Positions 1 through 64,000 of a DNA stretch of 64,000 nucleotides are shown here, piece by piece. Origin of the DNA: Selaginella tamariscina (lineage: Eukaryota; Streptophyta; Lycopodiopsida; Selaginellales; Selaginellaceae); contig PUQB01000145.1 of the NCBI GenBank assembly GCA_003024785.1, forward strand, positions 316,001-380,000, in the 5' to 3' direction. Each line of letters starts with the position of its first letter. Within the stretch, counting starts at the first letter, position 1. A program made the translations under genes and the position numbers. Under the pieces are notes generated by a model. It did no database searches and was not told where the DNA came from. It was given only the letters and a program-made list of their open reading frames with translations.

Positions 1-843
1 ATCGTCCGAGCATGGACTCTACATTCGGCGCTCGTGCTCAAGACCAAAACGGTTGTGGTTGCTCTCTTGGTGGCACATTTCTTGTGCCGCTGGCTAGTGG
101 CTGCAGCCGAACTTTTTTGGTGCTCCAGTGAGTCCGAGCTCTGCTTTGGCCTGCTGGGGCACTTGGTTATCTTACCATGTCCGAAATGCAGCCCGACGTG
201 GGTTTGGGGAATGCCTTTGGGTAGCCCTTCACTCTCAGTTCGGCCATGAGTATGCATCAGCCACCTCAGACTGTAGGCCTTGTGTCTCCGCTGAAATGGC
301 TGTCCGAGATGGGTTCTTCTTCGGCATCGTCCGAGCATGGACTCTACATTCGGCGCTCGTGCTCAAGACCAAAATGGTTGTGGTTGCTCTCTTGGTGGCA
401 CATTTCTTGTGCCGCTGGCTAGTGGCTGCAACCGAACTTTTTTGGTGCTCCAGTGAGTCCGAGCTCTGCTTTGGCCTGCTGGGGCACTTGGTTATCTTAC
501 CATGTCCGAAATGCAGCTCGACGTGGGTTTGTGGGGAATGCCTTTGGGTAGCCCTTCACTCTCAGTTCGGCCATGAGTATGCTTCAGCCACCTCAGACTG
601 TAGGCCTTGTGTCTCCGCTGAAATGGATGTCCGAGATGGGTTCTCTTCGGCATCGTCCGAGCATGGACTCTACATTCGGCGCTCGTGCTCAAGACCAAAA
701 CGGTTGTGGTTGCTCTCTTGGTGCACATTTCTTGTGCCGCTGGCTAGTGGCTGCAGTCCGAGCTCTGCTTTGGCCTGCTGGGGCACTTGGTTATCTTACC
801 ATGTCCGAAATGCAGCCCGACGTGGTGTTCGGGAATGCCTTTG
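1..843. repeat. 325-bp tandem repeat, about 2.6 copies
   Basis: Units begin at 1, 326 and 652, each starting ATCGTCCGAGCATGG. The first two are 325 and 326 bp and nearly identical. The third lacks a block of roughly 25 bp after GTGGCTGCAG and stops matching near 843. The array runs off the left edge, so the true copy number is unknown. A 306-codon open frame (128-1048) crosses the units only because the repeat has few stops. The sequence is more GC-rich than its surroundings. Its origin is not recognised. Confidence 0.9.
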
Positions 844-1622
844 GAGGTGTAGCCACATTGTAAGCATGCGTCCCGGGTTCTCCAACGGTTGCCTTGAATG
901 CCAAGTCTTGGGTCCCGGATGGCTTTCCTTTGTAGCCGGACTAGGTCTCGGGCAATCAGACCCGTATTCCGGCCACTGCCTTTGCTTTCGGACCATGCCA
1001 AATCACAATACGGTTTACGGTGCTGAGCTTGCCCGGTTCTACTCATAACCGTATCAGGTCTCCAAGGTGAGCAGCCTATAGTAAATGGAACAATGTAAGG
1101 GAAGTCGGCCCAGTGCTCCCAATGTCAAACTAAAGCCAAGCATGACTCTCTCCAAGCTCGTCATCTAATTAGTCACTGTTCTGCCGCTTTTGTTCCATTG
1201 AATAAACCCTAAACCCTAAGGGCCACGTGGGTACATTTTCGAACCAGAGACCGAGGTCCTTGGACTTGGACTCCTAATGTCGTTGGCCAGTGGGGGTAAC
1301 ATTTTCCTAGACTTGGCCATACAGTTAAGCACTTGGTTTGGACAACCAAGGAGTTGGAATCCTACTTGGATTCTTATCTTGGGCAGCCTACGAACATGGA
1401 GTTTGGTCTAGACTTCACCCTAAACCAAAGGGGCCATGTGGGTACATTTTCGATCCAGAGTTCGAGGTCCTTGAACTGCGCTTCCTACCATAGGTATTGA
1501 CCTTAAACCCTAACCTCTACTATGTCCTAAGCCCAAGTCCCTAATCCAAATACCTAAGTTTGAAAACCAAGTACCACACACGAAATGTTGAAGTCCGAAA
1601 AGCCGAAAACACTAATTGCGAA
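844..1622. other. Non-coding stretch with degenerate CCCTAAA and a local duplication
   Basis: No gene is visible. AAACCCTAAACCCTAAG occurs near 1204 and degenerate CCCTAAA-like words recur to about 1520. A phrase of about 40 bp containing GTGGGTACATTTTCGA appears twice (about 1227 and 1438), each followed by a version of CGAGGTCCTTG. This looks like an old local duplication. Confidence 0.6.
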
Positions 1623-1723
1623 ATCTTAAAGTAGGTTATATAGTTATGAGTATATTGAGTGTATTGCTTTATCTGCTATACACGTAGTACCTCTCATCTA
1701 TGTAATACACACACGTGTGTACT

Positions 1724-4473
1724 GCTGGACAGTAAGTACTTCAAGTTGCTGGCAGGTGAAATAGTTAGAATCTCCAATTCTGGAAAAGCCCCAGGTTCAC
1801 AGAATGATTCAAGGAAATGCTTTCCGGAGAACCCAGACAAAATCAACCGCTTTAAGTTGGACAACTTGTTTATAGCAGGAAGTTCCAATAGAGTTCCACC
1901 TCCATTTAAAGTTAATCGCTCTAGATGATGAAGTGATTCCAAACCATTCGGAAGGTACTTGATGCAGTATTAAGATGTAAAGATACCAAAGATGGGAAGT
2001 TTATCTCGAATGGAACCCTTTGAACCGAACAGTGCAGAGCTCTAAGATACGTAGTTTTGAGTGCCATTGAGTAACCACGCAAAACTTTTGTGGATCAGCT
2101 TCAACTGTTTCAGCTTCTTTGAAAATAGTAATGTTGTTAAGTTGTTCATAGTCTCTCAAAGCTACTTCCTCTAATAACCATTGAAAGCTGGATAATCAAA
2201 TCTAAGGGACCACTTGTTAACCTTAAAACTTGTAAACGATTCATTTTTTCAATGTATTGTGAATTTCTCACTGGATGAATCCTCCTCGACCTGATATGCA
2301 AGCAATTCAACCTGTACATACATACACTCCTGACGAGTAAAAAATGGCAATATCCTATCTAAACATTGTATATGTATTACATGGATATATATCCCGTGAA
2401 ACTCTATAAACTACATATGCATATACTATTAAGCCGTGGTGATACATGGTGATGTATGTATGCGTGGTACATTAATACATATATAGAGTATAATACCTGT
2501 CCATGTTTTTCAGAAACCTGAAATCCAGATGAGCACCACCGTCACATTCTCCAAAACAATTATTTGAAGAACCTCCAACTGATGAAGTCTGCCAAGCCCT
2601 TCAAGCAGATTCTCATAAGAGCACCAGCAACTAAGAAAAGTGCTAAGTATCTTAACTGCACAAGGAGCTCCAATCCACAAATTGTTATGAACTGCCCACT
2701 CAACCATAAAAACTTCAGGTTGGAAAAGCTTTCCAAAGAGATATGCATTGGCTCCCCCAGACACAACTGCAGCACGGACAAGCGAGGCATTTCATTCGAC
2801 AGAATATCTGAAACCTTTTCACCTTTCATGTCTCCCATATCTCCATAAATCACCTCCACTCCTGACGTCCGACCGCTACAACTGCCAAGTGTGAAGTATG
2901 GATGTTGTTTGTTGTCTGTTTTGATGATGTATTCTGCTAGCTCAAGCATCAATCGACTACAATCAGAATCTTTCTCAGCTAAAGATGCATCTTCCAGTGA
3001 TTTCCATGCGGATAAAAATTCCCTGTGTCGATAACCATCATGTTCATAAGAGCTTACCACCAGCCACCAGTAATAGCACGGATGTAACATCGGTTGATCT
3101 TATAAATATGAGAGAACATCGTTCTGTACTAGCAATTTCTTCCATAGCAATACACAGGAAAAGCACCTTCTCATCGTTGCTTAAGTCGTCGTAACTCAGC
3201 TTTAGCACCTAAATATCTTTTCATGCTCATCACAATTTCCCCTCCTAATCTTTTCCAGAACATGTTCCCAATAAGTAGGAGAGAATACAAAGCCCCAATG
3301 TCCTTAGACATGTACCTAGCCATGATTTCCAACACTTTTGGAACTCCATAGCATTGTTCAACCATTAACTCAACATGATATCTGATATCCTCAGGAGCCT
3401 CTTCTTTCCCAAAGGCATGCAGGCAGAAGAGTGTGCGAGCATCTCCATGTGATAAAGGATTCACCTCTAGTTTTGCAACTATTCCTTGAGAATTGATCGA
3501 GCACGTTTGCCTTATGACTAGTGACCAGTTTCCTAACACCTTTGATGTCCACTGCCCTCAAAATATCTGGGTTGCACACATTCTCTAGTACAATAAGAGT
3601 CACCTTATTGGAAGTTCGATTTGCAAAGGTCTGGATTGATTGCGTGCCCTCTCCTACATTTGTAATCTACAGAGCGATCAATGATCAGCATTAATATACA
3701 TGTTAATATATATGGTACCTTTGAATGCCCAGGGAGCATCCGCAATTGAGAACAAATGTCCATCACCATTGATACCTCGTCCTTGCCTCGGCCAACTTCG
3801 AGATATGCAATACAACCAAAGAGTTGTCTCACCTCCTGCATCTGGAAAACGTATTGAACCAAATGCGTTTTTCCCACTCCGCTCTTCCCATGTATAAGAA
3901 TCCATTCCGGTCCATGTTCATCGGCAAGCAGAGATTTCAGGGCGGAGATATACGACTCCCTTGGAACTATAGGTTTCCGCACGTCAAGCGTTGGTACCAA
4001 ATAGTGACTGCGCTTATCTTCCACCAGGGCTCTCACTGCAACCAGATCAGCTTCAACTCGCTCCTTGCAGGCCAGAATCTTTCTGGATTTCAACCCTCTG
4101 AAACATCCAACAACGTTGTGCGTGCGTGTGTGTTAGAGTTAGCAAACTCACCTGTTATACAAAGTGTAGTTTTGACGTCCATCTATGGTGGCCACCATTA
4201 GCTCCTCGAATCAATGAACTTTTTCAACATGTTGTATTCATCAGAGCGAGGATGGAAGTCTTCCATGCGGTTTGCCACCTCAGGCAAAAGACGAAGACAA
4301 TCAGAGGCATTCACGCCAGTAATAATGCTTTTCAGCTCCCATCCATTCTTTACAAAGTGGCATGCTGGAAGGATTAGAGCCGCAATTGCACCCTTCAGCG
4401 GCTCACCAATCACCGGTCCAAGCACGGCCCCGATCGATCCAGATGCAAGTGAAGTATGATCCCGGTCAACCAT
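1724..4473 (-). pseudogene. NB-ARC/LRR immune-receptor (NLR) pseudogene, copy A
   Basis: Compared with copy C, exons 1-4 are present: about 4152-4473, 3719-4097, 2497-3666 and 1724-2311. The start is ATG at 4473. Exon 1 encodes a helical, RPW8-like N-terminus. Exon 2 carries the P-loop GKSGVGKTHL. Exon 3 carries a kinase-2-like TLIVLENV, an RNBS-B-like VRKLVTSHKA, a GLPL-like CYGVPKVLEIMA and the first LRRs. Exon 4 carries more LRRs. It is broken: net loss of 4 bases near 4205-4212 in exon 1, loss of 2 bases near 3479 in exon 3, further small deletions in the LRR part, a damaged donor near 1724, and no exons 5-6. NLRs are cytosolic pathogen sensors; this copy cannot encode one. Confidence 0.85.
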
Positions 4474-5374
4474 GGCGATAGAATTTAATTAACTACAAAT
4501 CATAATTAATAATCTCTCCCACACACACGCATTGTTAATATGACAATATTACACTCACAAGAGTTTATTTACCTGTTGTAAATTTCCCCCACCACTCTCC
4601 TAGTCAAGTTCTAGCCAAACCTGTTAAAAGCTACATTATTCGTATTAACGGTTATAAATGTTTATATGGAGAGAAGTTTAAATTTTTTAAAATTGTAAAA
4701 AAATTGAAATTATATAAAAATATATATTAAATTTTATATTAAAAAATAATATTATATTATAATATATAAATATTATTAAATTTTTTGTTATTAAATTGAA
4801 TAAACTATTAAAAGTATTAGTAATAAAATTAAATTTAATTAATTAATTAGTAAATTTTAAAAAAAGTATTAAATTTTTATATGTACCAAATCATATATAT
4901 AGATGAAATGTGTTAATCCTGAAGGTCTTTTTAATTATATCTTCTAAATGTAACTAACTTAATTAATTATGATTAAAAGGGGGCTGAATTATGAGAATTA
5001 ACCATGGTGTTTACACAAGTATATATAGCAAAAAGTTGTAATTCAGGTGAGTTTTTTATTCTTTATGTAAGTATATATGTGTATGTATGTATGGCACAAT
5101 GCTTTACCTGCAGTACATGCTATACATAGATGTATATGTAGATCTACCATCTACACACTAAAACAAGTGAATACGTCACTACACATGTATATATATAAGT
5201 CATAATCACTATGAATTAGTGAATTCATCTCTCTCTGCATACCTGTGTGTCCAAGCCTCTCGTAAGCCAGGGTTTGATTGAGCTCTTCTAACATAGTCAC
5301 ATTGATAGACCGCGTGTAAAATTATCAACCCGCACACGTGGCTGATTTTGTACAATATTTAAATATACTTGGTC

Positions 5375-5550
5375 AAATCCGGGCAGGGCAGATAAGTGAC
5401 GTGGTAGCTGGGTGATGTGGCAGACATAGATTAGATACACGGTAGGAGTTAGTGAGAAGTAAAATAAGGTAGTTTTCTATTTGCAAAAGGGATCGTCTTA
5501 TGTACATTATTACACTAGTGAATAAGATACATAGACTTCCGCTAAATCCG
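5375..5550. mobile_element. Copy-A-specific insertion flanked by a 7-bp direct repeat
   Basis: Blocks B and C read continuously from a TCAAATCCG phrase into GTGTAT. In A the same point is interrupted by about 160 bp flanked by AAATCCG at 5375-5381 and 5544-5550. This has the form of an insertion with a target duplication. I see no clear terminal inverted repeats and no coding capacity, so the element type is unknown and filler DNA is an alternative. Confidence 0.5.
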
Positions 5551-6125
5551 TGTATCGGCAGCTTCTGTGTATTTCCATGTGTACGGACTCCGTGTATGCG
5601 GACTCCAATGGATTTAAAATTCAGTTAGTGCACTTCTAGTTTTATATGTTACAACATAAATTTTGGTTTTAAATCCTTAAAATCTCTTATTTTTTAAAAT
5701 TATTTATATTTATAAACTTGTATTGAAACTAAAATATATATTATTTAGTCTTTATCTAACTATATTGTGTTTCTAGTCAAGAAATAAAAGAACTTTAACC
5801 GATTGTTTAGATTATTTAAAGATATATTTAAATTAATTTTAAACACACATATCTTAAGTTAATACGAAGAAATGCATTAACAAGTACTAACTTAATTTAA
5901 AGATTATTAATATGCATAATAGACCATTCTAATTGAGCAGAGTATTAATCGATTGAGGATGCTTTACATAGTACAATATATATACCTTCTGATGTAAATA
6001 CTAATATATCACATTCAGATGTTAGGACGTATAATATCTATGTGTTTTAAATCGTTAAAGAATATTATAATGCTGTTATAACAACAAATTAGAAAAAGAA
6101 AGATGTGTAACATAATGCATTAATT

Positions 6126-6186
<61 letters not shown>
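6126..6186. repeat. (TG)n(GA)n microsatellite
   Basis: About 12 GT units are followed directly by about 18 GA units. Block B has a much shorter version near 15619-15641, so the repeat expanded after the duplication. Confidence 0.9.
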
Positions 6187-6191
<5 letters not shown>

Positions 6192-6465
6192 CCTATATCA
6201 CACTATCCATGTATACATAAGAATAGTAGCCTACAAGAACACATGCACACGCACACTACATACATAGCAGCTTGGAAATGTGCCTGTTTACGGGTCCAAG
6301 CCGATATCACAGCATCTATGTATACAAAGAAAGTAGTCTACACGCACACATACATTACATATATAGCAACTTAAAATGTGCATGGGGTCCAAAGTTGTCA
6401 ACATGTACAAGTACTTTCATTAACCAGGTATATTATCTTCTGTTGTAGATACTATATGCATATAA

Positions 6466-8012
6466 AACGATGCGTATGTACACAGTATATGGATTGGTTA
6501 GGTGGTACAACCTGTATGCATTTCCCAAACAGGTGTTAGAGCGTACACTAAAACATAATGTGTGTGTGTGTGTGTGTGTGTGTATAGTTTTAAGTGCCTT
6601 CCTTCAAACAAAATAAGTGGGCAGGAAAGCGTTCAGAAAAGTTGATTGGTGAGCGGTCATAATAACTTGTAGAATCCCTTACAACATACATACGTAATAA
6701 AAGAAAACAAAATCTCTCCCCAATGAGTGTGTAAAATACGTACAAAACCTGGTCTAGCATTGAGACACACACAACACATACACATACATACATACATCCA
6801 TACATACATACATATATATATAATTAAATATATATATATACAACACAAAAAGATATTATGAATGCATGTAAGTGTGTGCAGTGTACCTATAAGCGTGTCA
6901 AGGTAACGTGATTGGAACTTGTGGTCCTCAACAAGTCCAGCAAGATCGCTCATGTGTAATTAAAAAATGCTAATAACAGTAATATGACTTATAAAGCAAT
7001 GAAATAAATACTGTTTAACTAAGTTCGTTAATTAAACAGATGGTGTACCCCGTAGCGCCGGCTTTGAATGTATCATAAATGACAAAGCAGCTAGTGTTGT
7101 GTAGCCTCCACACACACACACACACATATATAAAAGTTGTGTGTGTTGGAACCAAAAGAGAGGTCTATGTAGGTGGGTTTCATAATTGGCAAGCTGTGCA
7201 ATAAAAGTTAACAAAAAGCCGCTCGCCAGGAACTTTAGTAGGAAACTCAATATCTTCGTACGCTGATAAATCCTTGAATTGTTCAAGCTCTAATGCGTCT
7301 GATAACCAAATCACCGAACTCGGTTTTTCAAGTCCACCTTATTTCACACAAACAATCCTACAATAGTAAATCACATATACGTACATGTGTGCGTGTGTGT
7401 GCGTGTATAATATTGATCAAAAGAAAACTCATAAAAGTGTCAGTGTTTCTATTGTTCTATATACACCAACGAATATCCAAGCATGACAACTTCCCTAAGT
7501 TTCAAAAACAAAAAGGCACGTTTCGAGATATATATTACGTGCATATAACTGTATCTACATATATAAGAGATGAACTTATAATCCCTTGTATAGATTCACA
7601 TACAGAAACACTTATGTACAAACCTTCACAATAGAAGCTGGATGCTTCAGGGAGCCAGCACTCATAAACAATCTTCACCACAGACTGTCTGCATTAATAT
7701 TAATACTTAATTGTAAACTAATATACTTCTATTGTTATATACACATACCACATACTCATACACATACACCAAGTTGCAAATGGCACTGAAAGGAGTTTCA
7801 AGTGGAACTATGGAACCCGAAGAATATTAAGTATCCACAAACATGAATTTCCTCGTTTTTTGTAAAGTAAATATAACATAAGCATAATAATAATAAGAAT
7901 TATGATCAAAGAACTACGTATGCACCGTAACAATCGCATGATAATTTTGTCTACTTATAATGATGCATACTGTATTTCTTGGTATACTAATTCTCTTGAT
8001 TATGCAATGCAG
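6466..8012. other. AT-rich spacer with a few unassigned codon-like fragments
   Basis: No complete gene is visible. CA/GT runs occur near 6560, 6780, 7110 and 7390. On the minus strand, short coding-like stretches (about 6890-6955, 7265-7345, 7640-7690) might be eroded exons of one gene, but I recognise no family and cannot join them. Treat them as unsupported. Confidence 0.4.
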
Positions 8013-9594
8013 ACTGATGATTAGGTTTTGCATAATTGGCTTGATCGTGAAATGGAGGTGGCTTTGCACGTCCACGAAGTCCGTGCTTCTTATGACAAGC
8101 AACGTGAAGCGTAAGTAAAAATACATACATGCAGTTTTACACATGACACGTGTAATATGCAGGCAGCGAACGAGCTAGCAAAGCTGAAAGAGGAGGAAAT
8201 GTGTTACGGCTCACAAGATAGGTACCTCCATATTGATAAATAACAACGAAATATAATATAAATGTTTAGCTTGATTATTTATGTTGTTTTACATAGTTTG
8301 CGTCCTATTATATCTTACCTTTTCATCTGTGTTCTGCATTTATACTCACTCTATGATGTTCTTATCGTATGTCCACATTTTATATGTATATGTATGTATG
8401 GCATAGTTAAATAGTACAATATCATTTGATTCTATACTTTATAAAAGTACCATCTAAGTAGTTCATTTCGGCTTTAATTTATCAAAAATACAGTTTACAT
8501 GCAGAGTATCTATGTGATTATTTTTACCTTGTTTACAAGAGCAGGAGACATTTGTTTTATTAGATATCACAAACGTATTAATAACGTACATATATATGTT
8601 ATTTTGCAACTAAACTTTTAAATACATACTGTGTCGTAATTATATTCGACGTTAACCTATACATGTCGTTTATCACTAACATATCTACATTAAAACGTAT
8701 AAGCTAATATGCGGTTCTAATGTTTGATAATCACCTGCTTTGTAGCTCTAATCATGGGCAAGTAGAGCTGCTTGAGAGCATGCTAAATGCGTCATCAGAT
8801 GCTTAGTGGCCATGGCATCAGAGCTATCCGAAGCTGAAGAACGTGAGACAAACGGGCAGGTCCGCTGGCACCATTTGAAGACCCTGGCAGATGCAAAGGC
8901 TCTACGGAACATCTCTATCTCTGTGTGGTGCAAGTGTTTGTGCCTAGCATCATACAATATCACATCCAAGGCACATATAACGAGTTGTATGAATATATTA
9001 CCAGTCTACATTACTAGTTTGCTGATATATACATTATAGTATGTATGTGTACACAGACACAAAAGACAGATGCAAACATACTCTCTTTAAATTTATAACA
9101 TACTACTATTTATATTATATTTATATGCATGTGTATACAGGTGTCATTTGCAAGATAAGGAGCAGGAGATAAGGGAGTTGAGAGACAAGATAGTTGAACT
9201 GAAGGAGGCTTTGAAGCTTGCTGATGCCCAAAGAAATGAATTTGAAAAACAACAACGTATCAAGGACCAGGCTGTAGCTGTTGCCCTTGCTGCTGCTACA
9301 AAGGTACTTATCTCAAACTGCTATACTTGACACGTATGTATGTATACATATATGTAAGTTAAGTGTTCATATTATGTTTATTTTATATGAAATTACGTAA
9401 TCTATGTTTTGTTCTAATCTTGTAACTACTAATAGTAACTTTTCTCTCTAACATAATGATTACCATCTATATTCAGTCAGGTGCAGATGTAGGAGCTTTC
9501 GTTGGGTTTTTCACAGCTTGCAGCTTCCGGCTCTAAGCATTTATAATATGCAAGTAATGGCAGTGAAAGCACTCCAGAATATGATATGCAGAAG
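8013..9594 (+). pseudogene. Kinesin-4 (FRA1/KIN4 family) coiled-coil stalk fragment, broken
   Basis: Separated exons keep phase and match the C-terminal stalk region of plant kinesin-4. Near 8037-8110 they read WLDREMEVALHVHEVR. At 8163-8221 they read NELAKLKEEE. From 8746 they read QVELLESMLNASSDA and then ASELSEAEERE and DAKAL. At 9141-9303 they read DKEQEIRELRDKIVELKEA and KDQAVAVALAAA. GT/AG borders are visible at 8111, 8162, 8222, 8745, 9140 and 9304. Kinesin-4 proteins are microtubule motors; FRA1 affects cell-wall deposition. The motor head is absent, a base is missing near 8800 (in the ALVAMASE region), and an in-frame stop precedes WLDRE. It lies between NLR copies and was probably carried in by a rearrangement. 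Confidence 0.82.
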
Positions 9595-9649
9595 GTACAT
9601 CTCTCTCTCGTATACACATGCCACATAGGTTTCCTTATGCGTATGTAAT

Positions 9650-9838
9650 GCATTGGTACCAAATAGTGACCACTGTCGTCTTTTCTTCACTGCAATTCTC
9701 ATATTTTTTTCCAGCAGATCTCTGTCGTCGCTTTCCCCTCTGGTGTTCCAACGTTGTTTGTTGCGTGTGTGCGTGCGTGCGTGCGTTATAGTTGGCAAAC
9801 TCACCTGTTATACCAAGTGCAGTTTTTACTACATTATA
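9650..9838 (-). pseudogene. Relic of an NLR exon 1/exon 2 junction (fourth copy)
   Basis: The plus-strand text runs from TGGTACCAAATAGTGAC through a GTGCGTGCG run to AAACTCACCTGTTATAC. It follows the same order as the exon 2 - intron 1 - exon 1 border of copy C (about 48716-48900), with the central exon 2 part eroded. It sits immediately next to block B, so it is probably the far end of another tandem copy that was deleted. Confidence 0.75.
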
Positions 9839-9869
9839 TAATATTTTAATATATATTGTATACATGATG

Positions 9870-12800
9870 TTATATATATACGTTATACCGCATATATATA
9901 GAATTTTACGTACATGTATCTTAAAGACCTGGTATTAAAACATTAATATAATGGTTAAGTGTAAACTATATATATATATATATATACACACACATGTAAA
10001 GAGGTTTATGTTGATAATATATTAAATTGTTTTGGGCTACTCAGTTATATTTAATTACATATAGTACCGCTTATACTAACATCTATGAAGTTTGTAACAA
10101 TCACTGCATAAAATATATATAAACATTTATCGAGAGATGTTATATGTATATTATATATATGTGTGTGTGTATGTTCAATGTTCAATGGATAATATTATGT
10201 TATATACATGATATACCATGTGCATATATATATACTAGGAGATACAAGTTTTATAATTCCTCATCCATTCTCTCGACCAGTTTTCCCTCCTCCCCCCCTT
10301 CCGTACCAGCACTCTCCACTTCTTATTAACAGTTCCAATTTTAGAACAGTTATACATTTGAATAATTTCAAGGAACTAAGAGACAAATTAGTTTAGGTGA
10401 ATTCAATAACACCGTCCTTTCCAAGTTGACAAGAGAGAAGAATTGTGTGTGATCCTTTAATAGTGCTTCCAAACGTGGACAATCCCAGATAACCAACTGG
10501 TTAAAACATTTGAGCGATGTTGATGAGTGACAGATGTTTGAATGTGAAACTTTTAAATTTAAGTTGTTAAGACTTTGAAATCCAGCAATATTTATTTTTT
10601 TCCATACCAACGAGGGCAAAAAATTCAAATGAAGCGTAGAATGAGGTGATATTTTGTTGTTAATGAAATCCAACTGACTTAAACTCTAGTAGAATAAAAA
10701 ATTTATACGTCCCGATCCCCGTAAAATAATTTTTACTTTCAATCAATGTTAAATAATATAATAATACATAAAATTAATATACAATGACGTAGCATGAGAC
10801 TTGAAATATTCATGCACTTACATTATTATATCTTTAAATTTTGCTAGGAAATATTGAGTTTTTATAAAACTTGAAATAAAAATCATGTCGGTTCCAGATA
10901 ATTGCATGCATGTGGTAGTATTAACCGTATATATCCATGGTGCATGGATATAACAATGACTATAAAATAATTAAAACCTTCAAGGTCATAGGGTATGCAT
11001 GTAAGTGTAGTTGTTAATTCATATTTATATTGATTATTTAAAAACTTAATTTAGTTCAAATTATTTATGATATAGAGTAACATTTCCGATATACAGATGT
11101 ATATATGCCATAAACCATAGATGTTATAAGCAATTTTAATTGAGAAACTTTGATCAAAATGTAGGCTTTCAATTCTTTAATCACATGTTTAATGAAGTTT
11201 AACTAACAAGGAAAAGTTATACATCACCTACAGGTGGACTGTTACACTACAAGTGAAATACTAAATATTGATACTTTCTTAATAAAAGAAATTATAAATA
11301 TGTTCAAATACGTATTCATTTAAACAAAAATTAAATTCATTACTTAAGATATAAGCAACCTAACCCAACATATGTATAAATTAGATTTACCTAGAATTGA
11401 ATTTGTAACAGCTGGTGGCAACAAGCTATTTCTAATTCCAATGGATCGTTGTTGGATGTCTGAACAAATTCAATTTTCACTTCTTTCACAGTAAAGTTAT
11501 CTTGAAATTTTATTACTTAAAGTATAGTTATGAGTATATTTTGAGTTTGTTATACACACACACGTCTGTACCTGGACAGCAAGTACTCCAAGTTGTTGAC
11601 AGTTTGAGATACTTAGATACATCAATCTTGGAAAAGCCCCACGTTCACTAAATGATTCAGGAAGTGCTTTCCTGAGAACCCAGACAAATCCAACCACTCT
11701 AAGTTGGGCAGCTTGTTTATAGAAGGAAGTTCCAATGGAGCTCCACTTCCGTTTAGAGTTTAACGTCGTAGATGATGAAGTGATTCATTCGGAAGGTACT
11801 TTGATGCAGTAGTAAGCTGTGAAGATACCAAAGATGGAAAGTTTTCTATAATGGAACCTCTTTGAACTGAAAAGTGAAGAGCTCTAAGATACGTAGTTTT
11901 TCCGCAAGCTTTTGTGGATCAGCTTCTCTTGAATATACGTATTGTTGTTTATAGTTTCCCAAAGATGCTTCCTCTAATGAACTATTGAAAGTTGAACCAT
12001 TCAAATTGAAGGGATCACTTGTTAACCTTAAAACTTGTAAACGATGCATCTTTTTAATGTATTGTGAATTTGTCACTGGATGAATCCTCCTCGAAATGAT
12101 ACACTCTTGACGAGTAAAAAATGATGAGCAATATCCTATCTAAACATTATATATGTATTACATGGATATATATCCCGTGAAATATATATGAGGCTAAAAA
12201 TTTCTCACAAAACCACAAATGCATGTGAAACTACATATGCATATATACTATTAAGCCGTGGTGATACATGGTGATGTATGTATGCGTGGTACATTAATAC
12301 ATATATAGAGTATAATACCTGCCCATGTTTTCCAGAAACCTCAAATCCAGTCCTCACATATTCCAGAACAATGTATTTGAAGAACCTCCAACTGACGAAG
12401 TCTGCCAAGCCCCTCAAGAAGATTTTTATAAGAGCACCAGCATCTTCCACGAGGAGTAAGTGCTAAGTATCTTAACTGCACAAGGCAATCCACAAATTGT
12501 TATGAACTGCCCATTCAACCATAAAAACTTCAGGTTGGAAAAGCTTTCCAAAGAGATATGCATTGGCTCCCACAGACGCAGCTGCATCACGGACAAGCGA
12601 GGCATTTCATTCGACAGAATATCTGAAACCTCTTCACCTTTCATGTCTCCCATATCTCCATAAATCACCTCCACTCCTGATGTCCAACCGCTGCACGTGG
12701 GAAGTGTGAAGTGTGAAGTATGGATGTTTGTCATTTTTGATGATGTATTTTGCTAGCTCAATCATCAATTGACTATATCTATCAGCTGCTAAAGATGCAT

Positions 12801-14521
12801 CTTCCAGTGATTTCCATGCAGATAAATATTCCCTGTGGTAATGATCATCATGTTCATGCGGTCTTAACACCAGCCACCAGTAATAGAGCGGATGTCTGAA
12901 ATCGGTTGAGTTTTTAAAATTGAAAGGATAGTGGTGTCTGTAATCCATAGCAATTTCGCCCATAGCAATGCACAGGAAAAGCACCTTCTCATCGTTGCTT
13001 AAGCCGTCGTAACTCAGCTTTAGCACCTTAAATATCTTTTCATGCTCATCACATCTGATCTTTTCCAGAACATATTTCCAGTATGTAGGAGAATACAAAG
13101 TCTCAATGTCCTTAGCCATGAACCTAGCCATGTCCTCCAACACTTCTGGAACTCCATACCATTTTTCAACCATTGACTCGACATGATGTCTTATAACCTC
13201 AGGAACCTCTTCTTTCTCAAAGGCATGCAGGCAGAAGAGTGTGCAAGCATCTCCATGTGATAAAGGATTCACCTCTAGTTTTGCAATTCTATTTCTTGAG
13301 AATTGATCGAGCACGTTTGCCTTCTGACTGGTGACCAGTTTCTTAACACCTTTGATGTCCACTGCCCTCAAAATATCTGCGTTCTGCACATTCTCTAGTA
13401 CAGAATCACCTTATTGGAAGTTCGATTTGCAAAGGCCTGGATTGATTGCGTGCCCTCCCTACATTTGTAATCTACAGAGCGATCAATGATCAGCATTAAT
13501 ATACATGGCATTAATATACATGTTAATATATATGTATGGTACATACCTTTGAATGCCCAGGGCGTATCCGCAATTGAGAACAAATGTCCATCACCATGGA
13601 TACCTCGTCCTTGCCTCGGCCAACTTCGAGATATGCAATACAACCAAGACACCTCCTTCATCTGAAAAACGTATTGAACCAAATGCGTTTTTCCCACTCC
13701 GTTCTTCCCATGTATAAGAATCCACTCCAGTCCATGTTCATCGGCAAGCAAAGATTTCAGGTCGGAGATATCCGACTCCCTTGGAACTATAGGTTTCGCA
13801 CGTCAAGCGTTGGTACCAAATAGTGACTGCACTTATCTTCCATCAGGGCTCTCACTGCAACCAGATCAGCTTCAACTCGCTTCTTGCAGGCCAGAATCTT
13901 TCTGGATTTCAACCCTTGTGCGTGCGTGTGTGTGTGTTAGAGCTCACCTGTTATACAAAGTGTAGTTTTTACGTCCATCTATGGTGGCCACCATTAGCTC
14001 CTCCGAATCATCTATGAACTTTCTCAACATGTATTCATCAGAGCGAGGATGGAAGTCTTTCATGCAGTTTGCCACCTCAGGCAAAAGACGAAGACAATCA
14101 GAGGCATTCACGCCAGTAATAATGCTTTTCAGTTCCCATCCATTCTTTACAAAGTGGCATGCTGGGCGGATTAGAGCCGCAATCGTACCCTTCAGCGGTT
14201 CACCAATCACCGGTCCAAGGACGGCCCCAATCGATCCAGATGCAAGTGTTAATATGACAATATTACACTCAGAATATAAAATCATTAAAATAACTAACTT
14301 AAGTAATTGGATTATGAAAATTAACCATGGTGTTTACACAAGTATATATAGCAAAAAGTTGTAATTCAAGTGAGTTTTTTATTTTTATGTAGAAGTAATA
14401 TGTGTATGTATGTATGGCACAATAACCAAGAAATATTTACCTGCAGTACATGCTATACATAGATGTATATGTACATCTACCATCTACCATCTACACACTA
14501 AAATAAGTGATATACGTACAC

Positions 14522-14553
<32 letters not shown>

Positions 14554-15945
14554 GTAAATGCATAAGCACTAATTCTCACTTATGAATTAGCCAAGTGAAT
14601 TCATCTCTGTGTGGATACCTGTGTGTCCACCAAGCCTCTCGTAAGTCAGGCTTTGATTGAGCTGCAATGCACGGTCACATTGATAGACCGCAGCCATAGA
14701 CGGCGTGAAAAATTATCAACCGCACACGTGACTGAGTTTTTACAATATTTAAATATACTTTGGTCAAATCCGTGTATATGGCAGCTTCTATATCTGTGTC
14801 AATTCCGTGTATACGGACTCCAATGGATATTCTGTGTCAAATCCGTGTATACGGATTCCAATGGATTATTGAATTCAGTTAGGTGCACTTATGGTTTTTA
14901 TATGTTTTACAACATAAATTTTGGTTTAAATCCTTAAAATCTCTCATTTTTTAAAAATTATTTATATTTATAAACTTGTATGTGAAACGAAAATATTATA
15001 TTTATTTAGTCTTATATAACTATATTGTGTTTCTAGTCAAGAAACAAGAAAAAAAAAATTTAACTAAAATAAGTTTTAACATTTAACCATTATTAATATG
15101 TCGTTTTAAAATTAAATAACAATTACAAATTTAATACTGTTCACGCTGATCGGATTAGGAACTAATTTTCATTAAATAAACCAGATTATGTATAAACATA
15201 ACATTAAATATATATATTTAGCATACTCTAATTTGTAGACTTCTCAATGTTACGCTCATTCCTAACAAACTGGTTCATCATTTTAGTGATTGTTTAGATT
15301 ATTTAAAGAATATATTTTAAATTATAATTTAAACACACATATCTTAAGTTAACACAAAGAAATGCATTATATATCTGAAAGTTAAAACTAACTTAATTTA
15401 AAAGTTTATTAATATGCATAATAGACCATTCTAATTGAGCAGAGTGTTAAGAATGCTTTACATAGTACAGTATATATACCTTCTGATGTAAATACGAATA
15501 TATCACATTCAGATGTTAAGACATATAATATCTATGTGTTTTAAATCGTTAAAGAATATTATACTGCTAAATTAGAAAAAGAAAGATGTATATAGCTAGA
15601 TCGTGACATAATGCATCAATTGTGTGTGTGTGTGAGAGAGAGAAGCCTATATCACACTATCCATGTATACATAAAAATAGTAGCCTACAAGAACACATGC
15701 ACACGCACACTACATACATAGCAGCTTGAAAATGTGCCTGTTTATGGGTCCAAGCCGATGTCACAGCATCTGTGTATACATAAGAATAGTAGTCTACAAG
15801 AACGCATGCACACGCACACATACACTACATATATAGCAACTTGAAAATGTGCCTGTTTATGGGGTCCAAGTTGTCAACATGTACAATTACTTTCATTAAC
15901 CAGGTATTATCTTCTGTTGTAGATACTATATGCAAATTTAGCCAG
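9870..15945. repeat. Duplicated block B (NLR copy plus both flanks)
   Basis: The downstream flank (9870-10246) matches block C at about 44615-45070, for example CTTAAAGACCTGGTATTA in both. The upstream flank (14286-15945) matches block A to about 6465, including AGAAGCCTATATCACACTAT and the stretch ending TAGATACTATATGCA. B therefore shares its left end with C and its right end with A. Confidence 0.85.
10247..14285 (-). pseudogene. NB-ARC/LRR immune-receptor (NLR) pseudogene, copy B
   Basis: All six exons of the family are traceable: about 13948-14285, 13556-13917, 12319-13471, 11572-12090, 11392-11452 and 10247-10690. The longest clean piece (12634-13389) covers the end of the NB-ARC domain. 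The copy is broken. The usual start codon is deleted and replaced by an upstream in-frame ATG at 14285. The intron 1 acceptor is lost (TTTCAACCCTTGTGCG). A base is lost in exon 2 near 13797. The kinase-2 region is deleted and frame-shifted near 13400. The exon 4 acceptor is lost within about 12085-12105. It is older or more decayed than copies A and C. Confidence 0.87.
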
Positions 15946-16566
15946 GAACATTTTTTTTTTCTTCTTCAACATACCATTTTCATAGACAAAGGGATTATAC
16001 ACTCGGAAACAGATATTACACACATGAACACACACCAATTTTCAACCTTGTTCACGTCCTTTAGGTAATGTACAAAGGCTTTGTATGCCTTTCTCTCTCT
16101 CGTTGGTATATACGATGAGTTCATGTTATAAACATGCTATGCATTTAGTTTTTATATACTGTACTAAGGTTTGTGTTTTCCTTTATGAATATTAATGTAT
16201 ATTCTTTAAACCCTTATTGTATATATGTTAAAAATAATTTCATATAATGTCATATCATTATATTTACATATAACGTAAGTAATAAATGCACAATATATGT
16301 ATACATGTATATACAAATATATATAGGACAAAAACTTCCCTAAAGAATGTTTATTCCCACTCGATGGAAAATTTTAGTTAATTTTTTTGTGTTGATGTTA
16401 TAATATGCATTATTAAAGAATAATATATTTTTAAACTTTAACACATAAATTATATAGTTCAATACAATGCATAAATTATAAGAAATAAAAAATAATATAA
16501 TGTGATATATCACTTCCCATTAGTAAATTCTCAACAATTTAATATCTTACTATACTTAGTTATATA
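15946..16566. other. AT-rich spacer, nothing recognised
   Basis: There is a T-run near 15950-15961 and no gene, RNA or clear repeat. Block homology ends at the left border. Confidence 0.5.
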
Positions 16567-17222
16567 GGGCTGATTTGTACATGTACTTAACTAAATTTTA
16601 AGCACGATTTAAGTAATTTTGTTGCATTCGCACGTACGTACTTAAGCTTCAAATTTTAAATATGCATACTTAAATCAAAATTTAGTTAAGCAAATTATAT
16701 TTATTTAAATATGCTCACATAACTAAATTTTAAGTATTTCAATTTAAAAGCTAAGAGGGGGTCGTTTAACTTTTAAATTTTTCCTTAAATCTTGATGCCC
16801 ATGAATATCCTTCTAGGGTTAATATCCTCACTTCTAGGTTCATCCTCAGTAGGGTTCATCCACAAAGTCTCATGGCTGGTAGGAGTTTATGCATGCATAG
16901 GTGTGGAGCAGGAGGGGCGCTTGGAGCGGGGGGAACTGGAGCTTGGAGCAGGTGCGAGAGTAGGTGGAGGTGTTAAGATAAATTTAAAGTGTAAATGTAA
17001 TGGTTTTACTTAAAATTAAGATAAGTGACGTGCGAATCTAAGGGTACTTTACTTAAATTTTAAGTTAAATTTGCAGCATGTGTCAATGCAAATTTCACTT
17101 AAATTTTGTGCTTACATTTTTAAAGTACGGACTTAAGTACGTATGTGTAAATTCAACGACATACTTTAAATTTAAGTTACTTAACTAAATTTTTAAGATT
17201 AAGTACATGTGCGAATCAGCCC
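16567..17222. mobile_element. Non-autonomous DNA element with terminal inverted repeats
   Basis: The left end, GGGCTGATTTGTACATGTAC, is the inverted complement of the right end, GTACATGTGCGAATCAGCCC, with two mismatches. Further inverted homology (TTAACTAAATTTT, ACTTAAG) extends inward. Flanks are ATA on both sides, a possible 3-bp target duplication. The GGGC-type end and a 3-bp duplication resemble the PIF/Harbinger (Tourist) group, but the superfamily is an inference. The central part (about 16790-17010) is less AT-rich, with a 73-codon open frame that looks non-coding. Confidence 0.72.
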
Positions 17223-19136
17223 ATAATAATATAGCTGTAGATTATAATAATAAAAAATGATGATAATGTGATTATGTTAAAGAGTTATTTTTCTAAAACT
17301 AAATTTTGATATTTTAAGTGGGTTTTATAGTGAATTATTTTAAAATTTAGAATAATTTAAAAATGAAAATGAAAAAATTATTTTTAATGTAGTTCTTTTA
17401 AACAAAAAGTCTTTTAATATAATCATTTTTATAAGGTTTAAAAATAAATATTTACACATCCTTAAATAATCTCTACATTTTATAGCTTAAATGTCTTATT
17501 CATTTATAAATAAAATATTATATTATTAAAGAGAGATTAAACAAAATCAATAATAAAAACAAAGTTTATATATAGCATGTACTACAAGTAGATTCCTCCT
17601 GACATTAATAATATTAATGTTAATTTTAATTTAAAAATCTAAATTTAAAATTGTTAATAATTTTTAATTTTAATGTTTAAATTAGTAGTGGAATTTATAT
17701 TTAAACATAAAATTCCCACTGTTGATTTTAAAATTAAAATTAAAATATTTAAATTTTAATTATGAATTTAATTTTAAAATCAACAATATGTTTGTAATAC
17801 ATTATATATATAATATAATGTATTTAATATAATATGCTATATCCAATTAAAAATAGAAAAACACACTTTCTTTTGGATTGCATACATTAATATTATTTCT
17901 TCTTACAATGATAAATTTAAATCATTAATAAAAACATCAACCCCATAATAGACCATATATGCTTGGTATTAAAAAAATCAATAACATTATTTTAGACATT
18001 AATTAAAATTATCATATAAATGTTTGAATAATAAATATTAAAAAGGTCTAATTCTTTCACTAAGAAAAAAAGGTATTAATTATATACTTGTGTAAAACTA
18101 ATAAATACCTAAATTAATTAGTGCTTAATATTTTTTAAGAAATAAATCAGATTATATGATTATTATCATATACAAATTAAAAGATAGCATCAATAGTTGA
18201 ATTAATATAAAAAAGAACTTTTAAAATTTAAAATAAAAATAAATTTATTAAAAAGGTGCTTAAACTATTTTTTAATATTTAAAAGAGTTTATGGCAATAT
18301 CCAAATTAAATTAAATTTTTTTATAAAGTTAATTTATAATAATACAATATATAAGAAAATCATTATAAATTTGAGGAAAAAAATTTAAGTAACAGCAAAA
18401 ATTATTAAAATAGAATTAAGATAGATCAAGAAAATTTTAAAACAAATTAAATTCAATAAAAAATTATATTAACTTTATTTTAGTAATTTTTATTTTATTC
18501 TCAAAATCTTTTACTTTGAAAATTATTTAAAAATTAATTATTCATAAATTAATTCAAATTTAGTTCTGAAATAAAATTGAATCTTCTTTAAAATTAATAA
18601 AAATTTATACAAATTTTTTTTTAATGTTTTAAATGAATTTTTCTCATCATTAAAAATCATTAAATAAGTGTTTTAAAGAATTAAATGTAAGCAATTACAA
18701 TATACAAAAATTTATTAACTAGGATTAATTTAATTAATAATCTACATGATACAATATTAATAATAATAACTAATAATATTTAATTAATAAAATGTAACCT
18801 TGTATAAGTTGACTTTGTTTTCATGTATATATATGTATGTATTAATAATTATAGCAATAAATAAAAAGGGAAAATCATATTAAAACTTTATTACCAAATT
18901 ATTAATGTCAATGCTAACTTAATAATTTATTATTATTATACATGACCTTATTTTTTAACAATTGTACTCTTATTGATTTAAAAAATATACAATATAAAAA
19001 AGGTTATTAATTTTATATACTGTTATCACTATTAAGTAATCTATTCATTTTATGTATGACCACTTTATTAAAATATATATTCTTATTATCAATTTGTAAT
19101 TGTAATCTTATAACTTAAATACAAAAAAATTATACA
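17223..19136. other. Very AT-rich spacer
   Basis: No gene is visible. Near 17720-17790 is an imperfect inverted repeat built from GTTGATTTTAAAATT and AATTTTAAAATCAAC, which can fold into a hairpin. The rest is poly-A/T-rich sequence with ATTTAA-type words. Confidence 0.5.
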
Positions 19137-19295
19137 TGTGGAGCTCGGAATATAGAAATGTGTATATCCATTAGTTCAGAAACCCTAACTTATATACAAA
19201 GCGAGTGGTCCAGATTGAATCCAATCCGACGGCTATCAAAATCCACTACGCTAATAATAGTATGTGCACATGCAGCCGTACACGTGGATCTTACA
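19137..19295 (-). repeat. 3' LTR of retrotransposon 1
   Basis: Pairs with 24580-24740. It is unusually short for a Ty3/gypsy LTR. Confidence 0.9.
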
Positions 19296-22200
19296 TCATC
19301 CCCTCCTCTCGGAAGGGTGTAAGTTGGTTAGGGTTCTCTTGTAGACGGGCCCGGATCTGGAGGAACATCAGGAGGAGGCACTGGTGGATCTGTAGGCGGC
19401 ACAACTTGTTCCCGTTGCACAAAATGCTTCAACCGTTGTACATGTACAATCTCCGGAGGATCGGGTTGAATGTCGTGCCGAACCTCATAAACCTGTGGCC
19501 CTACTTGCCGTAGCACTCGATACGGTCCTTTCCACTGAGGAAGGAGACTCTTAGCTAAACCACGTACCGTAAGCTTGGGAAAACGAACCAACACCAGTTC
19601 ATCAACCTTGTACTCCGTAGGAGGACGATGATGCGAGTTGTAGCGTTGTTGTTGTCCTACTTGTACGCGGCCCAAGTGTTCTGCTGACTCCGCACGAACC
19701 AATGGAAGAATGCTCGTCAGATACCGATCCCACGACCTAGCATCAGCAGCTCGCGGTAACCGAGAAGGCAAACCCAACTCCGTTGGCAACACCGGGTCAT
19801 GACCATACAAGAGCTTATATGGGGAAGTACCAATGGAACTTTGAACTCCAGTGACATAAGCATATCGGAGAGACGGCAGATAACCATCCCAATCGAATGT
19901 TGAAAGTTCACATACTTCGATCATCCCCTTGAAGGTTCTGACGAGCCGTTCCACTAAACCATCTGTCTGAGGATGATAAGCACTTGTGAAAGTGTGGCGT
20001 ATCCCTATCGAGATGTCAAAACATGAAATGCCTCAGCCATAAATGCAGGACCATTATCCGAGAGAATTCGCTCCGGACAAGAATGCTGAAACACGACCCG
20101 ATTCAGGAGAAACTGACCAACAGCAGAAGCAGTCGCACTAGCAAGAGCACCAACTTCTACCCAACGAGTTAGGTAATCAGAAGCAATAATAACGTACTCG
20201 TTACCAGCAGTTGACCGCGGAAAAGGTCCCATCAAATCAAATGCCACCAATTCAAACGGACGAGAAACTGCAATTGACTCCAACCGTCCTTCCGAAGCAC
20301 ATGGGGGAGTATTGCGAGCTTGGCACCACACACAACTACGCACATACCGAATCACATCTCCTCGCAACTCCGGCCAATAGAAAGATCTGCGCAGCTTCTC
20401 CATCACCCGACGATGTCCCATGTGCCCGCCAAGAATAGGAGAGTCATGGTAAGCATGGAGGAAGCGTGGAATGAAGATTGAAGGCACCACCAACCGCAAA
20501 GGATCATCTGGATCAGTCCCCACAAAATAAAGAAGGTCATCCTGAAGGCGATACTGAATGTAAATGCCTGAAAGGCAAGTCATCAGCAAGTGATGCAGGA
20601 TTTCAAACCCATCACGAAGCCTTCGAATCCACGGCTCAACCTTTTGAGCTTCCCGAACCTCATCCAAAGACCAAATCTAACTCTGCATTCTGCGGACACT
20701 GAACGTCAAGCACAGCAACTGCTGATGGTACGGAATCTTCATCCAAAAAGTCCACTGAAGCTGGAACAACTGGTTCCTCTGGGGCAACAGAAGAGAGAGA
20801 AGGTGGAAGAGGAGCCCGAGAAAGAGCATCAGCATCAGCCATGGAACTTCCTGGCGATGAACAACTTCAAAGTCGTAAATTTGAAGTTTCAAGGCCCACC
20901 GAGCAGTACGCCCAATCAAATTCTTCGCTTCAACAACGAAGTGACTGCTGCATGATCGCCTTCCAACAACGTCCGCGAACCATGCAAGTAGGCATGGAGC
21001 TTCTCAAAACCCCAAACTGCTGCTAGACACTCCTTTTCTGTCGTGGAGTAATTCACCTCTGCTGGCTGCAATGTACGGCTGATGTACGCAATGGGATGTC
21101 GTTGGCCAGGAACACTCGTACTCTCCTGCATCAATACCCCGAGGCCGATGTCAGAAGCATCTACACGCAAGATGAAAGGACGGGTGTAATCCGGGTACGC
21201 CAAAACTGGAGGAGTCGTCAACAACTCTTTGAGATCTGCAAATGCCTGCTTGCAATCCTTAGACCAAACAAAAGAAGTCATTGACGATTTCAACAACGCG
21301 CGCAACGGTGCAGTACGATCTGAAAGATGATCCAAAAACGACCCAGATATTGTACCTTGCCAAGAAAGCGTTGCACATCATTCACACACTTTGGCGTAGG
21401 GAACTTCAAAACTGCAACTAGTTTGTCAGGATCGACTTGCAAACCTTCACGTGAAATGCGATAACCCAGATAAGTGGTGTCCTTTGATCCAAACACACAC
21501 TTAGATGGCTTCAACTTCAAACCAACTTCCCGCAGCCGATCCAAAACCTTACGTACATCACCGACATGCTCCTCCCACGTTCCATCCGAATGGATCAAAA
21601 CATCATCGATGAAATCGGCAGTCACCTCCGGCATGTCGCAAAGAACCTCGTCCATCATACGCTGGAAAGTTGCTGGAGCATTGCTCAAACCGAAAGGCAT
21701 CACCAAGAACTCGTACAGGCCAAATGGTGTTCGAAAAGCAGTCTTGGGAATGTCCATGTCAGCCATCGGAACTTGCCAATATCCAGATGCGAGATCTAAC
21801 TTGGTGAACCAACGGCTCCGCCCCAGTCGATCCAAAAGGTCTGCAGTATGAGGAAGTGGGTACACATCTGAGACGGTTACCTCATTTAATGGGCGATAGT
21901 CACCATCAGGCTTCGTCACAAGGTGAGGTTCGCACGCCCAAGGACTTCGAGATTTCCGGATAACACCCTTCTCCAACATCTCTTTGACATTCGCTCGTAA
22001 GATCTTGAGCTCCTTTGGTGACCGACGCCGAACAGGTACCTTGATTGGCCTAGCATCTCCAGTTGGAATAGGGTGGCGTGTCGCAATCTTGGCCCCAGAT
22101 GACAAGTCGAAGTTGAAAAGATCAGCATACTCCTTCTTGAGTTGATCAACAACTACAGCACGACGATCATCTGATGGATCCAGAGAAGAAAAGGAAGAGC

Positions 22201-22851
22201 ATGAAGGGAAAATGGTTGGAAATAGGGGTGAGACAAAAGTGATGGAAGCAGAGGTGGAAGCAGATGGACGAAGTGGAATAAAGTAAGAGGAATGGAAGAA
22301 AGACGAGGGAGAGTCAAACAAGGGGGAGACTTTTCAAAGTCACACTTGGCATGATTGCGAGTAACCAATCCATACCAAGAATAAGGTGAAAAGCTTGACT
22401 CGGCACCACCCGCAAAGATTGAAGCTCGAGCTCACGATCATCCACACGAACAACAATGTCCACTTCATCCGCGAACAAGCATGAGTGTGTCCGTTGCCGT
22501 ACAGAATGAAGACTGGTTCTACCGCACGACGCAAATGAAGGCTGCAACGTGTAGCAACAGATTGAGAAAAAAGGACAAACTCGAACCTGTATCCACCAAC
22601 ACTGAAAGGAAAACAGGGCGTGTGATTAACGAGCTTGAAAAGTGAAAACGGATGATTTGGTGCCGAGTGAACCCCTTGATGATACTCCCGAAAGAAAGAT
22701 GGAGGGGTCACTAATTTATTCGCACGAGGACCCTCCTCTACTCGTGCGATTCGTCGTTTCCCGGAAGATCCACCGCATCACAACCTTCCACTGCAGCAGC
22801 ACCAACCGAACGTTGTTGACGCCATGGCCTCCATCTTGGAAATGGGGACGC

Positions 22852-23620
22852 TGTCGAAGGAAAATCATTCGGGGACTCGTATGTTCGGGACTTGATGGCT
22901 TTAATGATAGCGCATCGTAGTAGTCCTTGCTAATGATCACACACATGAATAAAAGAATAGAAAGGAAAGGGAAAACATGAGATGAAACTCATGACACGAA
23001 AGATACACTAACTAATTTTTATATTTCATCATAGGAGCACACACAAAATAATGTCATCACACCTATTTACAAAGTAAGAAAAGAAAAGAAGAAACTAGAG
23101 ACTCTTCTCTATATCACTATATCTATATGTGTCCTCTCTCTCTAAACCCTTGAGCCTTGGTCCCTTATATACCCAAAATAATATAAAAAATGCATGTAGG
23201 GTAGGGTAGGGATGTAAGAGAGGGTGTAAGATGGGGGTTACATAAGAATAATGGTAGGGGTTATGAAAGAAGGTGGGCTTGACCCATAAATGATGGGGGT
23301 TATGGAAGAAGGTGGGCTTGACCCATAAATGATGGGGGTTATGGAAGAGGGTGACTTGACTTTGACTTGGGAAGGTGACTAAGAAGGTGCATGGAAGAAG
23401 ACAAAGAAAATGTGCATGGTCAAAGTAGGCACTAATCATATGGATTAACATAATAATGTTGACTAGTTTGACCATGCAAGAAAAGACAAAGAAGGTGAAT
23501 AGTAAAGTGAAATGTAGATGTATAATACGAGTAGAAGACTAGTATGATACGAGTAGAAGACTAGTCCACTACATGCATACCAGGGGCTACCAAGGTGACG
23601 ATCCAAATTTTCCCGTGACA
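22852..23620 (-). mobile_element. Solo LTR of a different LTR element, inside retrotransposon 1
   Basis: On the minus strand it begins TGTCACGGGAAAATTTGG and ends TTCCTTCGACA (TG...CA). It is flanked by ACGC at 22848-22851 and 23621-23624. The related element 2 reads straight through this point (near 38935-38950), confirming an insertion of about 769 bp. It has a TATA-like stretch (GGGTATATAAGGGACC on the minus strand) and an internal tandem repeat. No internal coding part remains, which fits LTR-LTR recombination. Confidence 0.85.
23262..23350. repeat. Short tandem repeat inside the solo LTR
   Basis: A unit of about 39 bp containing GGGGTTATGGAAGAAGGTGG and GGCTTGACCCATAAATGAT is present two to three times with few differences. 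Confidence 0.85.
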
Positions 23621-24579
23621 ACGCCAATCGGGAAACCGTTGACAACACCGATACGTGTGTCCAACCTCATCACACGCCCAACAACGAATTGCACGTCCAC
23701 ATCCTCGTCCACGGGCCCCACCTTGTGCTGGTACATGAGCGGCAATAGCCTCAACCTCCATCGAAGCAGGTCCATCCCCAACATGAAGTGGAACAAGAGC
23801 ACGTGAAGGTGCAAGTGGGAGAGGTGACGACTCATATCGTTGTGCCAGCCTCAAAGCATCATCAAGAGTCACTGGAGCTAGTGCATGCACAAGCCCCACA
23901 AGGTCTTGACGAAGTGCTGGCCATAACATACCTAATTTGATGCGTTCCGACATGTTAGGTTCTGCACACAGCAAAAGGCTTCGAAAGCGAACACCAAACT
24001 GCATCACCAACTCAGATGGCTCCTGACGAATATGATGTAACTACTGAAAAGCATCATCACAGTCGTCCGCATGCCCAAATGCACGTTTGAAGATCTCTAG
24101 AAGAATATTCTAATCTCCACGAGTTACAACGTCCAGACCATTGTACCACTGCAACGCCGTCCCTTGAAGACAAGTAGGAAACTCGCGCAAGCACTGAACA
24201 CTATCCCACGAATGATATGTGGCAACCACAATGAAGTGGTCAAACCAATGGTACACATCATCTCCAGGATTTCCACGAAAGAAATCCGGCCGGACACGGG
24301 GGTTTGCAACATGAGTACTAGACCGTGAATGCTGCCATCAACTGAGAATGATTGTTCAGTTGCATACGCATGGCATCCAACAACTGCATGAGTAACTACT
24401 CCACAGACAATGGATTTGCCTGTTGTGGATCCATGAAGGAAGAAAAGAAAGAATCTACAAGAAAGGAATAGATCTAGATAATGGAAAAGCTAGATCTAAG
24501 AAGACAAAGAAAATTAATAAAAATACACAAATCCGACCACTCCGTAAGGACAATTAAAGGTGCCCCTCATCTCCACCAA

Positions 24580-24740
24580 TGTGAGAGCTCGGAATATAGA
24601 AATGTATATATCCATTAGTTCAGAAACCCTAACTTATATACAAGAGTGAGTGGTCCAGATTGAATTCAATCCGACGGCTATGAATATCCACTACGTTAAT
24701 AATAGTACGTGCACATGCAGCCGTACACGTGGATCTTACA
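24580..24740 (-). repeat. 5' LTR of retrotransposon 1
   Basis: Pairs with 19137-19295. Just inside it on the minus strand is TGGTGGAGATGAGGGGC, a plausible primer-binding site starting TGG. The tRNA primer is not identified. Confidence 0.88.
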
Positions 24741-25325
24741 TACATTTATTCTATTATTTATTTCAGGTAAATATGTCAGTCACATTTATTATAAATATAT
24801 AATTTAAAAAATTATTTAACCTTTAATGAATATATCTATATCTATTTATCTATTTATTTATCTATCTTGCACTACACATTATCTTATGATTTGGTTTCTT
24901 AAAGAATAATTAATGTATGACGAACTAATTTTTAATGAGTTTAGTTATAATTAATTTATATTATGAAGGACAAAGACTGGTCTCCTGGTCGGTGGCTACT
25001 GCTAACCTCTTTATAACTTAAATTTAACTTAAATTTATGAATATACTTAAAAATTTTTATATAGATTTGTTTCACACTCACCTTTTAAAAATCCCTTAAA
25101 GTGTATCACTTAAGTATTCTCCCATTCGCACTAACTTTTTGTTTAACATAATTTTTTATGTTATGGGTTTTCAACTTGCATTAATAATGATGTATTTAAC
25201 ATAAATACGCATGTGTACTTAAACTTAAAATTTATATTTAAATTTTAATTAAACATATGTATTTTATTCATTAATGTATGCATATATTAGTATATATACA
25301 TGACATTCATGTGTACACACACACA

Positions 25326-25374
<49 letters not shown>

Positions 25375-26873
25375 ATATATGTTAATAATAATATATATTA
25401 TGCACTATGGGTCCAAAATAAACAATTTATATGGTATGTTTAATTTTTTTTATAAAATTATATGCGACATGAAATATTTAAGGGACATAAAAAGATTCTA
25501 TTTAATATAAGTGTTCTATTAATACGTATATAAATCTATTAGATTATGTGTTTATATTAAATATATAAATTTAGTATTTAGATTTTATATATAAATTTTA
25601 TGGAATATATTTATAAATATTACTAATTATTAAGGCACCGTGTAAATATGCATGCTTTTATGTATAATTAAAAACATCTTACATTACGTCTTTACTCAAA
25701 TAAGGGGATTGTTAAACCCGTGGTAACACATCAAAATGTAAGTATACACGTATAATCTATATACAGACAGACATATATGCCTCCTGTGTATAGCTTAGTT
25801 TACCTTTTCCTAACCTCATTTAATTAATTATGTTTATTACGTGGGTATATTACAAAGTTCATGTACAAATAAAGTAACTTTGAGTTAATAGATTTATTAT
25901 CTATTATACACATGCACATATAGATGTTATAGTTTAATAAAACAATGTATAACAGGAAAAGGATTTAGAAATACGATTACCATAAGATTAACATTTAAAC
26001 ATCTGAAGTTTAATCAGATATAAAAATTAATCAACGGAATATGTATGTTGATGTATAATTTAAATTGGATAAGCCTTCCTCAATGATATATATGCATCCG
26101 TGGTTTAAGTTTGAATTAATTTATATTAATCTAAACTTAATTAATTTGCATACCTTGTAATTTTACATTTTATTATAAATGTCATGAAACTTAACTAATA
26201 TAGTTTTGTTTTAAAACAGTCAATCTCAACTTGGACAAGCATTTCTTTATTTAAATTTTTTTATGTATTTCTTTACGCATATAACATCTATTTTATATGT
26301 TTTATAATATTTTATGTACTAGCAATAAATGTATCAACTCAAAAAAAACAATTTCACATTATTATTTGGAAACTATATAAAATAACGTTGTATAATGCAA
26401 AAGAAAGTGTATTAAAATTATTAGTTCCATGTCTTCTCATTCCACTATATTTGATGTAGCAGAAGTAGACAGACATGTATATACATATATTTTATATAAA
26501 GTGTGCACACACACACACATGTGTGTGTGTTTGTGTGTTTAAATGTTTTTATACATGTTTTATATACTCTAAGATTACTGAAAAACACAACATTCTGTGT
26601 ATATGCGCAAGCGTGTAATTATATATTCCTGAATACAGAATGTGATGCAGAGAACACGTACATACATACATACATATCTGTACATTTAACACTACAGTAC
26701 GCAATTTTAACATATACGTATATTAAAACGTATGTTGCTATTTAAATTATATAATTAACCTATTTAAATTTATGATAATTATCTATGTGTGTTTATTATT
26801 TATCTAAACTTTTAAAGAAGAACACCATGGTATTTATCAGATTTTTTAAAAAGGTTCGAGAATAACAAAATAT
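24741..26873. other. AT-rich spacer with microsatellite and a dispersed repeat
   Basis: No gene is visible. A (TA)n tract with one phase change lies at about 25329-25380. About 25010-25165 resembles 51505-51655 (both contain CACTTAAGTATT and CACTAACTTTTTGTTTAACA). A CA/TG dyad lies near 26504-26530. Confidence 0.6.
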
Positions 26874-26945
26874 GGAGGTGTAGCTCAGTGGTAGAGCGTT
26901 TGACTGCAGATCAGATGGTCGCTGGTTCAAACCCGGTCGTCTCCT
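26874..26945 (+). tRNA. trnC-GCA: tRNA-Cys (anticodon GCA)
   Basis: The 72-nt cloverleaf has acceptor stem GGAGGTG paired with CGTCTCC (two G-U pairs), D-arm GCTCAGTGGTAGAGC, anticodon stem TTTGA/TCAGA with loop CTGCAGA (anticodon GCA), T-arm with TTCAAAC and discriminator T. D-arm and anticodon arm match nuclear plant tRNA-Cys closely. CCA is not encoded. No T-run follows within about 50 bp, so pol III termination and activity are uncertain. Confidence 0.9.
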
Positions 26946-28016
26946 TAACACATAATGATGATTTGCAGTCATCAGAATCATTAAATAACGTCATTATGTG
27001 ATTGTGTGTAACATAATGATGTTATTTAATCTAAATATATAGATAAATTAAGTCACATTCTTTAAATATTGGATAAACTAATAATCAAAAATATGTATAT
27101 TTATGTACATGTGTATAGAATAATATATACATATTATTATTTAAAAATATTTAATAAGACCTAGGTATTATACTTTTTATGAATACATATAAGTATATAT
27201 TATAAAACATTAAATTATTAATTTTATAAATCAATTATGAATTTTAAAAGACGAATATGTACGTATTAACGGACTGGTTAATATATATGTACACACACAC
27301 ACACATATATATGTATGTGTGTGTATGTATATAAACACACACATGCAGACAGAGTTGCTTGGAGTGTACCAGATTGGTTAAGTAAAACTAATATAAAGGA
27401 ATACTACTTGAGGAATATTGTTCAAGAATTATAATGTTAATTTTAATATAAAATTTCAGTTTTCATATCATATTCTAAATTTCGTTTTACATTTTAAATT
27501 TATTTATAATGCTTAGAGATATTTTATTATTTGAAGTATACACGTGATTTCACGTAAGAAGACTGTTTTGTGTTATTGTAATTCGTCTATTTGTTTCATA
27601 CATACATAACACACATATGAGTTCTCTTCCATATCGTCCTACGATACGAAGTACACAAAAAAATGTACGTATGCACGTATATACATAATTAGAAATTTTA
27701 AGATATATTAAAAAAATGTGTATTTCTTTAAGATTTTAAATCATGACGTTATCGTTTTTAACTACATTTCAATACAAGATAGTAACAATGAAAATTATAT
27801 CAAAAAAGAAATTTAATATTTTCATTCTTAAGATAAACACCAAATAGTCTTATATTAAATATTATATAATTATTAATAAATAATAAATAAATTATTAAAA
27901 TTGCTAGTTATTTTGTTTGGCCCATTTTGGTTTGAGAGTGCCGTGTTAAGTTCTAGGTGTGGTTCGAAGTCTTCTATGTGGTATATATATATCCACACAT
28001 AACAAACGGGTCACCT
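26946..28016. other. AT-rich spacer
   Basis: No gene is visible. An imperfect dyad follows the tRNA (ACATAATGATG ... CGTCATTATGTGA, about 26949-27001). Short CA/TG runs occur near 27293-27345. Confidence 0.5.
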
Positions 28017-28352
28017 GCATAATACGCTCCTCCCCTCCCTAATTAGCCACTAATTTAATGATTCTGCCAAAGTGAATACACTTCCGTGCTATATACATAT
28101 TTAGTGGTTTCGCCCCTCCTAATTAGTCACTAATTTAATGACTGCCAAAGTGAATACATTTTCGCCGTATATATACATTTAATAATTTCGCCAAAGTGAA
28201 TACATTTCTGCCGTATATAAACATTTAGTGGCTCTGTCAAAGTGGATACACTTCTACCATTTTATTTGATTAAATCTAGCTACATTAGGAAGAATTAAAA
28301 CACACTTCCGAATTTGGGTGAATTAATGGGTAATTAAGGGAGGGTATTATGC
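28017..28352. mobile_element. Small foldback (MITE-like) element next to the PPR exon
   Basis: The left end GCATAATACG ... CCCTCCCTAATTA and the right end TAATTAAGGGAGGGTATTATGC are inverted complements apart from an extra segment on the left. Inside, GCCAAAGTGAATACATTT-like words recur four times with TATATA...CATTTA spacers. No clear target duplication is visible. The right end lies 7 bp before the first visible PPR exon, so the element may have replaced the gene's 5' part. Confidence 0.6.
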
Positions 28353-28694
28353 GTTCTAGCCGAACGGGAAATGTGCCATGGTAACAATACTCAATGCATG
28401 CAACTCTCCAGCCGTACTACACGAGGGCAGAATGATCCACTCCTGCATCTCCCAGTACGGACTCGACTCGGACATTGTTATACGGAACTCAATGATCAGC
28501 ATGAACGGACGATGTGGAGATGCAGAATCTGCCAGGAGGATATTCAATGAAACTCTCTTTAAGGTGTTTGCATGGTATATGTGTGGTCCACATGTATAAC
28601 TAAAGAATCATATACACACACGCACACACACACAAGAAACAAAACAAAACAAAACGTTAATGTTTCGTTGTAAGTATTATGTATTATTGTGTAT

Positions 28695-28853
28695 TGTGAC
28701 AGTTGGAATACAGAAATGTGTATATCTCATTAGTCCAAAACCCTAACTTATATAAAGAGTGAGTGGTCTAGATTGAAACCAATCCAACGATTATGAAAAT
28801 CCACTACGCTAATAATAGTATGTGCACATGCAGCCGTACATGTGGATCTTACA
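28695..28853 (-). repeat. 3' LTR of retrotransposon 2
   Basis: Pairs with 39902-40063. The purine-rich tract next to it, read on the minus strand, lies in the CTCCTCTTAGAAGG region just inside. Confidence 0.88.
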
Positions 28854-30577
28854 CCATCCCTCCTCTTAGAAGGATGTAAGTTGGTTAAGGTTCTCGGGTA
28901 GATGGCCTCGAATTTGGAGGAACATTAGGAGGAGGCACCGGTGGATTTGTAGGTAGCACAACTTGTTTCCGTTGCACAAAACGCTTCAATCATGCACATG
29001 TATAATCAAGTTGAATGTCATGCCGAACCTTATAAACTTGCGGTCCTACTTGCCGTAGCACTCGATTTAATCATTTTCACTGAGGAAGAAGACTCTTAAC
29101 TAAACCACGTACCGTAAGCTTGGGAAAATGAACCAACACTAATTCATCAACCTTATACTCCGCAAGAGGACGATGATGCAAGTTGTAACATTGTTGTTGT
29201 CCTACTTGTACGCGGCCCAAGTGTTCTATTGATTTCGCATGAACCAATGGAAGAATGCTCATTAGATACCGATCCCATGACCTAGCATCAGCAGCTCTTG
29301 GCAACCGAGAAGGTAGACCCAACTCTGTCTATAACATCGAGTCATGACCATACAAAAGCTTATATGAGGAAGTACCAACGGAACTTTGTACTCCAGTGAC
29401 ATAAGCATATCAAAGAGACGGTAAATAATCATACCAATCCGAATGTTAAAAGTTCATATACTTCGCAATCATCTCCTTGAAGGTCCTAACAAGCCGTTCC
29501 ACCAAACCATCTGTCTGAGGATGATAAATACTTATGAAAGTGTGGCGTATCCCCAGTTGAGATGTTAAGATGTTAAGACATGAAATGCCTTGTCCATAAA
29601 TGCAGGACCATTATCCGAGAGAATTCGCTCTGGACAAGAATGCTGAAACACAATCCGATTAAGAAGAAACTGACCAACCACAGAAGCAAGAGCACTAGCA
29701 AGAGCACCAACTTTTACCCAATGTTAGGTAGTCAAAAGCAATAATAACGTACTTGTTGCCAGCAGTCGACCGCGGAAAAGGTCCCATTAGATCAAACGCT
29801 ACCAACTCAAACGGACGAGAAATTACAATTGACTCCAACCGTCCTTCTGAAGAACACAGGGGAGTATTGCGAGCTTGTCACCACACACAACTACGCACAT
29901 ACCGAATCACATCTCCTCGCAACTCTGGCCAATAAAAAAATCTGTGCAACTTCTCCATCACACAACGATGTCCCATGTGCCCACTGAGAACATGAAATTC
30001 ATGGTAAGTGTGGAGGAAGCGTGGAACGAAGACCAAAGGTACCACCAACCACAAATGATTATTTGGATCAGTCCCCACAAAATAAAGAAGGTTGTCCTGA
30101 AGGCGATATTGCGAATATAAATGCCTGAAAGGCAAATCATTAGCAAGTGATGCAGGATTCTTAAACTTATCACGAAGCCTTCGAATCCACGGCTCAACCT
30201 TTTGAACTTCCCGAACCTCATCTAAAGATGTCAAATTTAACTTTGCATTTTGCGGACACTAAACGTCAAGCACGGCAACTACTGATGGTACGGAATCTTC
30301 ATTTAAAAAGTCCACAGATGCTGGAACAACTAGCTCCTCAGGGGTAGAAGAAAAGAGAGAAGGTGGAAGAGAAGCTCGAAAAAGAGCATTAGCATCAGCC
30401 ATGGAACTCCCTGGGCGATGAACCACCTTGAAGTCATAAATTTGAAGTTTCAAGGCCCACCGAGCAGTACAACCAATCAAATTCTTCCGCTTCAACAACG
30501 AAGTGACTGTTGCATGGTCGCCTTCCAACAGCGTCCGCAAACCATGCATGGAGCTTCTCAAAACCCCAAACTACTGC

Positions 30578-31226
30578 TGTCACGACCTGATACAGGATAC
30601 AGGATACGACATACAGGATTCAGCCTACAGGATATTCGATACAGGATTCGGCCCGCAGGATATTCTCACAGGATATGCACAGGATATTCTCACAGGATAT
30701 GCCTACAGGATATTCCCGTAGGATATTCCTACAGGATATTCTCACAGGATATGCCAACAGGATATTCCCGTAGGATATTCCTACAGGATATTCCTATAGG
30801 ATAAGGATGACCATTTTTGGCTAGTGACTAGATTAGGCTCATGACCAGATTAGCTTGGAGTTGTGAGCATAAAAGCTCCGACCTAATTGTTGTATAATCA
30901 GTTATTATCAACACCAGTCATTCTACGATCATTCTTGTTCTTGTCTTGTTCGTGTCCAGCTCCTTGCCTCCTGCTCTTGTCTTGCTCTCGGATCCTATTC
31001 TGCTTCCGAATCCTATCCTGTTCCTGTCTTGTTCCTGGATCCTGTCCTGCACCTTCCTGTCTGGCTCCCGGATCCTATCATGTTCCTGTCTCTCCCGGAT
31101 CCTATTCGGTTCCAGTCTTGCTCCTGAGTTCCTAGTTCCTGTCCTGCTCTCTGTCCTGTTCCTGAGTCAAGCCTCCTTATTCTTGGAATCCTGCTCTTTT
31201 CATGGTGCCTGGATTATGGCTTGACA
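30578..31226 (+). repeat. 5' LTR of retrotransposon 3 with short internal repeats
   Basis: The U3 part (30595-30805) is built of ACAGGATATTC/GTAGGATATTC units. A CATAAAAGC TATA-like word lies near 30868. The 3' LTR has fewer of these units. Confidence 0.9.
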
Positions 31227-31859
31227 ATTTGATAGTAACTGCTTTCATAGCTCTCTGATTCCTAATTACTTTTTTCCTTGGTTTTCTTCTTTCGTTTTCC
31301 TCTTTTGTTTTTCTTTTCATAGATCATGGCCGATTTTGAACACTTTCAACGCGAGCACCAAATGTTGCTTCACGAGCTGGCCACTTTGCGCCAAGTGGTC
31401 ACAGATCTGCAAGGTTCCACCAACGCGGCGCATGCAGCTGCTGATGCATCCTCCAAGGCTGCTGCGCAGGCTCTCTCTCAAGCATCAATGGTTTCCTCTC
31501 CATCAAACTTTTCTTCGGAGCCGAAGATCAGCATGCCAAAAAGTTCAGTGGCAATCGCACCGATTTTCAAGGTTTCCTGAATCAGATCCGGCTCTTGATC
31601 CGCATGCAACCACGCCGCTACTCAACTGATGCACAAAAGGTTGGCCTTTTGGCATCCTTGCTAGTTGGATCTCCACGGGCTTGGGTTGCCCCTTTGCTGG
31701 AACGTGATGACCCATTGATAGAAGATTTTGAAGGATTCGTGGCTGCCTTTGAAGCCTGCTTTGGAGATCCCGATAAGTACCGTTCTACATGCACAAAGTT
31801 ACGGAGGCTCACACAAGGATCTAGACCAGCTTCCGTTTATGCATCCAAATTCCAGCAAT

Positions 31860-32134
31860 CATAGATTGACAAAATTGACTTAAACCATGACCTAGACCAC
31901 TAAAAAAACCATGATGGCTTAGATCAAAAAAATTTAACTCAATATATATAATGATTTTTGATGATCTTCAATTATATAAAATACATAAATTAAATCTTAT
32001 ATTCTTTAATATTATGAATATATAGTATTAATTTATTAATATATATATTAAATAATATATTTAACCCTATATTTTGGTTTTACTATTCATGAATAGTGAA
32101 ATCATGGTTTAAAATCAATTTTGACAATCGTTGT
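31860..32134. mobile_element. MITE inserted in the Gag region of retrotransposon 3
   Basis: This is about 275 bp of very AT-rich DNA in a GC-richer coding region. The ends GATTGACAAAATTGACTTAA and (complement of the right end) GATTGTCAAAATTGATTTTA are imperfect terminal inverted repeats, both running into AAACCATGA. CAGCAAT flanks it at 31853-31859 and 32135-32141, a 7-bp or slightly longer target duplication as in hAT or Mutator elements. No coding capacity. Confidence 0.88.
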
Positions 32135-35100
32135 CAGCAATTGTGCACGAACATTCCATGGGACGAGACTGCATTGATCGAACACTTCCGTTTTGGGCTG
32201 AGGGATGACGTGAAGGACCTTCTCCTTACGTTACTGGATGCTCAAACGTTAGCGGAGATCATTAACAGGCCGTTCGTTGCAACAACCGTTTGTTCGAGCG
32301 CCATCAGGAAAATCCCGTCAGCAGTTCCTGCCAGCCAATCCTATAGCCGTACACATGTTCCTATGACACCTTCTGGAGCAGTTCCTATGGAGGTTAACAA
32401 ATCCAAGCATGGCCCACTTTCAACTGCTGAGAAGCAACATCGTCGGGGTGAGAACCTATGCTTGTATTGTGGTGAAGCAGGACAGAAGGTGGCGGAATGT
32501 CCTAATAAAGCCAGAAAGTTCAAGACGCGTGAAGCCGAAGCTAAAGTTTAGTCGGAAAACTTCAATGTCCACTTTGTCTAGGAGCGCGAAGTTGGACGTA
32601 GGTGCAGGCTCCATTGGTGCTGCTCATACCATTCAATCACTCAAGTTTCCTGTACACATTCTCCTCAATAACCGAGAGCTTAAGGAGTTTGCCCTGTTAG
32701 ACACTGGTGCAAATGCATGTTTCATGGATGACACTTTTGTAGCTCAGCATGGCATTCCGGTGGTGAAGTTGAAGCGTGCAGTTCCTGTAGAGGTGGCCAA
32801 TGGTCGTTTGATTGCTTCTGGCACAGTTACCCACGCTACCACACCTCTCTCTTGCAGTCATGGTGCATTCAACTGTTCAATTTCCTTCAACTTGATCAAG
32901 ACTCGGTCGACTCCCATCATTTTTGTCATGCCATGGTTTGTTGTTGCAAATCCGCAGATCGATTGGAGGTCTAGGACGCTCACGTTTTCTCCCAGCAGCC
33001 AGGATCAATCCTGTACCTTCCTGCGTGCAGGATACATCCTTGGTGTCTGAGGCAGTACAAGCTACAGGATTGACCGTGCCTGTTCCTGTACCAGTGTTGA
33101 AGACTCCTCTCGACAGGATTCACCTCATGTCAGTTCCTCAGCACATCCGCAGGCTCTCTCCACTCCTGTAAGTTTGCGGATTCCTGTACAGGGTTCTTCC
33201 AATCCTGTATCAGTGTCGAAGGTTCCTCCTCAACAGGATCCACCTCCTGTTGGTTCGTCAGCACACTCACAGGCTCTCCTCACTCCTGTGCATCCACGGA
33301 CTTCTGTACAGGATTCTTCCAATCCTGTACACTTGTCAACATCCACATCTGTTTCTCCCAATCCTGCCTCTTTTGTTACTCTGCTTCTTTCCACCCCCAA
33401 GATCCTTCCTCTTTTTCAAGCTCCCTCCTTCTCCTCTCCGAGTTCTTACCACTACCATGCATGAACTTGCCACTGATCCTGCTCCTTTCCACCTTTTTGC
33501 CTTTCAAGTAACTCCTACGTCCTCTTCTACCTTTCCTGTGTCTGACTCTCCTGTTTTTCAATCTCCTTCTCCTGCTCCTTTTCCTTCTCCTCCTTCTTCC
33601 TACCATCCAAGTATCACCTTTCAGGACGTTTTTGACAAGCACAAGGCTGCAGTTCTTCCTGTTCACAGGTCCTACGACTGTCCTATTGATCTTGCGAAGG
33701 AAAGACTCCACCGTTCGGACCGATTTATGCATTGTCACCCACAGAGTTGGAGGTTCTTCGTCAGTACATCGAGGACAACTTGGCATCCGGCTTCATTCGT
33801 CACTCAAAGTCCCCTGCAGGAGCGCCTATTTTCTTCTTTCAAGAAGAAGGATGGGAGTTTACGTTTGGTTGTGGACTACAGGGGTTTGAATCAAGTCACC
33901 ATTCGGAATCGGTACCCGTTGCCATTGATCCCGGAACTTCTCGATCGGCTGCGAGGAGCAAAGGTGTTCACGAAGATCGACTTACGAGGGGCCTACAACC
34001 TTGTACGGATTCGTCCAGGCGACTGCCTTTCGTACAAGGTATGGACACTTCGAGTACACGGTGATGCCTTTCGGCCTTACCAATGCCCCAGCCGTGTTCC
34101 AACACATGGTGAACGACATCTTTCGTGACTTCTTGGACCAGTTTGTGGTGATCTACCTCGACGACATTTTGATTTTCTCCAAGGACCAGGCGGCACATGA
34201 CAAGCATGTACGATTGTTCTACAGCGGCTTCGCGAGCATGGCTGTATGCGAAGTTGGAGAAGTGTTTTTTCGATAGGGATTCTGTGGAGTTCTTGGGCTA
34301 CATCGTCTCTCCTGCTGGCGTTTCCATGGACATGCACAAGGTGAAGACCATCGTGGAGTGGGAGAGGCCCAAGTCTGTACGAGATGTACAATGTTTCCTT
34401 GGCTTTGCAAACTTCTACAGGCGGTTCATACAGGACTTCTCCAAGCGTGTACTTCCACTCACGGAACTCACCAAGCGCACAGAGGTTTTCTCTTGGTCCG
34501 ACAAGGCGGAACATGCATTCACAACACTCAAGGACACCTTCACGACAGCTCCGATTTTAGCACATCCTGATCCTTCTCGTCCTTTCTTTTGAAGCAGATG
34601 CCTCGATTTTGCAGTAGGATCTGTCCTATCACAAGTTGGAGAAGACAAGTTGCTTCATCCTGTAGCTTTTCACTCTCGTAAGTTCCTTTGGCGGAGATCA
34701 ATTACGAGATTCATGACAAGGAACTCAAGGCCATTGTGGATTTTCGAGGAGTGGTGGCATTTCCTGGAAGGTGCTGCGCATCCTGTACAAGTCTTATGGA
34801 TCACAAGAACCTGGAGTATTTTCAAACGGCTCGAGTTCTCAGTCGGCGACAGGCTAGGTGGGCGGAGTTCCTATCAGTTTTGATTTCGTCATCATCTACA
34901 GGCCTGGTTTTCGGAATGGCAAGGCGGATGCATTGTCTAGGCGTTCTTACCTTGCACCGACCCGGGCGATCCTGCATATGACTGTCAAAAACAAGTGTTG
35001 TTGGGTCCTGATCACTTCGGCTTGCAGCACTACAAGTTCATCAGGCTCCAACAGATTCAACACTTCTACAGGACATCCGTTCGCAGTTGGCTACAGACGA

Positions 35101-36555
35101 TTTGGCAAGGAATGTGTTCTCACACATTAGTCCTGACATTGCAAGCTCCTCTTCCTCCAGTTCCCATTCAGACTACACGCTGTTTGCCATACAGGACGGA
35201 CTCATGTACCGGGAAGGTCTCCTGTACGTTCTGTTGGTGTTTGCAGGACTCGTGTGGTACAGGATTGTCATGATACCCGGCTACAGGACATTTTGGTGTG
35301 GCCAAGACAGTTGAGTTGGTGACTCGCAACTATTGGTGGCCTGGGTTGCGAGGTTTTGTGGAAAGGTTTGTACGGAGTTGTGACACCTGCAACAGGTCGA
35401 AGATGCCTCGTCATGCACCTCTGGTCTTCTTCGTCCTCTTCCTGTTCCTTCTGCTCCTTGGAGATCCATTTTTATGGATTTCCTCACAGATCTTCCTCCC
35501 TCGCGGATTTGATGCAGTTCTTGTGGTAGTTGACCGTTTCACCAAACAGGCTCATTTCCTACCATGTAAAAGACTGCTACAGGCCAGACAACTGCTAGTT
35601 GGTGATCCGCGAAGTGTTCCGACACCATGGTCTTCCTGAGAGCATTGTTTCTGATCGAGGTCCACAATTCATGTCCAAGTTTTGGCGAGAGCTTCTCTAA
35701 AGTTACAGGTTAAAGCGGATTTTTCTTCAGGATATCACCTGCAAACTGATGGGCAGTCAGAACGCACAATTCAGACCTTGGAGCAATATCTTCGCTGCTT
35801 CATCAGTTACCAACAGGATAATTGGTTGGACCTTCTTCCTATGGTGGAGTTTGCCTACAACAACTCCGTTCAGCATCTCTACAGGCCAGACACCTTTTTT
35901 CGCTCTTACAGGCTACCATCCACGTTTTGACTTTGCTCCTCCTACTTTTCCTTCTTCCGCTCCTGCAGTACAGGATCGTCTCTAGCACCTTCGTTAAGGT
36001 ACAGGATGATCTTGCGGGTTCATCTTCAGCAGGCACAGGAACGGTACAAGCATCATGCTGATGCCCATCGTCAGCCAGCACCTGCATACAAGATTGGGTG
36101 ATCTCGTGTGGCTTCTTCGTTGACATATTCGCACCAACATGGCCTTCTTCTAAGTTGGATTTTCAACATTGGGCCCTTAAAGATTGTGGCAGAAGTCAAT
36201 TTGTAGCTTTCCGACTCGAGTTACCATCTACAGTGAAAACTTTCATTCCTGTGTTTACACTTCTTTGTTGGAGCCGTATCATCCTTCTTCTCTTTCTGGT
36301 CGTGCTTCTTCTCCTCCCCCTCCTGTGGTCATTGATAGTGAACCTGAGTATGAAGTTGCAGCCATCCTTAATTCTCGTCTTCATCGCCGCCAACTTCAAT
36401 ACTTGGTGGATTGAAAGGTTATTTGCCTACCGATCGCACTTGGGAACCTGCATCCAACTTACTTCATGTTTCTTCCAAAGCTGCTGCTTTTCATCGGCAT
36501 TATCCAGCTAAACCAGGTCCCAAGACTTGTGGAACTCGTCCTTAGGAGGAGGTGC

Positions 36556-37152
36556 TGTCACGACCCGATATAGGATATAGGATACGACATACATGATTCA
36601 GCCTACAGGATATGCGATACAGGATTCGGCCCGCAGGATATTCCCACAGGATTGCCATAGGATATTCCCGCAGGACATTCTCACAGGATATGCCTACAAG
36701 ATATTCCCGCAGGATATTCCTATAGGATAAGGATGACCATTTTTGGCTAGTGACTAGATTAGGCTCATGACCAGATTAGCTTGGAGTTGTGAGCATAAAA
36801 GCTCCGACCTAATTGTTGTATAATCAGTTACTATCAACACCAGTCATTCTACAATCATTCTTGTTCTTGTCTTGTTCGTGTCTAGCTCCTTGCCTCTTGC
36901 TCTTGTCTTGCTCTCGAATCCTATTCTGCTTCCGAATCCTATCCTGTTCCTGTCTTGTTCCTGGATCCTGTCCTGCGCCTTCCTGTCTGGCTCCCGGATC
37001 CTATCCTGTTCCTGTCTCTCCCGGATCCTATCTGGTTCCAGTCTTGCTCCTGAGTTCCTAGTTCCTGTCCTGCTCTCTGTCCTGTTCCTGAGTTAAGCCT
37101 CCTTATTCTTGGAATCCTGCTCTTTTTCTGGTTCTTGGATCGTGGCTTGACA
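36556..37152 (+). repeat. 3' LTR of retrotransposon 3
   Basis: Pairs with 30578-31226. It has fewer copies of the AGGATATTC unit. Confidence 0.92.
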
Positions 37153-39901
37153 ACTGCTAGACACTCCTTTTCTGTCGTGGAGTAGTTCACCTCTACTGGA
37201 TGCAATGTATGGCTGATGTATGCAATGGGATGTCGTTGGCTAGGAACACTCATACTCTCCTGCATCAATATGCCCCCAAGACTGATGTCAGAAGCATCTA
37301 CGTGCAAGATGAAAGGACGAGTGTAATCAAGGTACGCCAAAACTGGAGGAGTCGTCAATAACCCTTTGAGATTTGCAAATGCATGCTTGCAATCCTTAAA
37401 CCAAACAAAAGAAGACATTGACGACTTTAATAACGCCTGCAACGATACAGTGCGATCTAAAAGATGATCCACAAAACGGCCTAGATATTGTACCTTGCCA
37501 AGAAAGCATTGCACATCGTTCACACACTTCGGCGTAGGGAACTTCAAAACTGCAACAAGTTTGTCAGGATCAACTTACAACCTTCACGGGAATGCGATAA
37601 CTAAGATAAGTGGTGTCCTTGGATCCAAACACACACTTAGACGGCTTCAACTTCAAACCAACTTCTCGTAGCCGATCCAAAACCTTGCGTACATCACTAA
37701 CATGCTCCTCCCACGTTCCATCCGAGTGGATTAAAACATTGTCAATGAAGTCGGCAGTCACCTCCGGCATATTGCAAGAACCTCGTCCATCATACGTTGG
37801 AGTCGCTGGAGCATTACTCAAATCGAAATGCATCACCAAGAACTCGTACATGCCAAATGGCGTCCGAAAAGCAATCTTGGGAATGTCTATGTCAGCCATC
37901 GGAACTTGTTAATATCCAAAGGCGAGATCTAACTTGGTGAACCAATGACTTCGCCCCAGTTGATCCAAAAGATCTACAATATGAGGAAGTGGGTACACAT
38001 CTGAGACGGTTACCTCATTTATGGGCGATAGTCAATGCAAAATCGAACTCCCATTTGGCTTCGTCACAAGAAGGTTCGCACGCCCAAGGACTTCAAAATT
38101 TCTAGATAACACCCTTCTCGCTCGTAGCTCCTTTGGTGACCGATGCCAAACATGTACCTTGATTGGCCTAGTATCTCCAGTTGGAATAGGATGGCGTGTC
38201 GCAATCTTGGTTTTAGATGACAAGTTGAAGTTAAAAAGATCAGCATACTCCTTAAGTTAATCAACAACTGCAGCACGACGATCATTTGATGGATCCAAAG
38301 AGGGAAAGGAAGAGCATGAAGGGAAAATGGTTGGAAGTAAGGGTGAGACAAAAGTGATGAAAGCAGATGTAAGGAGATGGATGAAGTGGAATAAAAGTAA
38401 GAGGAATGGAAGAAAAATGAGGAAGAGTTAAACATGGGGAGACTTTTCAAAATCACACTTGGCATGATTGCGAGTCAATCAATCCACACTAAGAATAAGA
38501 TGAAAAGCTTGATTCGGCACCACCCGTAAAAATTGAAGTTCAAGCTTACGATCATCCATCCCACGAACAAGCATAAGTGTGTTCGTTGCCATATAGAATG
38601 AAGATTGGTTCTTTCGCACGATGCAAATGAAGGCTGCAACGTGTAGCAACAGATTGAGAAATAAAGGACAAACTCGAACCTGTATCCACCAACACTGGAA
38701 GGAAATAGAACATGGTGTGTGATTAAATCGAGTTTGAAAAGTGAAGATCGGATGAACTAGTGCCAAGTGAACCCCTTGATGATACTCCTGAAAGAAAGAC
38801 AAAGGGGTCACTAATTTTTTGCACGGGGGACCCTCTACTCGTGTGATTCGTTGTTTCTTGGAAGATCCATTGCATCAAGACCTTCCACTAGCAGTGCCAA
38901 CCGGATGTTGATGCCATGACCTCCATGCCGGAAATGGGAGACGCCAATCAGGAAATCGTTGACAACGCCAATACAAGTGCCAACCTCATCACACACCAAC
39001 AACAAACTGCACATCCATGTCCCTCAGGCCTAACCTTGTGCTGGTACACGAGTAGCAATAGTTTCAACCTCCATCGGAGCAGGTCCATCCCCAACATGAA
39101 GTGGAATGAGAGAATGTGAAGGTGCAAGTGGGAGAGGTGATGACTCATATCATTGTGCCAGCCTCAAAGCATCATCAAGGTCATTGGAGCTAGTGCATGC
39201 ACAAGTCCCACAAAGGTCTTGACGAAGTGTTAACCACAACATACCTAACTTGATGCATTTTAACATGTTAGGTTCTTGCACGCAGCAAAAGGCTTCGAAA
39301 GCGAACACCAAACTACATCACCAACTCAGATGGCTTTTGACGAATACGATGCAACTGCTGAAACGCATCGTCACCGTCGTTTGCATACCCAAATGCACGT
39401 TTAAAGATCTCTGGAAGAATACTCCAATCTTCATGAGTTGCCACATCCAAACCATTGTACCACTGCAATGCCGTCCCTTGAAGACAAGTAGGAAACTCGC
39501 GCAAGCACTGAACACTGTCCCATGAATGATATGTGGCAACCACAGTGAAGTGGTCAAACCAATGGTACACATCATCTCCAGGATTTCCGTGAAAGAAATC
39601 CGGCTGGACGCAAGGATTTGCAACAGGAACAGGAGGAGTACCATGGGTTGTGAAAGCCCCATCAACTGAGAGTGATTGTTCAACTGCATTTCACATGGCA
39701 TTTAACAACTGCATGAGTAGCTGCTCCACAAACAAAGGATTTGTTGTTGTGCATCCATGGAAAAAAGAAGAAAGGGCAAAATCTACAAAGAAAGAATATT
39801 TAGACAATGGAAAAGCTAGATTAGAAAAAAAAGAAGATCTAGAAAAAGACACAAATTCAAGCACTCCATAAGAACAATTAGAGTGCCCTTCACCTCCACC
39901 A

Positions 39902-40063
39902 TGTGAGAGCTCAGAATATAGATATGTGTATATATTTCATTAATCCAAAATCGTAACTTATATACAAGAGCGAGTGGTTTAGATTGAAATTAATCTGACG
40001 GCTATGAAAACCCACTACGCTAATAATAATATGTGCACATGGAGCAGTACACGTGAATTTACA
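39902..40063 (-). repeat. 5' LTR of retrotransposon 2
   Basis: Pairs with 28695-28853. The bases just inside (GGTGGAGGTGAAGGGC on the minus strand) resemble the primer-site region of retrotransposon 1. Confidence 0.88.
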
Positions 40064-40439
40064 GTACTTCGAAATGTCTATGTTACTTATGTATGCGTGT
40101 GCAAATGTACATAGATACTAAATATCTAGGACTTGGTATTGTGGAATGCGATGATTTTGGCATATGCTTAGAAAACGAAGTGGAAGATTGCTGTGTAATA
40201 TACTTGAAAATGCAGATTATTACGTACGTGGCACTACTTGCGATCGTTGATGATATCAACTTGGAAGAGTTCTTCATAAGGATCCTCAATGAAGGCTTAG
40301 ATAAAGATACGATTGTGTGCAACTCACTTATAACTACGTATGGAAAGTGTGGAAGATGTATGCAGAGAGAAACACATAGGTATAACAATTTTTGTATACA
40401 TACTATTTATGCATCATGCATGCATAAAACTTTACAAAA

Positions 40440-40999
40440 TTAATCAAAGTTAAGCATATCTGTTTGTAACACACACACCACTCGCATATTTTATACATAC
40501 ATGTATGTGTGTATTCATATAGAAAGCTATCTAGTAAAGTTTCACTTTGGCCTTCATATATGCATACATACCACCGATATACCCATATCATATATAATAA
40601 GTATATAACACACACACACACACCGGGGGGGGGCGCCTCATAGGGATAATTAACTGAAACTGTTCCTGCTTTAAACTATTTTATATTATGGCAGTGCATA
40701 TATTCAGATAAAATTCTTTGTATGTGATGTTTATTGTGTGTGTGGTGTGTGTAGTATATATATATATAGAGAGGGGGGGGGGGGAGAGAGATGTATGTGT
40801 ATATTATATTTGTATTCAGTTGACACTGTATGTATAAATATTAAATTATACAATACATATTCTTAATTGCCTTGTTTCTATGTGTATGTGTTTGTTTGGT
40901 TTGGTTTTTCTATATCAAATGTGACGACATACTTTCATATATTATTGTAACATCTAATATTATATCAAACAGTATATTATATGTATGACATATGACTAG
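40440..40999 (+). other. PPR intron with microsatellites
   Basis: It contains CA runs near 40610, G-runs near 40624 and 40775, and GA repeats. No gene within it. Confidence 0.6.
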
Positions 41000-41222
41000 G
41001 CACGAGAAGTGTTTGACAAGATGAAGACAGGTAACGTGATTACGTGGACGAGTATAATTTCCATGTATGCAAAACAGAAAATGGTGTTGGAAGCTCGTGA
41101 ACTGTTTGATGGGATGCTGACCAAAATTAGCGATCCAGATGCAGTCTCGTTTGCCACAATACTCAACGTGTTTGCTGATTCATCAGCATTAGAGCAAGGT
41201 AAAATGTATAAACGAAATCGTA

Positions 41223-41232
<10 letters not shown>

Positions 41233-41278
<46 letters not shown>

Positions 41279-41335
41279 TGTATATGCTAGGAATTTAGTT
41301 TGTTTACGCAGGAAAATAGCATACGAGCAAGCAGT

Positions 41336-41431
<96 letters not shown>

Positions 41432-41462
41432 TATATGCTAGGAATTTATGTTTGTTACGCAG
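41233..41462. repeat. GA/TC microsatellites around a duplicated exon edge
   Basis: (GA)n at 41237-41278, (TC)n at 41341-41371 and (GA)n at 41391-41429 form an inverted pair. The segment from GATGTATATGCTAGGAATTTA through ACGCAG and the first codons of PPR exon 4 occurs at 41278-41340 and again at 41429-41492. The acceptor and exon start were therefore duplicated together with the microsatellite. Confidence 0.9.
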
Positions 41463-43101
41463 GAAAAATAGCATACGAGCAAGCAGTAAAACATGGATTT
41501 GAAATGCACGAGCTTATTATAACTGCTTTAGTAAACCTGTATGGTAGATCTGAAATAGGCAAGACATATATTTAACAATATAATTAAACCGGACACAGAG
41601 GTGTATAATACTATGATAGGAGGTTATGCACAGTTTGCACAGGGTAAACAAGCTGTGGATCTATTTAGGAGGATGGAAATGGAGGGTGTCAAACCTGATG
41701 GCTATACATTTGTTTATTTGCTCCTTGGGTGTAGTCACGCTGGATTCTTCACACAGGGGAGAATATACTTCACATCTATGTCTGAGTATCGTAACGTAAA
41801 CAAGGTACGTACGTGTGCATACTATTTGTATATATACTTGACGTCCATGTCTGTCTGTCTGTCTGTCTGTCTCTCTTCACACACACATACACAAAACGTA
41901 TTTATTAGTTTTAAGTATTACATATTTATATTTAACCGGTTAGTTGTTAATAATTATCAGACTTTACAAATTATGGGTGTGTTGTGGATTTACTTGAACG
42001 AGGAGGCCGGCTTGAGGAGGCAGAAAAATTTCTTGAGAACATGCCTATTCAGTAAGTCTATATTGTAGTATAATATTTATTTATATTATGTATTTGCGTA
42101 TATGCGAAATAGCCATAATAAGAGTTAGAACGTTCAACTGTATTTGTGTTATGTACTACACACACACACACACACGCACTCACACACGCACACGCAAACT
42201 ACTTTATCACATGGTATGAAGTTGTTAAAGTTTTCAATCATGTATTTATCTATACACACACTAGGATATTCTGATATTTAATAATATTAATTATTGATAT
42301 TAAGCATGTTTATTAATAATCAGGCGGACACAGTTGGATGGACTTCACTCCTAGGTGCATGCCGAAACCACCGTGACATAGAGCGTGTCAAAAAGATCGT
42401 TAAAAGCTACTAGAGATTGAACCAAGTGGCGCAACCGGGTAAGTTCTATGTAGTAGTAATAAGTTAATAAGAAATATTTATTCATATTTTCAGTTACATT
42501 TTACTCTCCAATATCTATGCAGAGCTTAGCAAGTGGAATGCAGTAGCCAAAGTACGCAAATTAATGGCTGAACATGGTGTAAAGAAGGTACGTGTGTAGC
42601 TATAATGGACGTTTTACATATGTGCATAATGCATCTTTCATACATAATATAGATATTATTTATCTGTGTATAATATGTGTATGAACACACACGCACGCAC
42701 TCAATGGATACATATACAAGAAGCTGGGGTTAGCAATATAGAAGTGGGAGGTGTTATGAACTGCAAGAATATACCAGGAACTGGAAAGGGTGCATTCAGA
42801 GATTAAGGGTAAAGGATTATACCAGACACAAGGACAGTAATGCATTTTGTGGAGGGTAAAGAGAAGGAAAAGTTATTATTTACACACAGTGAAAGATTAG
42901 CTATCGTTTATGGGTTGATTAGTACTGAGCAGGGTTTAACATTAAGAGTGGTTAAGAACTTAAGGGTATGTAGTGATTGTCATACTGCTACCAAGTACAT
43001 ATCTCAGGTTACACATGAGGATCGTGGTTAGGGACTTTACGAGGTTCCATTTGTTTGAAGAAGGCAAATGCTCATGTCAAGATTACTGGTGGTATGTATA
43101 G

Positions 43102-44614
43102 ACATACATACACACATATGCACACACACACACACACACCATAGTGATACATTGAACAATTTCATTAAACTAACTGTACATCGTTTATAACATGTTGTTA
43201 TTGTAAGTACAATTACACATGTATAATATGTATGGTATATTATAAATTATATATTAAAATAGTATCACTGGTTTCAAAATATCTAATGGGATTTTTCATC
43301 TTTAAACATAAATCTCCTTTTATTAAAATTTATTTGTGATGAATTTTTCTAATTAATTCCATAATATTATTGTTTTAGTCATATATTTTGGTTTGTTAAC
43401 ATCACTTGTTTATTCCATCCTAAATATATATATTTCATCCTAAAATATATATAATAGGTTAAATCTTATATTTACAAAACCTCTTTTTATTCTTCAAATT
43501 TAACTACAAAAAAAACTTTTTAAATAAAATATAAGATTAAGTGATCTATTGCTTATTTGATTTTGATCATGTAACCTTTATTTACTTATTTTATAAATTG
43601 AACATATTAAAACAACATGTTATATATGATATTAATAAGATATTTAATACAAAACATATGTAATATTAACAGTTAATTATAATATAATATTGAATAATAA
43701 TGACAACAATAGTAACTTGTTATATATATTAAACTATTTTAAACTATGCATAAAATTATTGATTTTTGGGGATACGTGAGCATAACTTTACAATGTATAT
43801 TGATTTTACATTAATGTATTATTATTACATTTTAAATATACCTTCAACTTAAAGATTAGTTAACATCTTAATATTAATGAATAAGGTCATATTTCATAAG
43901 AAATGATAAATGTAATAAGAAGCCATAAGAAAGCAACGATGATTAAGTATTGACAAAATAATTTTTATTATATAAATTATATAATTCTTATTAAGTTAAT
44001 ATTTAATTTCTAAAGTGGTATAATATAATATTGTAATAACTAGAATATAAAATGAGTTATAACATATTATTGTAATATGAATGATTATTTAAATATTTTG
44101 TAAATGGTTTATTTTCAAGAAGTATATATAATTAAATATGGATATGTTATCAAAATTAATATAGATTATGACATAATAATTCAATTTATTAAAATGTGTA
44201 TTGAATACACCATAATATATATGTGTGTGTGTATCCATGTATGCATGTTGCATGTGTATAATCATTTCATTATCAATGTAAACTAGACTAATGGATGGTA
44301 TTATTTAATTAATAAATGTAATATGTATTTATATGTATTATTAAGTTGGATTGTATTGTATTAATTAATATATATTATTTATATGTATTATAAGTAGAAA
44401 AGAAAACATTTATTAATGTACTTAGTTAATTAAAGAGAAATGTTTTATTGTTATACGTGACAATGAATATTTAATTAAATTAATTAGTAATTGATTGAAT
44501 GAGAGATAAAATGATAAACTAAGATAATTTTGTAAGTTTGAAGTAATTCATTATACTGATTATTTTATTTATATTATTTATATATTAAGATATAATTATT
44601 AAATGAAGTACTTT
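43102..44614. other. AT-rich spacer
   Basis: No gene is visible. A CA run lies near 43122-43138 and the rest is simple AT-rich sequence. Confidence 0.5.
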
Positions 44615-47600
44615 ATCACATGTTATACTACATATATATAGAATTGTACGTACGTGTATGTATATAAAAAGTACACTAATATCTTAAAGACCTGGTATTA
44701 AGGGGAAAACAAAACAAACACTAAAACATTAATATAACGGTTTAGTGTAAATTAATATATAAATATGTGTGTGTGTAAAGAGGTTTATATTGACAATATA
44801 TTAACATTTTTAAGTTTTAACCCACTTGGTTATATTTAATTACATATACCGCTTATATACCAACTTATATTGCTCTATGAATCTGAAATAGCATCTATGA
44901 AATTTATAGCAATCTCTATAATATAAATATATATATATATATAGACCAGTAAATAAATGCATCATAAACATTTATTAAGAGATGTTTATATATATACTAT
45001 ATATATGTGTGTGTGTGTTAAATGTTCACATGTATAATTTACATATACATTACCATATGCATATATACACACTAGGTTTTATAATTTCTGATCCGTTTCC
45101 TTAACCAGTTTTTCCTCCTTCTGTACCAACATTCTCCTCTTCCCATTACCAGTTCCAATTCCAGGACAATTGAACATTTTAATATTCTTCAAGGAAGGAA
45201 GAGTTTCAATGCAGTCTGGAAGACAAATTAGTTTAGGCAAATTCATCAATGTCATCTCTTTCAAGTTGACAAGGGAGCAGAATTGTGTGTGGTCCTCTAA
45301 TAGTGCTTCCAATTGTGGACAATCATAAATATGTAACTGCTTAAGACATGTGAGTAATGTGATAATAGATGGCAGATGTTTGAATGTGAAATTTTTAACT
45401 GCAAGATATTTAAGACTTAGAAATCCAATAGGATTTAGTCCTTCCCATACCAACGAGGACAAAGAACCTATTTCAAGCCGTCTTTCAATATGGATTTGTT
45501 CAATGAAATCCAACTGACTTAAACTCTTGCAGTCACAAATCCTTACATATTGCAATTCCTGTAAAATAAAATATTTTTACTTTCATAAAACTAATATATA
45601 AAGATGTAGCATGAGACTTGAAATATTCATGCATTTACATTACTATAATATGGTATACATTTTTAAATTTTGTTAGGAAATATTAAATTTTTATAAAACT
45701 TCATTCCATCGTGCATGAGTATAATAATGAGTATTAAAATAATTAAAACCTTCAAGTTATGCATGTAAGTGTAGTTATTTAATTCATATTTATATTGATT
45801 ATTTAAAAACTTAATTTAGTTCAAGTTATTTATGATATAGAATAACATTTCCGATATACATATGTATATGTGCCATAAACTACAAACATCATAAGTTTGA
45901 TATCAATAATATAGGTTTTCAATTCTTTAATCACATATCTTATGTTTAATGAAATTGAACTAACAAGGAAAAGCACATGTACGCTACATGCATATGTCAC
46001 TTACAAAGAGAACAGTTACTATTACATTACAAGTGCAATACCAAATGTTGATACTTTCTTAATAAAATTCTTATAATTATGTTCAACACGTATTCATTTA
46101 AACAAAAATTATATTAATTATCCGGTAGTTTCATTCATTACTTAAGATATAAGCAACCTAGCCCAACATATGTATATAATTAGATTTACCTTGACTTGAA
46201 TTTGTAACAACTGGTCGCAACATAATATATGTAATATCGGTGGACCCTTGGATATCTGAATAAAATTAAGTTTTCACAGTATTATGAAAATGTTTTACTT
46301 TAAAGTTATCTTGTATACTTAAAAGTAGGTTATATAGTTATGAGTATATTTGAGTGTATTTGCTTTATCGGCTATACACATAATATCCTCATCTATGTAT
46401 ATATATACACACACGTGTGTACCTGCTGGAGAGTAAGTACTTCAAGTTGGTGGCAGTGTGAAATAGTTAGAACCTCCAATTTTGGAAAAGCCCCGTGTTC
46501 ACTAAATGATTCAGGAAAATGCTTTCCTGAGAACTCAGACAAAGTCAACCGCTTTAAGTTGGACAACTTGTTTATAGCAGGAAGTTCCAATAGAGTTCCA
46601 CCTCCGTTTAAAGTTAATCGCTCGAGATGATGAAGTGATTCGAAACCATTTGGAAGGTACTTTGATGCAGTATTAAGCTGTAAAGTTACCAAAGATGGGA
46701 AGTTTATCTCTAATGGAACCTCTTTGAACCGAACTGTGCCGAGCTCTAAGATACGTAGTTTTTGAGTGCCATTGAGTAACCACGCAAACTTTTGTGGATC
46801 AGCTTCAACTGTTTCAAATTTTGTTGAAATATAGAATCGTTGTTTATAGTCTCCCAAAGATACTACCTCTAATGAACTCTTGAAAGTTGGATTATTCAAA
46901 TCTAAGGGACCACTTGTTAACCTTAAAACTTGTAAACGATTCATTTTTTCAATGTATTGTGAATTTCTCACTGGATGAATCCTCCTCGAAATGATATGCA
47001 AGCAATTCAGCCTGTACATACATACACTCCTGACGAGTAAAAAATGGCAACGATGATGAGCAATATCCTATCTAAACATTGTATATGTATTGCATGGATG
47101 TATATCCCGTGAAACTCTATATACTACATATGCATATACTATTAAGCCGTGGCGATACATGGTGATGGATGTATGCGTGGTACATTAATACATATATAGA
47201 GTATAATACCTGTCCATGTTTTTCAGAAACCTGAAATCCAGATGAGCACCACTGTCACATTCTCCAAAACAATGTATTTGAAGAACCTCCAACTGATGAA
47301 GTCTGCCAAGCCCTTCAAGCAGATTCTCATAAGAGCACCAGCAACTAAGATAAGGAGTAAGTGCTAAGTATCTTAACTGCACAAGGAGCTCCAATCCACA
47401 AATTGTTATGAACTGCCCACTCAACCATAAAAACTTCAGGTTGGAAAAGCTTTCCAAAGAGATATGCATTGGCTCCCACAGACGCAGCTGCATCACGGAC
47501 AAGCGAGGCATTTCATTCGACAGAATATCTGATACCTTTTCACCTTTCATGTCTCCTGTGTATCCATGAATCACCTCCACTCCTGACGTCCGACCGCTAC

Positions 47601-50335
47601 AACTGCGAAGTCTGACGTATGGATGTTTGTCTGTTTTGATGATATATTCGGCTAGCTCAAGCATCAATTGACTACTACGAACATTATCTTTCTCAGCTAA
47701 AGATGCATCTTCCAGTGATTTCCGTGCAGATAAAAATTCCCTGTGGTAATAATCATCATGTTCATACGAGCTTAACACCAGCCACCAGTAATAGAGCGGA
47801 TGTCTAACATCGGTTGATTTTATTAAAGTGACAATATGGTTGTAACTGGCTTCCATAGCAATGCACAGGAAAAGCACCTTCTCATCATTGCTTAAGTGGT
47901 CGTAACTCAGCTTTAGCACCTTAAATATCTTTTCGTGCTCATCACATTTTCCCCTCCTGATCTTTTCCAGAACATGTTCCCAATAAGTAGGAGAATACAA
48001 ATACCCAGAGTCCTTAGACATGTACCTAGCCATGATTTCCAACACTTTTGGATTTCCATAGCATTGTTGAACCATTAACCCAACATGATATCTGATATCC
48101 TCAGGAGCCTCTTCTTTCCCAAAGGCATGCAGGCAGAAGAGTGTGCGAGCATCTCCATGTGATAAAGGATTCACCTCTAGTTTTGCGATTCTATTCCTTG
48201 AGAATTGATCGAGCACGTTTGCCTTATGACTAGTGACCAGTTTCCTAACACCTTTGATGTCCACTGCCCTCAAAAATATCTGGGTTGCACACATTCTCTA
48301 GTACAATAAGAGTCACCTTATTGGAAGTTCGATTTGCAAAGGTCTGGATTGATTGCGTGCCCTCTCCTACATTTGTAATCTACAGAGCCATCAATGATCA
48401 GCATTAATATACATGTTAATATATATATGTATGGTACATACCTTTGAATGCCCAGGGAGCATCCGCAATTGAGAACAAATGTCCATCACCATTGATACCT
48501 CGTCCTTGCCTCGGCCAACTTCGAGATATGCAATACAACCAAAGAGTTGTCTCACCTCCTGCATCTGGAAAACGTATTGAACCAAATGCGTTTTTCCCAC
48601 TCCGCTCTTCCCATGTATAAGAATCCATTCCGGTCCGTGTTCATCGGCAAGCAGAGATTTCAGGGCGGAGATATACGACTCCCTTGGAACTATAGGTTTC
48701 CGCACGTCAAGCGTTGGTACCAAATAGTGACTGTGCTTATCTTTCACCAGGGCTCTCACTGCAACCAGATCAGCTTCAACTCGCTCCTTGCAGGCCAGAA
48801 TCTTTCTGGATTTCAACCCTCTGAAACATCCAACAACGTTGTGCGTGCGTGTGTGTGTTAGAGTTAGCAAACTCACCTGTTATACAAAGTGTAGTTTTGA
48901 CGTCCATCTATGGTGGCCACCATTAGCTCCTCCGAATCATGTATGAACTTTTTCAACATGTTGTATTCATCAGAGCGAGGATGGAAGTCTTCCATGCGGT
49001 TTGCCACCTCAGGCAAAAGACGAAGGCAATCAGAGGCATTCACGCCAGTAATAATGCTTTTCAGCTCCCATCCATTCTTTACAAAGTGGCATGCTGGAAG
49101 GATTAGAGCCGCAATTGCACCCTTCAGCGGCTCACCAATCACCGGTCCAAGCACGGCCCCGATCGATCCAGATGCAAGTGAAGTATGATCCCGGTCAACC
49201 ATGGCGATAGAATTTAATTAACTACAAATCATAATTAATAATCTCTCCCACACACACGCATTGTTAATATGACAATATTACACTCACAAGAGTTTATTTA
49301 CCTGTTGTAAATTTCCCCCACCACTCTCCTAGTCAAGTTCTAGCCAAACCTGTTAAAAGCTACATTATTCGTATTAACGGTTATAAATGTTTATGTTTAA
49401 ATTTTTTAAATAATTGTAAACAATAAATTGAAATTATACAAAAATATATTATTAAATTTTTTATATTATTAATAAAATTATATTATAGTTATATTATATT
49501 ATTATATAATATATTATTAAATTTTTTGTTATCAAATTGAATATAAACTATTAAAAGTATTAGTAATAAGTAATTAAAATTTAAATTAATTAATTAGTAA
49601 ATGTTAAAAAAATGTATTTAAAAAAAATTATATGTACCAAATCATATATATAGATGAAATGTGTTCATCCTGAAGGTCTTTTTAATTATATCTTCTAAAT
49701 GTAACTAACTTAATTAATTATGATTAAAAGGGGGGCTGGATTATGAGGTGTTTATATAGCAAGAAGTTGTAATTCAGGTGATTTTTTTTTATTCTTTATG
49801 TAGAAGTATATATGTGTTTGTATGTATGGCACAATAGCTTTACCTGCAGTACATGCTATACATAGATGTATTTGTAGATCTACCATCTACACACTAAAAC
49901 AAGTGATATACGTCGCTACACATGTATATACATAAGTCTGTAAATGCATAGTCATGTGAATTCTCTCTCTGGATACCTGTGTGTCCAAGCCTCTCGTAAG
50001 CCAGGGTTTGATTGAGCAGCAATGCTCTTCTAACATAGTCACATTGATAGACCGCGTGTAAAATTATCAACCGTACACGTGGCTGATTTTGTACAATATT
50101 TAAGTATACTTTCGTCAAATCCGTGTCTGTGTATATTCCATGTGTACGGACTCCCGTGTATGGGACTCCAATGGATTATTAAATCCAGTTAGGTGCACTT
50201 CTGGTTTTTATATGTTTACAACATAAATTTTGGTTTTAAATCCTTAAATCTCTTATTTTTTAAAAGTATTTATATTTATAAACTTGTATGTGAAACTAAA
50301 ATATATTATATTTATTTAGTCTTATCTTTTCTAAT
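44615..50335. repeat. Duplicated block C (NLR copy plus both flanks)
   Basis: The left flank matches block B (from about 9870). The gene and about 1.1 kb upstream match block A almost base for base near the start codon (for example AACCATGGCGATAGAATTTA in both). Homology stops near 50335. Confidence 0.85.
45079..49202 (-). CDS. NB-ARC/LRR immune receptor (NLR), copy C, nearly intact
   Basis: Six exons with consistent phases and GT/AG borders: 48877-49202, 48442-48820, 47210-48379, 46423-47011, 46190-46255 and 45079-45558, about 1,002 residues. Residues about 10-100 form a helical, RPW8-like N-terminus. GKSGVGKT (P-loop) is at about 179-186, kinase-2-like TLIVLENV near 258-265 (Glu where Asp is usual), then VRKLVTSHKA, GLPL-like CYGNPKVLEIMA and FLCIAM. 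No clear MHD motif is seen. LRRs fill the rest; the 66-bp exon 5 encodes a single LRR. Such proteins are cytosolic pathogen sensors. One extra A in the A-run at 48272-48276 breaks the frame relative to copy A, so it is either a fresh pseudogene or an assembly error. The start is conserved in copy A. Confidence 0.85.
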
Positions 50336-51946
50336 TTATTTCGATTTCATTAATTGTGTTTAATTTGTGTTTTTCTTTAAAAATTAGTGAGTTATTAAAT
50401 ATTTTTATTTTACTATTCTATGTCCATTTTGTTTGAATATAATTTTATAAAAGACACATCATATTACAAACATGGAAATTTTATTTGGAAAATAGAACTT
50501 ATTTTTTTATTATGACACACAAGATGTCCATATATTTAATGTAAATTAATTCTGAAAATGATTTAAAACCATAATGTGAACTTTAATTAAATTGATTACT
50601 ATTAAGAAAAAAAATAATGAGTTTATGTTTTCCCATTTTAATCTTAAGAGCCGCAAGTGTTGAATTAAGAAAAATGAAGATTTTAATTTTTTAAAGGTAT
50701 TAAAAAGGATGATATTTTCCATTATGATTGAAAAAATATTTCTCCTCATTAAGCTTAATTTGATCAGAAATTATAAATGCACATATTTTGGCCTTAAAAT
50801 TTTATATAGTGTAGTTTAATAGGTGGAAAACAAGAATATTCTTTGAACTTTTAATTTCATTTTTAATTATCTACTTCACAATGGTAGTGTTGTAATAATG
50901 TTTTTGAATTGTGTATAATTTTATAATAATAGAATATTACAATTGTGTTTTCATGCACATAATCGTGTTTATAATAAGGTCAAATGTGGAGAAGATAGTG
51001 GTGACTAAATTGAATTCATGCTTAAGTTAGTTGTTGCACAATGCAATTGTGTCAAGTCTTAATAATTCACTTTTTTAATGGTTTTTATTATTTAAAAAGT
51101 TTTTAACTAACCCTAGTCATCCTCAATCACTAGTCAAGTTAAAGTAGTAAGTTTTGTAGTTCATAAAGTAATAAATTTTCTTGTTCATAATTTGAGTTAA
51201 ATGGCATCTTAACAATATTGTTTATTGTCATAGCCACATACATATATATTATGATTTTGCCTCAATATTTAAAATCAATTCTATATATACCATTTTATTT
51301 AAGTCTTTAATTTCATAATAATTCTTAAGGTATACAATCTAAGAAAAAGGCTCTAAATTTTACTTTTACATATGAAAGTTCTATATGAAAAATGATAAAT
51401 AGGATATCATTATAGGGTATCGTTGATGCTCACTTATCATAATAGAGTGGTAAAAACAACACATCAACTATTGTAAGTTAAAAATAATCACCCTATTGTC
51501 AAGTCTCTGTCTTTAAGTTAATATAACTTATGAAAATACTTAAATTTTTTATATAAATTTGTTTCGCACTCACCTTTCAAAAATCCCTTAAAAGTGTATC
51601 ACTTAAGTATTTTTCCATTGGCACTAACTTTTTGTTTAACATAATCTTTTATGTTATATGCACGTTGTAACTAAAGTGGGCATGATACGTGAAAATGGGA
51701 AATATAAAATAAATTACTAATTAATACTTAAGTTTTAATTATTAATTAATCATTTAATTAATATGTAATTAAGCCTTAAATATTAATTAATTAATTAATT
51801 AATCCTTCAATAACCTTACTTAGTAAGGAATATTCCTAAAATATCTTAGAATATTCATATTATTCTAAAAATAGTTTACAATAATGAAGAAATACTATCA
51901 AACATAATTACAAATGAAATCATTTTCTTATCAACATGTTAATTTT
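50336..51946. other. AT-rich spacer with a dispersed repeat
   Basis: No gene is visible. About 51505-51655 matches 25010-25165. ATTAATTAATTAATTAATTAAT lies near 51785. Confidence 0.55.
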
Positions 51947-53204
51947 TTATAAATACTTTCTTTCTATCATACAAAGAAATCTTTTCATTTTGTCTAAATC
52001 ATCACTCTCCGGATTAATCAAATCATTTTGGTCAATATCTTGATGTTGTTGCCACCACTTAACACTCTCACGAATGCAATTGGGAGTTGCCATCCTTGTT
52101 AATACATAAGATGTGATAAGAGAAGGTCTGCATAAAGGCTCATCTAAAAACTGACGTTCCTTAAGAATAATATTATAAAGCGCCCGGTTGCTATCCTTCA
52201 TTTTATAAAATTCAATATCACGAGAAAGAAAAGCTTCAGGAAATGTATGATACGGTGGATACTGCTCACAAAAATTTTCGAGATTCTTCTTTCTGAGGCA
52301 CGTATCCAAGTAGTTCACTAGCTCATCCATGATATCGGTATCAGAATATGGATCGAAAGTGATTGGATGAATACAAGCAATGTTTTGGTTGAGCATAGCC
52401 TTCTGAGGAGAGTCGTCTACTACTAAGATATGTGCATTCTTCGTTATCCTTAAGCGACTGATCTCCCCATGAGTCCCAATTATTCTTTCATTCTTGAAGA
52501 AGTATGGCTTGCTTTCCTTTCTTATATTGTGAAATTCGAGAGGTTTATGACACATTCGCTGGTCAAAAATCCAATCTTTACGAATCACCTCTTCTGCAAC
52601 ACTACAATGTTTCTTAAGTAAATTCAACAGCGGTGTTAAGTTATGAATCTGCATGCATGACCAAATCCCCACAAGCGCACCCATCTCCTTAAGCTTTTGA
52701 AAGAGACGATCCAACCCTGGACGAAAAATAATATCATATCGAAATTTACCATGACAAGGAATGAAATCTCCTTGTTTGATTTCTTTTTTCTATCCTGGGC
52801 CTTTGTCGATGAAGCAGAACACCATTGACATCCAACAACACAATATGGCCATGAGTAACATGAGATAGCGTTGCCTCTTGAATACTTTGCAAATCACTTG
52901 TTTGCTCCCTTTCACATTTATCCGTTGCCACTATCTCGTTGCCTATCCCTTCATCATTTAATTGTACATCATCCTTACAAGATTCAGATATTGCATGCGC
53001 TGAAGAAATTGATTTCGGAACTGAAGCCAATAAAAATGATGATGAAGTGGCCCCCATGGTAACGATGTTTTGAGCTGCATTATTATCCATTTCCTGCATG
53101 AACTCTGTCATTCTGACATGTGGCACAAGAAATTGTCGCCAAACCCCTCTCTTACCTCATGCAATGCTGAAAATCCATGTTCTCAATTATTTCATTACAT
53201 CTGC
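51947..53204 (-). pseudogene. FCP1/NIF-type HAD phosphatase-like gene, one frame break
   Basis: A Ser/Glu-rich N-terminal part (ATG at 53126, a possible upstream exon to 53204) leads into VLLDVNGVLLH, the position of HAD motif I. Here the usual DxD is D-x-N, as in several plant FCP1-like proteins, which casts doubt on catalysis. Next come RPGLDRLFQKLKEMGALVG, IWSC, WIFDQRMCHKP and ILVVDDSPQKAM (motif III DDS), then a helical C-terminus to the stop at 51947. Active FCP1/SCP enzymes dephosphorylate RNA polymerase II CTD serines in the nucleus. An extra base in the T-run at 52784-52789 separates the two open parts (52746-53126 and 51947-52714). It could be a sequencing error, in which case the gene is intact. 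It lies about 180 bp downstream of the ParB/methyltransferase gene on the same strand. Confidence 0.78.
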
Positions 53205-53382
53205 AAAATGATAATTAGCTGACCTTAAAATTATCAAGGTATATTATTTACCTTGTTAATGTGTGACCCATGTTTGAACTAAAAGCTTCATTAATCCTTG
53301 AGAATTTATTTTCTGTACAAATATAAAAGAAATATACAAAAATGCCTTATGTTACACTCATTTACAACTATTCATCACTCTA

Positions 53383-55889
53383 TCAATTCATTATCAATTC
53401 TTCTTCGCTATTACCTTCTGAGTGAGGCGAAGAAGGTCTAAGCCGCTTGTGAGATGGTTCAAGATCTTCTGCATCTTCTATTGATGTTTCCATGGGTCCT
53501 GGAGTGTGCGAATGTTCTGTACTCCTCGAGATAACTTCCGGTCTAATATCTGATTGAAGTTCGTTCTCAGACTCCGAGATTGAACCAGATTCACCTTCAG
53601 AGCTATCGCACTTATCTGGAGGGAACTTTCTCAAATACGCCTTTATGGATTCGTTGGGGTACTCAGTTGAGACCCAATCTATCCACTTGTTCAGGTCCTC
53701 AACCATGGTCTTATCCTTTTCAACGGCAAACACACATGTATGCCGAAGGTAACACTCCTTCAAGACGGACCCCCTAGTGCAGTAGTCAAAAACCCACGCA
53801 TCACTGTGAGGACCCCTAATCAAGTTGACGATGCTCCGTGCCGCTTGACTTGTAATGTTTGGATAACGTACATTGCCGAATACGTCACTCATACCTATCG
53901 GTGTATCGGATGGAGGTTCAGGGCCGTTGGAGTGCAAACAGATGCCTGGCCAGTCATTTGGAAGCTTGAAATTGTTTGGCGCATTCCTAACAACCAAGTG
54001 AACAACGGTATCAATGCACTTGGGATTAGCATCGTTCATATAAAATCCTGTCCAACGATGTCTATTCTTCTTGGCGGCGAAGGCGAAGGCAAAAGTATCG
54101 GTGACATGAGCAAGAATCAAGAAATAAATACCTGAAAAAGTAGGTATCAGTGAAGAGCGCAAGCATGAATTCAATAATAAATACCTTCTATGTATATGCT
54201 TGCACGGCTAAGTTTCTCCACCAGATCCTCTAGTGCCCTATCTGTCGAAAGATTTTTTGACACCCGCCGATCCATCACGAACAATTGAAACGGTTTCCTA
54301 CAAGCAGTGATGTTACCCCATAAAGTCTCCGAATCTAACAACAAACATCTGTAGGGCTTGTCGTGATTCGTAGCATCCTCCTTTATAAGGTTCAATTCGG
54401 TTCTCCGCTGCTGAAGGACTGCCATAAGAGAAGGCGTCATCCCAATGTTCTCCTTTTTGGCGTTGGCGTGCAATAGATTCTTGCCTAGATCTTCCGATTG
54501 GTTCACCCATTCGACAAGCATATCATCGTTCGTCACATGCAAATATTTGCTGACCTCTTCATATGTTGAAGTCGAGGTCCAACCCAGTTTGTGGCAGTGT
54601 ATTCCCAACCACTCCTTGAAATGCCTGACCGTCTTCAACTCCATTGCCTTGAGATGAAAAGGAGAGGTTGGGCTGCTGTTATTAATTTGTAGTTTGCCAT
54701 CGATCACCAAATCAGCCAAGACTTCCATCTCCTCCATCGTTGTTCCATTTAAAGGCTTCAACCATGTGAGCTTGAAATCGTTGTCTACATCCTTTGTAGA
54801 TTGAACAGACTTAGCCTTCGGCGTCTTACTGGGTTTCTTTGCAGACTTTTCTGAGGGCTCCCCTTCACTTGTCTGCTTCTTCTTCAGTGTTCCTTTTGAA
54901 AAGGATTCCATAATCCCCAACCATTTGGCAAAGATCCTATCTTCGGGGCAAGAAATCAACATCATCAGAAAGGATGTTTCCTTCCCGCCCACCTGGGCAA
55001 AATCAACTGCTGCAATTTCTTCAACTCTCTGAGGAAAAAGACAGATTAATATACCGGCGAGATAAATCCCGCCCAAACAATTTGCTTACCCGGTATTCCG
55101 CAGATTGTGTATTCCCTGCGGTAGCTCTTTGTGGTCGCTGAAGAGATTCCCACACGGCTCGCGTGTGTTTAAACTTCTCCCATATTTTGCTGTTGTAGTG
55201 GTTGTGTGTCGGCAGCGTCCCATTCCGCCGATAACTTATGGTACTGCTCGATTGTGAGATTCGGCTTAGCTAAAAACGCCGATCTTTTTGTCAGCTTCTC
55301 ACGGGTATGCTCGGAAAGTTTTGTTGCCATCGTTCCTTTGTTGTGTTCATCGAGAAGTCGTTGGGCTGCCGTTATTGTGTGCTGGCCACTAATGATGTAG
55401 TACTTGATAGATTTTTATTCTCCGTCTGAATCTTCATGAGTTGTTCTGGTGTTGTGATCCAGACTTTGTCAGCGCCTTCCTTCTTTCATAGTATGGACAC
55501 AAAACAGCATTATGTGGAACGGTATAAGAATTGTCGTCCTTCATCTTCTCCATGAGCTCAGCTACACGTTCCTGGTTGAGTGGCCTGTAATTGAAGTTTG
55601 GGTTGACGCTGCAATATTTAACCCTACAAGGATAAATCTTATCATCCAACATCATTTCCTTGTGACTTATTGCAGCATGAGATGCCACAGGTGCAGCTGA
55701 CAAAACGATTGATGATTTTCTTTTGCGATCCGAATCAACATGTGTGATCCCCGACTGCAGCTGTTCTAGTGTTCTCGGCACACTCTTCCAGCTCCCAAAG
55801 CTCCTAAGCAAATTGAACGTGATCTGTAGAGAACCTGAGACCGAGCCACCCTCTCAATCTCCTTATGATGTCGCTGTGTTCTTCTTCAA
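53383..55889 (-). pseudogene. ParB-like domain plus degenerate N4/N6 DNA-methyltransferase-like gene
   Basis: The N-terminal ParB/Srx-type part has VNPNFNYRPLNQERVAEL near 55560-55620 and YYIISGQHTITAAQRLL near 55360-55412. A basic Ser/Lys linker follows (about 54780-54890). The C-terminal half follows the order of beta-class amino-methyltransferases. FQLFVMDRR (about 54265-54290) stands where vdliftDPPY is expected. An IYFLILAH strand follows, then RYPNITSQAARSIVNLI. AWVFDYCTRGSVLKEC...FAVEKD (about 53720-53800) stands where lDPFxGSGTT and vEkd are expected. Both catalytic motifs are degenerate, suggesting loss of methylation. Short introns lie at 54132-54184 and 55029-55089; the second contains a palindrome like those of the nearby arrays. 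The ParB part has several frame changes. ParB-methylase fusions are known in bacteria and phages, so transfer is possible. The tail is acidic and Ser-rich. Confidence 0.65.
55054..55073. repeat. Stray palindrome copy inside an intron
   Basis: CCGGCGAGATAAATCCCGCC lies within the 61-bp intron 55029-55089. An identical 20-bp variant occurs in array 1 near 58120. It is the only copy I saw outside the arrays. Confidence 0.85.
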
Positions 55890-55899
55890 TGTGAAGAGG

Positions 55900-56523
55900 G
55901 AAGATTGCTCCACTTGCTGATTTTCTGTATTGTGAAGCAATATCTCCTGACAATACACCTACTCGATGAGTCTGAAGATTTCGAAGTAGACATCCAGATG
56001 GATCCCCTCCATAGATGGGCTTTCGTTGAGTTGAAGAAGAACTCCAAGGTCAACATCATTAGTGAACACGTGAACGTCATTATCCACAAGTCGACAAAAC
56101 CACCCGAAATTAATGTTGTAACTGACGACCTCTGGATCCGAGAACGTGACATTGGATGGAACAAGGCATATGTCGAGCATCGTCCAATCTGGGTTCGCAG
56201 CCTGCTTTCGGGTGCTTGACTAGCGAATCTACTTTCCATTGTTTTGCTTGTCCATGAGATGTGACAGAGGTTAATTTGACAGCACCATGGTTGCTCCAAT
56301 GCGCTTCCCATTTATCTTAAAATATGGCCAAGTTGATTCCAGAATCCCCCTGCCCATCTCTTCTCCTGCTCTTGTCTTTAATGTCACCTCAATTCCACAT
56401 CTGAATACAAAAATGATTAGTTCAAGTATCCGAGTATAACAGATTTTATTTTAATTCTTACCCAGAATTTGACGACGACTCCATACTAATGACTCGATCT
56501 CCTTGTTTGATCAAATCGTCCTT
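55900..56523 (-). pseudogene. Upstream beta-rich module, probably 5' part of the ParB/methyltransferase gene
   Basis: Exon 56462-56523 reads DLIKQGDRVISMESSSNSG, with a good acceptor (TTTTGCAG) and donor (GTAAGA). The next exon starts at 56400 (CGIEVTLKTRAGEEMGRGIL, then YFKINGKRIG). The pattern (GD..., then GRGILE, then a strand ending in a basic and Gly pair) resembles the beta-rich modules of the right-edge gene, and loosely the DUF8039 type found in CACTA-associated plant proteins. After this the reading frame changes at least once, with open stretches 55959-56180 and about 55812-55950. Whether this is one gene with the downstream ParB part is not certain. Confidence 0.5.
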
Positions 56524-56821
56524 CTGCAAAATAATACACTATGAATAAATATATAAAAACGCACACACACTTGTATAAACCCGAATATACAAAAATAATA
56601 CACAGAGAGAAGTAGACGTAATTAACTGTCCGAAGCTCACATTTGTGTTAGTGCAAAAGAAAGATAACATTTCGTTTTAGAACCACCACAAATGTGAGCT
56701 CTGGACAGTTTTACATAGATTCCTAGCTTTTACTCGAAATATTATGATAAGATGATAAAAGTAAATAAAATGAGATATGCAACTTATATATACTAATACA
56801 CATATATATTCACATGGAAGG
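56524..56821. other. Spacer between the minus-strand gene and array 1
   Basis: It contains an inverted pair around 56629-56705: TCCGAAGCTCACATTTGTG ... CACAAATGTGAGCTCTGGA. It can form a hairpin of about 15 bp. No gene. Confidence 0.6.
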
Positions 56822-58396
56822 TGCGGCGGGATTAATCTCGCCACCCCTTCAATGCCTCCTGAAAGAGTGGGCGGGATTAATCTCGCCACCTTTCTGGAGG
56901 CCTTGAACGGGAGTGCGGAATTAATCTTGCCACCCTTCTCGGTCTCAGAGAGAACTGGGCAGGATTTATTTCTCACACCCCTTCAGTGACTCCAGAAAGG
57001 GAGGCGGGATTAATCTCGCCCACCATGTAAGGATGGTTAAATGAATTTCCCACCCTTCCCAATCCCATTGGTATGTTGAAAACCTTCTACGTCTCAGACA
57101 GAAACGTTTGGGATTGGTCCGACTCACCAATGGAGAAAAAAGGAAGGGTGGGATTCATTCCTCCAACAGGCATTGAAGACTCGGCGGGATTAATCCCGCC
57201 GCCCAGGGCCTTCACTCGGTCCCTATGCGGCGGGATTAATCCCGCCGGACGCCAATTCCCTGCGCGGAATCGGGCGGGATTAATCCCGCCGCCTAGGCAC
57301 TTCAGCAGGCCAATGGCGGCGGGATAAATCCCGCCCGATTCCCGCAGGGAATTGGCGTCCGGCGGGATTAATCCGCCTCCCAGGCCCTTCACTCGGGCCT
57401 TAGTCGGCGGGATTAATCCCGCCGAACGCCAATGCCCTGTGCGAAATCTTGCGGGATTAATCCCGCCGCCTAGGCCCTTCAGGCAGGCCAATGGCGGCGG
57501 GATAAATCCCGCCCGATTCCGCGCAGGGCATGCGTACGCGGCGGGATTAATCCCGCCCACCATGTAAGGGATGGTGAAATTAATCCCACCACCCTTCTCA
57601 GTTCCCTCCATTGGTATTTTGTAAACCTTCTCCGTCTCAGACAGAGTTAGTCGGGATTGATTCAACATACCAATGGAAGGATTAATCCCGCCACCGGGCA
57701 ATGAAGGTTCGGAGAGACTAATCCCGCCGCCCTCTCGTAAATCATGCGCTCACATATATATTGGCTGCGGCATTTTGAACAGGGATGGGTGGGGGCGGGA
57801 TTAATCCGCCGCTTATATCCTGCGGAAGTGCCTGAGCGGCGGGATTAATCCCGCCGCCCTCCGCGAAGGGCATGAGCGTGGGGCGGATTAATCCCGCCGT
57901 TCATGTCCTGCGTGAATTCCCTGGCGGCGGGATTAATCCCGCCGCCTTACGCGCAGGACATGTCATGCAGGCTCTTCGGTTAGCCTTCCGTGCAGGATCT
58001 TTCATGCAGGCTCTTCGGTTAGCCTCATGAGCGGCGGGATTAATCCCGCCATCCCCTGTAAATGCCCTGCGCGGAATCCCGGGATTAATCCCGCCATTAG
58101 GGCCTTCACACAGGCCATTGCCGGCGAGATAAATCCCGCCGCATTCCGCGCAGGGCATGGGTGAGCGGCGGGATTAATCCCGCCGCCGAGGCCCCTCACG
58201 CAGGCCATGGGCGGCGGGATTAATCCCGCCGCTCTTCGGTTTGTCCTAGAGCGGCGGGATTAATCCCGCCGCCCATAGCCTGCGTGAAGGGCCCTGGCGG
58301 GATTAATCCCGCCGCCATGGCCCAACCATATAGCGGCGGATTAATCCCGCCGCCGAGGCCATAAACCTATAGCGGCGGGATTAATCCCGCCGCTCG
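56822..58396. repeat. Array 1 of the 18-bp palindrome GGCGGGATTAATCCCGCC
   Basis: About 32 sites, of which I count 13 exact; the rest differ by one or a few bases (for example GATAAATC in the core or one missing C). Most neighbours are 36-50 bp apart, with a few wider gaps. Spacers share words such as AGGCCCTTCA, GCAGGCCATGG and CCCTGCGCGGAAT. Sites at the left end (56.82-57.17 kb) are more diverged and the right end is cleanest. Because the motif is open in all frames, spurious long open frames rich in GGINPA/AGLIPP occur on both strands. Confidence 0.95.
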
Positions 58397-58419
58397 AGGG
58401 GCTTAGCGTGTGTGCGAGA

Positions 58420-58470
58420 GATAAAATTAATAAATAAAAAAATTATACAGATAAAAACACACACATATAT

Positions 58471-58527
<57 letters not shown>

Positions 58528-59245
58528 GTATGTATAGGAGTGTACGTGTGTGTGCAAGAGATAGATAAATAAATAAAATTATACAGTACTGGTACACATA
58601 ATATATGTGTGTACATAGGTATATATGTGTGTATATGTATATCGTGTGTATGCGTGTGAGCGAAACAAATAAAATCATACAGATAAACAAACACACACAC
58701 ACACATATATATACACAGGAGTGTGCATGTGTGTGCGAAAGATAAAACTAATAAATAAATAAAATTATACAGATAAACACACACATATATATGTGTGTAT
58801 ATAGATATAGAGAGTCTGTGAATATATAAGCATATATATAAACTAGTGTTGTATACTATTTGTTAATATGTATTGATATATATATATATATATGTAAAGC
58901 AGTGTGCGTGTGTGTGGGAGAGATAGATCAATAAAAAAAATTATATAGATACTGGTACACATAATATATGTATATATGTATATAGGTATATATATATGTG
59001 TATATGTATATTGTGTGTATGCGTGTGTGAGCGAAACAAATAAAATCATACAGATAAACAAACACACACACACACATATATATACACAGGAGTGTGCGTG
59101 TGTGTGCGAGAGATAAAACTAATAAATAAATAAAATTATACAGATAAACACACACATATATATATGTGTGTATATATATAACCCATATGAATATATAAGC
59201 ATATATATAAACTAGTGTTGTATACTATTGTTAATATGCATTGAT

Positions 59246-59289
<44 letters not shown>

Positions 59290-59551
59290 GCAGTGTGCGT
59301 GTGTGTGGGAGAGATAGATCAATAAAAAAATTTATAGATACTGTACACATAATATATGTATGTATATATGTATATAGGTATATATATATATGTGTATATG
59401 TATATCGTGTGTATGCGTGTGTGAGCGAAACAAATAAAATCATACAGATAAACAAACACACACCCACACACACATATACATACACAGGAGTGTGTGTGTG
59501 TGCGAGAGATAAAACTAATAAATAAAATTATACGCACACTCCTATACATAT

Positions 59552-59584
<33 letters not shown>

Positions 59585-59590
59585 CATCTC
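58420..59590. repeat. Microsatellite-rich tandem repeat, about three units
   Basis: A complex unit of roughly 370 bp recurs near 58540, 58905 and 59300. It contains GAGAGATAGATCAATAAA, ACTGGTACACATAATATATG, GTGAGCGAAACAAATAAAAT, CATACAGATAAACAAACACA and CA/TG/TA runs. Long open frames here are artefacts of the simple repeats. Confidence 0.85.
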
Positions 59591-60660
59591 ACCTGTGTGC
59601 ACAGCCGCCGCCTCTTGAAACCCTAAGAATATACCTAAACCCTTAACCCTAATAGAATATTCCTTCTGAGAATATACTTAAACCCTAAAAAGAAAAAATA
59701 TAGATTCGCCCTAAACGAATATTCTTTCATTATATTATTAGCGCGTGCGTGTGCGTGGGTGTATCACATACACCCCAAAAATATAAATCATGCAGGGATT
59801 TAACATGTGTGTGTCCATGAGAGTGTTAAAGTTTCATGTGTATCAATACAATATACACATTGCATATATTAATACACATAATATATACATACACACGTGT
59901 ATACACACAGATACATACATATTACATGGTTTAGGGTTTAGGGTTTAGGGTTTTGGATTTAGGATGGATCATGCATGGTGTGTATGTATGAGAGAAGAGA
60001 GAGTGTTGAAAAAATTATTTTTGTACACATTGCATATATTAGTACACATATATACTTACACATATTATACACAGATATACATACATAGTATATGAGAGAA
60101 GAGAGACAGTACATATTATGGATCATGCATGATGTGTATTATACACACAGACATACATACATATTAGTACATAATATTTGAAAGACCGAGTACATATATA
60201 GATCATGCATGGTGTGTATGTTTGAGAGAAGAGACACAGTACATATTAACATGATCATGCATGGTGTGTATGTATGAGAGAAGACAGAAAGTACACATAT
60301 ACATACAGAGTACACATATATACATACACAGTGTATACACACAGACATACATACATATTACATGAGTAAATTCATTGTGTTACATATTAGGGTTTAGGGT
60401 TTAGGGTTTAGGATGGATCATGCATGGTGTGAAGAGAGAGTGTTGAAAAATTATTTTTGTACACACATGTATACACAGGGTTTAGGGTTTAGGGTTTAGG
60501 GTTTGCTCCCAACAAGCTTAATATAAATATTACACATATAAATTCAATGTGTTACATACACATATTGAGTACATATATCATACATGCGCATTGAACATGA
60601 TGTTTTTAATAAAGAAGCAACATATTTCTTCAGTTTGGTTTAGGGTTGTGCATGTGTGTG
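59591..60660. repeat. Interstitial TTTAGGG blocks and a recurrent GATCATGCATG repeat
   Basis: TTTAGGG runs of about 3-4 units lie at 59930-59952, 60389-60412 and 60480-60506, with degenerate CCCTAA words near 59620-59680. GGATCATGCATGGTGTGTATG or a variant followed by AGAGAAGAGA recurs near 59964, 60119, 60200, 60250 and 60414. No gene. Confidence 0.85.
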
Positions 60661-60740
60661 CATATGTGTTTTTGTAAGTTCTTGTAATGCGTGTGTAAAT
60701 TTATGATTGTGTTTATATATGTGTGCAAAACAAACATCGA

Positions 60741-61500
60741 ATAATTAAGAAAATAATATTAATAAACACACTATGAACATATTTTAAATTATACATAATA
60801 ATATATGATTTTATCTAATATATAGCCATATATAGTTTTAATAATATATATTAATTTAATATTGATAAAAAGGTTTAACATTGAAATATTCTTGAAATAA
60901 TAAGAAATTAATTGAGAAAATCCCATTAATATATACAAATGTAAATTAAGTACTCAAATAATTAATTAAATTAATTATCATAATCATGTTTAATATTGGA
61001 ATATTCTTGGAATAATAAGAAAATAATAAAGAATATCCCATTAATATAAAGAAGATTAATTACTCAAGTAATTAAGGAAATGATATTAATATACACACTA
61101 TGAAATATTTTAAATTATACATAATAATACATCATTTTATCTAATATATAGTCATATATAGTTTTAATAATATATATTAATTTAATATTGATAATAGGAA
61201 TATTCTTGAAATAATAACAAATTAATTGAGAAAATCCCATTAATATATACAAATGTAGAATAATTACTGCAATAATTAAGAACAAGACTAATTTAATTAT
61301 GATAATCAGGTTTAATATTAGAATATTCTTCAAATATTAATAAATAATAAAGAATATCCCATTGATACTAGGAAATGAAAATTAAATACTCGAGTAATTA
61401 AGAAATAATAATAATAAATAGACTATGAATATATTTTAAATGATACATAATAATATATCAATTTATTTATTGTATAAGTATATATTTATATATATATAAT
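60741..61500. repeat. AT-rich tandem repeat of about 328 bp, about 2.3 copies
   Basis: Units begin near 60743, 61071 and 61397 with ATTAAGRAAATAATAT followed by an ACTATGAA-like word. They share ATACATAATAATA, TATAGTTTTAATAATATATA and GAATATTCTTGAAATAATAA. No coding content. Confidence 0.8.
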
Positions 61501-61737
61501 ATAAATATACTTGAATACTAAGAATGTAGAATATAGTCTAAAATTTCGTAATATTAAACAGCTTGAATCACTTGAATAACATTAAATGCAATTTTAAAAT
61601 ACTCATTGGAACTGGAGAGTATATATGTCAGAGTGTCGGATATTTGTGTCAACTCATCTTAAATTTTATTTTCTGTTCTTTTTAAAAAATTTGAATTTCT
61701 GACATATGTATTGTCGGTCTGACATGTAAATTTAAAA

Positions 61738-61916
61738 ATGTATTTAATTTCCCACTCAAATTCAGATCTGGTTCTTTCTCCGGCAAGGGTTTCTTCATTT
61801 CTGTATTTTTCACTCTTTAAATCTTCTTTTTTCTTCATAGTGATCATCTCAGGAGCGAGATTAAATTGGGTGCTATTCTTTATAGGAAAGCACGGCGCCT
61901 TCAGTGATGTTTACAA
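61738..61916 (+). other. Possible 5' exon of the right-edge gene
   Basis: The stretch is less AT-rich, open, and ends at a good donor (TTTACAA followed by GTAAGTATT). The next good acceptor in the right orientation is TTTATGTGCAG at 62947, just before the right-edge coding frame. If spliced this way, palindrome array 2 lies in the intron. This is inferred from splice signals only. Confidence 0.35.
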
Positions 61917-62085
61917 GTAAGTATTATAAACAAATTTAAAAATACTTATAAAGATTCACTCTCTTACATTCTCTTTTAAAATTACAATTTAGGGGTTTAG
62001 GAATGCATTAGGATTATAATATATTCGTTAGGGATTTATCCCGTTTAAATATCCTTTTAACTTAATATTCTAGGTTAACCGGGGC

Positions 62086-62815
62086 CGGGATTAATCCGGC
62101 CATTTCTTTTTCGCCTCTTCGAAGAGGTGGCGGGATTAATCCCGCCACCATCTCTCGGCAATGCTTCTCCGCCACTGAAAAAGAGTGGCGGGATTAATCC
62201 CGCCGATAACCTTCTCAACTGATGAAGAATTACTAGAATTTATTAGAAAGAGTTGTCGACGGGATTAATCCCGCCAACCATTTTAGGAGGTAGGGAAGGG
62301 GTGGCGGATTAATCTCGCCACCACATCCCTGTTTTAAGGATTTGGGGACAGGATTTATCCCAGATCTCTTTGAAATCATAGTTTTGGAGAGAGTTATGTG
62401 CGGGTTTAATCCCGCCATTCATTCCCCGTCGTAAGAATTGTGGGCGGGATTAATCCCGCCCTGGACTCCCTCCGACAAGAAAGAGCCGGCGGGATTAATC
62501 CCGCCGCCTCTTCCTCCTCGGGGGAGTCCAAGGCGGGATTAATCCCGCCGACTCTCTCCGACGAGGAAGGGAGTCCGGCGGGATTAATCCCGCCGACTCA
62601 TCCTGCCGGAGAGAGTCGGCGGGATTAATCCCGCCTTGGACTCCCCCGAGGAGGAAGAGGCGGCGGGATTAATCCCGCCGGCTCTTCCTTGTCGGAGGGA
62701 GTCCAAGGCGGGATTAATCCCGCCGATTCTCTCCGAAGGGGTTGAGTCGGCGGGATTAATCCCGCCGACCGTTCCTCGTCGGGGGATTCGTGGGCGGGAT
62801 TAATCCGCCCATCAG
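62086..62815. repeat. Array 2 of the 18-bp palindrome GGCGGGATTAATCCCGCC
   Basis: About 16 sites, about 10 exact, mostly 40-56 bp apart (41-46 bp in the clean right half). Spacers differ from those of array 1 and contain GGGAGTCC, CTCCGAC and GAGGAAG words. Site quality is poor at about 62258-62420 and best at 62440-62770. Confidence 0.95.
62461..62705. repeat. Long inverted repeat within array 2
   Basis: Arms of about 100 bp (62461-62560 and 62607-62705) are near-perfect inverted complements. For example, CTGGACTCCCTCCGAC at the left pairs with GTCGGAGGGAGTCCA at the right. The central loop of about 46 bp contains one more palindrome. Confidence 0.88.
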
Positions 62816-62953
62816 TTGTATTAATCAAACATGAGATATTATCTCTAAACATAATTATGTATTATTGCATATGCATATTATTAAGTAAGATTTCTTAGAA
62901 ATATTGCATAAATAGATATCATAAATAATACAATTATTTATGTGCAGGATAAT

Positions 62954-64000
62954 ATGTTTAATACTGGAGATAAAGCATGTCTTCTTCGGAACAACAAGAT
63001 AGTTGGCACTGGAACTGTGGAAGTTCGAGATAATAATGCATCATGTCACAATATTGCCCAAGGATCTTGTGTGTACGTATGGGTGAACACCATTTACAAG
63101 CATGTTAAGGTTCTGGGAATGGAATTTGAGGAGGGTTCTCCTGTATTGTGGAATTTGGATGAAGTCAAGGCTGACACAGAATATGCAGAGTCACAAACAA
63201 ATAGTAGCACGAGTTTACCAGATGATGGCTTGCCTGCTGTGATGGATGAGGTGATTCTCTTTCTTCGTGAGATTGAAGTCGGAAGAGGCATCATCACAGC
63301 TATAAATCCAATGGAAGCAGTGTCAGAAGAGAAACTAGGGTCCGACTTCGTGGGTGTAGTTGTGACAGAGGTTTCACCTAATGGCACATTGTATCCTGGA
63401 TCCCTCGTGAGGTGGCGAACATCTGAATTAAGACGGCAAGATGGTTCAACATATTCTGGGTTGCATTTCAATAATAACAACCCGGAAGAACAACTCATAT
63501 TTGAAGAGGTTCCTTGCATTGGTCCTATTGTAAGAAAAAGGCGATTCATGGGTTGTAGATCTTCCCCTGCAAGTTTCAGCAAGAGGGTAAAGATGGATCC
63601 TACATCTTCCGAAAGTGTTACGAGCATTTCCACGATTGACTGTTGCAAGAAGAAGTGTTGTCAGATGGCAAACCGGAATGAAATTACCCAATGTAGACAT
63701 GTCTTTCGTATGCTCACCCAAAAGCAAAGGCATGAGTTTGTATATGCTGCACTAACTGGGTGTATTGATGGAATAGCCTCGGACACAGGTTATCAGAGTA
63801 CATCCATGGTATTTAATAAGGTGGCCATCTGCTTCAAAGCTTGGTACAGTATATACGGGATCCCAAAGACCACGTTCTACCGTCGAAGGGATGAGTGGCT
63901 AGATGGAGCGCGAACCTCAGTACATGGGAACACTCGCTTGGTCAAAACCCGCTCTCACATCATGGCAGCCATAGAGATACTCAAGGCTTTTGTGGAAGCA
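62954..64000 (+). CDS. Transposase-like protein with two beta-rich modules, partial (runs off the edge)
   Basis: This frame is open for 349 codons from ATG 62954, which follows an acceptor at 62947, and has no stop before the edge. Residues about 7-75 (GDKACLLRN, VGTGTVEV, VYVWVNTI, SPVLWNLDEVK) and about 105-165 (VGRGIITAINP, FVGVVVTEVSP, GSLVRWRTSELRR) look like two copies of one beta-rich module, loosely DUF8039-like. A basic stretch (VRKRR) follows, then a Cys cluster CCKKKCC at about 230-236 with a later C and H, and a helical part with AICFKAWYSIYGIPKTTFYR at about 291-310. The CC...C plus 'ICxxAFxxIyGIsxxtfyR' pattern recurs in uncharacterised, probably transposon-derived proteins that continue into an RNase H-like domain, which would lie beyond the window. 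Function is inferred. Confidence 0.7.
   Translation, partial: MFNTGDKACLLRNNKIVGTGTVEVRDNNASCHNIAQGSCVYVWVNTIYKHVKVLGMEFEEGSPVLWNLDEVKADTEYAESQTNSSTSLPDDGLPAVMDEVILFLREIEVGRGIITAINPMEAVSEEKLGSDFVGVVVTEVSPNGTLYPGSLVRWRTSELRRQDGSTYSGLHFNNNNPEEQLIFEEVPCIGPIVRKRRFMGCRSSPASFSKRVKMDPTSSESVTSISTIDCCKKKCCQMANRNEITQCRHVFRMLTQKQRHEFVYAALTGCIDGIASDTGYQSTSMVFNKVAICFKAWYSIYGIPKTTFYRRRDEWLDGARTSVHGNTRLVKTRSHIMAAIEILKAFVEA

Follow-up and report, generated by a model that had tools for sequence, protein, structure and literature searches.

Introduction

CACTA (En/Spm) elements have termini that start with CACTA, create target duplications of 2-3 bp and carry iterated sites in subterminal position, and in En/Spm these subterminal repeats are bound by TnpA to build a synaptic complex. 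VANDALs are transposons of the Mutator type. VANC is described, in the available part of the source, as binding short motifs that are arrayed in tandem, both within introns and between genes, in the transposable element family to which it belongs (PMC5735166). In the excerpt available on EBV oriP, the family of repeats is built from a 30-bp unit that contains an 18-bp palindrome and is repeated 20 times in tandem, and it acts in segregation and transcriptional activation (PMC3820569). The Sola superfamily, according to the accessible portion of its description, has 4-bp target duplications, DDD-type residues and terminal inverted repeats (TIRs) of 11-1124 bp, is present in moss and measures 2-9 kb, with some elements >15 kb (PMC10741241).

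Here we analyse a stretch of 64,000 nucleotides of Selaginella tamariscina DNA (the window), in which two arrays of an 18-bp palindrome lie between divergent genes. Both arrays, together with three genes, are internal parts of a single ~15-kb TIR DNA transposon that has been recently amplified.

Results

The element extends from 51,658 to ~66,689 and is bounded by 26-bp TIRs, the left end being ATGCACGTTGTAACTAAAGTGGGCATG (51,658-51,684, plus strand) and the right end the mirror copy of this repeat at ~66,689 in window coordinates (C444:382,689), past the window end. The ends were placed from BLAST boundaries common to copies, aligned ends, a genome-wide count of ends and 4-bp target duplications. 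The count gave 3,928 ends (reversed control, 0), and therefore ~2,000 elements. Read in the register ATGCA...TGCAT, 10 of 18 TIR pairs are flanked by an exact 4-bp target duplication, which for one pair falls within an AT repeat, and eight are without; three alternative registers gave matches of at least 4 bp in 1, 0 and 1 of the 18 pairs. The initial annotation had suggested that a transposon might use the palindrome, with element ends and target duplications to be sought outside the arrays, and both are found there.

Its comparison with CACTA elements did not hold. The arrays lie ~5.2 and ~3.9 kb from the element ends and are thus internal, not subterminal; with ATGCA termini instead of CACTA and a duplication of 4 bp instead of 2-3 bp, membership of that group was rejected. 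Iterated short binding-type sites are common to this element and the TnpA-bound repeats of En/Spm, whereas the two differ in their termini, in the length of the target duplication, in the transposase domain and in where the arrays lie. The ends fit the Sola superfamily, a likeness that rests on described features and not on Sola sequences: the 4-bp target duplication is found in both, and the 26-bp TIR and the size of 13.8-15.0 kb fall within the ranges given for Sola. The superfamily occurs in moss (PMC10741241, available part), and a DUF7869 homologue, P0050, comes from P. patens. In contrast, the accessible portion of that source mentions neither internal palindrome arrays nor an orphan or NIF gene in Sola elements (PMC10741241).

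On the minus strand, a NIF/FCP1-like HAD phosphatase gene (51,947-53,156) is present as two overlapping ORFs in the window copy and matches Pfam PF03031 (E=4.1e-9 for 51,947-52,789; E=3.1e-10 in another copy). Beside it lies the minus-strand gene for an orphan protein (53,383-56,484, from reading frames), whose introns, read from the sequence, are 56,461-56,401, 55,089-55,029 and 54,184-54,132. The plus-strand, transposase-like gene encodes the DUF7869 protein; its N-terminal part occupies 62,954-64,000, and the gene, with one 54-bp intron likewise read from the sequence, runs on past the window to ~66,183. Pfam PF25273 was matched by exon 1 (E=2.8e-12, copy L022) and exon 2 (E=1e-26, window copy). 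Given its acidic residues, which in 60 aligned homologues are D195 in 59/59, D192 in 57/59, D353 in 59/60 and D395 in 60/60, the product is read as a putative DDD transposase. A PDB sequence search with the DUF7869 protein found no match; in homologue searches, the DUF7869 region found relatives and the N-terminal 363 aa found none. Among 53 matches to the moss protein P0050, there was no clear second DUF7869 family that might carry a palindrome of its own, 46 candidates of 5,178 having been scored and upstream DNA read for one contig (C470).

The orphan protein begins with a beta-rich module, followed by stretches that by eye resemble ParB/Srx (ISGQHTITAAQRLL) and a DNA methyltransferase (VFDYCTRGSVLKECY). 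A ParB/parS-like partition system was considered on this ground and is kept as a lead, nothing convincing having come out of sequence searches in Pfam, PHROGs and PDB. Relatives of the protein were found in none of Pfam, PHROG, PDB or the protein database, and Pfam searched up to E=10 gave no match, the VANC domains (DUF1985/DUF287) included. In each of the 130 copies scored, its in-frame 304-aa ORF (54,171-55,085) shows 100% identity. The beta-rich module had been noticed at the start of both the minus- and plus-strand proteins, and BLASTP recovers it (E=7e-5, 12/37 identical); the module region has a weak similarity to PF03017 (TNP1/EN/SPM), at 12.4 bits against a cut-off of 21.

The genes stand directly beside the arrays. 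Array 1 (56,825-58,391) comprises 27 palindromes with at most 3 mismatches, mostly ~45 bp apart, and array 2 (62,084-62,810) comprises 14, with alternating spacer orientation. As the initial annotation had it, divergent genes border them: the minus-gene ATG (56,484) is ~340 bp left of the proximal site of array 1, and the plus-gene ATG (62,954) is 144 bp right of array 2. Array 2 may lie within a 5'UTR intron, with a possible donor near 61,917 and an acceptor at 62,947. The palindromes of the window copy are outside coding sequence. One is intronic, a lone diverged site with 2 mismatches at 55,056-55,073, where the minus gene has a 61-bp GT-AG intron; this site is also present in six other copies.

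Among adjacent inward-facing pairs of exact TIRs less than 15.5 kb apart, 15 of 17 span 13.8-15.0 kb and the other two 10.2 and 11.9 kb, in a sample taken from exact TIRs among the first 100 places listed, which misses short derivatives with mutated TIRs. Such sizes would be expected if the arrays were transposase-binding sites required in cis for mobility, at which the DUF7869 protein or the accessory orphan protein builds a synaptic complex, and the sole array-less, internally deleted derivative found is a single copy. We nevertheless consider this explanation unlikely, as the arrays, 3.9-5.2 kb from the ends, are positioned by the genes and not by the TIRs, the 26-bp TIR reads as free of half-sites, and short derivatives with mutated TIRs would escape the count. 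The single-copy derivative fits arrays that are needed in cis as well as arrays that are not.

The palindrome of both arrays, GGCGGGATTAATCCCGCC, has 27,128 exact occurrences in the 300.7-Mb genome (reversed control, 0). Within the window, 42 matches with at most 3 mismatches were found (maximum in 100 shuffles, 0), array 1 accounting for 27 of them, array 2 for 14 and position 55,056 for one; allowing up to 6 mismatches recovers the approximate 32 and 16 repeats first estimated, along with 8 single matches scattered elsewhere. Information content and spacing were taken from the window together with loci L009-L036, which contain 395 sites with at most 3 mismatches, 173 of these being exact. 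Each base of the 18-mer carries 1.38-1.97 bits, against 0.04-0.47 in the 12 bases on each side, and the palindromes are spaced at a mean of 44.1 and a mode of 45 bp (280 spacings of 30-60 bp). Long ORFs cross the arrays on both strands, but a coding role was rejected because the spacings have no 3-base phase (57/48/45, n=150). A scan of bacterial and archaeal contigs found no two adjacent 18-mers; a single 18-mer on one viral contig reads as a terminator-like hairpin.

The two halves of the palindrome are kept together. Exact 8-bp half-sites number 539 across 27 arrays, an exact palindrome counting as two. At the exact spacing, a perfect partner is present for 362 of them and a partner with at most 2 mismatches for 508; when the window was shifted 22 bp further away from the right half-sites as a control, such a partner occurred in 0/261. 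This pairing bears on the idea that the arrays are E2F sites through which a host cell-cycle factor places the genes under S-phase control. The half-site GGCGGGA/TCCCGCC resembles the plant E2F site, one base off the consensus; a single E2F site, however, would need no mirror partner, and yet the half-sites occur almost only in exact mirror pairs, with the ATTAAT centre at least as constant in information content as the GC arms. Control by E2F is accordingly rather improbable.

The 100 listed 18-mers, all on one contig (C1), led to 12 fetched loci, each of which also has DNA matching the element, and at DUF7869 loci on other contigs an array lies upstream in seven of the eight sampled, the eighth being an internally deleted copy. 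Both arrays, each 5' of its own gene, are present in 8/8 copies fetched on both sides, in keeping with the expectation that arrays sit 5' of the genes with the module. An ordinary satellite, or arrays scattered through the genome with no link to these genes, had been raised as the contrary outcome; the sampled arrays are instead confined to gene-bearing element copies, and the satellite was rejected. Among copies, array 1 holds between 11 and 27 sites. In an older copy (L023), whose likeness over stretches of the minus gene is down to 77-78%, 16 sites persist and 4 of these are exact.

Within an array, palindromes are 88-95% alike and spacers 50-59% (shuffled, 43%), the sites having been chosen by similarity beforehand. 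Between copies, sites and spacers differ at 77/2340 and 380/4456 positions in array 1 and at 48/1918 and 328/3104 in array 2, with sites less different in 17/17 alignments, a contrast that is partly an alignment effect of tandem arrays. Spacer sequence is unlike between the two arrays, and spacers drift and flip, while the half-sites nearly always retain their mirror partners; the early observation that the palindrome is kept while the spacers differ stands. Sites change at ~2% of bases and element genes at 1.9-2.8%, about the same rate and not slower. CpG transitions (1.9% in sites, 2.6-3.8% elsewhere in the element) differ too little to build on, and CpG decay was set aside. The similar rates, and the range of array 1 sizes expected of tandem arrays expanded by recombination, would suit a functionless self-copying satellite or a product of palindrome-driven mutation carried in the element. 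We give this little credence, since information falls sharply at the palindrome border, no copy fetched on both sides lacks either array and the arrays sampled keep to the element.

Between the arrays lies an AT-rich intergenic core of 3.7 kb (58,392-62,083, GC 0.27), which holds microsatellites, TTTAGGG-type repeats and a 326-bp tandem repeat and in which ORF reading recognised no gene. Dimer sites around such a core could be iterons of an origin- or segregation-like system. The EBNA1 sites of the EBV latent origin are likewise tandem 18-bp palindromes, in a family of repeats that serves segregation and activation, but have a 30-bp period, unrelated proteins and an episomal viral setting (PMC3820569, available part). 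It is not evident why a TIR element within a chromosome should need an origin, and no replication protein was recognised among the three genes, so we regard this as very unlikely.

Discussion

We tentatively favour, at somewhat less than even chances, the reading that the arrays are candidate dimer-binding platforms that keep both divergent promoters active or unsilenced, by a logic like that of VANC. A two-fold symmetric protein dimer would bind each palindrome, and its source would most likely be the element itself, through either the protein of the orphan minus gene or the beta-rich module common to this protein and the transposase. Many dimers at ~45-bp spacing would form a family-specific mark, and the loaded dimers would keep the two promoters transcribed and unsilenced, leading to further amplification of the element. 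With a symmetric site the orientation of a unit does not matter, and this would account for units being inverted and duplicated with nothing but the palindrome kept. The orphan gene and the DUF7869 gene stand on opposite sides of the array region, with one array at the 5' end of each. The orphan protein is a candidate binder by position, neither a DNA-binding domain nor any relative having been recognised for it, and the sampling covers essentially one element family.

The likeness to VANC lies in the arrangement, motif arrays being placed in noncoding DNA of the encoding element, here in two intergenic arrays and one intronic site. VANDAL21/Hiun, in the available part of its description, similarly carries genes additional to the transposase and a short motif that is dense in its introns and noncoding DNA, with arrays that differ between copies, there by tandem duplication; its VANC21 motif, in contrast, has 9 bases, is non-palindromic and keeps a single orientation (PMC5735166). 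Pfam found no VANC protein domain in the orphan protein.

A further-reaching possibility, which we hold to be somewhat doubtful, is a self-recognition system of the transposon family, in which the orphan protein would dimerise on the 27,128 palindromes in ~2,000 copies and protect or activate all of them. If true, VANC would have an independent, palindromic equivalent in a plant that is probably not a flowering one; the transposon group concerned is not known to have such a system, and very few cases of sequence-specific self-defence of transposons are known. Candidate sites, a candidate protein and ~2,000 copies, many nearly identical, are available in one genome, making the question of activator or anti-silencer directly testable. 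In addition, DUF7869, a widespread eukaryotic domain without an assigned function that looks like a DDD transposase, would gain a concrete context.

Genomic extent of the palindrome

The repetition of GGCGGGATTAATCCCGCC is real and highly non-random. At up to three mismatches, the window holds 42 matches against none in 100 shuffles: 27 in array 1 (56,825-58,391), 14 in array 2 (62,084-62,810) and a single one at 55,056. With as many as six mismatches allowed, the arrays hold 32 and 16 sites, agreeing with the initial annotation's counts of about 32 and 16, and eight single matches are scattered through the window. The genome-wide search that it had proposed returned 27,128 exact occurrences in 300,702,823 bp (1,391 contigs) and none for the reversed control; the first 100 were located, all on contig C1.

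The arrays lie within a transposon

Loci around the C1 matches and the continuation of the window's copy were fetched and compared with the window region by BLAST. In copies reaching those points, in either orientation, homology begins at 51,653-51,662 and ends at 66,686-66,694 in window coordinates, with terminal inverted repeats (TIRs) at both ends (left, ATGCACGTTGTAACTAAAGTGGGCATG; right, ATGCAAGTTGTAACTAAAATGGGCATG). With up to two mismatches, the TIR pattern occurs 2,007 + 1,921 times in the genome (control, 0), which indicates about 2,000 elements; as a rough upper estimate, were all full length, these would make up near a tenth of the genome. The 100 exact ends listed gave 23 pairs of neighbours that face inward within 40 kb of each other: 15 of 13.8-15.0 kb, two shorter (10.2 and 11.9 kb) and six longer, which are probably nested or mixed elements. 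At C80:563,732 and 563,981, and again at C1:2,394,829 and 2,395,079, two left TIRs are separated by about 250 bp, in one case arranged in tandem and in the other pointing apart, which suggests terminal duplications or closely neighbouring insertions.

Flanks were inspected for the 18 pairs remaining once five pairs above 20 kb were set aside. An exact 4-bp target duplication was present in ten, in register with ends ATGCA...TGCAT, and absent in that register from eight; three alternative registers gave matches of at least 4 bp in 1, 0 and 1 of the 18. The window copy's own flanks, TTAT/CTAT, agree at three of four bases. The copy on contig C470 has no duplication and its right end passes directly into another copy, so chimeras exist, whether true or from assembly. 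The initial annotation had raised transposon use of the palindrome and proposed a search for element ends and target duplications; both arrays lie in one such element.

The element likely belongs to the Sola superfamily: its 4-bp duplication, 26-bp TIR, length of up to 15 kb, DDD-like residues and moss relatives agree with the description in PMC10741241. PMC9033089 also lists Physcomitrella Sola1. CACTA membership was rejected.

Elsewhere in the window, a degraded LTR-type retrotransposon (30,575-37,050) has direct repeats, 85-93% alike and separated by about 6 kb, that enclose aspartyl protease and reverse transcriptase ORFs; these repeats carry iterated ACAGGATATT with a 13-bp period, making it another transposable element with iterated short motifs. 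Retrotransposon fragments with reverse transcriptase and integrase domains lie at 19,328-22,321 (minus strand), and a fragmented NB-ARC/LRR resistance-type gene at 45,079-49,217 (minus strand). Positions 1-755 contain 2.3 copies of a 325-bp unit (97% matches); a plus-strand open frame of 306 aa in this region (128-1,048) gave no Pfam match.

Genes of the element

The plus-strand gene (ATG at 62,954, running past the window end) encodes a protein with Pfam DUF7869, matched by exon 1 of the copy at C1:2,070k (E=2.8e-12) and exon 2 of the window's copy (E=1e-26). Its homologues number 134, and the 120 listed include Physcomitrium, Riccia, molluscs, a coral, a sponge and Chromera. In 60 aligned homologues D192, D195, D353 (within a QxDN motif) and D395 (within GHTHxDxD; P0001 numbering) are near-invariant, and by sequence the product looks like a putative DDD transposase. 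A profile search of PDB sequences gave no match, and the literature searched, which mostly excludes subscription papers and Repbase reports, has no mention of DUF7869. Domain candidates in the genome run to thousands (4,249 in a first look, 150 of these scored). Among 53 genome matches to P0050, the P. patens homologue, many have a 1,053-residue frame holding one TAA, which falls in an intron. The window's copy has a duplication of about 106 bp around an N in this gene (about 64,690-64,900, past the window end; about 1,690-1,900 in the fetched continuation, L009), missing from the other copies compared and probably an assembly fault.

The minus-strand gene (53,383-56,484) encodes an orphan protein with no match in Pfam and no convincing match in PHROGs or PDB; in a search of 5.8 billion proteins, where only relatives sharing exact words are visible, none of 4,857 candidates scored as a homologue. 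The module at its N-terminus is similar to one in the plus-gene protein (E=7e-5), as had been proposed from the sequence. A 304-aa ORF of this gene showed 100% identity in every one of the 130 copies scored, out of 5,760 candidates, and frames of 478 residues occur commonly in the upstream part of the gene (of 5,301 candidates, 150 were scored); together these indicate that intact copies exist and that the family was amplified recently. Frames broken in eight aligned copies trace to short deletions, mostly of 1-2 bases, many private to one copy and some shared, which look like long-read assembly error. Between this gene and the left end, inside the transposon, lies a NIF/FCP1-like phosphatase gene (51,947-53,156); its motif I reads, by eye, DVNG instead of DxDx, so its catalysis may be altered.

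Conservation of arrays and sites

Both arrays were present in all eight copies fetched on both sides (the window, C1 at about 4k, 797k, 901k, 920k, 1,804k and 2,072k, and C470), array 1 having 11-27 sites and array 2 having 12-16. The suspected link to these genes held on other contigs, where an array lay upstream in seven of eight DUF7869 loci sampled and array 2 adjoined the gene in six. Locus L032 has lost array 2 and the 5' part of the DUF7869 gene and kept array-1-type repeats; L031 is an internally deleted copy without arrays, occurring once in the genome. An older copy, L023, 77-78% alike across minus-gene stretches, keeps 16 sites, four of them exact. The minus gene has an additional palindrome inside a GT-AG intron of 61 bp, with the same sequence in the window copy as in six others.

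Sites are sharply bounded at the palindrome edges. Within arrays, similarity is 88% among the palindromes of array 1 and 95% among those of array 2, against 50% and 59% for spacers (shuffled spacers, 43%), in keeping with the earlier remark that the palindrome is kept while spacers differ, although the sites were picked by similarity (up to four mismatches), a choice that works in the palindromes' favour. The spacers reappear in inverted orientation, neighbouring ones in array 2 and every second one in array 1. The 27 arrays examined contain 539 exact half-sites. At the exact spacing, the mirror partner is perfect for 362 of them and has no more than two mismatches for 508; a control window placed 22 bp farther away, scored for right half-sites, gave 0 of 261. 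Between copies (17 alignments), sites differ at 3.3% and 2.5% of bases against 8.5% and 10.6% for spacers, a contrast inflated by the alignment of tandem arrays, which favours matching palindromes. Given this bias, and since the sites diverge roughly as quickly as the element's genes do, the supported claim is that unit turnover scrambles spacers and the palindrome persists. Site spacing has no coding phase, and its coherence with the 10.5-bp helical repeat is moderate (0.50). The AT-rich core (58,400-62,080) contains a second iterated motif, GATCATGCATG (five copies), ten copies of telomere-like TTTAGGG and a 326-bp tandem repeat.

A possible platform for an element-encoded protein

The 18-mer and its 16-mer or 12-mer core are absent from the literature searched, most subscription papers and Repbase reports lying outside it. 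Among the papers listed there on transposons with iterated palindromes, on E2F sites in transposons and on Selaginella transposons with palindromes, titles and abstract openings gave no case like this one; as far as searched, these arrays are new to print. For the arrays a role in transposition itself seems rather unlikely, host E2F sites are an unlikely identity, and an origin-like role and a lack of function are each quite improbable. The EBV family of repeats shows that tandem 18-bp palindromes are able to serve as a transcription-activating platform (PMC3820569). By analogy, the closest precedent for an element-encoded protein on motif arrays is VANC, an anti-silencing protein that binds short motifs in tandem arrays, located in intergenic and intron DNA of the transposon family that encodes it, where binding leads to methylation loss (PMC5735166; PMC10398659).

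The retained two-fold symmetry, the indifference to unit orientation, the noncoding placement 5' of both divergent genes and the confinement to one family in our samples are as expected for sites of a dimer of the element's own protein. We tentatively favour, at a little under even chances, a promoter or anti-silencing platform: the palindrome would be bound by a dimeric protein that the element itself would encode, and such binding would support expression of the element's genes.
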